DNA of 36,384 nucleotides, taken from positions 1 through 36,384 of IMG/VR virus record IMGVR_UViG_3300036832_001391; one strand, written 5' to 3'. The position numbers and the translations under genes were made by a program. This DNA comes from a virus. The notes under the pieces are model-generated. The model searched no databases, was not told where the DNA came from, and worked only from the letters and a program-made list of their open reading frames with translations. Shown here one piece after another: positions 1 through 36,384 of this stretch. Every line of letters starts with the position of its first letter. Position 1 is the stretch's first letter.

Positions 1-463
1 GTGACACGCGATCGTGGTGGGCGCCGATATCGCGGAACAGGCCGTTGAACGCCTGCTCCGAGTCGGCCCGCGCCGCGGTCTGCTGCTCCTCGTCGCGCTC
101 CTGCTTCGCGTACCGATAGGGGTCGGTATCGCGCAGCCGCCGACGTTCCGCCGCGGCCGCATCTGCCTGCCGCTTGGCCTCGCGTCGATCGACCTCTGCC
201 TGTACCTGCCGGCTGAGCTCCTCCGGGGTGACCGGCCGGGCTGACGTGCCGTTCGCGGTGCCTGGTTCCTGGCCTGGCTCCGACTCCGGCGGGGCTGCCT
301 CCCGGTTGCCACGGCTGACGAGCCGTGTCCACCATGAAGGCCGCTCCTCCGCCGAGGGAGAAGCCGACTCAGAAGCCGGGACGGCGAGTTGGCGCCCATC
401 AGCGGGTGCGCTCCCGTTCGAAGGTTCTGGTGCCGGTAGAGCGTTATTCGGTTCGATCGCCAT
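1..463 (-). CDS. Truncated virion or scaffold-like protein (3' end outside window)
   Basis: An open frame runs from an ATG at 463 to the window edge without a stop, giving at least 154 residues. A GAGG ribosome-binding site lies 7 nt before the ATG. The first ~75 residues are rich in P, E, S and A and look disordered. From about residue 85 the chain becomes charged and helical (EELSRQVQAEVDRREAKR), a likely coiled coil. It is the next gene after the 487-2391 virion protein in the late operon. An acidic, coiled-coil protein at this place could be a scaffold made just before the capsid protein, but the capsid gene is not in view. I recognise no family; the scaffold role is inference only. Confidence 0.8.
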   Translation of the reverse strand, partial: MAIEPNNALPAPEPSNGSAPADGRQLAVPASESASPSAEERPSWWTRLVSRGNREAAPPESEPGQEPGTANGTSARPVTPEELSRQVQAEVDRREAKRQADAAAAERRRLRDTDPYRYAKQERDEEQQTAARADSEQAFNGLFRDIGAHHDRVS

Positions 464-486
464 CTTCCTGCCTCACTCCACTCCCG

Positions 487-2391
487 TCAAGCCGCCTGCG
501 GCTGGTACTTGCCCATCTGCGCCTGAAGCCACGCCAGGTAGTTCGGGTCGCTCGGGTCCATCGGCGCGCTCAACGTCGGCTGGGTCGCCAGCGTCGGCGC
601 TGCCTGCAAGGCCGCGGACGGCTGGAACGGGCCACCAGGCGCGCCGGCCGTCCCGACCGGGCTGACGGCGCCCGGCGTCGAGGCCGCGACCGGCGTGGCC
701 GTCGCCGTCACCGGCAGAGCAGCGGTAACCGGCCCGCCGCCGGCACCGCCGCTGCTGGCCGCGGCCGTGCCGCCACCAGCCGCCATCGGCGTGTAGTTGC
801 CGAGGTTGTTGGAGAGCATGCTGTTCACGTCGATCCCCCCAGGAACGGTCGGCAGCGGCGCGCCCGCCTTCTGTGCCGCCATCGGGCTGATGTTCTTGAG
901 CGCCTGCGCGGTGGCGTTCTCGTAGATCTGGCTGGTGTCCGGCGTCTGGTACTCGAGCGCTTTGCCCCAGTCGAGATTGCCCGGCTGCTGCGTGCCGTAC
1001 ATCGACTTGGTCAACTGCCCCATGAAGTCGCCGAAGCCGGGGCCAACCTGAAGCTGGCCGCTCGGCCGCGCGATGGCCGCGTTGACCGCGGCCGTGCCGA
1101 TGTTCGAGGCCGCGGTCTGGCCGGCGACCTGGGCGGTGTACGTGCCGGTGTCGGCGGTCTGCTGCTGCGCGGCCGCGTTCTGCTGGCTGACGCCCAGGTT
1201 GCCGACCGAGATCTGGTTGGTGAGTTGCTGTTGCTGCTGCGCCTGGGCGATGTCGGCCTTCATCGGCTCGACGTTCTGGCTGTACCAGCGGTTCCACTCG
1301 TCCTGCATCTGCGGCTGGGTCATCGACCCCTTGCGGACGGCGTCGGACAGAGAGGCTGCCTTGGCGGTCATCTGCGCTTGCAGATCCATGACCGCGCGCC
1401 CGGGATCCTTGGGCTGGTACGCCGTATTCGGCTTCGACTGGACGTTGCCGCTCGAGTCGACAAACATCACGGTCGGCGAGTCGGTGCCGGCCGTCACCTG
1501 TGTCGGACGGCCCTCGGCCAGCGCGCGCGCCTTGGCCTCATCGATCTGCGCCTGGGTTAGCTGGATCTCGCCAGGCGCCTTGCGCGCGGCGATGTCGGTG
1601 GCGGTGGTGATCTGGCCGGTTTCGGCCGTCGTCTTGGCCGTCGTCGCGACGGTGGCTGCCTTGTTGACCGGCAGCATCGAGTAGATCTGGTCGGCCTGCG
1701 CCTGGGACAGGGCACCGCGCGCCTTGAGCTCATCGATCTCGACGGGCGTCTTGTCCTTCAGGACTTGGATCTGCTGGTCGGTCAGCGCCTGGTCAGCGCT
1801 CGTCTTGCCGATGCCCGCCTGGACCGCGCCGAGGTCCGCGTTCGCCTTCGCCGCCGCGGTCGGGTTCGCCGGCGCGCCCGAATCGACGTAGTAGCCCTTG
1901 CCGCCGGTGTTGGGATTCGGCGCGGTCGGATCCCAAACCATCATCTTCCCGTCCTGGGTCGGGATGGCCGGGTGCGAGCCCGCGTCCTGCGGCGTGACGG
2001 CCGGGATGTTCGGCGCGCCGGCTACCTTCTCGTAGGTGCCGGTCGCCTTGTTCGTACCCCACAGATCCGCGGTGCCGTCCGGGTTCTTGTTCTCCTTGAT
2101 GTCGGTGTAGCCGGTGACGGCGGAGCCGGCGTGGAGGTCAAGCTGGTTGACCTGGCCGGTGCCGTTGACCAGCGCCTGCGTGCCGTCAGTGAACGTGTAC
2201 AGGTAGTAGGGATCCTTCTGCGGGATCGAGTCGCCATTCGCGTTCTGCGGCAGCACCGGCGCCGCCTGACCGATCAGACCGCCGTGCGCGTGCTGGAGGC
2301 GCTGGAGCGTCTCGACACCGCCGCTGACGTCGTTGTCGGGGTCGGTCAGCGGCGTGGGATCGTTCGGGATCAGCTTGGGATCGATCGGCAT
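487..2391 (-). CDS. Q/A-rich virion-associated protein, 634 aa
   Basis: It begins at ATG 2391 with a good GGAG site 6 nt upstream and lies 9 bp after the giant gene. The N-terminal ~180 residues look folded (YYLYTFTDGTQALVNGTG, MMVWDPTAPNP). The middle (about 190-480) is rich in A, Q, K and T with long predicted helices, including a QAQQQQQ run. The last ~150 residues are G/A/P/T-rich and low in complexity. No enzyme motif or membrane segment was seen. Position in the late operon and composition match internal virion or ejection proteins of podovirus-like phages, but I do not recognise a named family. Confidence 0.88.
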   Translation of the reverse strand: MPIDPKLIPNDPTPLTDPDNDVSGGVETLQRLQHAHGGLIGQAAPVLPQNANGDSIPQKDPYYLYTFTDGTQALVNGTGQVNQLDLHAGSAVTGYTDIKENKNPDGTADLWGTNKATGTYEKVAGAPNIPAVTPQDAGSHPAIPTQDGKMMVWDPTAPNPNTGGKGYYVDSGAPANPTAAAKANADLGAVQAGIGKTSADQALTDQQIQVLKDKTPVEIDELKARGALSQAQADQIYSMLPVNKAATVATTAKTTAETGQITTATDIAARKAPGEIQLTQAQIDEAKARALAEGRPTQVTAGTDSPTVMFVDSSGNVQSKPNTAYQPKDPGRAVMDLQAQMTAKAASLSDAVRKGSMTQPQMQDEWNRWYSQNVEPMKADIAQAQQQQQLTNQISVGNLGVSQQNAAAQQQTADTGTYTAQVAGQTAASNIGTAAVNAAIARPSGQLQVGPGFGDFMGQLTKSMYGTQQPGNLDWGKALEYQTPDTSQIYENATAQALKNISPMAAQKAGAPLPTVPGGIDVNSMLSNNLGNYTPMAAGGGTAAASSGGAGGGPVTAALPVTATATPVAASTPGAVSPVGTAGAPGGPFQPSAALQAAPTLATQPTLSAPMDPSDPNYLAWLQAQMGKYQPQAA

Positions 2392-2400
2392 GGTGGCTCC

Positions 2401-5400
2401 TTACCCGGCTGGCGTCCGCAGCGGGATGCGCTGCGCCTGCGGCACAGAGATCGGGACGCGGCGCGCCGAATAGGCGCGCGTCTTGTCGCTCGCGTAGGCC
2501 CGCCCCCAGGCGTCCTGCTCGGCCTGGCGGTTGGCCGCGGACAGGGCCTTGGCGAGCTCGGCCTGCTTCGCCTGGTCGGAGTAGTTCTGGTAGCCGGGCT
2601 GGCTGATGCTGGACTGCGCGAACTGCTGGAGGTAGCGGCCGCGGTCGACCTCCATCTGGCGCTGCTCGTCGGGCGTCAGATCCACCTGGCTCAGGTCGTT
2701 CTTGGCCGTCGCCGTCTTGCCCACCGGGCGGATGATCACGCCCTGCTTGTCGAACTCGTCCAGCATCGGGTTGGGCGGCGCGTAGGTGCCGATGTCGGGC
2801 GTGAAGCCGGACGGCAGGAGCGTGCGCCCGCCGATGTTCAGGCCGCGCTGGGGGATCGGGTTGCCGAGCACGTCCAGCCGCTCGGGCACCTGGCTCGCCA
2901 CGCCCGGCAGGCGCGCCCCGACCGAGTACGGGATGTCGGTCAGCAGGTTGCCGGTGTACGGACCGCGGACGGTCTGCGTGCCGACGCCCGGCAGCGGCGA
3001 CTCGGCGATGTCGGCCAGCGCCGAGCCGTAGGGGATGAAGCTGGCCGCGGTGGTGGTGGCTAGCTGGTTGCCGTAGCGCTGCTCGTCGCTCAGCCCGTTG
3101 GTGACCGAGAGCGCGTCGCGCATCATCGACTCGTTCAGGTAGAAGTTGAGCGCCCGCCGGCCGATGTCCAGGCCGATCGTACCGGCGTCCGGTGCCGGCT
3201 CGCCGCGCTTCGGCTTGGCGTACTGGGTCGCCTCGTAGGCGTTCGCCGCCAGTGTCAGCGGCGCCGCGAACTGGCCCAGGATGCGGTACGGCACCCAGCT
3301 ACCGAGCACGCGCGCCGAGTTTGGCTGCCAGCCGCCGGCCTCTAGCTGGCGCCGCGCGTCGGCGTCGTTCGGGCCGGCCCCGCTCAGGTTGCCGTTCATC
3401 GCCAGACTCAGGCCAAGGCCAAAGATCGAGCTCCCGATCAGGTTGTCCTTGAGCCGCTGGTCGAACGGACGCACGCCCTGGAGCGGCTTGCCCATCGCCA
3501 CCGCGCCCTCGTCGTTCAGCCGCGCCACGTCGCCGAACGTGCGCGTGCCGCCGTAGGCGCCCTTGGTGCGCGCCCAGTCGTAGCCGGTGCCGAACAGGCC
3601 AATCGGCGAGGAGTCGATCATGCGCGCGCCCAGGTTCCCCGCCACGCGCGTGAAGGGCATGATCATGCGCCCCAGGTAGGGGATGCGGCCGAGCATGGTC
3701 AGGCCCTCGGTCATACGCCCCATGTCGCCGCGGAAGCCGACCGTTTGCGCGTACTGGCGGGCGTTGTAGGCCAGGTCGGGGCGCTTGCCGTCGCTCATGG
3801 CGTTGATCTGGTCGGCGATGTAGTTGCCCTCGTCGGTGCCCTTCAGCCCGAGCCGGTGCGCCTCGATCGCCACCTGGCGGTACGCCTCCATGTTGTAGGC
3901 CGTCTGGTAGGTGATGTCGTACATGCTCGAGTGGACGCGGCCGGGGAGCTCGAGGCCGGTGGCGATCCTGGCCGCGGCCTCGGTGCGACGCCCGCCGCCG
4001 CCGGCGACCGGCTGGAACTGCGGGCTCACCTGGCCGGCGCGGATGCGCTCGCCGAGGTTCGGCGTCCAGCGGTTGTCGTTGATCTCCTGCGTCATGCGCT
4101 CTTCGTTCATGCCGTGGCGCATCGTCTCCTGCGCCTGCTGCATGCCCTTGAGCCAGCCCAGCCAGGCGCCCTTCATGGCGGCGCCCGTCTCGCTCGGGTT
4201 GGTCAGCAGGTGCGTCGTCAGCACGTTGTCGCGCACGCCGGCGTAGAGCGTGTTCAGCGCGCCGTTGGCGAAGATCCGCTCGATCGTCTGGAAGCCGGAG
4301 ATCATGGCGTTGTAGTGGAGCGCGTTCAGCATCTGGCCCCAGCCGACCGGGTCCGACTGGTAGGCGCGCCACCACTTGGCGAAGTGGACCGGCTCGGCGC
4401 CGCTCTTGACCAGATCCTGAAAGGCGTTCGCGGCCTTCTCGATGTCCGCGGGACGCATGCCGCGGAGCGCCATCACGCCCTTCGCCTCCTCGAGTTGCTG
4501 CTGCTGGAGGTCGCGCGCGGCCATCGTCTTGTCGAAGCCCTGCGTCGCCTCGCGGTGGGAGCGCTGCGCGTCCAGCCGCGCCTGCTTCTCCTGGGCGGCG
4601 AGCCACGCCTGCGTGCCCTGCTGCTGGGCGCGCCGCTGCTGCGCCTCGCTGGGGGCGCGCATCGGCCCGCGGCGGGCGGCGTCCTCGGCCCGCGTCGCCA
4701 CAAGCTGCGCGCGATCGAGCTCAGCCTGCGACACCGACGTCGAATCCTGCGCCCACTGACCGCGCAGATCATTCAGCCGCTGACGGGCGGAGTCTGCCTC
4801 TGCCCGCAGGTTGGCCGCGGTCGCCGCGTCCTGGCGGTCCTGGGCAGAGCGCGCCTGGAAGTCGGTGGTGCCGCCGCGGTTGGCGGAGATCTGCCGCTCC
4901 TGGGCGATCTCCCGCCGCAACTGCTGGAGCAGCACCTCGGGATCCTCAAGCTGACGCGGCTCGCGCTGGCCGCGCAGCGCCTGGATGCGGCGGAAGTCGG
5001 CGTCCTGCTCATCCAGCGACATGGCGTGGAAGCGCTGGAGCTCCTCGTAGGCGTCGGCGATGTTGTTGAACAGGCGGTCGCGGTACTCGAGCGACTGCGT
5101 CGCCGGCGGGTAGCCGCGGCCGGGGCGCGCCTCGATGTGGCCCGGCTCGAGCTCGGTCGGCAGCGGCTCGGCGCGCCGGCCGCGGTTCGCCTCAACCTGA
5201 TCGGCCTCGGCCTGAATGTCGCGCACCTGGCCGTTGAGACGCGCGGCGCGATCGGCCCGTGCAGTTGCCGTCGCGCCGCGCTGGACGGCGTCCTGGCGCG
5301 CCTGCTCGGCAGCCCGGACGTCCTGCTGACGATAGAACATATCGCCCGGCTGGACGTCGTTGCGGAGCGCGCGCAGGCCGCGACCCATCTCGGCGCGGCC

Positions 5401-8400
5401 ACCCTCGAACATCTGTGTGAGCGCGTCGAGGTGGTCCGACACGGTGAACAGGCGCGACACCAGCGCCTGCTGCTCCTCCTCCGGCATTGAGGACAGGCGC
5501 GCCGCCTGGCGCTGGAGGTACATCTGTTCGAGGCCAAGCTGCGCCTGGGCGTTGCGGAGGCCGCGGATCTCCTCGGCGTTGTACGCCTTGCCCGGGTTCC
5601 ACTGGTCGATCAGCTTGCTGAGCATGGTGCTGTTCGCCCAGTCGCCGGCCATGCGCTCGGACACCGGGTCCGGGATGACGCCGCGGCGCGCCTCGTTGAA
5701 CCAGTTGTTCCGCTGCGCGACCTCGGTCAGCGCGTCGCGCACCTCGGGCGGGTACTTGTCCAGCCGCATGCGCGCGATCTGCTCCTCGGGCGACATCTCG
5801 ATCGGCCGGCCCTCGAAGCCGCGCGGCATGGCCGGCTTCTCCGGTGCTCCCGCTCGGCCGCTCTCGATGAGCGGGATGCGGCGCGCGGCCTCGTTCGCGG
5901 GCGAGCCGTCCGCGTTCCATTGCGGCGCGCCGATGTCGGCCGAGGCGGCGTTGAGCGTGCGGATGTCTTGCTCTAGCTGGCCCTGATCGAAGCCGTTGGC
6001 GTCGGTGTAGTTGCGCGCCACGGCCGGGTTGCTGCTCGCGGCGTCGGTCGCCTGCTGGATAATCTGCTCGCCGTTGCGGAGCTCTCCGTTCTGTAGATGG
6101 CTCGCCACCTCACTGGCTTGAGCCGGATGGTCGGAGCCGAGCCGCGCGGCGAGCGCATTGCGGGCGTCGAGGATCTCCTTCGGCGCCTGCATGCCGCTCG
6201 ATCGCCAGTTGCTGATCTGATCCTCGAGATCGCCGAGCTTGCCCTTGATGTCATCGAACTCGCCGCGCTCCGTGGCCGCGGCCAGGCGCGGCGCCATGCC
6301 CGGCAGATAACCCCGCCCCAGGCCCTCGCCAGCGCCCAGGACGGCCCCGGCGCCAACACCGCGGGCAACGTCCCATGGCGTGGCATTGGGCTGCTGAGAC
6401 GCGCTGTAGCCCCCTGCAAAGCCACCCTGAATGGCGCCGCGGCCGGCGCGCTGCGCGACCTGACCCCAGTCGAAGTGGTCGACCGGGTGCGCCGGCTGGT
6501 CGGGCATGAGCGCATGGCGCATGGCGTCGTACATGACGCCGTGCGTCGTCTCGGCCCCCTTGATCGTGTCCCACAACCAGTGGTGCATGACGTGGTTGAA
6601 GGCGTCCTGCGGGATGTCGGCGCCATAGCCCATCTGGCGGATCTGGTCGAAGCGGTCCTGAATGGCGCTCTGGAGGTACGCCGGCACGCCCGTCGAGGGG
6701 CCGGCGCGGCCGAGCGTGTCGGCCATCGCCGCGAGCTCCTTGTCCTTGGCGGTCACGCTCTTCAGGTCGCCAACGCCGGCCAGCCAGTAGTTGATCTCGT
6801 TCGAGTCGACGGTGACGCCATTGCCCAAGCCGAGCAGGTGCTTGACGAAGGCGGTCTTGTTCGGGCCGATGCCGCGCAGTTGCTGCACCGCCTTGTCCAG
6901 CGCCGCCCAGTCGCCGTTCCGACCCGCCTCGTTGATCTGGCGCGTGACCTCGGGCAGCTTGCCGATGTGGTCGGTCGGCGTCCACTTGAAGTCGCCCGGC
7001 GGGCCGGAACGGGTGGTGGTAAGCGCCTGCTTGGACATCATCGGTTGGCCGGCGCCGAGCTTGGCGCGGAACGCATCGAGCGCGTTCAACGCCTCCTCGC
7101 TCGGGTGGCCGGTCTGAAACTCATCGAGCACGGCACGGCCGGCCGGCGAGTCGAGGAATTCCGCGGTGGCGTCCTCGGGACGCACCATCTTCACGCCGCC
7201 GATGGACGAGATCGCACCCTCGCGCGGTGCCCCGCCAAAGCGGTCGCGGTAGTTGCTGATCACCCCGCCGGTTGTGGTCGGCCGCGGCTCGAGCTCGGTC
7301 GCCTTGGCGCGCATGCTCGAGAGCGTGAGCAGCCACGCCTTGGCGACGTCGCGCTGGGTGAGCTCACCCGCACCCAGCTTCTGGCGCTGCTCGGCCAGGA
7401 ACTGCGTCGCGCCGCGCAGGTAATCGGGCAGATCCTTGCTGCCCAGCATGCTGGCCGCGTCGCGGGCGGTAAGCATGTCCTTCTGCCGCAGCCGATCGAG
7501 CAGCACGCTGCCGGGGCTCTTGGTGGCTTCCTTCGCCATCGTCTCGCTGAGCAGGCCGACGTCGGGATAGCGCCCGCCCAGCGCCTTCACGTAGCGATCG
7601 ACAATGCCCCGCCGGCCGGGCGACAGGACGGTGCCCTCCGGCCCGGCCAGGGTGCGCGCGGTGCTGATCGTGCGGTCGGCCTGCGAGGGGTTCTCCGCCA
7701 TCTCGGTGACGTCCTTGTGCAGGATCGGCACGTCCTTGCCGGTCTGCTCGCGGATCTGGTTGCGGACGTCCTGCATCACCTCGAGACGGGTGCGCGGGTC
7801 CAGCCGGCCGCCGGTGCGGTTCGTCAGCGGCTCGTTCAGCGAGTCGCGCGAGCCGACGTAGTAGAGCGCCTTGACGTCGTTCAGGTTCGGGTCGTAGATG
7901 AGCGACTCGTTGCGCGTCGGCGAGCGCACGCCGGCCATGCGTAGCTGGGCGTTCACGTCGGCCGGGACGAGCGGCCTGGGCGGCTCCTCGCCCGCGGCCG
8001 CGGCGCGCTCGGTCGCCAGCCGCCGCGCCTCGAGCATGGCCGGCTGGATGCGCGTCGGCGACTCGCGCAGCAGGACCGATGCAAGCTGGTCCGGGTCGGT
8101 GATGCGCCCCTGGCGGATGTCGTTGACCAGATCGTTCGGCATGCTCCGCATCAGCGTCGCCGCGCGCATCGCCGGCGCGCCGCTCTGGTCGACCACGAAG
8201 TTGGTGTTGGCCGCGCGCCGCCCACCGCCAATCGGGATGCCCTGGTTCTCGTAGCCGACCACGCGCTGCCCGCCGCTAGGCGAAACCTCGACGTGGCTGC
8301 CGGCCGGCCGGCCGCTGTTGAACATCCACTCCTGCACGCCATCGGGCGTACCGGTGGTATGGATCGGCTCGTTCGGGTGAAGCAGCCCCCAGTGGTGGTT

Positions 8401-11400
8401 GCCCGTCACCAGGCGGCGCGTGTCCGGCTCGAAGACGACGTGAAAGGCAGGCCGCGCCTGGGACACGTTCGCCGGCCCGGCCGTCTCGTTGGCATAGATG
8501 CGGTTGAAGAAGTTGGGGCTGCCGCCGACGCCGGTGTCCGCGTGGAGCTCGTTCTGGTTGAACTGGCCGGCCCGCGTCTGGTCGATGATGTCGCGGCCGA
8601 TGATGTTCTGCGCGTCGATCGCGGCCGAGTCCTCGGTGGAGCCGGGGTAGTTGAACTTGTTCGAGAAACGACCGGTGTCGGCCAGGTGCAGCGCGGCCTC
8701 GGGCGCCAGGCCGCTGAACGTCTCCTGCGAATCCGATAGCTGGCCGGTCATGGCGTCGAAGGTCTGCGCGGCCAGGTCGCGGTACGGCGCCGGGTCGGCA
8801 CCCTCGCCGGCCAGACGCTGCGCCAGGTAATCGACGGTGTCGTTGCGCGCACTGTCGACGCGCTCGGGCGTGACCCGCGCGTAGCCCTCCTCCAGCGAGT
8901 CGGGCGAGTAGGGCACGTCGTCCAGATTGCCGCTCAGGTCGAAGGCGCTGGGCCGCACCGGCCGCGTATCGTTGCCGACGAGCGGGCTCACCGGGGCCTC
9001 CGCACCAAGGCCACCAACCCGTCCGGCGAGCTCGCTCAGCCCGCCCAGGCCACCAGGCACGCGCTCCGCGCCGGCCCGCACCAGCGCACCGGCGCCCTTC
9101 GCCAGACCGGCGATGCCGATGTTGGTCACGCCGCCCTCTAGGATGTCGAGGGCCGCTGCCTGAGGCGTGATGTCCGGTGTCTCCCCTGCCTGGACGCCGC
9201 CCCAGGCACCGCCCTCCAGGCCCTTCTCGGCGAGCCACTTGAGCACCGGCTGGCTGAGGCCGGCCCGCTCGGTCAGCGCTTCGGCGCCGCCGGTGATCGG
9301 CCCGCCCAGGATAGCCGTCATCGGGTCGGTGAAGATGCCCGCGGCCATGTTCGTCAGCCCGCCCACGCCGGTCACGTCGCGGAACGGGTTGCGCTCCTCG
9401 ATCGCCGCCTGGCGATTCGCCTCGGCATTGCTAAAAATCGAGCGAACGTAGCCCGCCTCCTGGGGGATCGCGCCGATGTTGACGTTGGCCTCGCGAGCCA
9501 GGCCACCCAGCACCGGCACCCCCTGGAGCGGGGCGTTCTGCTCGAGCTCCAGCGTGCGCTGGCGCAGCGCCTGCTCGGCCTCCGGGCTGGGCGCCATGCC
9601 CGCGTAGAGCGCCGCCATCGCATCCTGAGTGGCCTGCGTCGGCTCGCTGACCAGGCGCTGAGCGGCACCGCCGATCTGCGGCCCCAGGTCGGTTAGCTGG
9701 CGCGCACCCGCGGCGAGCGGGTCCGGCCCGCCGGCCGTCTGCGGCGAGGGGTTGAGCAGATCCTGCTGCGCCTGCTGCCGCTGGGCCTCGGCCGCGCTGG
9801 TCGGCACCGTGTAGCCGCCGCCCGGCGCCGGCGCGGTGGCCTGCTGGCCGGCCCCGCCGAGGTACTGCGAGATGGCGTTGCCGACCGCGTCGCCGATGTC
9901 CGACTTCAGTTGCTGGAGGCGATCGACGGGGGAGGTTGACGACGGCCCGCCCTCCCCCGCCGCAGATGAAGTAGCGGGAGTTGGAGGCACCCCACCCGCG
10001 TAAGAGGGCAGACCGTTGTCGGTTGGCAGCATACCGGCAGAGCTCGCCGCGGCGCTCTGATCCTGGCTGGGCTGGGGCAGGAACTGGTTGCTGAAGTCGC
10101 CCACGCCGCGCACCGCCTGGCTGGCGGTGTCGGTCGCGGCCGTCGCCGCCTGGCTGGCGGTGCTGCCCAGGTTGCTGAACTGGCTGCCGATGTTCTGGCC
10201 CTGCTGATCGAGCCAGTCCATGGCGTTGGACGCCGAGTCGGTCGCCGTGCTCTGCGCGTCCATGTAGAGTTGCTGGGCGCCGGTCCGGCCGTAATCTGAA
10301 GCAGCCCCGGAACTGCCCACCGAGCTCGCGACACCACCGGCCGGGCTGGCGTTGTCGATGTAGAGCGCGCCGCGGAAGTCGCCCATGCCCAGGCCCGCGG
10401 CCTGCTGCGGGGTGAACCACTCCTGATGGTTGGCCGCGATCAGGTCCGAGCTCGAGGTGCCGAAGTGATACTGGCCGGTGTCCGGGTTGAAGCCGTCGAC
10501 CACGAAGTAGTGGCCGGGCGTGTCGAGGATGACCGGGTTGCCCTTCGCCACGTCCGACTGGACGGCGTTCCAGTCGACGCTGTTGGTGACGTGCGACTTG
10601 ACGCCCATGCCGTTGAGCAGATCCTGCTCCGAGCCGATGCCGTGCATCCCCGAGCTCGCGTCCCAGTCGCCGCGGCTCTGCGCCATCTGCGTGGCCTCGG
10701 CCAGCGTCGGGTCGCGGCCGGTGGCGCGCACGAAGGCGATCGCCGCGGCCGGCCCGCAGATCGCCGCGGCCGTGCCCTTGTCGATCGTCTGGTCGGAGAA
10801 CTGCGACGGGCGCCCACCCGGCACACGGCCCGCGGCCAGATCGGCCGACGTCGGCACCGTGTAGCCGCCACCGGGCGTGGAGCCGGCCTGGACGCCCGGT
10901 GCCACCTGCTTCTGGATCGAGGCCAGGCTGCCCGCATACTCGTCCTCGGCGGCGGTGAAGTAGCCGCCCGCCTTCAGGCCGTGCGCCAGGTCGCCCGCGG
11001 TCTGCGCGCCCATCGCGCCCGGGTAATGGTTCGTGATCAGGCGGATGTAGGCGTTCGCCGAGTCCAGCGGCGTGTCATAGGCGGCGAAGTCCTGATTCAT
11101 GTTCGTGCCGCCGTACTCGCCCTCATGCGTGGCGAGGCTCTGGCTCTTGTCGCCCGGCAGCGCCTTGATGCCAAAGAGCTCGTTGCCCGGCGCGTTCCCG
11201 AAATTGCTCTCGGAGCCGGCCATCGCCGTGACCAGCGTCGGGTCGATGCCGGTCGCCGCGCTGATGTACTGCGCGTAGGGCGCAAAGCTGCGCGCGAAGG
11301 CGTCGCGGCTCGAGTTGTCGATCGGCGTGCTCGGCCCCGGGCCGTTCTGCGTCGTCGCCGGTGACACCGTGCCTGGCGCGACTCCTGCGCCAGTAATGTC

Positions 11401-12117
11401 CGTTGGCGCCGGCGCTGGTGGCGCTAGCTGGTCAGGAGTGATCGGCGGCGTCACGCCCGGCGGAACAGGCGCCGGCGCTGGGAGCACGTCGCCCGCCATC
11501 GCGGCCGGCGGGATCTGCGGCGACGGGTTGAGTTGCTCGGGCAGGATCGGGCCGGTCACGCCAGGTTGCGCGGTCACGGTCGGGCTGCCGAGCGCAGGCG
11601 TCGGCTGCGGCGGCGTGGCCGGCGTCGGGTTCAGGAGGTCGGGCGTGATCGGCGGCGTGACGCCCGGCGGCACGTCCGCGGGCGGCGGGGGAGCCGTGGG
11701 CTGGACGGGCACCGCCGCGGCCGGGTTCAGCATGTCGGACGTGATCGGCGCATTCACGCCGGGCATGGCCGTCTGGAGCGGCGCCGGCGTCGGCGGTACG
11801 GGCTGAGGCGGTGCGGCCGGCGGCTGGGGGAGGGACTGAGTCAGGTCGGCGGCGGGGGGCGGCGTCGCCGGAGGAGGACTCGGCGGCTGACCGACCTGAC
11901 TCTGATCGGGCGTCGGCGCGACCGGCGTCGGCTGGAACTGCTGGTCCGGCGCCGGCTGCGGGTTCAGCGCCGCACCGAGGTCGGTGGCGTGCTGGCCGAC
12001 CTGATGCTCGAAGTTGGTGGCGTCGATTTGAGTCTGTAAAAACTGCTGCGCCTGCTGCTTCTGGTACTCCAGCCAGGAGTCAGTGTCGACGTCGGGGAGG
12101 TCGGCGATCTCGGGCAT
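2401..12117 (-). CDS. Giant 3238-aa virion protein with glucosaminidase-like and C39-like domains
   Basis: One unbroken frame of 9.7 kb, over a quarter of the window. Residues 50-265 are proline-rich and hold four copies of a repeat of the type PPGVTPPITPDLLNP. Residues ~271-405 resemble a FlgJ-like glucosaminidase or lysozyme fold, with the likely acid Glu303 in AMAGSESNFG followed by NELFGIKA. Residues ~440-590 resemble a C39-type cysteine peptidase, with CGPAAA (Cys454) and His536 in TPGHYFVVDGF. Then come A/S/Q-rich linkers, long stretches of unknown fold, a charged Q/R-rich coiled-coil zone in the last third, and a C-terminal region (MISGFQTIERIFANG) that may contact membrane. This is the plan of phage polyvalent or ejection proteins: a virion protein that opens the cell wall and perhaps enters the host. 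Domain calls are from motifs; the middle ~1500 residues remain unassigned. Confidence 0.9.
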   Translation of the reverse strand: MPEIADLPDVDTDSWLEYQKQQAQQFLQTQIDATNFEHQVGQHATDLGAALNPQPAPDQQFQPTPVAPTPDQSQVGQPPSPPPATPPPAADLTQSLPQPPAAPPQPVPPTPAPLQTAMPGVNAPITSDMLNPAAAVPVQPTAPPPPADVPPGVTPPITPDLLNPTPATPPQPTPALGSPTVTAQPGVTGPILPEQLNPSPQIPPAAMAGDVLPAPAPVPPGVTPPITPDQLAPPAPAPTDITGAGVAPGTVSPATTQNGPGPSTPIDNSSRDAFARSFAPYAQYISAATGIDPTLVTAMAGSESNFGNAPGNELFGIKALPGDKSQSLATHEGEYGGTNMNQDFAAYDTPLDSANAYIRLITNHYPGAMGAQTAGDLAHGLKAGGYFTAAEDEYAGSLASIQKQVAPGVQAGSTPGGGYTVPTSADLAAGRVPGGRPSQFSDQTIDKGTAAAICGPAAAIAFVRATGRDPTLAEATQMAQSRGDWDASSGMHGIGSEQDLLNGMGVKSHVTNSVDWNAVQSDVAKGNPVILDTPGHYFVVDGFNPDTGQYHFGTSSSDLIAANHQEWFTPQQAAGLGMGDFRGALYIDNASPAGGVASSVGSSGAASDYGRTGAQQLYMDAQSTATDSASNAMDWLDQQGQNIGSQFSNLGSTASQAATAATDTASQAVRGVGDFSNQFLPQPSQDQSAAASSAGMLPTDNGLPSYAGGVPPTPATSSAAGEGGPSSTSPVDRLQQLKSDIGDAVGNAISQYLGGAGQQATAPAPGGGYTVPTSAAEAQRQQAQQDLLNPSPQTAGGPDPLAAGARQLTDLGPQIGGAAQRLVSEPTQATQDAMAALYAGMAPSPEAEQALRQRTLELEQNAPLQGVPVLGGLAREANVNIGAIPQEAGYVRSIFSNAEANRQAAIEERNPFRDVTGVGGLTNMAAGIFTDPMTAILGGPITGGAEALTERAGLSQPVLKWLAEKGLEGGAWGGVQAGETPDITPQAAALDILEGGVTNIGIAGLAKGAGALVRAGAERVPGGLGGLSELAGRVGGLGAEAPVSPLVGNDTRPVRPSAFDLSGNLDDVPYSPDSLEEGYARVTPERVDSARNDTVDYLAQRLAGEGADPAPYRDLAAQTFDAMTGQLSDSQETFSGLAPEAALHLADTGRFSNKFNYPGSTEDSAAIDAQNIIGRDIIDQTRAGQFNQNELHADTGVGGSPNFFNRIYANETAGPANVSQARPAFHVVFEPDTRRLVTGNHHWGLLHPNEPIHTTGTPDGVQEWMFNSGRPAGSHVEVSPSGGQRVVGYENQGIPIGGGRRAANTNFVVDQSGAPAMRAATLMRSMPNDLVNDIRQGRITDPDQLASVLLRESPTRIQPAMLEARRLATERAAAAGEEPPRPLVPADVNAQLRMAGVRSPTRNESLIYDPNLNDVKALYYVGSRDSLNEPLTNRTGGRLDPRTRLEVMQDVRNQIREQTGKDVPILHKDVTEMAENPSQADRTISTARTLAGPEGTVLSPGRRGIVDRYVKALGGRYPDVGLLSETMAKEATKSPGSVLLDRLRQKDMLTARDAASMLGSKDLPDYLRGATQFLAEQRQKLGAGELTQRDVAKAWLLTLSSMRAKATELEPRPTTTGGVISNYRDRFGGAPREGAISSIGGVKMVRPEDATAEFLDSPAGRAVLDEFQTGHPSEEALNALDAFRAKLGAGQPMMSKQALTTTRSGPPGDFKWTPTDHIGKLPEVTRQINEAGRNGDWAALDKAVQQLRGIGPNKTAFVKHLLGLGNGVTVDSNEINYWLAGVGDLKSVTAKDKELAAMADTLGRAGPSTGVPAYLQSAIQDRFDQIRQMGYGADIPQDAFNHVMHHWLWDTIKGAETTHGVMYDAMRHALMPDQPAHPVDHFDWGQVAQRAGRGAIQGGFAGGYSASQQPNATPWDVARGVGAGAVLGAGEGLGRGYLPGMAPRLAAATERGEFDDIKGKLGDLEDQISNWRSSGMQAPKEILDARNALAARLGSDHPAQASEVASHLQNGELRNGEQIIQQATDAASSNPAVARNYTDANGFDQGQLEQDIRTLNAASADIGAPQWNADGSPANEAARRIPLIESGRAGAPEKPAMPRGFEGRPIEMSPEEQIARMRLDKYPPEVRDALTEVAQRNNWFNEARRGVIPDPVSERMAGDWANSTMLSKLIDQWNPGKAYNAEEIRGLRNAQAQLGLEQMYLQRQAARLSSMPEEEQQALVSRLFTVSDHLDALTQMFEGGRAEMGRGLRALRNDVQPGDMFYRQQDVRAAEQARQDAVQRGATATARADRAARLNGQVRDIQAEADQVEANRGRRAEPLPTELEPGHIEARPGRGYPPATQSLEYRDRLFNNIADAYEELQRFHAMSLDEQDADFRRIQALRGQREPRQLEDPEVLLQQLRREIAQERQISANRGGTTDFQARSAQDRQDAATAANLRAEADSARQRLNDLRGQWAQDSTSVSQAELDRAQLVATRAEDAARRGPMRAPSEAQQRRAQQQGTQAWLAAQEKQARLDAQRSHREATQGFDKTMAARDLQQQQLEEAKGVMALRGMRPADIEKAANAFQDLVKSGAEPVHFAKWWRAYQSDPVGWGQMLNALHYNAMISGFQTIERIFANGALNTLYAGVRDNVLTTHLLTNPSETGAAMKGAWLGWLKGMQQAQETMRHGMNEERMTQEINDNRWTPNLGERIRAGQVSPQFQPVAGGGGRRTEAAARIATGLELPGRVHSSMYDITYQTAYNMEAYRQVAIEAHRLGLKGTDEGNYIADQINAMSDGKRPDLAYNARQYAQTVGFRGDMGRMTEGLTMLGRIPYLGRMIMPFTRVAGNLGARMIDSSPIGLFGTGYDWARTKGAYGGTRTFGDVARLNDEGAVAMGKPLQGVRPFDQRLKDNLIGSSIFGLGLSLAMNGNLSGAGPNDADARRQLEAGGWQPNSARVLGSWVPYRILGQFAAPLTLAANAYEATQYAKPKRGEPAPDAGTIGLDIGRRALNFYLNESMMRDALSVTNGLSDEQRYGNQLATTTAASFIPYGSALADIAESPLPGVGTQTVRGPYTGNLLTDIPYSVGARLPGVASQVPERLDVLGNPIPQRGLNIGGRTLLPSGFTPDIGTYAPPNPMLDEFDKQGVIIRPVGKTATAKNDLSQVDLTPDEQRQMEVDRGRYLQQFAQSSISQPGYQNYSDQAKQAELAKALSAANRQAEQDAWGRAYASDKTRAYSARRVPISVPQAQRIPLRTPAG
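11416..11763 (-). repeat. Four proline-rich repeats inside the giant gene
   Basis: Residues 119-133, 151-165, 185-199 and 220-234 of the giant protein are variants of PPGVTPPITPDLLNP (PGVNAPITSDMLNP, PPGVTPPITPDLLNP, QPGVTGPILPEQLNP, PPGVTPPITPDQLAP), spaced 32-35 residues apart by P/A/T-rich linkers. They lie between the extreme N terminus and the glucosaminidase-like domain. Their regular spacing suggests a short docking motif, a cleavage site or a spacer used several times. Confidence 0.8.
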
Positions 12118-12123
12118 GGCCCA

Positions 12124-13773
12124 CTACTGGAGCTTGAAGCTGCCGGTCTGGACGCCGCCGCCGGCCGCGTATTTCGGCAGGCTCTGGCTGTAGAGCGAGG
12201 CGATGTCGTTCTGGCTGTAGCCAAGCTGGCTGTACATCGAATTCAGCACCTGCTTCTGGCTATCGGTCATCGCGTTGTACGACTGGGGCGCTAGCTGGTT
12301 CGGCGCCGGCAGCCCCCGCGCCTGCTGCATGAACTGCGCGTAGCTGGTGCCGCCGCCGCTACCGGTACCAGCCGGGGCCGAGCCCGGCGCCTGCGAGGCC
12401 AGCGGCTGGCTGGACGGGTTCTGCTGGCCGGCGCTGGCCGAGCCGGCGGCACCGGCCGCGGCGTAGGGGTCGGTGCCCGGCCCCTGCGCCTGCCCACCGT
12501 AACCGCCAGCCACGCCACCGGTCGCGGTGTTGCCCGTGGTCATGAAGGGATTCTGACCGCCGCCCACACCAGAGGTCGCCGAGCCGACCAGAGACTGGAG
12601 CGTCTGCGCCTGGGGCTGCGTGCCGGTGGTCGCGCCCGCACCCGGGATGTACTGGCCGCTGGCGGCGTTGACCAGCGACTGGATGCCCTGCGGCGTGCTG
12701 CCGAGCACCTTGAGGTACTGGCCGTAGTCGGCCGGCCCCTGTAGCTGGCTGAGCAGGTTCAGGTAGCTCTGCGCCGTGCCCTGCTGGAACTGGGCCGTTT
12801 GCAGCGCCTGGTTGAACTGCTGCTGCTGCATCTGCATGGTGGACATCGGCGAGCCGATGCCGCCCCAGTTGCCCTGCGAGCTCGTCTGAACCACGCGCGC
12901 CGGGTCGACCTGACCACCGGCCCAGTCCGCGGTCGGCATGCCCGCCTGCTTTGCCGAATTGAGGTCGGTGAAGGTCCGCACCTGGCCGTTGTCGCTCACC
13001 TGGCCGTAGGTGCCGGCCTGCGGGTCGTACAGCCAGGTGCCCGACTGGTACGGCTGGTAGGTGGTCATGCCGGTCAGGCCGGCGTTCTGCGCCTGGGCGG
13101 CGAGCGTCTGCTGCTGCGTCGGCGAGCTCGAGTACGCCTGCCCGCCGGAGAGCGCGCCAACCGCGCCGGCGATGTCGCCGTAGCTCTGCATCTTCCCCTG
13201 GCTGGCAGCCTGGATAGCCGCGTTCACCTGCTGCATGGCCTGGGGCGTGGTCATGTTCTGACCCTGGAGGCCGCTCGTCATCTGCTGGAACAGGCTCTGG
13301 TTGAAGCCGTTGCCGAGCGCGTTCTGCATCGCCTGGTTGATGTTCTGGACACTGACGCCGGCGCCCATCGTGCCGGTGCCGATGCCCTGCTGCGGCGTGT
13401 AGTAACCGCTCAGGCCGGCGTAGTTCTGCTGCGCCGCCTGCTGCTGGTTGAACTGCTGCTGCTGCGCGCCCAGTGTCATCTGGTACGGGTTGGCCGGCGC
13501 CGCGGCCGTGCCGTACAGGCTTGCCCACTGGTTGGCCTGGGCCATCGTCGGCGTGCCCTGCGACGGCAGTTGCTGGCCGTTGTAGGTGCCGCCGGGCGAG
13601 GTGCCGAACGTGGTCGCGATCGAGAGCGCGTTCTGGTAGGCGGTCTGCGCCTCGGTGAACGCCTGCTGCTCTGTCTCGAGATTCAGCTTCGCGTTGTTGT
13701 ACGCCTGCTGCGCGGCGTTCTGCGCGTAGCTGGTGGCGGTATTCAGCGCACCCTGGTCAACGGCAGTGGGCAT
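12124..13773 (-). CDS. Q-rich virion-associated protein, 549 aa
   Basis: It starts at ATG 13773, three bases after the stop of the previous gene, and ends 6 bp before the giant gene. The N-terminal ~60 residues form a likely amphipathic helix (AYNNAKLNLETEQQAFTEAQ). The rest is very rich in Q, G, A, S and N, with runs such as GAQQQQFNQQQAAQQN and a GGAGG-type C-terminal third. No catalytic motif or membrane helix was seen. Together with the 634-aa protein and the giant protein it forms a block of long, low-complexity proteins, as expected for parts stored inside the head or the ejection machinery. No family recognised. Confidence 0.88.
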   Translation of the reverse strand: MPTAVDQGALNTATSYAQNAAQQAYNNAKLNLETEQQAFTEAQTAYQNALSIATTFGTSPGGTYNGQQLPSQGTPTMAQANQWASLYGTAAAPANPYQMTLGAQQQQFNQQQAAQQNYAGLSGYYTPQQGIGTGTMGAGVSVQNINQAMQNALGNGFNQSLFQQMTSGLQGQNMTTPQAMQQVNAAIQAASQGKMQSYGDIAGAVGALSGGQAYSSSPTQQQTLAAQAQNAGLTGMTTYQPYQSGTWLYDPQAGTYGQVSDNGQVRTFTDLNSAKQAGMPTADWAGGQVDPARVVQTSSQGNWGGIGSPMSTMQMQQQQFNQALQTAQFQQGTAQSYLNLLSQLQGPADYGQYLKVLGSTPQGIQSLVNAASGQYIPGAGATTGTQPQAQTLQSLVGSATSGVGGGQNPFMTTGNTATGGVAGGYGGQAQGPGTDPYAAAGAAGSASAGQQNPSSQPLASQAPGSAPAGTGSGGGTSYAQFMQQARGLPAPNQLAPQSYNAMTDSQKQVLNSMYSQLGYSQNDIASLYSQSLPKYAAGGGVQTGSFKLQ

Positions 13774-13776
13774 GAC

Positions 13777-14004
13777 TTACTTCTTCTTCCCGATCGAGGG
13801 ATACTTCGCCCTGACTTTTCTACGTACCTGGGCCTGCTCCGCGGACGTACCGTTCTGCGCCACCCGCGACAGGGCATTGCGAGCCCGACCGATGGTGTCC
13901 ACCGGATAGGCGCCCGGGCCTTTACCACCGGCCCCCTTGCCCTTGCCAGGCAGCGCGAACTGGCTGTTCGGCATCTTGCGGCGACGTGCCGCCGAAAGGG
14001 CCAT
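13777..14004 (-). CDS. Small basic phage protein, 75 aa
   Basis: The ATG overlaps the stop of the previous gene (TAATG), which implies translational coupling. The sequence has FALPGKGKG, then YPVDTIGRARNALSRVAQNG and ends VRRKVRAKYPSIGKKK. From memory, small phage and metagenome proteins often carry this pattern (FALP, a ...ARNALSRV... helix and ...KYPSIG), but no function is established that I can name. It is strongly basic and could bind DNA or the negatively charged capsid interior. Four small genes in a row lie between portal and the large virion proteins. Confidence 0.82.
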   Translation of the reverse strand: MALSAARRRKMPNSQFALPGKGKGAGGKGPGAYPVDTIGRARNALSRVAQNGTSAEQAQVRRKVRAKYPSIGKKK

Positions 14005-14231
14005 TACTTCAGCCTCGAGCCCATTTTCTTGGTCGGGCCGCTCGAGGTCTTGTGGCTGACCGCGGCCGTCGATCGGCCGTGGAAGCCAGCCGGCGGGTCG
14101 CTCTTGCCGGGCATGCTGCGGCCGGACTTGCCGGCCCCGCCGGTGAAGCCGCTCGCACCGCCGACGATGTGCGAGATCGCGCTGGTGCTGCGGGACTTGA
14201 TGCCCGTTGGATCGTGACTCCAGTTAGCCAT
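14004..14231 (-). CDS. Small Ser/Gly-rich basic protein, 75 aa
   Basis: A short frame in the coupled small-gene block; its stop shares bases with the start of the next gene. The chain is rich in S, G, T and K, has no predicted membrane helix, and ends in GPTKKMGSRLK. No family recognised. It is kept because it is tightly packed (3 bp from the upstream stop and overlapping the downstream start) and on the late-operon strand. Confidence 0.72.
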   Translation of the reverse strand: MANWSHDPTGIKSRSTSAISHIVGGASGFTGGAGKSGRSMPGKSDPPAGFHGRSTAAVSHKTSSGPTKKMGSRLK

Positions 14232-14234
14232 GCG

Positions 14235-14576
14235 TTACTTGCTCCTCCTGCGGGGTGGCCGGCTCAGCGCCGGCGGCGTGGGCGGCACGTAGTTGGGCGG
14301 GTTGTAGGCCGCGCCGCGCACCACCCGTCTCGGCGCCGCCGGCGGCAGCGGCCCAGCCGGCCCAAAATTGAGCGCGCCGCCGGGAGGTCCGCCGAGGCCG
14401 GCCGAGCGCGGCGGCGGCATGTTGGGCGCGACCGCGGGGCCGCTCACCGGCCGGTTGGTGCCGCGGCCGGGCTTCTTCTTCGGTGCTGCCACTCGTCTCC
14501 TCCTCGGTGCTGGCGCCGGCGTGGGAACGAGCGGAGCTCCGCCCGGTGTCGCCCGCGGGACAGATGCATTGAACAT
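14235..14576 (-). CDS. Pro/Arg-rich protein, 113 aa
   Basis: The start chosen is ATG 14576, two bases after the stop of the 148-aa gene; a longer frame reaching 15032 would overlap that gene completely and is not credible. The protein is proline-, arginine- and alanine-rich (PAPRRRRVAAPKKKPGR, a C-terminal RPPRRRSK) and is probably unstructured and positively charged. It could bind nucleic acid or coat inner head surfaces. No family recognised. Confidence 0.7.
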   Translation of the reverse strand: MFNASVPRATPGGAPLVPTPAPAPRRRRVAAPKKKPGRGTNRPVSGPAVAPNMPPPRSAGLGGPPGGALNFGPAGPLPPAAPRRVVRGAAYNPPNYVPPTPPALSRPPRRRSK

Positions 14577-14578
14577 GG

Positions 14579-15025
14579 CTACCTGTGGCCCCTTCCGATT
14601 GGCCTGACCCCGCCCGGTATGCCGGTCGGCGTCGGGAAGTTCTCCTCGCCGACGCTCGCCTCGGGCGGAGCGGCGAGCGGCATCGGCGACTGGCCCTCGG
14701 GCGGCGCCGGGATCCTGAGGTTCGGGAACGCCTGGACGACGGCCTTGTAGACCATCCGGAAGCCGGCCGGCCCGAGGCGGTTCATCTCCTCGGTGCGGCC
14801 CTGCATATTCGGCGTGCCGTCCGGATTGAAGATCTGGTTGCGGTAGTAGAGGATCTTCTGCTGGTCGCTGATCTGCACCGCGAACGGCGCCAGCCCCTGC
14901 GGCTTCATGGCGTCGGCGATCTGCGTGCTCATGTTCTCGAGCCAGAGCGCCAGGTCGTCGGCGATTAGCTGGTACGGATCCTTCGGCGAGGTCGCGCCCA
15001 GGTGGGCGTTGGTCAGGTAGGCCAT
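14579..15025 (-). CDS. Small late protein, 148 aa
   Basis: It begins 12 bp after the portal stop, with MAYLTNAHLGATSPKDPYQL. The first 100 residues look like a folded, mostly helical domain (PYQLIADDLALWLENMSTQI, ILYYRNQIFNPDGTP); the last 45 are P/G-rich. No motif for an enzyme or a membrane helix. Its place directly behind the portal suits a head-completion or structural accessory role, which is inference only. Confidence 0.82.
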   Translation of the reverse strand: MAYLTNAHLGATSPKDPYQLIADDLALWLENMSTQIADAMKPQGLAPFAVQISDQQKILYYRNQIFNPDGTPNMQGRTEEMNRLGPAGFRMVYKAVVQAFPNLRIPAPPEGQSPMPLAAPPEASVGEENFPTPTGIPGGVRPIGRGHR

Positions 15026-15037
15026 CGCACAACGCTC

Positions 15038-17173
15038 CTATGCCCCCGGTGTGATCGGCGCCTGCATCGGCGGGGTCGGCATGCCGGGCACGCCCGGCCG
15101 CACCGGCCCCGGCCCGCCCACCGGCACCGGCACCGGCGGGCCACCAGGCGGGCCAGGTGGCATGCCGTTGCCCGGCGTCGGCACCGGATTGGCCGGCGGG
15201 CCACCGATCGGGCCGGGCGGCGGACCGCCGGCCACCGGGCCGGGCGTCGGTGCCCCACCCGGGCCGGGCATGGGACCGCCGGCCATGACACCCGGCGGCA
15301 CCGGCCCGCCCGAGATCTGGTTGCTCTGGATCGTGCCCAGCTTCTGGAAGATGAGCTCCTTCAGCTTGGCCTGAACCTCCGGCGACGCCTTGGTCTGTTG
15401 CAGCAGAACCGAGCGCTCCACCTCGTCCGGATTGGATCCCATCTCGCGGCAGGCGTCCTCCCAGGTCATCAGGTGCAGGGCCAGCTTCTCCTGTATGGCG
15501 CGCGTCTGGACGACGTCGTCGGACGGCGTCTGGATGTCGAGGTGGCAGTCGTAGCGGTGGACACCCTTCAGATCCTCCGGCCCGAGGCCGATCCAGCCGG
15601 CCTTGGTGAAGGCGCCCAGGCGGCTCGAGGAGGCTTTCTTGGGGAGCTCGTCGGCCCAGGCATAGACGTCCTCACCGACGCGGTGCTCGATCAGCCAGGA
15701 CTCGAAGCCAGTGCGCGCGCCAAAGGCAGACTGGGCGTTCTTCACGATCGGATCCCAGGCCAGCCGGGCCAGATATGCGGCCTGGTTCATGGCGTAGCCA
15801 GACTGAGAACCGCCGGTCAGGCCCTGCACCACGCTCGGCAGCGCCAGGTTGACGAGATTGGTGGCGTTGGTGAGCAGATCCTTCAGCATGTCGCCCGCCT
15901 TGGGCTGCTCCACGGGGGCGATGTCGTAGGGGTAGACCGTGCCCGGCTCGATCTCGTCGTCCGCGTAGCGCTCACCGCCGCCGGTGCCGAACGGGTTGCT
16001 CTGCGGCGGCAGGTTCGGGATCTGCCCGGGCGGGCCGGTGCGCTTGAACGCCGGGAAGCCGGTCATGTAGGCGCCGTTCCCCTGGATAGTCAATAGCGAG
16101 TCAAGCAAGGGGAACAATTCGAGGAAGGGGTAGAGCACCCCCTGGCCGGCGCGGTGCGGCAGCCGCGAGTCGGTGGTGATGCCGAGCGCGTGGAAGTAGG
16201 GGCCTTTGAGGCTCTTGGTGTTCGGGTCGCCAAAGCCGTGCTGCCAGCTACGGACGAGCGTGCCGCCGGTCAACCGCGACGAGCCCAGCGAGCCCTGGTT
16301 GGGGCCGGCCAGGATGACGTTGCACCACTCGTAGTCCCAGGCTTCGATGATGGTCAGGTTGCGGGCGCCGCCCAGGATCCGTGAATAATCCGTCCGCGCC
16401 AGCGCCATCGCCCGCGGATCCAGATCCTGCCACTCCTCCGGGTCCATGACGTTGCCGTTCTTGTCCACGCCCGTCCCGAACCTGGCTAATGCCTCGAGAT
16501 ACGGCACCTGCTTCACCTCGACGCAGCAGGTGAAGCCGGCCTCGTTCTTCATGTAGTAGAAGGTGTTCGGCGGCACGTCGCTCGAGGCGATCGGGTAGGG
16601 CAGGCGCAGCTTGAGCTCCTCGGTGCGCGCGTCGTACTCGCGGTCCTGGGCATCCTGATCGTACTCGCGCTGGGCGGCGAGCTCGTCGCGGATCATGTCG
16701 GACTGGCTCTGGTAGTCGGCCCAGGCGCTGGCGATGCGCGGCACCGTCTTCATGACCGCCTCACCCTTCGTTGCCAGTGCGTACATGAACAGGCGAAGTA
16801 ACTGCCTGTTTGCCTCCTGCTCCTGGCGCTTCCAGCTTGCCTCGAAGAAATGTTCCCGCAGCGTGGCGTTGGCCTGCGCCACGTCTCCAAATGCAATCGG
16901 CCGGAACTGGATGGTGAGCGGGTTGGTGGTCAGCGCCGCGGCGACGGTATTGGCGATGTGCGGCGCCATCGGCGAGTGGATCTCCAGCGCCGTCTTGCGG
17001 TAGGCGTCGGGGATGTCGATGCTGGTTTCCTGAAAGAGCACCGTGTCGATGAAGGCGTACAGCGCGTCCCGCTTCTTGAAGTCCGAGCGCAGCGCGTTCG
17101 CCAGATCGAGCGTCTCGCCGACGCAGTCCTCGTCGCTCGGCGTCTCGGACGGGTGGATGTAGCTAGCGGCCAT
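15038..17173 (-). CDS. Portal protein
   Basis: A 711-residue protein directly downstream of TerL. The portal forms the ring at the head vertex through which DNA is packaged and ejected. Support comes from size, position and a portal-like N-terminal layout: a helical start, then YRKTALEIHSPMAPHIANTV and a REHFFEASWKRQEQEANRQL helix, and a central mixed alpha/beta body. Residues from about 615 to the end are an unusual low-complexity tail rich in P, G and V (PGNGMPPGPPGGPPVPVPVG). The tail is not needed for portal function in the families I know and may be disordered or make contacts. The call rests on context as well as sequence. Confidence 0.88.
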   Translation of the reverse strand: MAASYIHPSETPSDEDCVGETLDLANALRSDFKKRDALYAFIDTVLFQETSIDIPDAYRKTALEIHSPMAPHIANTVAAALTTNPLTIQFRPIAFGDVAQANATLREHFFEASWKRQEQEANRQLLRLFMYALATKGEAVMKTVPRIASAWADYQSQSDMIRDELAAQREYDQDAQDREYDARTEELKLRLPYPIASSDVPPNTFYYMKNEAGFTCCVEVKQVPYLEALARFGTGVDKNGNVMDPEEWQDLDPRAMALARTDYSRILGGARNLTIIEAWDYEWCNVILAGPNQGSLGSSRLTGGTLVRSWQHGFGDPNTKSLKGPYFHALGITTDSRLPHRAGQGVLYPFLELFPLLDSLLTIQGNGAYMTGFPAFKRTGPPGQIPNLPPQSNPFGTGGGERYADDEIEPGTVYPYDIAPVEQPKAGDMLKDLLTNATNLVNLALPSVVQGLTGGSQSGYAMNQAAYLARLAWDPIVKNAQSAFGARTGFESWLIEHRVGEDVYAWADELPKKASSSRLGAFTKAGWIGLGPEDLKGVHRYDCHLDIQTPSDDVVQTRAIQEKLALHLMTWEDACREMGSNPDEVERSVLLQQTKASPEVQAKLKELIFQKLGTIQSNQISGGPVPPGVMAGGPMPGPGGAPTPGPVAGGPPPGPIGGPPANPVPTPGNGMPPGPPGGPPVPVPVGGPGPVRPGVPGMPTPPMQAPITPGA

Positions 17174-17267
17174 GGGCGAACACCAGCACCAGGGTCACCA
17201 GTGAGGCCACCATGGTCCCGTAGACGATGAGCAGCCAGAGCTCGCGCCCCAGGCTTATCTTTTCCAC
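17163..17267 (-). CDS. 34-aa single-span membrane peptide between terL and portal
   Basis: A GTG at 17267 opens a 35-codon frame that overlaps the last 13 bp of TerL and the first 11 bp of the portal gene, filling the whole gap. The product is VEKISLGRELWLLIVYG followed by a hydrophobic helix (MVASLVTLVLVFAHGR): one predicted transmembrane span with a short basic end. The exact fit to the gap, on the operon strand, argues that it is real. The function is unknown; a small membrane protein here is unexpected. Confidence 0.6.
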   Translation of the reverse strand: MEKISLGRELWLLIVYGTMVASLVTLVLVFAHGR

Positions 17268-18583
17268 GCGAACCTCGAGTGTCTGCGCGGCGCCGCGGAC
17301 GGGGCGAAGGTGATCGGCGTCGGCCTGGTCGCCGAAGAGTTGCCGGCGGTGACCGCGTACCAGGCCATCGCCAGCGCCATGACGGTGTCGTCGTAGCCGC
17401 CGGCCGGCGCCGCGTAGCGGATCATGCCCGAGGGCAGCGTCTCGCTCTGGTAAGCCAGGAGCTCGCCCTTCTGGACGGCGTTGTTCAGGAGCTTCAGCGT
17501 GCCTCTTTCTAACGCCAGGGAGAGCTCCTCGATGGCTGCTCTCTTGGAGGCGGAGCTCGAGGTGAACGGGTAGACGGGCAGACCGCGCCTGGCTAAGTCC
17601 TGGCAGAGCGGGGTGCCCATGGCGTTGGACTCGGGCACGATCGCGATCGGCTGGTAGAGCTCGGCGATGCGCTCGAGCCGGGATAGCTGGAAGCCGTAGT
17701 CGATCTGATTGAAGCGGTCGATCGCCACCTGCTCGAGCGTGAAGGCGTCGAGGATGCTGATCACCGTGAAGTCATGGCTGAGCGCCCAGTCCACGCCGAT
17801 CACGTAGTGGTGGCCGGGCTGGGGCGGGGCGGCGCTGAGCACGCACGCCTGATCCAGGTTCCTGAAGACGCCGCCGCCGGCCTCGACAAACTCGGCGAGA
17901 ATTTCTTGAGAGAACTGGCGCTCGGTCATGGTGTCGTAGGCGGCAGATATTTCCCCGAACTCGATGGCCGGGTTCTCCAGCGGGTGCGGGCGGCGGGCGA
18001 GCAGGTGCGTGACCGGGTCCACGGCAACGCCGAGCGTGGGCGCCTGCCAGGCGATGGAGTCGATCCGGGCAGAGGAGGCCGCCTCGGACCACTCGCGCCA
18101 GAACCAGTTGAGGCCGCGGGGCGAGCCGACGCACCAGGCCCAGCCACCGGTATCGATCAGCATCGGGCGCAGCACCTCGGTCCAGGCGTCCTTCTGCACG
18201 TCGCCGCTCTCATCGAGGATGATGCCGTCCGCGGTGTGGCCGCGGGCCGAGTCCGGATTGTCGAGGCTGCGGAAGGTGACCATGCCGCCGGTCTGGAAGC
18301 GCGCCTCCATGAACGTCTGGTTGAACTCGGCGACGCGCGCCGCGCCGTGGCGCATCTCCGACCAGCCGACGCGGACCTGATCGTAGGTGGGCGCCCCCCA
18401 GAGGATCTTCTGGCCCTTCATGGCTGCCTCGGCGGCGATCGCCATGACCAGCGTCGTCTTCCGCCAGCGTCGGCCGGCTGCCAGCCAGTTGAACCTGCGG
18501 GCTTCGCCGCGGATGGCCTTCTGCCCGCTATGCGGCATAGGCAGCAAGAGTTGTCCCTGGTGGGGATTAGCGGCTCGCGGCAT
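17255..18583 (-). CDS. terL: Terminase large subunit
   Basis: ATP-driven DNA packaging motor and nuclease, 442 residues. The N-terminal ATPase has a variant Walker A at 36-44 (AGRRWRKTT) and Walker B at 121-126 (IILDES) with its catalytic Glu. A motif of the coupling type follows (CVGSPRGLNW, 151-160). The C-terminal RNase H-like nuclease has Asp265 in GVDWALSHD, Glu318 in IVPESNAMG and Asp398-399 in GGYDDTVMALAMAW, the three expected metal-binding positions. It overlaps the TerS gene by 17 bp and ends with the basic tail RRHSRFAWKR. It is complete, with no missing key residue. Confidence 0.96.
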   Translation of the reverse strand: MPRAANPHQGQLLLPMPHSGQKAIRGEARRFNWLAAGRRWRKTTLVMAIAAEAAMKGQKILWGAPTYDQVRVGWSEMRHGAARVAEFNQTFMEARFQTGGMVTFRSLDNPDSARGHTADGIILDESGDVQKDAWTEVLRPMLIDTGGWAWCVGSPRGLNWFWREWSEAASSARIDSIAWQAPTLGVAVDPVTHLLARRPHPLENPAIEFGEISAAYDTMTERQFSQEILAEFVEAGGGVFRNLDQACVLSAAPPQPGHHYVIGVDWALSHDFTVISILDAFTLEQVAIDRFNQIDYGFQLSRLERIAELYQPIAIVPESNAMGTPLCQDLARRGLPVYPFTSSSASKRAAIEELSLALERGTLKLLNNAVQKGELLAYQSETLPSGMIRYAAPAGGYDDTVMALAMAWYAVTAGNSSATRPTPITFAPSAAPRRHSRFAWKR

Positions 18584-18965
18584 TACGGGCGGAGTCTTCT
18601 CTTTCCTCTTCCAGCGTGGGGCGCCAGTCGTTGGTGTAATGCACCTCGAGATCCTGATCGGTGGGGGCCGTGGAAGATTCGCGCCAGCGGGCGGGATCCC
18701 TCGCGCGCAGCATTGCCAGCAGTACCCGGTCAGAGCCCCCGTAGGCGCGCTTCAGGGCCAGCATCTCGAGGATGTCCACGGCCTCGCGCTCGGCCTCATG
18801 GAAGCGGATGCTGAACTCGAGATCGTGCTCGAGCCAGGCAGCCAGCACGCGCCTGTTTATCTTTGCCTCTTTTATCCCGGCACCGACGACGCCGGTCTGC
18901 GCGAACACCTCGAGGAACGCCTCTTTGGCGATGCGGGATTGATCGAGGGTGCGGCTAGGGGGCAT
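18567..18965 (-). CDS. terS: Terminase small subunit
   Basis: A 132-residue helical protein just upstream of and overlapping TerL. Residues ~8-45 (RIAKEAFLEVFAQTGVVGAG ...) form a helix-turn-helix-like segment of the kind TerS uses to bind the packaging site. Residues 50-95 form the oligomerisation-like helices (IRFHEAEREAVDILEMLALK), and the sequence RAYGGSDRVLLAMLRARDP is often seen in small terminases. The acidic C-terminal tail would contact TerL. The call is from position, size and general pattern. Confidence 0.88.
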   Translation of the reverse strand: MPPSRTLDQSRIAKEAFLEVFAQTGVVGAGIKEAKINRRVLAAWLEHDLEFSIRFHEAEREAVDILEMLALKRAYGGSDRVLLAMLRARDPARWRESSTAPTDQDLEVHYTNDWRPTLEEEREDSARNAASR

Positions 18966-19056
18966 GGCGAGCGGCCTCCACCGGCCCCGCGTGTTGCCGA
19001 TTTCGGCCCCCGCCCGCTGAGGCAGTGTTCCCGCAGCACCCCAGTCCTGAGCTCTT

Positions 19057-19202
19057 GTTTTTTGTTCTCGCCCACCTGATTGCTACACGGCGCAGCCCGT
19101 TTTTGTTTGTCGCGCCCGGCATGACTACACAGTCACGCGGCGAGCGAAGCGAGCCCAACTCGTTTTTTGTTCTCGCCCACCTGATGACTACACAGTCACG
19201 CG
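19057..19202. repeat. Interspersed direct repeats upstream of terS
   Basis: A 24-bp unit beginning with GTTTTTTG and ending CCACCTGAT occurs identically at 19057-19080 and 19162-19185. A 19-bp unit, ATGACTACACAGTCACGCG, occurs at 19121-19139 and 19184-19202, and a decayed copy of its start (TTGCTACACGGCGC) follows the first 24-mer. In the last copy the two units are joined. TGACTacacAGTCA inside the 19-mer is a dyad. The location 90-240 bp before terS would suit a packaging recognition site, or binding sites for a regulator. Confidence 0.75.
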
Positions 19203-19623
19203 CGCCACCCGGCCGCTGGCGCCCAACGGTGCCCCGGGGTACGTCACCCTGTACACGGCGCAGAGGCGCCGGTGCAGCGCCGGCTGAGTAGCAGATAGCT
19301 TTCGATAATGACGCTTGTCGCAAGCTAAGCGCAGATGGCGCCTCGCGTGCGCGGTCCTTGGATCGCGCGGAGCGCGTCCGACCCGGTGCATGCCGAGCAG
19401 AGAGCTCTAGCCAGGACGCGCCGTGGCATCCGACTCTCGCCAGCATATCGCGGCCAGTCTCGATCTACGCCTTGGTTATGTCAAGCTCGAGCTCGAAGCG
19501 GTCAAACGACGTGTCAACCCCGCCAAACTGCCCGTTTTGGGGCCAAACGGGCGTTAGTTATGTCAACCTGGGGCCAACCCGAGATGGGGGCCTCGCGCCA
19601 GGGCATGTACACCCCCACCCAAC

Positions 19624-19663
19624 TGAGATCAAGGTATGGTACCCATACCTCTCTCTGATCTCA
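19624..19663. repeat. Nested inverted repeat (cruciform-like)
   Basis: TGAGATCA (19624-19631) pairs with TGATCTCA (19656-19663). Inside it, AGGTATGG (19632-19639) pairs with CCATACCT (19643-19650) around a 3-nt loop. Together this is a 16-bp stem with a 5-nt bulge on one side. It has no T-run after it, so it is not a simple terminator. It could be a DNA site for initiation proteins or a strong RNA hairpin. Confidence 0.7.
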
Positions 19664-19684
19664 GGGTGTCACCACTGTCACCAG

Positions 19685-19711
19685 GGTGTTGCCAAATCGG
19701 GTGTCAACACC
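19685..19711. repeat. GGTGTTG dyad upstream of P1, shared with 24.38 kb
   Basis: GGTGTTG (19685-19691) pairs with CAACACC (19705-19711). The word GGTGTTGCCAAAT (19685-19697) is repeated exactly at 24379-24391, beyond the far end of the operon. The dyad lies 14 bp before the -35 box of P1, so a repressor or activator site is likely; an origin iteron is the alternative. Confidence 0.6.
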
Positions 19712-19724
19712 CGTGCAAAATCTC

Positions 19725-19753
19725 TTGACACCTGTCGCAAAACCTGTCATATT
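19725..19753 (+). promoter_or_regulatory. Promoter P1 of the small-gene operon
   Basis: A perfect -35 TTGACA (19725-19730), a 17-bp spacer and -10 CATATT (19748-19753) form a strong sigma70-type promoter. The leader contains a dyad between CTCGGCG (from 19754) and CGCCGAG (to 19788), which reaches into the GAGGAG ribosome-binding site of the first gene and could modulate its translation. Confidence 0.82.
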
Positions 19754-19798
19754 CTCGGCGGCGCCCCTCCCATACCCCTGGCGCCGAGGAGCTACCAG

Positions 19799-20851
19799 AT
19801 GAACCGCACGCAAGCTCAGTCCGTGTTCGCGGACACCACCCGCTGGGAAGCGGCGAAGGCGAAGACGCTGGCACTTCGCACCGAGCTCGATCGCAAGCTG
19901 ACCGCTGACGACGTCCACGCCAACAAGTGGCTGGCGCTGGTCGCGGAGCAGTACGCCCGCACCTACCGGGGCGACTTCGAGTACATGCTCAGCCAGCGCG
20001 ACTTCGTCTGCTCGGGCAAGTTCCAGAGCTACCGCCAGGTGGCCGGCACGATCAACTGTGCCGTCGCCGACTGGCGCCGTGCCGCGCCGGTGTCCCACCC
20101 GAGCGAGCAGTTCACGCTGCCGAACGTCGCGGACGTCCCGAGCAGCCGCTACCGCGTGGTCGCCGCCGATGGCACCTCGCTCTCCGTTCGCCTGGACAAC
20201 GCATCCTGGGCGAAGGACAAGCCGGAGGGCACCCGCGCGCTCTACTACCTCGGCCGCGACGCGCAGTGGCAGTTCAGCGCCTTTGTCCGCCCGAGCGGCC
20301 AGGTGGATCTGCTTCGCCGCGAGCAGAAGATGGCGCCGCGCCTCAAGAGCGTGCTCGGCGACCTGGCCGGCAGCGTGCGCGAGGGGCGCTGGCTCGTCCA
20401 CGCGCTGGCGTTCTCGATGGAGGGCAGCGTCTGCTGCTTCTGCGGCCGCGACCTCGACACCGCCGAATCGATCAGCGTCGGCTACGGGCCGACGTGCGCG
20501 GCCAACCACGGCCTGCCGTGGGGCGCTATGGCGGAGCCGGCGAGCATCATGCTCGCCCGCGACGCCATGAAGAACGGGGGGATCGATACGGCGGCAGACG
20601 ACTGGGAGGGCAAGCCTCTGCCCGAGTTCAGCGAGACGAACGACGAGCACCGCGCGGAGATGGAGGCTCAGGCGCATCTGGACGTGCCGCGCCCGATCGT
20701 GCAGGACGACGACTGGAAGGGCCACCAGACCGGCCAGTTCGAGAGCGGCCGCGCCATCCTGAGCAAGGCTGGCATCTCCCTGGACGAGCGCTACGGGAAG
20801 TCCAGCTACCGCCCGGGCCGCAGCTACGCGGACATCTTCGGCGCCGACTAG
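19799..20851 (+). CDS. Zinc-motif phage protein, 350 aa (first gene of the operon)
   Basis: It starts at ATG 19799 behind GAGGAGCTACCAG, the ribosome-binding element used all through this operon; a longer frame to 19358 ignores this signal. Residues 211-233 hold a zinc-knuckle-like motif, VCCFCGRDLD then GYGPTC, as seen in many uncharacterised phage and actinobacterial proteins. Before it lies a mixed helical/beta region; after it an acidic tail with repeated short DDW motifs. It has its own promoter P1 and is followed by P2, so it can be expressed alone. Function unknown; nucleic-acid or protein binding through zinc is the best guess. Confidence 0.88.
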   Translation: MNRTQAQSVFADTTRWEAAKAKTLALRTELDRKLTADDVHANKWLALVAEQYARTYRGDFEYMLSQRDFVCSGKFQSYRQVAGTINCAVADWRRAAPVSHPSEQFTLPNVADVPSSRYRVVAADGTSLSVRLDNASWAKDKPEGTRALYYLGRDAQWQFSAFVRPSGQVDLLRREQKMAPRLKSVLGDLAGSVREGRWLVHALAFSMEGSVCCFCGRDLDTAESISVGYGPTCAANHGLPWGAMAEPASIMLARDAMKNGGIDTAADDWEGKPLPEFSETNDEHRAEMEAQAHLDVPRPIVQDDDWKGHQTGQFESGRAILSKAGISLDERYGKSSYRPGRSYADIFGAD

Positions 20852-20865
20852 CCTGTCAGAAATTG

Positions 20866-20909
20866 TTGCACGCCTGTCGCGGGATCTGCCATACTGTGGC
20901 TCCCGCGAC
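20866..20909 (+). promoter_or_regulatory. Promoter P2 with a dyad around the -10 box
   Basis: -35 TTGCAC (20866-20871), 18-bp spacer, -10 CATACT (20890-20895). A perfect 9-bp inverted repeat, GTCGCGGGA (20876-20884) and TCCCGCGAC (20901-20909), brackets the -10 box. P3 has the same layout and shares TGCCATACTGT, so both look like targets of one regulator. The leader also has a CGCC-GCAA-GGCG hairpin at 20917-20928. Confidence 0.72.
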
Positions 20910-20951
20910 CCTTCACCGCCGCAAGGCGCTAACCCCGAGGAGCTACCGACC

Positions 20952-21227
20952 ATGACCGTCTTCGACACCCCCGAGTCCATCGCCTTCGCCCGCATGGCTG
21001 CTCGCAAGTCCGCACTGAGCATCGAGATCCGCACCGGGCTGCGGCGCAGCGGGCGGAGCGCCTACAGCATCTGCAAGAGCGAGTACGGGCTCAAGGGCAG
21101 TCGCGAGAGCGTCCTGCGCCAGATGCAGGCGCTGGTCGACCAGGCGATCGCCGACAAGGCAGCGAACGACGTCCGCCGCGATGACCCGCAGGGCATCCGC
21201 CGGGAGGGTGGACGCTACTACGCCTAG
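20952..21227 (+). CDS. Small basic protein, 91 aa
   Basis: It starts at ATG 20952 behind CGAGGAGCTACCGACC. The sequence contains SALSIEIRTGLRRSGRSAYS followed by ICKSEYGLKGSRESVLRQMQ, which could form a small helix-turn-helix or helical hairpin, and ends with a basic RRDDPQGIRREGGRYYA. No known family was recognised with confidence. It is transcribed from P2, and its stop codon TAG is the first element of hammerhead 1, so its mRNA is predicted to end at the ribozyme cut. Confidence 0.82.
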   Translation: MTVFDTPESIAFARMAARKSALSIEIRTGLRRSGRSAYSICKSEYGLKGSRESVLRQMQALVDQAIADKAANDVRRDDPQGIRREGGRYYA

Positions 21228-21285
21228 GACGAAACGCGGCCCCCGCCGCGTCCACCGGGACTGGTCCCCCGGTGCTGATGAGTCC
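21227..21285 (+). ncRNA. Hammerhead ribozyme 1 (type II)
   Basis: All core elements are present in type II order. Stem II 3' strand GGAC (21227-21230), GAAA (21231-21234), stem III ACGCGGC/GCCGCGT (21234-21240 with 21245-21251, 7 bp, CCCC loop), GTC with the predicted cut between 21252 and 21253, stem I CACCGGG/CCCGGTG (21253-21259 with 21268-21274), CTGATGA (21275-21281), and stem II 5' strand GTCC (21282-21285). Every conserved position matches the hammerhead consensus, including G10.1-C11.1 and A15.1-U16.1. The TAG stop of the upstream gene shares its G with stem II. Confidence 0.95.
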
Positions 21286-21302
21286 GACCAGAGGAGCTAC
21301 CG

Positions 21303-21704
21303 ATGTCCGCTTCAACCCTCTCCAGCGCCGTGCAGGCGCTCCAGGCACGCCCGACCACGCTGAGCGTGCGCCTGACCAACATCTGCCCGCATGACAGGGT
21401 CAGCCGCGAGTGCTGCGGCAACGCCGAGTGGATGCGCGTCATCTGGCGCATCAACGAGCTCTGCCCGGGCTCGTTCGCCGAGCCGATCGAGACTGCCGAC
21501 TGGCAGGGGCGTACCAGCCACTTCGCCGAGGAGTACGCCTCGTTCCGCGTCCTGATCAGCAGCGACACCAGCTACATCCAGGCGCTGACGCCCGAGGCGA
21601 TGCACTTGCTGCGGCTGGCCGTGCTTCAGGTGAGCGGCATGCTGGTGGACGACAACGGCCAGTGCCGGCTGCGGGTGGACGCCACCCACCCGAGCGGCCG
21701 CTAG
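21303..21704 (+). CDS. Orphan protein, 133 aa
   Basis: ATG 21303 follows GAGGAGCTACCG, the element that directly follows hammerhead 1. The chain has several Cys (ICPHDRVSRECCGNAEWMRV), a helical C-terminal half (EAMHLLRLAVLQVSGMLVDD) and a basic end. No enzyme motif or membrane helix is visible and I recognise no family. Predicted mature mRNA: 21253 to 21726, bounded by two ribozyme cuts. Confidence 0.82.
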   Translation: MSASTLSSAVQALQARPTTLSVRLTNICPHDRVSRECCGNAEWMRVIWRINELCPGSFAEPIETADWQGRTSHFAEEYASFRVLISSDTSYIQALTPEAMHLLRLAVLQVSGMLVDDNGQCRLRVDATHPSGR

Positions 21705-21758
21705 TCGAAACGGCCCGCGGGCCGTCTGGTCGGGCTGGTCGCCGGCCACTGATGAGAC
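21704..21758 (+). ncRNA. Hammerhead ribozyme 2 (type II)
   Basis: Stem II 3' strand GTC (21704-21706), GAAA (21707-21710), stem III ACGGCC/GGCCGT (21710-21715 with 21720-21725, CGCG loop), cut after C21726, stem I TGGTCGG/CCGGCCA (21727-21733 with 21742-21748, one G-U pair), CTGATGA (21749-21755), stem II 5' strand GAC (21756-21758). Stem II differs from copy 1 (GTC/GAC instead of GGAC/GTCC) yet stays paired, and stem I differs completely yet stays paired. Confidence 0.94.
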
Positions 21759-21777
21759 AGACCAAGAGGAGCTACCG

Positions 21778-21996
21778 ATGCCACGCATCTACGAGAGCAA
21801 CAGCGACCCGCTGGACTTCTGCCGCGCGCACTTCCCGACCCGCAAGGTCGCGGAGGAGCTCTACGGCCATAGCGGCGACGGCCCGGACGGTCGCGGCGAC
21901 TGCTTCGACTACGACTCGGACCACCCCGACTACGACTCGGACGAGTACCGCTGCGAGCGCTGCGGCGTCGTCCTGCTCACCGAACAAGACGCCTGA
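21778..21996 (+). CDS. Acidic small protein with a CxxC end, 72 aa
   Basis: ATG 21778 lies behind AGAGGAGCTACCG. The protein starts MPRIYESNSDPLDFCRAHFP and then becomes very acidic with D/Y repeats (DCFDYDSDHPDYDSDEYR). It ends with CERCGVVLLTEQDA, half of a zinc-ribbon-like CxxC pair. The acidic D/Y-rich stretch could mimic DNA, as in some phage inhibitors of host DNA-binding proteins, but that is speculation. Bounded by hammerheads 2 and 3; predicted mRNA about 293 nt. Confidence 0.8.
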   Translation: MPRIYESNSDPLDFCRAHFPTRKVAEELYGHSGDGPDGRGDCFDYDSDHPDYDSDEYRCERCGVVLLTEQDA

Positions 21997-22053
21997 GGCG
22001 AAACCGGCTCGCGCCGGTCGCGTGAGGGTTGACCGCCCACGCCTGATGAGCCT
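21996..22053 (+). ncRNA. Hammerhead ribozyme 3 (type II)
   Basis: Stem II 3' strand AGGC (21996-21999), GAAA (22000-22003), stem III ACCGGC/GCCGGT (22003-22008 with 22013-22018, TCGC loop), cut after C22019, stem I GCGTG/CACGC (22020-22024 with 22038-22042) with an internal loop and an extended apical part, CTGATGA (22043-22049), stem II 5' strand GCCT (22050-22053). The upstream stop is TGA here; its A begins stem II. A less regular stem I is common in natural hammerheads, where it makes loop contacts. Confidence 0.93.
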
Positions 22054-22071
22054 GGTCAAGGAGCTACTGAG

Positions 22072-22383
22072 ATGCCGAACGACTACCGCTACGCGCACAT
22101 CTACCCCGAGATCGCGATCGGGCGCGTCGAGCGGGCACGCTTCCCGCTGGAGTTCCCGGCCACCTGCCCGGCCTGCGGCGCCCGCAAGACGTCCGAGGAG
22201 AAGCACCTGCTCCGCTCGTTCGCCCACTACGCCTGCGGCGGCAAGTACGAGGACAAGCCACAGATCCAGAACCACACCGACAAGTGGTGGGGAAGCTGCC
22301 CGCGGGTCCGCGCGATGGTGGAGAGCGGCGCGATCGATCTGGCCGCGCTCGCCCATGAGGCAGCCGGCAGGGCTAGTCAGTAA
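22072..22383 (+). CDS. Zinc-ribbon-like orphan protein, 103 aa
   Basis: ATG 22072 follows AAGGAGCTACTGAG. The protein has CPACGARKTSEEKHL and, 22 residues later, CGGKY followed by GSCPRVRAM, so three or four Cys could bind one zinc. The rest is a mixed fold with no other motif. Unlike its neighbours it is followed not by a hammerhead but by promoter P3, so its transcript either ends near there or reads on to the cut at 22672. Confidence 0.82.
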   Translation: MPNDYRYAHIYPEIAIGRVERARFPLEFPATCPACGARKTSEEKHLLRSFAHYACGGKYEDKPQIQNHTDKWWGSCPRVRAMVESGAIDLAALAHEAAGRASQ

Positions 22384-22385
22384 TT

Positions 22386-22429
22386 ACGACACTGGTGCGG
22401 GACAATGTGCCATACTGTTGGTCCCGCAC
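22386..22429 (+). promoter_or_regulatory. Promoter P3 with a dyad around the -10 box
   Basis: -10 CATACT (22411-22416) within TGCCATACTGT, identical to P2. A perfect 9-bp inverted repeat, GTGCGGGAC (22395-22403) and GTCCCGCAC (22421-22429), brackets it. The -35 is weak (ACGACA at 22386, 19-bp spacing), so an activator may be needed. The shared GCGGGA...TCCCGC arms link P2 and P3. Confidence 0.65.
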
Positions 22430-22454
22430 CCATTCCCACCCAGGAGCTACCACG

Positions 22455-22649
22455 ATGCACAAGTTCGAGAGCGGCAAGTTCACCTACACCAGCACGATCG
22501 TCCAGGGCGACCACGTCCGCCCGGTTGAGTTCGAGATCACGCTCGATCTCAATCACCCTGAGATCCGCCGCCTGATCTGGCGCGCCTACGGCAACAAGAC
22601 CAAGCAGGCCATCGAGGCCAGCGGCGCGCTGAAGATCCAGGCGTCGTAG
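22455..22649 (+). CDS. Orphan protein, 64 aa
   Basis: ATG 22455 lies behind CAGGAGCTACCACG and downstream of P3. The sequence looks like a small beta-rich fold (FESGKFTYTSTIVQG, VEFEITLDLNHPEIRRLIWR) with a short helix at the end. It has no Cys, no membrane helix and no known motif. The last base of its stop codon touches hammerhead 4, which would release its message. Confidence 0.8.
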   Translation: MHKFESGKFTYTSTIVQGDHVRPVEFEITLDLNHPEIRRLIWRAYGNKTKQAIEASGALKIQAS

Positions 22650-22704
22650 GGCGAAACCGGCGGGAGCCGGTCGGCGGGAAGTGGTCTACCCGCCCTGATG
22701 AGCC
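22650..22704 (+). ncRNA. Hammerhead ribozyme 4 (type II)
   Basis: Stem II 3' strand GGC (22650-22652; a G-U pair could add one more), GAAA (22653-22656), stem III ACCGGC/GCCGGT (22656-22661 with 22666-22671, GGGA loop), cut after C22672, stem I GGCGGG/CCCGCC (22673-22678 with 22689-22694), CTGATGA (22695-22701), stem II 5' strand GCC (22702-22704). Loop and stem I sequences differ from copies 1-3. Confidence 0.94.
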
Positions 22705-22726
22705 TGACCAGAGGAGCTACCGAACC

Positions 22727-23002
22727 ATGGCCGCATCGCCCCAGTGGAAGATCTTCTCGCCCGATGGCGAGTACGTCGCCTCCACCAAGTACGCCGAGGA
22801 CGCCGCCGTTCTCGCCGCCGCCCGCGAGGGCACCGTCGTCAAGTACCAGCGCTACCTGGCCGTCTGGACCGAGGGCAGCGAGGAGTTCAGCGCTGGCGAG
22901 AGCTACGACCGCGCCAGCCAGGTGATGAACCAGCGCGCGGTCGACTGGATCAATGAGCAGCGCCGCGCACACGGCCGCTCGCTGGTCACCAGCGTCGAGT
23001 AG
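22727..23002 (+). CDS. Orphan protein, 91 aa
   Basis: ATG 22727 lies behind GAGGAGCTACCGAACC. The N-terminal part (WKIFSPDGEYVASTKYAEDA) followed by AVLAAAREGTVVKYQRYLAV resembles a compact alpha/beta fold of a kind often seen in small phage proteins. The C terminus is helical and basic. No catalytic motif. Bounded by hammerheads 4 and 5; predicted mRNA about 352 nt. Confidence 0.82.
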   Translation: MAASPQWKIFSPDGEYVASTKYAEDAAVLAAAREGTVVKYQRYLAVWTEGSEEFSAGESYDRASQVMNQRAVDWINEQRRAHGRSLVTSVE

Positions 23003-23056
23003 TCGAAACGGCCTCCGGGCCGTCTGCGGGAACCGCCCCACCCGCACTGAAGAGAC
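23002..23056 (+). ncRNA. Hammerhead ribozyme 5 (type II, N7 = A)
   Basis: Stem II 3' strand GTC (23002-23004), GAAA (23005-23008), stem III ACGGCC/GGCCGT (23008-23013 with 23018-23023, TCCG loop), cut after C23024, stem I TGCGGG/CCCGCA (23025-23030 with 23041-23046), CTGAAGA (23047-23053), stem II 5' strand GAC (23054-23056). The only core change is U to A at position 7, which is the one unconstrained core position in the known consensus CUGANGA. TCCG is also a plausible stable loop. Confidence 0.92.
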
Positions 23057-23075
23057 AGGGCAGAAGGAGCTACCG

Positions 23076-23273
23076 ATGGCACGTTCGTACAAGGTCGGCG
23101 TGAAGACCGCCGGCGACCGCGACTGGGTTTCCAACAGCATCCGCTACGCCACCCACGAGGAGGCCAGCCTGGCCGGCGCGAACCTGGCGATGCGCTGGAT
23201 CCTCGTTCAGGACTGGACTGTCCTCGAGTCCGACGACGAGCCCAACGGCGTCGTCCTCGGGGGCCAGTCATGA
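23076..23273 (+). CDS. Orphan protein, 65 aa
   Basis: ATG 23076 lies behind AGAAGGAGCTACCG, the last copy of the operon's ribosome-binding element, and after hammerhead 5. The protein (SYKVGVKTAGDRDWVSNSIR, then helix EEASLAGANLAMRW) looks like a small beta-alpha-beta fold similar in outline to the 91-aa protein before it. Its end overlaps the next start (ATGA), so from here on genes are translationally coupled rather than separated by ribozymes. Confidence 0.82.
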   Translation: MARSYKVGVKTAGDRDWVSNSIRYATHEEASLAGANLAMRWILVQDWTVLESDDEPNGVVLGGQS

Positions 23274-23782
23274 CCCGCGACATCCACTACTCGCCGAGCG
23301 CGGTGGTGGAGGTCGCGGACGACGAGAGCCTCACCCTGCTGATCGACTGGTCGGCGAGCGAGAACGGCGAGTACGACGAGGAGGCGATGGAGTGCGAGCC
23401 ATCGCCGCTCTCGGCCCGCGTCAGCAACCACATCGACGCCTGGGTTCACATGACCAGCGCCGGTGAGTGGGACGGCCAACAGCGCATCCCGCTCGGCAAG
23501 CTGGCGCCCGAGGTGCCGGAGCCGCTCGCGCCCAAGGTCTACGTGCTGCTCTTCCACGATGTTTGGGACGTCCGCGAGAAAGGGCCGGAGGAGGTGAGCG
23601 TCGAAGGCGTGTTCACAAGCCGTGAGGCTGCTGAAGCCTGGATCGCGAGCCAGGGTGTCGTCGGCGTTGACGTGGTCAAGCCGGCGCCGCTGCTGGACGG
23701 TACGCCCGAGTGGATGGACGAAAACGATCCCAACGCCGACGCGCTCGCCTACTACACGCTCGAAGAGCGACCGGTCCGATGA
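23270..23782 (+). CDS. Acidic orphan protein, 170 aa
   Basis: Starts in an ATGA overlap with the gene before and ends in another such overlap. It is acidic, with a central VYVLLFHDVWDVREKGPEEV strand-rich segment followed by VFTSREAAEAWIASQG, a pattern common in phage proteins of unknown function. No Cys cluster, membrane helix or catalytic motif. It begins the coupled, ribozyme-free second half of the operon. Confidence 0.8.
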   Translation: MTRDIHYSPSAVVEVADDESLTLLIDWSASENGEYDEEAMECEPSPLSARVSNHIDAWVHMTSAGEWDGQQRIPLGKLAPEVPEPLAPKVYVLLFHDVWDVREKGPEEVSVEGVFTSREAAEAWIASQGVVGVDVVKPAPLLDGTPEWMDENDPNADALAYYTLEERPVR

Positions 23783-24018
23783 CCCATCGCATGCACGCCC
23801 CCCAGCCACGCTGGCTGGTGGGGCGCACCATCGTCCGCTACGAGAACAACGCGGACCCGGAGAATCCGACTAGCGGCGGCGGTCCGAGCCATGATCCGAC
23901 GATCTTCTTCGACGACGGATCGAGCATCGCCTTCATCGCCGAGGAGCTCGAAAGCGGTGACGGCTACGGCATCTTCCCGGTCTATCGGGCAGCGTCTCGA
24001 AAGGGAGGCAAGCGATGA
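23779..24018 (+). CDS. Orphan protein, 79 aa
   Basis: ATG 23779 overlaps the previous stop. The sequence (WLVGRTIVRYENNADP, DPTIFFDDGSSIAFIAEELE) has the look of a small beta-barrel-like fold with an FDDGSxIxF hairpin seen in unannotated phage proteins. It ends in a basic RKGGKR and overlaps the next start. No function can be given. Confidence 0.78.
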   Translation: MTHRMHAPQPRWLVGRTIVRYENNADPENPTSGGGPSHDPTIFFDDGSSIAFIAEELESGDGYGIFPVYRAASRKGGKR

Positions 24019-24113
24019 ACGAGCTCATCACCTACATCGGCTACGGCGTGGGCATGGGCTGGATCCTGATCTGGCTCGGCGCCCTCGCCTGCTGGGTGCT
24101 GAGAGTCGACTGA
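24015..24113 (+). CDS. 32-aa membrane peptide
   Basis: A frame of 33 codons from ATG 24015, with GGGAGG 7 nt upstream, overlapping both neighbours (ATGA before, TGATG after). The product is MNELITYIGYGVGMGWILIW followed by LGALACWVLRVD: one predicted membrane span. The perfect fit between two coupled genes makes it likely to be translated. The function is unknown. Confidence 0.62.
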   Translation: MNELITYIGYGVGMGWILIWLGALACWVLRVD

Positions 24114-24355
24114 TGGAAGACGAAGCGCTGATCGCCCCGACCGAGGCTGGCGCCCGCTTCCGAGACGAGCGAGCCCGGCTCAGGATGAGCCAGGCAGAGC
24201 TTGCGCGCTGGCTGGGCGTCGACCGCACCACGGTCAGCCGCTGGGAGACTGAGGGGCCACCGCGGGTTGCCGCGCTGGCCCTCGCCTACGTCCTCTCGGT
24301 CACGCCCGGGCTGACCCGGACGGTCAGCCGGAACTACGCCAAAACACTCACCTGA
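24113..24355 (+). CDS. Cro/CI-type helix-turn-helix regulator, 80 aa
   Basis: Residues 16-60 form a classic XRE-type DNA-binding domain: RDERARLRMSQAELARWLGV then DRTTVSRWETEG, with the recognition helix near residues 37-45. It is the last gene of the operon, coupled to the 32-aa peptide by TGATG, and stands just before the repeats and terminator at 24.4 kb. It may control P1-P3, whose dyads and repeats are natural operator candidates. No dimerisation domain beyond the short C-terminal helix. Confidence 0.88.
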   Translation: MEDEALIAPTEAGARFRDERARLRMSQAELARWLGVDRTTVSRWETEGPPRVAALALAYVLSVTPGLTRTVSRNYAKTLT

Positions 24356-24378
24356 GCCTCTCTGTCACATTCTGCACT

Positions 24379-24446
24379 GGTGTTGCCAAATTGGAGTGGT
24401 GACACCCCTGGTGACACCCCCTGGTGACACCCCCCCTGTCACCACT
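24379..24446. repeat. GGTGACACCCC iterons in the convergent gap
   Basis: GGTGTTGCCAAAT (24379-24391) repeats the word found before P1. Then GGTGACACCCC occurs three times in tandem at 24398, 24410 and 24423, 12-13 bp apart, and CTGTCACCACT at 24436-24446 is an inverted form. A further GGTGACACC lies at 24525. Related TGTCACC words occur at 19667-19682. Close to one helical turn of spacing suggests protein-binding iterons. Confidence 0.75.
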
Positions 24447-24453
24447 CCCCGGA

Positions 24454-24483
24454 CCCCGATCTGAGATCAGATCGGGGTCTTTT
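24454..24483 (+). terminator. Rho-independent terminator of the small-gene operon
   Basis: CCCCGATCT (24454-24462) and AGATCGGGG (24469-24477) form a 9-bp stem around a 6-nt loop, followed by TCTTTT. It lies 98 bp after the last stop codon of the operon and before the converging primase gene. There is no T-run on the other strand, so it acts on rightward transcripts. Confidence 0.85.
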
Positions 24484-24537
24484 GGTGGGGGGGGTTACGT
24501 GCGCGCGCGCATTTGGGGAAAAGTGGTGACACCTCCC

Positions 24538-26808
24538 TCATGGCTGGTCGGGCGGGAAGAACTGCTCGCCGACCGGCATCGGCGCCAGCACCCATACCGC
24601 GTGCGTCTGCTCGTCCACCTGCACGCAGCCGGGGTAAAGCGCCGCGTAGCGTTCCATCAGCGCCTTGAACTCAAGCCTTGAGCGGGCGCCGCCGATCCTC
24701 ACCCGCTGGAGATCGCGCTGGCGCATGCGCTGGTCCGGCGCACGGCGCAGCATCGGCAACAGCTTCGAGTAGATCGCGCGATCGAGCGACTGGTCGCGGA
24801 AGTTGAAGCTGAGCGGGATGTCCTCGTCCTGAAGGCACGCCCAGCAGTTCGCGCAGTACTCGATCACCACGCGCGCCGCGTCCACGATCCAGCGCGGCAC
24901 CTCACACCGGTCCAGGCCACGGCCGGCCGGGTACATGAGCTCGGCGAGCACCAGGCACACGCGCAGCGGGTGGATGACACCGCGCTCCAGCAGGGAGATC
25001 ACGCCGGCTGGTGCTCCTGGCTGCACGATCGCCCTACGCCAGCCGAGCAGGATCTCATGCAGCCGCGCCTCGGCCTCGCCGCTCACCTGCCAAACGCGCG
25101 GCTGCTGGCGCATGTCGAGGAGCTCCAAGATGCGCTGCCGGAACGCCTCGGGCAGGCCATCGTCACGCTCACGCTGGTCGAACGCCAGCGGGTTACCGAG
25201 GAACGGCAGCCAGCGCGAGCGCATGCCGCTCTCTTCGCTGCCGAGCAGGTGGACGTTCTCAGTGACCAGTCCGCCCAGGATGCTCATCGTCGGCTGCTCG
25301 ATCCGCAGCCGCGTCTCGTTGCGCGTCCGGGCCTTGGGGCCGGCCCGCACAAACGTCCACGGCGCGCCCGACCAGAGCTCCATGAAGTGAGCCTGATCGA
25401 CGGTCGGCGTGCTCTTGTACTGACCGATGCCGCCGACCGACGCGGCGAGCTCGCCGTGGACGATCGAGAGCGCACCCTGGTTGTGATCGAGCTCGCGCGC
25501 TAGCGCTTCGAGCGTGATCGAGCCAATCGTCAGCCAGGGTCGCTCGGGATCTGCTCGCGTCCAGCGATCGAGGATCTCCTTGGCCCGCTCTGTCGTCGCC
25601 GACTTGCCGCTGGCGCGCGGCCCAACCAGCGCGCACCAGAGGATGGCGCGCTCATGCAGCGTCGCGATCGACGGCAGTGTGATCTCGGCCAGCCCACCGA
25701 TCGCGGTCGCGACCGCGACCAGCGCTCCACCCATGCTGAACGCGACCGGCAGGCTCGTCGTCGCAGCCACCTCGGCGAGCAGCGGCGGCATGTGATCGAG
25801 CGGGAAGTCCGGTATCGAGCGGCTGGTCGCGGTCGGCAGCGGCTCGTCGTCCGGCGACACCGCGGTGCCGTTGCGGCGCCGGCCCAGGCGCGGCGAGCTC
25901 GTCGGTGGCGTCCAGTTGGCCTTGTCGCCGAACGTGCCGGCCGGCGTCCACGGCTCGCTGCTGCCGTAGCGCAGGCCGTCCACGATCGTCTGCGAGACGT
26001 TCGTCTCGCCGTCCTCGGCGACCAGCCCGTTCTCCTCGCTGGCGTGGAACAGCACCTCGGCGACGTGCTGCTCGTTGATCAGGCCGGCCGCGACCAGCCC
26101 GCCGCCAGCCTTGGCGAAATTGAGCAGTTGCTGGTGGCGCGAGCCGGGCGCCCAGTGGCCCAGCTTGAACCCCCAGCTATCGACCACGCCGGCCGCGCGC
26201 TTGTCCTCGTTGCCGCTCGGCAGGCTCAGCGCCGGCCGCGGCTTGTAGTCCGGCGGCGGTGCGTCCGGCAGGTTGCGCCAGCCCAGCGGCACGCCCCGGC
26301 CAGTGTGGATGCGCCGCTCCGGCTGGCCGACCTCGGCCGAGGTAAGCCAGAACATGCGGCTGGCGTCCTTGGTGGACGGGTCCAGGCTGTTGTGGAGCAG
26401 GTAGTTCAGCCGCGACCAGTAGGTCGGGAAGTCGGCCAGCGGCACCGGCTCGGCGAGCGGCATCGCCAGCCGCCAGCGCGGCGCCTCGGGCGTCGAGTGC
26501 CAGGTTTCAGCCAGGATGAACTCGTAGCCCTCGAGCCAGCCGGCGATCGTGCCGCCGCGCTGCCCGCCGTCCAGATCGCTCATGCTCAGGACGACGCGAT
26601 CGACGTTCTCCTGCTTTCGGGGCGTGTCCGGCCGAAACACCGCCGGACAGACCAGCCCGATCTCCTCGCGCACCCTGGCGAAGCGTGTGTGCGCCAGCGC
26701 TGCCTGGATCTGCTCCCAGGTGAATTCGCGTACCCGGGGCGTCTTTGACGTGACGTGTTGAAAGAACGAGAGCGACAGTTGCTCCGAATTCCCGGTACCA
26801 TCCGACAC
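24538..26808 (-). CDS. Primase-helicase (primase-like N terminus plus DUF3987-type ATPase)
   Basis: A 756-residue replication protein from GTG 26808, with GAGAAGGG 8 nt upstream. Residues 71-82 carry an acidic pair in VVLSMSDLDGG and residues 143-154 DPSTKDASRMFW; these resemble the catalytic part of phage archaeo-eukaryotic-type primases. A linker (221-281, PGSRHQQLLNFAKAGGG) resembles the PriCT region. Residues ~335-560 form an ATPase with Walker A GPRASGKS (396-403), like DUF3987/YfjI-type helicases, followed by SIVHGELAASVGGIGQ. The C-terminal ~110 residues include a likely winged helix. It probably primes and unwinds DNA at the phage origin. No separate DNA polymerase is in the window. 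Confidence 0.85.
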   Translation of the reverse strand: MSDGTGNSEQLSLSFFQHVTSKTPRVREFTWEQIQAALAHTRFARVREEIGLVCPAVFRPDTPRKQENVDRVVLSMSDLDGGQRGGTIAGWLEGYEFILAETWHSTPEAPRWRLAMPLAEPVPLADFPTYWSRLNYLLHNSLDPSTKDASRMFWLTSAEVGQPERRIHTGRGVPLGWRNLPDAPPPDYKPRPALSLPSGNEDKRAAGVVDSWGFKLGHWAPGSRHQQLLNFAKAGGGLVAAGLINEQHVAEVLFHASEENGLVAEDGETNVSQTIVDGLRYGSSEPWTPAGTFGDKANWTPPTSSPRLGRRRNGTAVSPDDEPLPTATSRSIPDFPLDHMPPLLAEVAATTSLPVAFSMGGALVAVATAIGGLAEITLPSIATLHERAILWCALVGPRASGKSATTERAKEILDRWTRADPERPWLTIGSITLEALARELDHNQGALSIVHGELAASVGGIGQYKSTPTVDQAHFMELWSGAPWTFVRAGPKARTRNETRLRIEQPTMSILGGLVTENVHLLGSEESGMRSRWLPFLGNPLAFDQRERDDGLPEAFRQRILELLDMRQQPRVWQVSGEAEARLHEILLGWRRAIVQPGAPAGVISLLERGVIHPLRVCLVLAELMYPAGRGLDRCEVPRWIVDAARVVIEYCANCWACLQDEDIPLSFNFRDQSLDRAIYSKLLPMLRRAPDQRMRQRDLQRVRIGGARSRLEFKALMERYAALYPGCVQVDEQTHAVWVLAPMPVGEQFFPPDQP

Positions 26809-26924
26809 CAGCTAGACCCTTCTCCGAGGGAAGCTAGTCAGAACGCCTGGCAGTGCCCCGCGAACTGCCGGCTGACGGTCGGGCAGTGTCGGGGTCTGCC
26901 AGCGTTCGAAACTGCCGAGCCAGG

Positions 26925-27128
26925 TTACTCGGCTGGCACCGCCTCATGTGCCTGGCCCGCCTCATCGAGGATCCACTTCGGGTTGCCAGGCTTGCCCTCG
27001 GCGAGCCGCGCCGCCAGCCGCTGGATGCGGTGCAGGCGAGCTCCCTTAGCCATCGCAGCACGCGCTGTAAGGGCCGCGATGATCAGGTCGATGTCTTCGT
27101 CTGTCAGAGAGATCCGATGTGGCTTCAC
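26925..27128 (-). CDS. Small helical protein, about 67 aa
   Basis: The frame can start at ATG 27167 (80 aa) or GTG 27128 (67 aa). I prefer GTG 27128: TACAAT sits 7 nt upstream on the minus strand, as at the 29455 gene, which suggests a nearly leaderless message, and the longer start has no clear ribosome-binding site and would cover the palindrome at 27134. The protein (ISLTDEDIDLIIAALTARAA, RLHRIQRLAARLAEGKPG) is all helical, a pattern common in small phage and plasmid proteins. It stands between helicase and primase. No known function. Confidence 0.65.
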   Translation of the reverse strand: MKPHRISLTDEDIDLIIAALTARAAMAKGARLHRIQRLAARLAEGKPGNPKWILDEAGQAHEAVPAE

Positions 27129-27133
27129 ATCGT

Positions 27134-27147
27134 CTATTGTACAATAG
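27134..27147. promoter_or_regulatory. Perfect palindromic operator before the primase operon
   Basis: CTATTGTACAATAG is a perfect 14-bp palindrome that overlaps a minus-strand -10-like TACAAT. Its half-site CTATTGTA recurs at the divergent promoter at 29.46 kb. A second dyad, ATAGGCGG (27144-27151) and CCGCCTAT (27170-27177), adjoins it. Likely binding site for the regulator at 29501 or a host factor. Confidence 0.65.
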
Positions 27148-27199
27148 GCGGCTGGTTCTTCTCCCATTACCGCCTATGGTACTGACAGGTGGGCGAGCT

Positions 27200-28963
27200 C
27201 TACGCCTCGGCTGAGCGGCCCATGCGGGGAGCCGGCCGGTGGGTGCGCGACCAGGCGCGGCGGGCGATCTCGACGTCGATCATCTCGCTCGCCTCGGCCT
27301 TCGTCTCGGGCACGCCCATGTTCCACTTTTCGAGCAGACGCATCTGCCCGTCAGTCGGCGGATCCTGGCGCTTCCGCCACTTCGCGTTTCGATCGAGCAG
27401 CACCGGCGGGACGAGCTCGCGGGCAATGTCGCCGGCCACGCCCAGCGCGTAGCCCTGATCGAGCCCGTCGCCGAGCACCTCGACGCCGTAGTTCTGCACC
27501 CAGCCCTGGTAGTTGAAGTTCGGGTGCAGGCGCAGCGCGCGGTATTCGCTGCCGACCCGCTCCACGGCCACATAGCCCTGCTCGCGACCGTCAGCCTCCG
27601 ACTTCCCCAGGTTGATCATGAACAAGCCGCTGGTCGGCTTCGTCCACTTCAGCGGCACGCGCGCCAGGATGTCCACCTCGATCGCCTCGGCCTCGGCGGC
27701 GATCAGCAGGCGGTTCTTCTTCTCCTTCTGGCGCCTGAACTCCTCTTCGAGCGCGCCCAGCAGGCCGAGCTCTTCGAGCTCCTCGGGATCGAGCCCGGCC
27801 TCCGGGTTGCCGGCGTCGATCTCCCGCCCGAGCAGGCTCGCGGCCGTCTCCAGGCGCTTGTGGTCGGTGTTCCCGACCAGATCCAGCACCAGGCAGTGCT
27901 CCTTGTCGGGGAACGGGCGCAGCCCGCGGCCGATGATCTGCTGGTACAGGGATCTGCTCTGCGTCGGCCGCGCCATGGCGATGCAGTCGACGCTCGGCTC
28001 GTCCCAGCCCTCGGTCAGCACCATCACCGACGAGATCGCGTCCAGCTTGCCGTCCGCGAGCGCAGCGTAGATCTTGCGCCGCTCGTCGGGCGGCGTCTCG
28101 CCGACCACCGTCTCGACGCTGAAGTCCTCGTCGCGGATCGCTTGTGCAGTTGCATAAGCCACCTCGACGGTCGGCGTGAAGCAGGCGATGCGCCGCCCGC
28201 GGGCGTGCTCGGCGATCGCTGCCGCGATGTAGAGGGGCGCCTTCGCCGCCAGCATCGCCTCGCCCAGGCTCTGGTCGGAGAAGTCGCCCCGGCTCATCTT
28301 GACCGTCTTCAGGTCGATCGGCATGGTCACGCGCAGCGCCTTGACGTCGGTCAGGTAGCCCTGCTGGATCAGCGGCAGCATCTTGATCTGGTAGGCGATC
28401 GTCTCGAACACGCCGCCGTCCTCGGCGCTGCCGCCGAGCCCCTTGCCGTCCATGCGGTCGCTGGTCGCGGTGGTGCCGAACAGGCGCGGCCCCTTCGACT
28501 CGAACACGCCGACCGCCTTGAGCACCTTCTGGTACGTGTCGGCGACCGAGTGATGCGCCTCGTCCACCCATACCAGGCCGTAGGGGCCGGCTTCGAGCAG
28601 CGCCTTCAGCCGGTTGTCGCGCCAGACGGTCTGGATGGAGGCGACCGTGTGCCGCCGGCCGAGCTCGTTCCGCTCGGCCTTCACCACGCCGATGGCGTCG
28701 CGGTCGACGCCGCACATCATCAGCTTCTGCACGGTCTGCGTGATGAGCTCGTCGCGGTGGACGAGCGTGAGCGTGCCGAGCGGCAGCTTGAACGAGTGCA
28801 GGACGTGGCCGGCCACGATCGTCTTGCCCGAGCCGGTCGGCTGCACAATGAGCGTGCGGTGCCGCTCGGCGAGTTGCTGCTTGAGCGCGTCCACGGCGGC
28901 GACCTGATACGGCCGCAGGTGGACGGCCAGACTGCTAGAGTTGGCGCTGGGAGTCAACGTCAC
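27200..28963 (-). CDS. Superfamily 2 DNA helicase (DEAH-type), 587 aa
   Basis: The start chosen is GTG 28963, in a GTGA overlap with the 93-aa gene and behind GGGAG; the frame stays open to 29179 but that part is out of character. Motifs in order: Q-motif-like LRPYQVAAVDAL (~16-27), Walker A QPTGSGKT (~42-49), DEAH in VDEAHH, motif III-like GTTATSDR, then the second RecA domain with VLTEGWDEPSVD and motif VI QQIIGRGLRP. This is the layout of phage and type III-restriction-like SF2 helicases. It likely unwinds DNA in replication or recombination. The C-terminal ~170 residues are unassigned. All core motifs are intact. Confidence 0.92.
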   Translation of the reverse strand: MTLTPSANSSSLAVHLRPYQVAAVDALKQQLAERHRTLIVQPTGSGKTIVAGHVLHSFKLPLGTLTLVHRDELITQTVQKLMMCGVDRDAIGVVKAERNELGRRHTVASIQTVWRDNRLKALLEAGPYGLVWVDEAHHSVADTYQKVLKAVGVFESKGPRLFGTTATSDRMDGKGLGGSAEDGGVFETIAYQIKMLPLIQQGYLTDVKALRVTMPIDLKTVKMSRGDFSDQSLGEAMLAAKAPLYIAAAIAEHARGRRIACFTPTVEVAYATAQAIRDEDFSVETVVGETPPDERRKIYAALADGKLDAISSVMVLTEGWDEPSVDCIAMARPTQSRSLYQQIIGRGLRPFPDKEHCLVLDLVGNTDHKRLETAASLLGREIDAGNPEAGLDPEELEELGLLGALEEEFRRQKEKKNRLLIAAEAEAIEVDILARVPLKWTKPTSGLFMINLGKSEADGREQGYVAVERVGSEYRALRLHPNFNYQGWVQNYGVEVLGDGLDQGYALGVAGDIARELVPPVLLDRNAKWRKRQDPPTDGQMRLLEKWNMGVPETKAEASEMIDVEIARRAWSRTHRPAPRMGRSAEA

Positions 28964-29241
28964 GATGGCTCTCCCTGAGCTCGTAGGGCCGTTTCCGGGT
29001 AGTTGGTAGCTCCCTCGGAGCGGCCCTCGCTCTTGAATGGCAGCCGCAATTGCTTGCGGCCGCGGGCGTGGTGCGGATCGTCGTCGGGCAGCGTGTAGAA
29101 GAACATCTGCTCCTCGATCGACTCGCGCTCGAGTTGCATGATGCGGCCAGCGCCGTGCAGAGCGCCTCGGCATCGGCACTGGCAGCGCCGCGAATTTGCC
29201 TGCTCACAGGTGCGCGCCTGGGTGTCAGTCAGGGGCCGCAT
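28960..29241 (-). CDS. Small basic protein coupled to the helicase, 93 aa
   Basis: ATG 29241 follows a purine-rich GGGGGAGAGAAAG segment; the stop TGA overlaps the helicase GTG by 4 bp (GTGA). The chain has EQANSRRCQCRCRG near the start, an acidic helix (QLERESIEEQMFFYTLPDDD) and a basic middle (PHHARGRKQLRLPFKSEG). No known family. Tight coupling implies it is made with the helicase and may be a cofactor. Confidence 0.7.
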   Translation of the reverse strand: MRPLTDTQARTCEQANSRRCQCRCRGALHGAGRIMQLERESIEEQMFFYTLPDDDPHHARGRKQLRLPFKSEGRSEGATNYPETALRAQGEPS

Positions 29242-29455
29242 TTTTTTCTTTCTCTCCCCCGGAGGCGATTGGGTACACCTGGCCTTTGCCTGAGGGCAGC
29301 GTGCCGAATTCGAGCTCGGTGCCGAGCAGCAGGCGGTAGCGGACCACGTCCCACATGTAGCGGTGGATCAATTGCTCATGGGCGATGGCGACGCTGCGCC
29401 AGCGACGGCCGAGTTCGGTCAGGCCGTCCTCGTCAACCGGTACACCTCGGGCCAT
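29225..29455 (-). CDS. Small protein, 76 aa, first gene of the helicase operon
   Basis: ATG 29455 lies only 6 nt after TACAAT, a likely -10 box, so its mRNA should be leaderless or nearly so. The protein is mostly helical: LGRRWRSVAIAHEQLIHRYM then WDVVRYRLLLGTELEFGTLP. It overlaps the next gene by 17 bp. No recognisable family. Its expression is likely controlled by the operator at 29468-29483. Confidence 0.72.
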   Translation of the reverse strand: MARGVPVDEDGLTELGRRWRSVAIAHEQLIHRYMWDVVRYRLLLGTELEFGTLPSGKGQVYPIASGGEKEKNAAPD

Positions 29456-29461
29456 TCTTCT

Positions 29462-29492
29462 ATTGTAGCAGTATCTATACTGCCGTTATAGT
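29462..29492. promoter_or_regulatory. Divergent promoters with a dyad operator
   Basis: GCAGTAT (29468-29474) and ATACTGC (29477-29483) form a perfect inverted repeat with a 2-nt centre, and outer CTAT/ATAG ends extend the symmetry to 32 bp. On the plus strand TTGTAG (29463) and TATAGT (29487-29492) are 18 bp apart, which puts the start near the GTG at 29501. On the minus strand TACAAT (29467-29462) faces the 29455 gene. A protein bound here would cover both promoters. Confidence 0.75.
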
Positions 29493-29500
29493 GAGCGAGC

Positions 29501-29758
29501 GTGACCAAATCCTACGCTCACCCGATCAGGCGGGTGACAAGAGCTCAGGGTCGCAGCCTGGTCTGGCTCGCTCGCGAGACAGGCATCAGCTACGGCTACC
29601 TGATGCAGATCCTGCTGCCGCCGGACTCGCCGCGCCACGTCGATGCGCCGGGCGGCTTCTACTCGCGCGTCGCGCACTTGCTCGGGGTCGCCGAGAGCCA
29701 GGTTCGCCCATCCGGGACGAACGTTCGCTTTCCAGAGGGAGCTACCGCCGCATGCTAG
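29501..29758 (+). CDS. Small helix-turn-helix regulator, 85 aa
   Basis: It starts at GTG 29501, close to the predicted transcription start, with no clear ribosome-binding site; a leaderless message is likely. Residues 17-38 (GRSLVWLARETGISYGYLMQ) form a helix-turn-helix of the lambda-repressor type, and residues 52-66 (FYSRVAHLLGVAESQV) the following helices. A protein like this next to a divergent dyad operator is the standard layout of a phage switch, so it probably represses both directions. It overlaps the next gene by 7 bp. Confidence 0.82.
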   Translation: MTKSYAHPIRRVTRAQGRSLVWLARETGISYGYLMQILLPPDSPRHVDAPGGFYSRVAHLLGVAESQVRPSGTNVRFPEGATAAC

Positions 29759-29970
29759 TCAAGTTCAAGGATCCGCTCGGGGAGTCGGTGCTGGTCGAAA
29801 CCGACGCCGTCTGCTGGGCGCGCTCGTCCACCGACGACAAGGCGCTCTCGATCATCAACTTCCGGGACGGCAGTACGCTCGAAGTTGCCGAGCCGATCGG
29901 CGACGTCGAGGCCACGCTCAAGGGCATTCCACCGTGGCGGGCGACCGGCCACCGGGAGATGGCCGGATGA
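29752..29970 (+). CDS. Small beta-rich protein, 72 aa
   Basis: ATG 29752 lies behind GAGGGAGCTACCGCCGC, a variant of the small-gene operon's ribosome-binding element. The sequence (MLVKFKDPLGESVLVETDAV, LSIINFRDGSTLEVAEPIGD) has alternating strands and a closing VEATLKGIPPW helix, typical of a small beta-barrel. It overlaps the genes on both sides. No named function. Confidence 0.8.
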   Translation: MLVKFKDPLGESVLVETDAVCWARSSTDDKALSIINFRDGSTLEVAEPIGDVEATLKGIPPWRATGHREMAG

Positions 29971-30647
29971 CACTGCCCGACTCGGTCATCAAGCTTGACC
30001 ATGAACTGAGCAGCAGTACCTCGATGCTGATCGAGGTCCGCTGGCACTGGACGCTGGACGAGAGCAACCCGGAGCGCGTCTCGATCAGCGAGTATGGGCG
30101 CCGGGTTGGCGTCTCCCAGCGCACGATCTCGGCCTTCGCCCACGCCCGCATCCTGCTGGTCGACGGCCGCGCCAAGACTGCCCAGGAGGCGATCGAGCGG
30201 GCGCATATGTCGGAGGAGACGCAGGCTGCGGCCGAGGCCGTCGCCGAAATTCACGGCGTCAGCTTCGGCTCGGCGTCGAAGTACTATCGCGACGACATCA
30301 GGTTTGTCCGCGAGCTCGCCCGCGAGCAGGCCGAGGAGAATGACTCCGACTTCTGGACCGCGTTGCCGGATGCCATCGAGGCGCTGCGTCTGCGCGTCGC
30401 CCACCGCGGCCTTGGCGGCGGTCAGCCAACCAGCCATTCCCGCATGTTCATCAACGTGGACTCACGCCTGATCCTTGTCCGCGAGAAGGTCGCGTCCTGC
30501 GTGGAGGAGGTCCGGCGGGTTGAGTCCGACATCGGAAAGGAGGAGATCGACGCGCTGAGTGACCGCATTGCGGAGGTTCAGGCGCTGCTGGACACCCTGT
30601 CGGGTGCCCTGTCTGGCTCGCGCGGCGGCATCGCACTGGTTAGTTAG
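29967..30647 (+). CDS. DNA-binding protein with HTH and coiled coil, 226 aa
   Basis: ATG 29967 in an ATGA overlap. Residues 38-60 (VSISEYGRRVGVSQRTISAF) form a helix-turn-helix. The middle is helical and charged (QEAIERAHMSEETQAAAEAV), and residues ~165-210 (VASCVEEVRRVESDIGKEEI) form a long coiled coil likely used for dimerisation. This may be a regulator or a replication accessory; I do not recognise a named family. Confidence 0.8.
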   Translation: MTLPDSVIKLDHELSSSTSMLIEVRWHWTLDESNPERVSISEYGRRVGVSQRTISAFAHARILLVDGRAKTAQEAIERAHMSEETQAAAEAVAEIHGVSFGSASKYYRDDIRFVRELAREQAEENDSDFWTALPDAIEALRLRVAHRGLGGGQPTSHSRMFINVDSRLILVREKVASCVEEVRRVESDIGKEEIDALSDRIAEVQALLDTLSGALSGSRGGIALVS

Positions 30648-30665
30648 CTCAGGAGATTCAGTATC

Positions 30666-31106
30666 GTGACGTTCCCGCAACAACCGTCCCGGATGGATCG
30701 CTCGGTAGCGCGCCTCGCCCGTTTTGAGGCGCGCAATCCGAATGGCTACCGCGCCGTCCAGGCATGTCTCGCCCTCGGTTGGTCCCGCACTTGGTTTCAG
30801 GTTGTGCTCCGCGAGCACCGGCTGCGCCAGGCATACGGGACGACGAACTCGCCGGCTCTGCCCGAGAACGGCGGCAACCAGCCGTTCACGTACCGCAGCG
30901 CGCGCACCGTGGCGCAGAACGAGGTCGGCATGGCGCGCTCCGCAGTGGTCGCACTCGCCTATCTCGGGCTGGCCCGGGCGTTTTGCAGCACGGTCCAGAA
31001 CATCTACAACGCCGCCGACAACGAGCTCATGGCGCGTCGCTTCCGGCGCGCTGTTCGCCGGATCACGTTTGTGATGGAAGAGATCCGCGACCTGGGAGCC
31101 GCGTAG
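30666..31106 (+). CDS. Basic helical protein, 146 aa
   Basis: GTG 30666 follows CAGGAG with a 10-nt gap. The protein is basic, with PNGYRAVQACLALGWSRTWF at ~25-44 that could be a helix-turn-helix, and a helical C-terminal half (ARTVAQNEVGMARSAVVALA, NELMARRFRRAVRRITFVME). No enzyme motif. It stands just before the lysozyme-like gene with a 1-nt gap. No family recognised. Confidence 0.78.
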   Translation: MTFPQQPSRMDRSVARLARFEARNPNGYRAVQACLALGWSRTWFQVVLREHRLRQAYGTTNSPALPENGGNQPFTYRSARTVAQNEVGMARSAVVALAYLGLARAFCSTVQNIYNAADNELMARRFRRAVRRITFVMEEIRDLGAA

Positions 31107-31107
31107 A

Positions 31108-31449
31108 TTGGCGCCGCTGCTGACCGGCCTGCTGTTATTCGCCGCGACGCTGTTCACGTCCGACGACTCCTACCAGGCCATCGCTGACGCCGCTGCCAAT
31201 CACGGCGTCAGCGAGGCAGCGCTCATGCGCGTTGCCCGCTGCGAAACCCACGGCAGCTTCGACCCGTACAGCGTCGGCGACCACGGCACCAGCTACGGGC
31301 TGTTTCAATTGCACCGCGGTGGTCTACTGGGGCTGTTCTACGTCGACCACTCCGACGCCTTCGACCCGTACCAGGCCGCGGACTTCGCCGCGGCCGTCAT
31401 GGCCGGCGAGGTCGAAGGCGCCCACATGTCGGCGTGGAGTTGCTGGTGA
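31108..31449 (+). CDS. Secreted lysozyme-like transglycosylase, 113 aa
   Basis: Starts at TTG 31108 with GGGAG 9 nt upstream. Residues 1-18 (MAPLLTGLLLFAATLFTS) are a signal peptide or signal anchor. The rest is a compact lysozyme-like domain: ALMRVARCETHGSFDPYSVG with catalytic-type Glu46, then GDHGTSYGLFQLHRGG and a C-terminal MSAWSCW. This matches small SLT/resuscitation-factor-like transglycosylases that cut peptidoglycan. Cys45 and Cys112 could form a disulfide outside the cytoplasm. It overlaps a tiny membrane gene, so together they look like a lysis or wall-processing pair. Confidence 0.85.
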   Translation: MAPLLTGLLLFAATLFTSDDSYQAIADAAANHGVSEAALMRVARCETHGSFDPYSVGDHGTSYGLFQLHRGGLLGLFYVDHSDAFDPYQAADFAAAVMAGEVEGAHMSAWSCW

Positions 31450-31592
31450 GCCGTTGGTGGTGGAGTGCCAGCCTGCTGCCGGCGATCATCGTTGCCCTGG
31501 CGCTGGAATTCGACCGGCGCTGGGTGCAGTCATTCATCGACCGGGAGCGCATCACGATCAGACCTATCACGCGCTGGAGGCCGCGCCGATGA
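31446..31592 (+). CDS. 48-aa membrane peptide next to the lysozyme
   Basis: GTG 31446 overlaps the lysozyme stop (GTGA), and the stop overlaps the next ATG (ATGA). The product has one hydrophobic span (WWWSASLLPAIIVALALEF) followed by a strongly basic tail (RRWVQSFIDRERITIRPITR). A single-span peptide directly behind a secreted lysozyme could be a holin-like or regulatory partner. This is an inference from context; length and sequence do not match a family I can name. Confidence 0.6.
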   Translation: MSRWWWSASLLPAIIVALALEFDRRWVQSFIDRERITIRPITRWRPRR

Positions 31593-31885
31593 GCGAAGAC
31601 ACCGAGGAGTACCGCGTCATGCGCCCGATCGCCCTCGATCCCGAGGACACCGAGGTAGCCACGCAGCAACTGACCAACCAGTTGACCGCCATCCTGACCG
31701 AGATGGTCGATGCCGAGATGGAGGACCGCGCCCGGCACAGGGAGAGCACCGGCACACCGGCCTTCACCCAGGTACTCGCCGGCCACATGCGCTTCGCGAT
31801 CGGCGTCGCGTTCCAGATCGGCATCGAGTGGCAGCGCCACCGCAACGAAGACCACCCCGAGCATCGTGCAGATGCCCAAAACTGA
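31589..31885 (+). CDS. Small helical acidic protein, 98 aa
   Basis: ATG 31589 in an ATGA overlap. The chain is acidic in its first half (MSEDTEEYRVMRPIALDPED) and helical afterwards (TQQLTNQLTAILTEMVDAEM, FAIGVAFQIGIEWQRHRNED). The hydrophobic FAIGVAFQIGIEW stretch is short for a membrane helix. Its end overlaps the SWIM-type gene. No known family. Confidence 0.75.
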   Translation: MSEDTEEYRVMRPIALDPEDTEVATQQLTNQLTAILTEMVDAEMEDRARHRESTGTPAFTQVLAGHMRFAIGVAFQIGIEWQRHRNEDHPEHRADAQN

Positions 31886-32189
31886 CCCCTCATATTCCCA
31901 GCTAGTTGTCCACGCCCGCGAGCTCTACCTGGCCCGCGGGCAGTGGATCCGGCTCACCCGCCGCAAGGACGGTCGCCTGGGGTACGCCGTCCCGTCCCGC
32001 AGCCGGCCCGGCGCCTGGCATCTGGTCGATGACCGGCACTGCGACTGTGAGTACGCCCGCCGCAACGGGCTGAGCCACAGTCGCATCGGGCACTCCGGGC
32101 TGCACTCACCCTGCTCGCACATGCTGGCCGTGCGGCTCCTGCTGCACGATCAGGCGTTCGGCCCCGAGGCCAATGGAGAAAGTTCATGA
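31872..32189 (+). CDS. SWIM-type zinc-finger protein, 105 aa
   Basis: Start ATG 31872 (GTG 31866 is possible). Residues 57-83 show the SWIM pattern CxC...CxH: HCDCEYARRNG with Cys57 and Cys59, then SPCSHMLAV with Cys81 and His83. In known SWIM proteins this zinc site binds DNA or proteins. The N-terminal part (YLARGQWIRLTRRKDGRLGY) is basic. It overlaps the SSB-like gene by 4 bp, which fits a role in DNA metabolism. Confidence 0.82.
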   Translation: MPKTDPSYSQLVVHARELYLARGQWIRLTRRKDGRLGYAVPSRSRPGAWHLVDDRHCDCEYARRNGLSHSRIGHSGLHSPCSHMLAVRLLLHDQAFGPEANGESS

Positions 32190-32932
32190 GTCCATTCCGA
32201 CGTCCGTCCGAGCCCATGCGGCAGTTGCTGGATGCGGATCGCGAGTACCTCGTCCAGCTATTCGCGATCGAGGAGCGCGCCTACGACGGCCCGCCCCGCT
32301 ACAACCAGCAGGGCAAGCAGATCACCGGCAGTGACTACATCTGGAAGTTCGCCGTGTGGGACGACGAGTCGCTCGAGCCGATCGTGCAGGACAACGGGCT
32401 GACCTACGCGCTGCACTCGAAGACCAGCGATAGCACCTTCTACGACCCGCGCGACGTGATGACCGCCCGAGCTCGGTCGCACATGCACGCGCTGGCCGGC
32501 CGTGTCCTGACCGACGACGAGGTCGATGAGATGCTGGACACCGACTCGGGCATCCCCGAGGAGTGCCTGGGCCAGTACGCAATCGCGGAGATGCGGAGCT
32601 ACAAGGACAACAACGGCAACGACCGGGTCGGCCTCGGCCGGCTGCGGCCGCTCAAGCCCAAGCAGGCGCAGAAAGTGCGCGAGGCTCTCGGCGAGGGCGT
32701 CATGGAGGCGCCGCCAGTCCAGAATCGTCAGCAACGCCCCCAGCAGGCCGCTCAGACCGCTCCCGCCCCCAGGCAGCCCCGACTGCCCACCGAGCCAGCA
32801 CCAGCGTCTGTTGCCCCTCCTGTGCAGCGTAGGGGCATTCTGGCCGAGGACGATGAGCAGCCCTCGGCCAACGGCACCGACCCGGACGAGGCCGCGGTCG
32901 GCACGGTAGACGACGAGGACATCCCCTTCTGA
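32186..32932 (+). CDS. SSB-like DNA-binding protein, 248 aa
   Basis: The C terminus is DDEDIPF, nearly the same as the acidic DDDIPF tip of bacterial single-strand binding proteins, which recruits repair and replication proteins. It is reached through a P/Q/A-rich linker (~175-230), again as in SSB. The N-terminal ~165 residues (SDYIWKFAVWDDESLEPIVQ, YAIAEMRSYKDNNGNDRVGL) do not look like the standard OB fold to me, though a divergent OB fold is possible. It starts in an ATGA overlap and ends in TGATG with the nuclease gene. Functional analogue of SSB is the best call. Confidence 0.72.
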   Translation: MSPFRRPSEPMRQLLDADREYLVQLFAIEERAYDGPPRYNQQGKQITGSDYIWKFAVWDDESLEPIVQDNGLTYALHSKTSDSTFYDPRDVMTARARSHMHALAGRVLTDDEVDEMLDTDSGIPEECLGQYAIAEMRSYKDNNGNDRVGLGRLRPLKPKQAQKVREALGEGVMEAPPVQNRQQRPQQAAQTAPAPRQPRLPTEPAPASVAPPVQRRGILAEDDEQPSANGTDPDEAAVGTVDDEDIPF

Positions 32933-33306
32933 TGCCGCGTGCGCTCGGCAACTTGTGGCGGCAACGCAAGGTCGCCGAGCGCACGCTCCAGGCTAGCGTC
33001 GAGCGGCTCGCCGAGACGCTGGGCTGGATCGCCTACCACATCCCCGCCAACGTCATCGTCTGCGAGCGCTGCGGCCACAAGAACTACCGCGCCGTGCAGA
33101 AGGGGTTTCCCGATCTCTGCCTGGTGCCGGGTCCGCGCCGCCCACCGCGGCCGATCAGGTGGATCGAGCTCAAGGCCGCGGGCGGCAGCCTGACTGCCGA
33201 GCAGAGGATCCTCTTCCCGCTCATGGAGCGCGCCGGCTCGCCCGTCGCCGTGCTCACCCTGCCCCGCGACGAGGACAGGCTGATGGATCTGCTGCGCGAT
33301 GGATGA
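32932..33306 (+). CDS. VRR-NUC-type nuclease, 124 aa
   Basis: Residues 56-93 carry the PD-(D/E)XK core of VRR-NUC enzymes: QKGFPDLCLV with Asp61, then RWIELKAAGGSLTAEQ with Glu79, Lys81 and Gln91. A CERCGHKN segment (44-51) adds half a zinc site. VRR-NUC proteins of phages are small endonucleases linked to recombination or junction resolution. It is coupled to the SSB-like gene before it and overlaps the next gene by 8 bp. All catalytic residues are in place. Confidence 0.9.
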   Translation: MPRALGNLWRQRKVAERTLQASVERLAETLGWIAYHIPANVIVCERCGHKNYRAVQKGFPDLCLVPGPRRPPRPIRWIELKAAGGSLTAEQRILFPLMERAGSPVAVLTLPRDEDRLMDLLRDG

Positions 33307-33556
33307 CATCACCGAGATGCAGCGTCTGATGTTCGAGTGGCTGCGTCAGTGCGAGAAGCAGGGGCTGGAGCCGGTGCTGCTGCTGGCGATCTCGCCCTAC
33401 GAGTACCCCGGCGACGAGCAGATCCCCGCCCACATGCGCTCCACCATCTTCGCCATCCCCGAGCTCCCGGTCGACTCGCTGCCGGCCGTCCTCGAGGGCG
33501 CCGCGGCCATGATCCGCTCCGGCGCCTCCAGCGTCTACGTCCGACCCCTACCCTAG
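33299..33556 (+). CDS. Orphan protein, 85 aa
   Basis: ATG 33299 overlaps the nuclease gene end. The protein begins with a helix (MQRLMFEWLRQCEKQGLEPV) followed by LLLAISPYEYPGDEQIPAHM and a C-terminal helix-strand (AVLEGAAAMIRSGASSVYVR). It looks like a small alpha/beta fold with no metal or catalytic motif. No family recognised. Confidence 0.78.
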   Translation: MDDITEMQRLMFEWLRQCEKQGLEPVLLLAISPYEYPGDEQIPAHMRSTIFAIPELPVDSLPAVLEGAAAMIRSGASSVYVRPLP

Positions 33557-33832
33557 CGGGCGTGGCGCCTCAGGCATACCGGGTAGGAGGCGACCACTCG
33601 GATCCGGAGCCGCCCGGCTGCCTCGGCGTCTTGATGTTCCTGATCCTCTGCGTGCTGATCGGGGCGCTGGCACTGTGGCTGGTGCTGAAGGCGCAAGGAG
33701 CTCTGTAGCGGCCAGCCGCTCCTCGGGCGTCGGGTTGTGGAAGTGGCACCGCTGCCCGACCCCCATGATCTGGTCGATGCAGGCGCGGCAGTGCAGCCAC
33801 GGCGGGTCGATCTTCTTGCGCTTCGTCGGCAT
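33548..33832 (-). CDS. Small Cys/His protein, 94 aa or shorter
   Basis: ATG 33832 shares bases with the upstream stop (TGATG), which supports its start. The N-terminal half is convincing: MPTKRKKIDPPWLHCRACID, then QRCHFHNPTPEERLAATELL, a small zinc-binding pattern with CxxC and CHFH. The C-terminal half is low-complexity, R/S/P-rich and runs antisense to a plus-strand gene. It ends the late operon on this side. Possibly an HNH-like or zinc-finger fragment; not enough for a name. Confidence 0.6.
   Translation of the reverse strand: MPTKRKKIDPPWLHCRACIDQIMGVGQRCHFHNPTPEERLAATELLAPSAPATVPAPRSARRGSGTSRRRGSRAAPDPSGRLLPGMPEAPRPLG
33562..33708 (+). CDS. 48-aa single-span membrane peptide
   Basis: GTG 33562, 5 bp after the previous stop, with no clear ribosome-binding site. 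The product has a short polar start and one membrane helix (GVLMFLILCVLIGALALWLV). It overlaps the minus-strand zinc protein gene (33548-33832) in antisense. At least one of the two may be shorter or untranslated, so this is a tentative call. Confidence 0.5.
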   Translation: MAPQAYRVGGDHSDPEPPGCLGVLMFLILCVLIGALALWLVLKAQGAL

Positions 33833-33933
33833 CAGAAGTGCCTACCGATCGAGTCGCCGATGCCCTTCAGCCAGTATGCCGTGGCGCCGATCGCGCCGAT
33901 CGCTATACCGATGACGAGTACAACCAGCGGCAT
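33832..33933 (-). CDS. 33-aa membrane peptide
   Basis: ATG 33933 has AGGAG 7 nt upstream and its stop overlaps the next start. The product, MPLVVLVIGIAIGAIGATAY followed by WLKGIGDSIGRHF, has one clear hydrophobic span and a small amphipathic end. It belongs to a run of tiny membrane genes after the C39-like peptidase. Holin-type or lysis-accessory function is possible but unproven. Confidence 0.65.
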   Translation of the reverse strand: MPLVVLVIGIAIGAIGATAYWLKGIGDSIGRHF

Positions 33934-33986
33934 CAGCAGGCTCCTGGCGCGATCGGTGGCGGCGGACGCATGGGCAGCGTCGGCAT
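33933..33986 (-). CDS. Possible 17-codon minicistron
   Basis: ATG 33986 opens a short frame (MPTLPMRPPPPIAPGAC) whose stop overlaps the start of the 33-aa peptide (TGATG) and whose start overlaps the stop of the previous gene (TGATG). Such a bridge would keep ribosomes moving along the operon. The peptide itself is proline-rich and may have no function. Confidence 0.35.
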   Translation of the reverse strand: MPTLPMRPPPPIAPGAC

Positions 33987-34189
33987 CAGAAGGGCAACAG
34001 CCTGAGCGCGTGCAACAGCGCGTAGGCCACCAGCGCCACGAAGATGATGCCGCCAACGAGCAGCCCCAGCGTCACCAGATGGCCCTCGAAAGCACCCCCA
34101 ATAGTAGCCCGCCGCCGGTTGTACCCGACCGTGAGGCTGATCGTGAGCTCGAAGCTCGAGCCCCGGTCGGGAGTTTCGTCAGCGCCCAC
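33986..34189 (-). CDS. Single-span membrane protein, about 67 aa
   Basis: I choose GTG 34189, which overlaps the previous stop by 11 bp; a TTG at 34225 would overlap far more, and a GTG at 34075 would leave only 29 residues. The N-terminal half is polar (MGADETPDRGSSFELTISLT), followed by a strong membrane helix (LVTLGLLVGGIIFVALVAYA) and a short basic end. Topology could be outside-in or the reverse. Part of the membrane-peptide cluster. Confidence 0.6.
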   Translation of the reverse strand: MGADETPDRGSSFELTISLTVGYNRRRATIGGAFEGHLVTLGLLVGGIIFVALVAYALLHALRLLPF

Positions 34190-34277
34190 GCCCGTCCCGA
34201 AACTTGACGTAGGCCAGGAATGCAAACAGGGCGACCAGCACGATCACGCTCGCCGCCCATGCCTGCCACTCATTCAC
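34179..34277 (-). CDS. 32-aa membrane peptide
   Basis: GTG 34277 lies 1 nt after the stop of the two-span peptide gene. The product, MNEWQAWAASVIVLVALFAF then LAYVKFRDGRGR, is a single hydrophobic helix with a basic, positive-inside end. Its size and layout resemble small spanin-less lysis or holin-regulator peptides, but this is only a shape argument. Confidence 0.6.
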   Translation of the reverse strand: MNEWQAWAASVIVLVALFAFLAYVKFRDGRGR

Positions 34278-34278
34278 C

Positions 34279-34437
34279 TCAGACCAGGCGTGCTACCGCG
34301 AGGCCACCGATCAAGAGCGCCAGCTTGGTGTCGATGGCGCTGGTCACCACCAGCACCACCACCACGATCAAGATGATCAGTGCGATCAGCCAGCCGATGC
34401 TGATCGGCTGAATACCCCAGTTGGTTGTCACCTGCAT
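34279..34437 (-). CDS. Holin-like two-span membrane protein, 52 aa
   Basis: ATG 34437 overlaps the stop of the C39-like peptidase gene (TGATG). Two hydrophobic segments, ISIGWLIALIILIVVVVLVV and LALLIGGLAVARLV, are joined by a short polar turn (TSAIDTK). Two spans in ~50 residues, directly behind a predicted wall peptidase, fit a class II-type holin. Holins are too diverse to confirm by eye. Confidence 0.62.
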   Translation of the reverse strand: MQVTTNWGIQPISIGWLIALIILIVVVVLVVTSAIDTKLALLIGGLAVARLV

Positions 34438-34967
34438 CAGTCCACCACCCACAGATTGCTGAAGCCGCCCAGGCGGTTGTAGTCGTAGCCCGAAAGCTGG
34501 TCCCAAATTCCCTTGTAGCCCGGTGCGGAATTCGCGATCCAGAGGTTGGAGCCCTGCACGCCCCTGACCGCCACCCAGTGATACCAGCCGGCACCGCTCA
34601 TGAGGCCGGGCGTGGTGGAGTAAATCGCGTAGGCGTCGTCAAAGCTGAGCCAGCCGTGGTCGGTGCCGATGGCGTCGGTGTCTTCGAGCACGCGCTGAAG
34701 CTGGGCACCGGAGCCGTCCATGAGCCCGTAAGCGGGATTGATGTTGCCCGTATATCCGATGTCATAGACAACGTTCTGACGGTTGGTGTAAACATCGCCG
34801 CCGCGGTCGTAGCCCATGGCGCGCTCAAGCCACTCAAGCGAACAGGCGCTGCAAGTCCAGTCGTATAGCTGGGGGATCTGCTCGGTCCAGGGGTTCCACT
34901 GGAGCGGGATCGGCGGCTCGGCTTCATCACCGAAAGGGACACCGCCTGGTGGCGTTGTCCTCCTCAT
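34437..34967 (-). CDS. C39/papain-like cysteine peptidase, 176 aa
   Basis: ATG 34967 is the only start in frame; it overlaps the 60-aa gene by 41 bp. The likely nucleophile is Cys39 in LYDWTCSACSLEWLERAMG, with His130 in GAGWYHWVAVRGV and Asn146 in LWIANSAPGYKGIWD, the order expected for C39-like or papain-like peptidases. It has no signal peptide. Followed at once by a holin-like gene, it is the best candidate for the endolysin, cutting peptide bonds in the cell wall. Other options are a tail-associated protease or a deubiquitinase-like fold with a different role. Confidence 0.75.
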   Translation of the reverse strand: MRRTTPPGGVPFGDEAEPPIPLQWNPWTEQIPQLYDWTCSACSLEWLERAMGYDRGGDVYTNRQNVVYDIGYTGNINPAYGLMDGSGAQLQRVLEDTDAIGTDHGWLSFDDAYAIYSTTPGLMSGAGWYHWVAVRGVQGSNLWIANSAPGYKGIWDQLSGYDYNRLGGFSNLWVVD

Positions 34968-35109
34968 ACCAGTAGTAGATGGCGTCCCGCCCGTAGGTGC
35001 GGCTCACTTTGTGGCCCTCGGCCAGGATCTCGAACATCTCGTCCGAGCGCGGCTCGTCGCTATTGTCGGCCATCGCCTGCCGCACGCCCGGCCCGATGTT
35101 GTAGTCCAT
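34927..35109 (-). CDS. Small acidic protein, 60 aa
   Basis: ATG 35109 overlaps the stop of the gene before (TGATG). The sequence (MDYNIGPGVRQAMADNSDEP, SDEMFEILAEGHKVSRTYGR, DAIYYWYEEDNATRRCPFR) has an alpha/beta outline, with no metal site or membrane helix. It lies between the coiled-coil protein and the peptidase. No family recognised. Confidence 0.72.
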   Translation of the reverse strand: MDYNIGPGVRQAMADNSDEPRSDEMFEILAEGHKVSRTYGRDAIYYWYEEDNATRRCPFR

Positions 35110-35387
35110 CAACCCACCCCGTCTACCGACATGGGCAGCCCGTCCGGCCGGGCGATCTCCCACGTCACTTCGCCGCTGTTCCAATCGATGTTCACGCGCA
35201 CTGGCGTGCCCTCGGCCGGGAGCTCGACATCATGATCCTCACATGCCGAGCGGAGGGCCGTCTCGTACTGCTCGGCATAGGCCCGGCCGAGCGTCTGGAG
35301 GTTCTGGAGCGCCGCCTCGATCGCCTCGAGACGGCCGCGGTAGCGCTGGAGACGGCGGAGTGCGTTCGGGGGCAATGCATTTGTCAC
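35109..35387 (-). CDS. Coiled-coil protein after the tail fibre, 92 aa
   Basis: GTG 35387 follows the fibre stop by 2 nt. The first ~55 residues are a long helix (LRRLQRYRGRLEAIEAALQN LQTLGRAYAEQYETALRSAC), the rest a small strand region (VRVNIDWNSGEVTWEIARPD). A helical protein behind a fibre gene can be a fibre chaperone or a structural part; neither is shown. A longer frame from 35501 would cover the fibre end and is unlikely. Confidence 0.72.
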   Translation of the reverse strand: MTNALPPNALRRLQRYRGRLEAIEAALQNLQTLGRAYAEQYETALRSACEDHDVELPAEGTPVRVNIDWNSGEVTWEIARPDGLPMSVDGVG

Positions 35388-35389
35388 GA

Positions 35390-36384
35390 TCAGTTTCCAA
35401 TCGCCAACCAATGTACGGTGCAGTTCCCACCGCTGCCAGTGGTGTTGAAGATGCGGACGTTGAAGCCGGTGGTGGAGACGTTCTGCGCCGCGACGTGCCA
35501 ATCCTTGATGTCGCCCGAGGTCGGCGTGTCGACGGTGACGAGGACGATCGGGTTGGTGGTGAATGCCCGCGCGAACGTCTGCCCGTAGCTACCCGGGCTG
35601 TTGGCGCCGACACCATTGAGGGACGGGTGGCCGTACTCGACGTGCGCCATGCTGCCGCTGCCGGTGGTGACCACGCCCAGGCCATTGATGGTGAGCGTGC
35701 CCGCGAACGACCCGTTGCCGTTGACGCTCAGGTTGTTGTTGGCGACCACCGTGGTGCCACTGCCGGTGATATTGGCGGTGCCGGCGAAGGTGATCTGCCC
35801 GCAGTTATTGAGCCGGTGCGTATTGACGTTGACGTCGTTGTTCAGCCCCACCGGACCATTGAAGGTGGTATTCCCGCTGACGCTCAGTCCGACCACGCTG
35901 AGCGTGCCCGGGATGATCACATTGCCACTGTCACTGACGCTGAACGTGACCGCGGTGTAGGCGCTGTTGACGAGCTCGAAGCCGATCGCGTTGTTGGTGG
36001 TCGGCCGCATCGCCCAGGCGCGCGTCGTCCCATCGGGCAGGTAGCAGGTGAAGTTGCGGCTTGAGTCGAAGATGAACCCGTTGCTGGCGCCGATCTGCAT
36101 CACCAGCGGGGTGCCGATCAGGTTTAGCTGGCGGTACGCGCTCCCACCACGGTCATAGCTCTGGAGCACGCCGGCCGTACCCGACCAGAACATCTCCAGG
36201 CCGGCCCCCTGGCTGGCGAACGCCGACCGCTGGCCGGTGCTACGGAACCAGTCCGGAATGTCCAGCGAGCCGCTGAAGGCATTGCCGTTGATTGGCCCGC
36301 CCTGGTGCGCGCCACTGTGCGTATGCCCGGTCACCTGATTGAACAGGCCGTCGACCGTGGTCAGTGAGTCAGACAGGTAGACCG
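35390..36384 (-). CDS. Tail fibre / receptor-binding protein (5' end outside window)
   Basis: The frame stays open to the window edge (331 codons seen), so the start lies beyond. Near the visible N terminus is TGHTHSGAHQGGPINGN, a histidine-rich motif common in phage fibres. The middle has repeats of about 15-20 residues of the type GNVIIPGTLSVVGLSVSGNT and GTLTINGLGVVTTGSG, typical of a trimeric beta-helix. The C-terminal ~90 residues (from HVEYGHPSLNG) resemble an H-type lectin-like fold: FTTNPIVLVTVDTP, ... VSTTGFNVRIFNTTGSGG and CTVHWLAIGN, often the receptor-binding tip. No chaperone domain is seen at the end. Confidence 0.88.
   Translation of the reverse strand, partial: VYLSDSLTTVDGLFNQVTGHTHSGAHQGGPINGNAFSGSLDIPDWFRSTGQRSAFASQGAGLEMFWSGTAGVLQSYDRGGSAYRQLNLIGTPLVMQIGASNGFIFDSSRNFTCYLPDGTTRAWAMRPTTNNAIGFELVNSAYTAVTFSVSDSGNVIIPGTLSVVGLSVSGNTTFNGPVGLNNDVNVNTHRLNNCGQITFAGTANITGSGTTVVANNNLSVNGNGSFAGTLTINGLGVVTTGSGSMAHVEYGHPSLNGVGANSPGSYGQTFARAFTTNPIVLVTVDTPTSGDIKDWHVAAQNVSTTGFNVRIFNTTGSGGNCTVHWLAIGN

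Follow-up and report, generated by a model that had tools for sequence, protein, structure and literature searches.

Organisation of the locus

The window is a stretch of 36,384 nucleotides from IMG/VR virus record IMGVR_UViG_3300036832_001391, in which a terminase gene is found. On its plus strand lies an operon of small genes, A to G, interspersed with five type II hammerhead ribozymes and two promoter-like repeats (Table 1). Six co-directional, non-overlapping gaps separate genes A to G; five contain a hammerhead and the sixth (22384–22454), the sole open gap of the run without one, holds promoter-like repeat P2. The original prediction of one ribozyme per gene gap therefore holds for five of six open gaps and fails at the sixth. 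Among 20 window proteins scanned against PHROGs, the terminase and the product of a helix-turn-helix gene were the only ones with a readable function; gene A matched a family without assigned function, and others gave weak matches or none. A consensus scan of 20800–24600 for sigma-70 promoters and terminators found no sigma-70 promoter and no plus-strand terminator, and missed P1, P2 and the probable terminator of Table 1. A near-identity search of positions 12500–36384 against INPHARED gave no match.

Table 1. Genes, ribozymes and candidate transcription signals of the operon, in order along the window.
Feature	Position	Strand	Remarks
Promoter-like repeat P1	20866–20895	+	TTGCAC-18-CATACT, before gene A; 31-nt repeat common to P2; by eye
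Gene A	20952–21227	+	91 aa; phrog_19182, E 5.8e-8
Hammerhead 1, type II	21227–21292	+	cut 21252/21253; stem II GGAC/GUCC; pseudoknot CUGGUC/GACCAG; RF02276 50.7 bits
Gene B	21303–21704	+	133 aa
Hammerhead 2, type II	21703–21766	+	cut 21726/21727; stem II GUC/GAC; pseudoknot UGGUC/GACCA; RF02276 59.5 bits
Gene C	21778–21996	+	72 aa; homologue C' in related phage L171, 68% tblastn identity, followed by a Twister ribozyme
Hammerhead 3, type II	21996–22060	+	cut 22019/22020; stem II AGGC/GCCU; pseudoknot UUGACC/GGUCAA (compensatory); RF02276 35.5 bits
Gene D	22072–22383	+	103 aa
Promoter-like repeat P2	22387–22416	+	CATACT, motif as in P1; flanked by 8-bp inverted repeat 22396–22403 / 22421–22428; by eye
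Gene E	22455–22649	+	64 aa; E' in L171, 45% over 58 aa
Hammerhead 4, type II	22649–22712	+	cut 22672/22673; stem II GGGC/GCCU; pseudoknot UGGUC/GACCA; RF02276 42.0 bits
Gene F	22727–23002	+	91 aa
Hammerhead 5, type II	23001–23064	+	cut 23024/23025; stem II GUC/GAC; pseudoknot GCCC/GGGC (compensatory); RF02276 35.0 bits
Gene G	23076–23273	+	65 aa; overlaps gene H (23270–23782): no gap, no ribozyme
Probable operon terminator	24452–24483	+	inverted repeat and T4 run; by eye

Across the whole window, cmscan returned five plus-strand matches to the Rfam model RF02276 (Hammerhead_II), spanning 21227–23064 and scoring 35.0–59.5 bits. Hammerheads 1, 2 and 4 exceed the gathering score of 37, and hammerheads 3 and 5 lie just below it (E 0.00095 and 0.0013, calculated for both strands of the whole window against 4227 families). 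Up to E 1, the only other match in the window was to a microRNA model (E 0.98), far below its cut-off. A strict finder, whose pattern comprises stem II, GAAA, a stem III hairpin, UH, a stem I hairpin and CUGANGA, was run on both strands and recovered the same five copies only. When the window was dinucleotide-shuffled 200 times and both strands were scanned, the finder matched nothing, and a chance origin of the array was therefore rejected. The model and the finder together confirm the original prediction of five type II hammerheads with all core residues at 21227–23056, and the cut sites given by the finder are identical to those first proposed.

Core, fold and packing of the ribozymes

The type II core consensus given by Perreault et al. 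(PMC3088659) comprises C3 U4 G5 A6 N7 G8 A9, G12 A13 A14, A15.1–U16.1 and H17. These residues are complete in all five window copies; the fifth reads CUGAAGA, which is acceptable because N7 is free. In every copy, hairpin loops close stems I and III while stem II opens to the flanks, with uninterrupted runs of 5–7, 3–4 and 5–6 pairs in stems I, II and III, respectively. A pseudoknot between loop I and the 3' tail is common, although not universal, in type II hammerheads, and each window copy can form one of 4–6 Watson–Crick pairs, in three sequence versions. Minimum free energy predictions by ViennaRNA, which omit pseudoknots, gave the three-stem fold for hammerheads 1, 3 and 4 and partly different folds for 2 and 5; z-scores on the same basis were modest (−0.67 to −2.57).

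Covariation was assessed in an alignment of 51 hammerheads of equal geometry, three of them from the window. Paired bases occupied 94.3% of cells, and changes on both sides of a pair were seen in 240 cells versus 65 in shuffles. For the pseudoknot alone, 80.4% of cells were paired and 46 showed both-sided changes versus 13.7 in shuffles, with two of five covariation measures not beating the shuffles (155/500).

All five ribozymes have a stop codon upstream and the Shine–Dalgarno (SD) sequence of the next gene downstream. The final nucleotide of this stop codon belongs to stem II in each copy, the pseudoknot strand adjoins the SD, and CUGANGA precedes the start codon by 21–25 nt. Predicted SD accessibility after cleavage is approximately unchanged for hammerheads 1 and 5, higher for 2 and lower for 3 (0.86 to 0.48); the comparison covers these four copies, another GGAG having been picked for hammerhead 4.

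It could be proposed from this packing that cleavage is regulated, folding being blocked by a ribosome that terminates or initiates there, by a protein or by a ligand, such that the switch couples mRNA splitting to translation. Judged by the size of its footprint, a ribosome on either flank would cover part of the ribozyme, because the stop codon reaches into stem II and the pseudoknot strand lies beside the SD. However, the 51 aligned copies display no extra conserved domain, as judged by viewing the alignment, and tight packing may be mere genome compaction. Regulated cleavage is considered unlikely.

One-strand arrays in other phages

One-strand arrays of predicted hammerheads recur in phages, cultured ones among them. 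The survey comprised 459 viral loci fetched by hammerhead patterns; it is a sample and not a census, and because of this mode of retrieval the hammerhead share within it says nothing about prevalence. Among the matches listed, 115 of the 459 loci carried at least two strict hammerheads, none of these arrays mixed strands, and records with up to 18 hammerheads were present. A near-identity search with 5.3 kb of the 18-hammerhead contig gave no match.

Cultured representatives include the Streptomyces phages R4 and Janus, with 9 and 11 predicted hammerheads, respectively. In eight Streptomyces phages, hammerheads occupy 55 of 61 annotated gaps of at least 60 nt within the array spans, 3 of 13 gaps of 20–59 nt and none of 80 below 20 nt. 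GAAA and CUGANGA are intact in 74 of 75 model matches in these genomes, and a promoter-like motif (G.TACTGT) stands just before at least one hammerhead in each. The strict finder misses true copies, recovering 53 of the 75; 18 of the 22 missed have one extra U after CUGANGA. In R4, some hammerhead gaps appear to have been annotated, wrongly, as very small genes. Aminoglycoside binding to the hammerhead, described in the available text of PMC9239200, was considered as a link to Streptomyces and set aside.

Flanking genes in the survey were assigned by simply taking the longest ORF (the longest-ORF rule), looking for starts within 110 nt and for stops within approximately 200 nt. Among the matches listed, 357 of 578 hammerheads had a stop codon ending −12 to +3 nt from the first base of GAAA, versus 144 of 2890 random positions, and 441 of 578 had a start with an SD 15–44 nt past the core, versus 331 of 2890; these ratios are only descriptive, since the hammerheads of related phages are not independent. 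In apparent gaps of 180–400 nt (n = 65, among the matches listed), the median distance to the start was 31 nt (IQR 26–39) and that to the stop 151 nt. The hammerhead thus appears anchored to the downstream gene, because in wide gaps its distance to the start stays short and that to the stop does not. Medians in gaps of 120–180 nt (n = 65, likewise among the matches listed) were 39 nt to the stop and 35 nt to the start, from which the anchor is not clear.

Other ribozyme classes in the same position

One search for ribozymes took in 50 of 126 loci: six terminase relatives, in which nothing matched, and 44 of 120 pattern loci, 20 of which had matches. A further sample comprised 25 records, picked for several matches or as named phages. 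L171, the sole relative whose contig spans the operon, lacks hammerheads but carries three Twister-P5 ribozymes, of which one lies directly after gene C'. A more distant phage with a homologue of gene C (L711; 55%) matched no Rfam ribozyme at all, and the device is therefore dispensable.

In 50 records drawn from 64 loci fetched by Twister patterns, Twister arrays reach nine copies, with flanks that resemble those of hammerheads under the longest-ORF rule and as a comparison made without a random control. A few phages seem to mix ribozyme classes. Mixed Twister–hammerhead records are weak cases: matches to both coincide in 4 of the 50 records, with both over their Rfam cut-offs only in G076; in the stretches of G075 and G097, the strict finder found no hammerhead. 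HDV-like ribozymes scoring below the Rfam cut-off lie in two gaps of the phage with 18 hammerheads, among the matches listed.

The choice of class bears on a second alternative, in which the ribozymes mainly build upstream 3' ends, the stem III hairpin and cyclic phosphate replacing terminators and protecting each upstream mRNA. The stem III hairpin would indeed come last on every upstream piece, and the closeness of stop codon to GAAA in 357 of 578 hammerheads is in keeping with this idea. However, in the 180–400 nt gaps it is the distance to the downstream start that is held, not that to the stop, and some ribozymes directly follow a promoter-like motif. Furthermore, an HDV-like ribozyme remains whole on the downstream piece after the cut, yet two candidates occupy such gaps. 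A role mainly at upstream 3' ends is accordingly regarded as quite improbable.

Similarity within arrays

Stem hairpins within an array are on average approximately 60% alike (0.60, versus about 0.50 between phages), with window pairs ranging from 39 to 86%; recent tandem duplication of one unit was rejected on these values. Identical stem II sequences are also more frequent within arrays (0.66) than between phages (0.21). Neighbouring ribozymes have stem II halves that fit each other in 116 of 168 units from 35 arrays, versus 0.32 between phages.

Compatible halves, together with the 5'-OH and 2',3'-cyclic phosphate ends that inner pieces would bear, raise the idea that pieces are circularised into circular mRNAs, by the reverse hammerhead reaction or by RtcB ligase. 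In the window, however, just one of four units has compatible halves, and Perreault et al. detected no spliced or circular products, as reported in the available text (PMC3088659). RtcB (PF01139) was sought in 40 array records, in many cases fragments, and found in none, and a phage-encoded ligase was rejected as the main idea; a host RtcB could still act. Circularisation is held to be very unlikely. A further idea is that the hammerheads are selfish or recombinogenic repeats, markers of cassette borders without an RNA-level role. The greater likeness within arrays would agree with it, but it is regarded as extremely improbable because DNA repeats need neither the cores intact in 74 of 75 matches, nor both-sided covariation, nor a single strand, nor the appearance of unrelated ribozyme classes in such gaps.

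A proposed self-cutting operon with structured leaders

The explanation preferred here, to which a probability of roughly 70% is assigned, is that the self-cleaving RNAs are interchangeable modules that split the operon and provide each downstream gene with a fixed, structured 5'-OH leader, in the manner of the synthetic insulator RiboJ. Rightward transcription of the small-gene operon would begin at P1 and a second time at P2, with every open gap that lacks a promoter carrying a type II hammerhead. Each ribozyme would cut after GUC as its gap is transcribed, so that one long message apparently breaks into mostly one-gene messages, with predicted 5' ends at 21253, 21727, 22020, 22673 and 23025. 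After the cut, the downstream leader would consist of the 5'-OH end, stem I hairpin, pseudoknot and SD, and the upstream gene would keep a short 3' tail whose last element is the stem III hairpin, bearing a 2',3'-cyclic phosphate. The original prediction stressed stabilisation of both ends; comparison among phages shifts the weight to the 5' leader of the downstream gene. The selected effect may accordingly fall mainly on that gene, through its leader, its stability and translation independent of upstream sequence, as with RiboJ.

From the elements and their covariation, the intact cores in the phages checked, the slot geometry, strand bias and gap occupancy, and the use of the slot by other classes, we infer cleavage in the cell, separate mRNAs and a benefit to the phage. 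Taken together, the shared slot, the downstream anchor and the presence of another class behind the same gene suggest a single answer, namely cutting before the ribosome-binding site (RBS). Several observations count against this explanation. P1 and P2 stand before genes A and E with no ribozyme, and a ribozyme leader is therefore not required by every gene. In addition, two of five copies score just below the gathering threshold, two of five have a different pseudoknot-free minimum energy fold, two of five covariation measures for the pseudoknot do not beat the shuffles, the anchor is not clear in gaps of 120–180 nt, L711 has a gene C homologue but matched no Rfam ribozyme, and the SD accessibility predictions are mixed.

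A broader proposal is that operon splitting of this kind is general in many phages. Any self-cleaving RNA, whether hammerhead, Twister or HDV-like, would serve as a plug-in module of gene gaps, selected only for leaving a structured 5'-OH leader right before the next RBS and swapped for other classes at one position among related phages. If so, the function that has long been sought for most hammerheads and Twisters of phages and bacteria would be found; we put the proposal as a whole at even odds. Because other phages, some cultured, share the plan, the old question of what these RNAs do is now testable, and R4 and Janus, with their Streptomyces hosts, open it to direct experiment.

Comparison with known systems

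In phage T7, the polycistronic mRNA is processed endonucleolytically by a host protein, RNase III, which leaves a 5' phosphate. Here, too, cleavage at gene borders would divide an operon RNA into fragments whose ends are structured, but the RNA is predicted to cut itself, leaving a 5'-OH.

Perreault et al. proposed in 2011 that clustered hammerheads of prophages process phage transcripts into gene-length mRNAs (PMC3088659). The self-cutting operon, supported here as far as sequence can support it, is consequently not the new mode of expression first supposed; the splitting idea is older, and what is new is the regularity and generality of the arrays. The available text describes hammerheads, including type II with a pseudoknot, that flank single or short blocks of phage genes, three tandem arrays that cleave in vitro and an A. 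tumefaciens triple that cleaves in E. coli. The window resembles those clusters in having several one-strand hammerheads that flank single co-directional phage genes. It differs in its regular array, with five of six open gaps filled and a promoter-like repeat in the sixth, and in the packing of stop codon and SD onto the ribozyme. The survey adds records of up to 18 copies, the anchor to the downstream start and the other class after the same gene. None of these features (regularity, packing, 18-copy records, start anchor, class swap) was found in that available text, and their absence from print applies to open-access papers only.

According to the available text of two further reports (PMC5408937, PMC10085705), which relay work of 2014 and 2015, Twisters and hammerheads occur close together and share their kinds of neighbouring genes, above all Mu-like phage genes. 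It was argued there that those places could host self-cleaving RNAs of any class, and the biological reason was called unknown; the role of bacterial and phage hammerheads and Twisters is termed largely speculative. The present data resolve the shared location to a single slot, in which the ribozyme stands between the stop codon and the SD and start of the next gene, and add a related phage in which a Twister follows the same gene.

RiboJ-type hammerhead insulators are used, according to the available text of PMC7536230, to obtain one common 5' UTR and greater mRNA stability; most cut at 0.84–0.94 and one at 0.48. The order is the same in both systems: promoter or upstream RNA, hammerhead, hairpin, RBS and gene, with the window ribozymes likewise at a short, fixed distance before the RBS. 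RiboJ, as there described, is engineered and placed behind a promoter, whereas the phage ribozymes are natural and mostly lie between genes, are of type II with a pseudoknot, and seem replaceable by other classes. If the explanation preferred here is true, insulated self-splitting operons evolved in phages long before synthetic biology made them.

Five hammerheads in a small-gene operon

A cmscan search with the Rfam type II hammerhead model returned five matches in the window, all on the plus strand and here called HHR1-HHR5. A strict structural finder, which requires stem II, GAAA, a stem III hairpin, UH, a stem I hairpin and CUGANGA in order, recovered the same five copies and no sixth on either strand, and detected none in 200 dinucleotide shuffles. 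The five type II hammerheads of the original prediction are thus confirmed by both searches, and its cut sites coincide with those predicted by the strict finder. By covariance score, three copies lie above the gathering score of 37 bits; HHR3 and HHR5 fall short of it.

The large terminase gene of this 36,384-base IMG/VR virus record lies at 17255-18583, and a rightward run of small genes begins at 20952. The plus-strand order is P1-A-HHR1-B-HHR2-C-HHR3-D-P2-E-HHR4-F-HHR5-G, where letters denote genes and P1 and P2 promoter-like repeats; G overlaps H, and further genes precede an inverted repeat with a T run. The sole open gap without a hammerhead (22384-22454) bears a promoter-like repeat matching the region before gene A, so each of genes A-G has a ribozyme or a promoter-like repeat ahead of it. 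P1 and P2 were identified by eye and are absent from the output of a consensus promoter scan. P1 (20866-20900) and P2 (22387-22428) share CATACTGT within an inverted repeat rich in G+C, which may be an operator bound by the helix-turn-helix protein whose gene lies at 24113-24355. Separately, the minus strand at 2401-12117, on the same side of the genome as the terminase gene, holds a 3238-residue reading frame with one weak relative (26% identity, in locus L016) among the loci compared.

Coordinates of ribozymes and associated features (window positions unless a record is named)
Feature	Position	Strand	Basis	Bits
HHR1	21227-21292	+	cmscan, type II hammerhead model	50.7
HHR2	21703-21766	+	cmscan, type II hammerhead model	59.5
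HHR3	21996-22060	+	cmscan, type II hammerhead model	35.5
HHR4	22649-22712	+	cmscan, type II hammerhead model	42.0
HHR5	23001-23064	+	cmscan, type II hammerhead model	35.0
Inverted repeat with T run, end of gene run	24452-24483	+	by eye	
Twister-P5 ribozymes	L171 5676-5733, 7030-7091, 8235-8300		Rfam model	
HDV-like candidates	L713 3303-3367, 3665-3729		RF02682, below gathering score	
R4 tiny ORFs over hammerheads: gp60.1, gp67.1, gp75.1	L639 (R4) 12030-12113, 14393-14485, 17341-17442			
Unannotated ORFs in long gaps	Hank144 44920-45174, Triumph 44653-44931, Spernnie 40985-41242 (record coordinates)			

The slot between stop and start codons

In each window copy, two or three bases separate the upstream stop codon from GAAA, so that the last base of the stop codon is also a stem II base. 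From CUGANGA to the start codon the distance is 21-25 nt, with a Shine-Dalgarno (SD) sequence in between, which is AGGAGCTACC for six of the seven genes A-G and AGGAGCTACT for gene D. Ahead of the SD, a tail forms 4-6 Watson-Crick pairs with the stem I loop in every copy, and this pseudoknot comes in three sequence versions (GGUC/GACC, UUGACC/GGUCAA and GCCC/GGGC).

The same geometry recurs in a set of 578 distinct viral hammerheads with sufficient flanking sequence, among them the five of the window. For 357 of these, the stop codon of an upstream ORF ends at -12 to +3 nt relative to where GAAA begins, compared with 144 of 2890 random same-strand positions; an SD-start lies 15-44 nt past the core in 441 (random positions, 331/2890), and 275 have both. 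In short gaps, which the ribozyme fills, neither distance is long. Where the apparent gap measures 120-180 nt (n=65), the two are spread, with medians of 35 (start) and 39 (stop). Where it measures 180-400 nt (n=65), the start distance stays short (median 31, IQR 26-39) and the median stop distance is 151, from which we read the ribozyme as belonging with the downstream start.

Spread among viral and genome contigs

IMG/VR loci were picked by hammerhead patterns, and counts refer to this hammerhead-selected sample. Among the matches listed (459 loci), at least 358 loci have one or more strict hammerheads, at least 115 two or more, at least 54 three or more and at least 27 five or more. In every one of the 115 multi-copy loci, the copies share a single strand. 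The Rfam model gave 8-12 copies in several viral records and 18 in one contig (L713), where the strict finder placed 17 on the plus strand and 0 on the minus strand of a 15.5-kb stretch. Among the matches listed for GTDB genome contigs, 95 of 118 loci have a strict match and 23 two or more, with no mixed-strand copies. One contig binned as Lokiarchaeota (L589) bears four strict hammerheads on the same strand.

The cultured Streptomyces phage Janus is one of the multi-copy loci. Across eight Streptomyces phages (R4, Janus, Diane, Hank144, Triumph, Tefunt, BartholomewSD and Spernnie), the Rfam model found 75 copies, every one on the minus strand, with both GAAA and CUGANGA intact in 74. Judged against the depositors' own gene calls inside the array spans, hammerheads occupy 55 of 61 gaps of at least 60 nt, 3 of the 13 that measure 20-59 nt and none of the 80 shorter ones. 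Two of the six 'empty' long gaps contain a hammerhead seen by eye and overlooked by the model, three contain an open reading frame that is absent from the annotation, their products resembling one another, and the sixth (R4 48417-48478) bears a promoter-like repeat. Twelve of the 75 copies lie outside annotated gaps, three of them under tiny R4 ORFs that are probably not real genes. In all eight phages, at least one hammerhead is directly preceded by the promoter-like motif G.TACTGT, whose R4 form is TTGTGC ... GATACTGT. An element TGTG[CT]AA[GC], which resembles the first portion of the promoter-like repeats, occurs within about 60 nt upstream of 35 of the 75 copies. In 18 of the 75 predicted ribozymes, one additional U separates CUGANGA from stem II; the strict finder overlooks such copies.

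Conservation as RNA

From the viral sample, all 51 hammerheads that share the most frequent loop geometry, three of them from the window, gave a gap-free MAFFT alignment. Standard pairs fill 94.3% of pair cells, falling to 33-41% when the pairing is slid, and both-sided changes occur in 240 cells versus 65 in shuffles. As the finder required the stems and not the pseudoknot, the latter is the fairer covariation test: 80.4% is paired, versus 20-43% when slid, with 46 both-sided cells versus 13.7 in shuffles. The number of pseudoknot pairs and pair types with both-sided changes is unremarkable, being reached by 155 of 500 shuffles. Among 597 hammerheads, the stem I interior forms at least four Watson-Crick pairs with its own tail in 62%, compared with 29% for tails from other loci.

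Twister ribozymes and HDV-like candidates in the same slot

The one relative with a contig covering the window's operon (L171/L172; terminase 70% identical) retains, in order, homologues of the gene before P1, C, E, H, J and the large minus-strand gene, those of H and J in short stretches only. The Rfam model detects no hammerhead in L171/L172, and L171 carries three Twister-P5 ribozymes (65.6, 47.2 and 45.4 bits; gathering score 37.6). All three precede AGGAGCTACC, and one lies directly 3' of the stop of C', upstream of the E' start; C' is 68% identical to gene C, which HHR3 follows in the window. A more distant phage with a gene C homologue (L711) has no ribozyme known to Rfam.

A Twister pattern scan yielded 64 stretches. 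The model matched in 47 of the 50 records searched, and same-strand arrays reach 9 copies. In four of these 50 records a hammerhead accompanies Twister on the same strand, both scoring over cut-offs in one record (G076) alone; the strict finder saw no hammerhead in two of the other three. In raw counts without a random control, 45 of 74 Twister-like sites have a stop 11-40 nt upstream of the TAATGCGG motif, and 51 of 74 an SD-start 10-49 nt downstream of it. Furthermore, two gaps inside the L713 hammerhead array are occupied by HDV-like candidates (RF02682) upstream of GGATCAATTTAGGAGA; two L713 hammerheads end in the nearly identical GGATCAATTAGGAGA. The candidates score 34.3 and 28.1 bits, under the gathering score of 44. 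Their E-values are 0.00011 and 0.003 when the small stretch is searched, and 0.011 for the first in 52 kb.

Folds unrelated in sequence and structure thus fill one kind of slot, and what is kept is likely to be cutting there, not one RNA shape.

Proposed function and known systems

Cleavage by hammerheads and similar self-cleaving ribozymes yields one end with a 2',3'-cyclic phosphate and one with a 5'-OH. Sequence comparison establishes the elements, their covariation, strand and slot, and the second ribozyme class after the same gene. Cleavage would divide the window transcript into 21253-21726, 21727-22019, 22020-22672, 22673-23024 and 23025 to the terminator, with a possible second start at P2 inside 22020-22672; the benefit may be a defined leader for every downstream gene.

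Operon splitting by phage hammerheads was already proposed in 2011 by Perreault et al. (PMC3088659), who describe a hammerhead triple from A. tumefaciens that cleaves in E. coli. Previous studies to which PMC5408937 and PMC10085705 refer placed hammerheads and Twisters near each other and the same genes and suggested that any class might do, the reason being given there as unknown. The open-access literature searched yielded no regular one-per-gap hammerhead array with this slot geometry, downstream anchor of the ribozymes, named cultured array phages or Twister after a gene that has a hammerhead in a related phage.

RiboJ-type hammerheads serve to define the 5' UTR and to increase stability, with cleavage of 0.84-0.94 for seven of eight and 0.48 for one (PMC7536230). 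The order promoter-ribozyme-RBS-gene of RiboJ, a synthetic hammerhead insulator, is also that of the Streptomyces-phage hammerheads that follow a promoter-like motif.

Follow-up and report, generated by a model that had tools for sequence, protein, structure and literature searches.

A phage papain-like peptidase predicted to be made by programmed frameshifting in a candidate lysis cassette

We studied a stretch of viral DNA of 36,384 bases, the record IMGVR_UViG_3300036832_001391 (hereafter the window), in which a chain of small genes lies on the minus strand behind a fibre gene. A papain-like peptidase in this chain appears to have no believable start of its own and is predicted to be a frameshift product. 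Its frame is the out-of-frame continuation of a 60-residue ORF that we call DYN: DYN ends a few codons past a Pro-Phe pair, and the peptidase continues from the same Pro-Phe. We consider it likely that this chain, with which the late operon ends, is a lysis cassette and that its lysin is this peptidase, made by programmed frameshifting from DYN. This view is built on features of the sequences, namely a common junction, absent start codons, conserved slip codons, repeated switches of joining mode, the fold and catalytic residues of the peptidase, and an enrichment of membrane ORFs behind it.

Gene order at the end of the late operon

The fibre gene (35390-36382, minus strand) encodes a C-terminal H-type lectin domain (PF09458, E = 4e-6). 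Between it and DYN there is a small coiled-coil-like gene of 92 aa with a GTG start (35109-35387, minus strand), which has an equivalent in the related locus L011. DYN (34927-35109, minus strand) represents the N-terminal domain and the short product of the putative frameshift gene, and it starts in a TGATG overlap with the stop of the 92-aa gene. The slip site CCC UUU C is at 34932-34938 on the minus strand (CCC 34938-34936, UUU 34935-34933, skipped C 34932). After the slip site, the DYN frame reads CGG and then UGA at 34929-34927. A +1 shift would lead into the C39/papain-like peptidase region (34437-34931, minus strand), and the predicted product, DYN-peptidase (P0007; 34437-35109, minus strand, one base skipped in reading), would have 223 aa.

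The sequence-only reading had described a chain behind a C39-like peptidase between 33832 and 34967. The ATG at 34967 sits within DYN and is almost certainly not the true start of the peptidase. The chain begins further upstream and takes in the DYN ORF. The C39-like assignment itself was borne out by the fold and by the Q-C-H-N set described below.

Relatives of the peptidase

The peptidase as bait gave one relative. The terminase as bait gave G005, whose terminase is 70% identical and in which the peptidase was then located. A three-sequence profile yielded 72 IMG/VR loci, and a scan with DYN as bait yielded 80 loci. The fibre protein as bait retrieved no relatives. By tblastn against 50,697 phage records, neither the peptidase nor the in-frame fusion of L046 had a match, and the peptidase and DYN profiles had no match among GTDB genomes. 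Therefore, the peptidase family is known solely from metagenomes, with no candidate host among the GTDB genomes. Four distant relatives, L079-L082 (28-36% identity), carry the peptidase as the N-terminal part of a protein of approximately 466 aa.

The predicted frameshift junction

We determined how the two frames are joined in 63 non-redundant loci, obtained by reducing the pooled sets at 90% DNA identity. The joining was +1 in 51 loci, -1 in 7 and in frame in 5. In the first set, the N-domain was readable in 63 records. DYN was joined +1 in 39 of these, -1 in 6 and in frame in 2. Another N-domain, of the QLQ type, was joined in frame in 12 and -1 in 4. Of the 80 loci from the DYN scan, 75 were read, with 53 cases of +1, 8 of -1, 10 in frame and 4 that the script left unassigned. 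By eye, three of these four had the peptidase out of frame; L160 was in frame. The frame break was seen in 112 records from many samples.

The predicted P-site codon was TTT in 51 of the 51 +1 loci, whereas elsewhere in the same ORFs TTT accounted for 52 of 304 Phe codons (17%); in seven long genes of the window it accounted for 19 of 170. The preceding codon was CCC in 45 of the 51 loci, compared with 107 of 371 Pro codons. The base after TTT was T in 31 loci (UUU-UGA, with the stop in the A site) and C in 20 (mostly UUU-CGN-UGA). An invariant TTT followed by T or C fits a Phe-tRNA that moves by one base, from UUU to UUU or UUC. The +1 loci share a slip-prone string, CCC-UUU-Y, directly ahead of the stop of the first ORF, and its conservation goes beyond codon usage. 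The -1 loci had C-CCU-UUY, a regular -1 heptamer, or, in two cases, G-GCU-UUC. In the four -1 loci with the QLQ N-domain (L002, L054, L055 and L056), a domain of the form ITQLQQQQ… was joined to the same peptidase at the heptamer C-CCA-AAA, and 12 relatives have it in frame. Judging from these junctions, the QLQ cases would be a second, separate use of frameshifting for the peptidase.

The in-frame loci retained C-CCU-UUY. A -1 slip at this string would reach UGA within two codons and would give DYN alone. This potential for a short form may be an inherited by-product rather than a result of selection, because Phe-Asp/Glu spelled TTT-GAN itself creates TGA. The predicted junction of the window product, CPF-GDE (CPF-GDEAEPPIPLQWNPWTEQIPQLYDWTCSAC), is like the in-frame LPF-GDG, and its PF-GD is identical to that of the in-frame fusions L044 and L046. 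A -2 shift was also considered. It would insert an extra residue (PFFGD); since the in-frame fusions have PFGD at this point, a +1 shift is the better fit. Transcriptional slippage was not favoured because the runs are only three or four bases long.

Substitutions after the junction, counted by codon position in the peptidase frame, were 4911, 5186 and 6700. Position 3 was favoured, as it was in DYN before the junction, and this excess lends modest support to translation of the peptidase frame. On a 63-row tree built without the junction, the joining mode required 9 changes, where the minimum would be 2. It was also more clustered than shuffled labels (0 of 200 shuffles as low). These results implied that the direction of the shift is inherited yet often switched. 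We found no RNA structure downstream of the slip site (mean z between -0.12 and 0.14), and thus no classical stimulator. Some known frameshift sites have no need for such a structure. The string GAGGAGGA, which might act as an SD-like element, was present about 23 nt upstream of the slip site in many, but not all, loci.

The peptidase and DYN domains

DYN and the peptidase were modelled as two separate domains. The AlphaFold model of the peptidase, from 37 sequences, had a mean pLDDT of 90.3. Its fold matched (VIA) C39 proteases, namely 6mpz (PCAT protease; Z 16.3, rmsd 2.5 over 136 residues) and 3k8u (Z 14.5), and also 8z4h, the pseudomurein endoisopeptidase PeiR (Z 14.6). Gln33, Cys39, His130 and Asn146 were invariant, residues that a papain-like enzyme would be expected to have. 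No Pfam family and no PHROG matched the peptidase among the curated families, so it is filed by its fold and not as a Pfam member. A PDB sequence search with the peptidase profile returned only a chance match to flavodoxin.

DYN had 38 aligned homologues with a mean column identity of 67%. Its AlphaFold model (pLDDT 92.9) comprised a helix and four strands. DYN had no Pfam match, Foldseek returned nothing below E 0.59 for its fold, and a PDB search gave only chance matches to T-cell receptors. The best fold match (VIA) was 6swz, the C-terminal domain of the corynebacterial mycoloyltransferase MytA, with a Z of 6.9 that is below the level at which it would mean much. This match is too weak for DYN to be called a wall binder.

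Small membrane ORFs behind the peptidase

Behind the peptidase, all on the minus strand, lie a holin-like protein of 52 aa with two hydrophobic segments (34279-34437), a single-span ORF of 32 aa with a GTG start (34179-34277), a single-span protein of 67 aa with a GTG start and an N-terminal SVGYxRRR-like motif (33986-34189), a 17-codon bridge with TGATG at both ends (33933-33986), a single-span ORF of 33 aa (33832-33933) and, last of the chain, a Cys/His-containing ORF of 94 aa that has a TGATG start and is 54% identical in L011 (33548-33832). The chain of small membrane ORFs described by the sequence-only reading is real, and its coordinates were confirmed on this strand. Only 7 of the 320 window ORFs of 22-130 aa had a 19-residue stretch with a mean Kyte-Doolittle value of at least 2.2, and 5 of these 7 crowd into the segment between 33337 and 34506, which argues against chance. 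The junctions had been described as mostly stop-start overlaps. Four of them are TGATG junctions (peptidase/holin, 67-aa/bridge, bridge/33-aa and 33-aa/94-aa), but there is a 1-nt gap between the holin-like and 32-aa ORFs and an 11-nt overlap between the 32-aa and 67-aa ORFs.

The relatives had a similar neighbourhood. In 46 non-redundant loci, the number of hydrophobic ORFs per 1.26 kb behind the peptidase was 1.76 on the peptidase strand and 0.22 antisense, compared with 0.00 upstream. At least one hydrophobic ORF lay behind the peptidase in 43 of the 46 loci and at least two in 26. Several membrane ORFs in a row are therefore normal in this phage group. The window had been thought to have more membrane parts than usual; it lies at the upper end of the range but is not alone.

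The holin-like family was found in 48 loci, every time on the peptidase strand, and the pair of peptidase and holin-like protein recurred in many soil-phage contigs. G005 keeps the same order, with the peptidase, a holin-like protein (58% identical), a 31-aa single-span ORF, other TM ORFs and a Cys-rich ORF. The holin alignment as bait found nothing beyond the already known relative. Small and with two predicted spans, the holin-like protein is of the kind found in lysis cassettes and is a candidate pore former. The family of the 67-aa peptide, with the SVGYxRRR motif and one TM segment, was present in 7 loci including the window, and a later search gave more. Other loci have different small membrane proteins in its place, including two 2-span families. 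For the 32-aa, 33-aa and 17-codon ORFs we found no significant homologues among the relatives, nor did we see conservation of the bridge. The sole counterpart of the 32-aa ORF, in L011/G005, is positional (26% identity). These three ORFs may be genes, but as gene calls they are less secure than the 67-aa and holin-like ORFs, which have homologues. Profile searches for Pro-rich and 46-aa TM families were discarded because they drifted into composition noise.

None of the four membrane peptides (52, 32, 67 and 33 aa) contains a cysteine. A lipobox, and hence a spanin lipoprotein, is not possible among them, in agreement with the earlier remark that none resembles a known spanin. In L011 (7689-8140, minus strand) and L016 (6694-7196), a TM and Pro-rich protein is followed in a stop-start overlap by a protein with a TM segment and a short charged helix. 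By shape this may be a spanin-like pair; it is absent from the window. Another small membrane peptide, VEYGxxLAxxAxV…, recalls Flp-type pilins and lies behind the peptidase in the same cassette of L011 (8141-8263, minus strand), L016 and L037. The window also has a single-span ORF of 48 aa on the plus strand (33562-33708; …DPEPPGCLGVLMFLILCVLIGALALWLVLKAQGAL), antisense across the end of the 94-aa ORF. Both ORFs were recognisable in L011, and relatives of the 48-aa ORF lie directly behind the peptidase, on the peptidase strand, in several other phages.

Proposed mechanism and alternative explanations

In the mechanism that we infer, ribosomes would translate DYN at a high rate, and most of them would stop at the UGA and release free DYN. 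Some would slip +1 at CCC-UUU-C, where the Phe-tRNA leaves UUU to re-pair with UUC, and would read on through the peptidase to make the full-length enzyme. Related phages would do the same by UUU-UGA (+1) or C-CCU-UUY (-1), and in the in-frame fusions with the same string a -1 slip would again give DYN alone. Free N-domain and a smaller amount of N-domain-peptidase would thus be made in a set ratio. DYN would have the role of an extra non-catalytic domain, and it may bind the wall or partner the full enzyme. The holin-like and other small membrane proteins, translated behind by stop-start coupling, would act in lysis by releasing the enzyme to the cell wall, where its target would be peptidoglycan. 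We also propose, tentatively and with a little less than even confidence, that this is a widespread, undescribed lysin family in which CCCUUUY serves as a +1 site, a -1 site or an in-frame short-form -1 site, with both products kept through repeated mode switches. If so, two lysin products would be held in ratio by one slip string across three modes.

The peptidase adjoins holin-like membrane proteins where the late region ends, as an endolysin would, and hydrolase activity is predicted from its fold. A lysis cassette, which the sequence-only reading had suggested without seeing the missing start and the predicted frameshift, is the reading that best fits the peptidase fold and catalytic set, the holin-like and other membrane ORFs and the position in the operon. 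Some points weigh against the reading as a frameshifted lysin. No classical stimulator was seen at the slip site, neither DYN nor the peptidase matches Pfam or PHROG, and the peptidoglycan target is presumptive. The window also contains a 113-aa ORF with a hydrophobic N-terminus (31108-31449, plus strand) and a borderline match to an SLT transglycosylase domain (E = 4e-4, just under the cut-off), which might be a second lysin. The main rival comes from the place of DYN after the fibre gene, where a virion part could also lie. The same frameshift might make a virion peptidase, associated with the tail tip or fibre, with DYN as an abundant structural part of which a few copies carry the peptidase for entry. 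DYN directly behind the fibre and coiled-coil-like genes would suit this, and the known frameshift genes of phages are mostly for capsid or tail proteins (PMC5009743). However, most relatives have holin-like and further membrane ORFs behind the peptidase, which is the arrangement of a lysis cassette. A better candidate for an entry enzyme is a 3238-aa protein of the window (2401-12117, minus strand) with glucosaminidase (PF01832) and Peptidase_C39_2 (PF13529) domains; it is probably a giant protein of the virion that is ejected or acts during entry. A virion role thus seems rather unlikely to us.

It seems quite improbable that there is no frameshift at all and that DYN is an unrelated upstream gene, with separate translation of the peptidase through reinitiation or from a start that is internal or unusual. 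The DYN stop is near the peptidase frame, and the window has ATG 34967. In most relatives an ATG stands seven codons ahead of the active-site Trp, from which a short separate peptidase might be made. Yet the downstream ORF overlaps the upstream one, and in most relatives the peptidase frame lacks a sensible start. From the last in-frame stop to the active site, 7 of the 58 frameshift loci have no ATG, GTG or TTG in the peptidase frame; in 14 of 58 no usual start follows the junction, and in the others start codons occur only within DYN or near the active site. The start-like codons at the DYN stop of the window (GTG and ATG in CGGTGATGA) belong to the third reading frame, which is the wrong one. 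Separate translation would also leave TTT in all of the +1 loci unexplained, and some loci carry in-frame fusions that have this PF-GD or PF-D/E junction. We give hardly any credence to the idea that the frame breaks come from decay of a formerly continuous gene or from errors of assembly. An indel does give a single-base offset and in-frame versions are found, but the offset is at the same string in all of the records from their many samples, the catalytic residues are invariant and the frames on either side are intact. We therefore retain the frameshifted lysin as the preferred reading.

Comparison with known systems

Frameshifting, C39-fold lysins and lysis cassettes are each already known. 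Programmed frameshifting of the +1 kind is uncommon among bacteria and their phages, and few natural sites are known. In the open-access literature searched, we found no report that a phage lysin is produced by frameshifting, whether +1 or -1, at one conserved slip string. For a single gene, the present family offers 51 distinct +1 sites, 7 -1 sites and 5 in-frame controls, with which one can test the sequence requirements for +1 slipping and how shift direction evolves. Standard gene calling would miss such a peptidase or assign it a false start, as with ATG 34967.

The nearest +1 cases are those of the Listeria phages. In PSA, A118 and A500 the major tail gene shifts +1 at CCC_UGA, and the PSA capsid gene does so at ACA_CCC_UCC; the tail genes shift beside the stop without the pseudoknot of the capsid site (PMC5009743). 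These are also double-stranded DNA phages with a +1 slip near a proline codon, adjoining the stop in the tail gene. Their products are capsid and tail proteins, whereas here the product is a papain-like peptidase, with a predicted P-site UUU followed by a stop or by an Arg, Pro or Leu codon. Ig-like domain extensions of phage structural proteins are also joined by +1, -1 or no shift in different phages (reviewed in PMC5009743). The three joining modes of one extension are alike, but those were ascribed to chance domain shuffling, and here one gene pair with one slip string switched modes repeatedly on a tree.

With respect to the enzyme, PeiR (8z4h) and the C39 proteases of PCAT/ComA (6mpz, 3k8u) share the fold of the catalytic domain but have 12-15% identity and no common architecture with the peptidase. 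Mycobacteriophage LysA proteins with the C39-like N5 domain are likewise phage lysins with a C39-like peptidase domain; they are single-frame, multi-domain proteins, and the text of the paper does not mention frameshifting (PMC3314691). In Streptomyces phages, a genome announcement predicted frameshifts near endolysins and holins from coding potential (PMC9671017), and these may be related in kind. The two-polypeptide endolysins Lys170, LysIME-EF1, CTP1L and LysP7951 produce a full enzyme and a free non-catalytic domain from one gene (PMC9430671, PMC4777826, PMC7098653), as we propose for DYN-peptidase. In those enzymes an in-frame internal start frees the C-terminal domain, whereas here the N-terminal domain would be freed by not shifting, which would be a new route to a two-part lysin.
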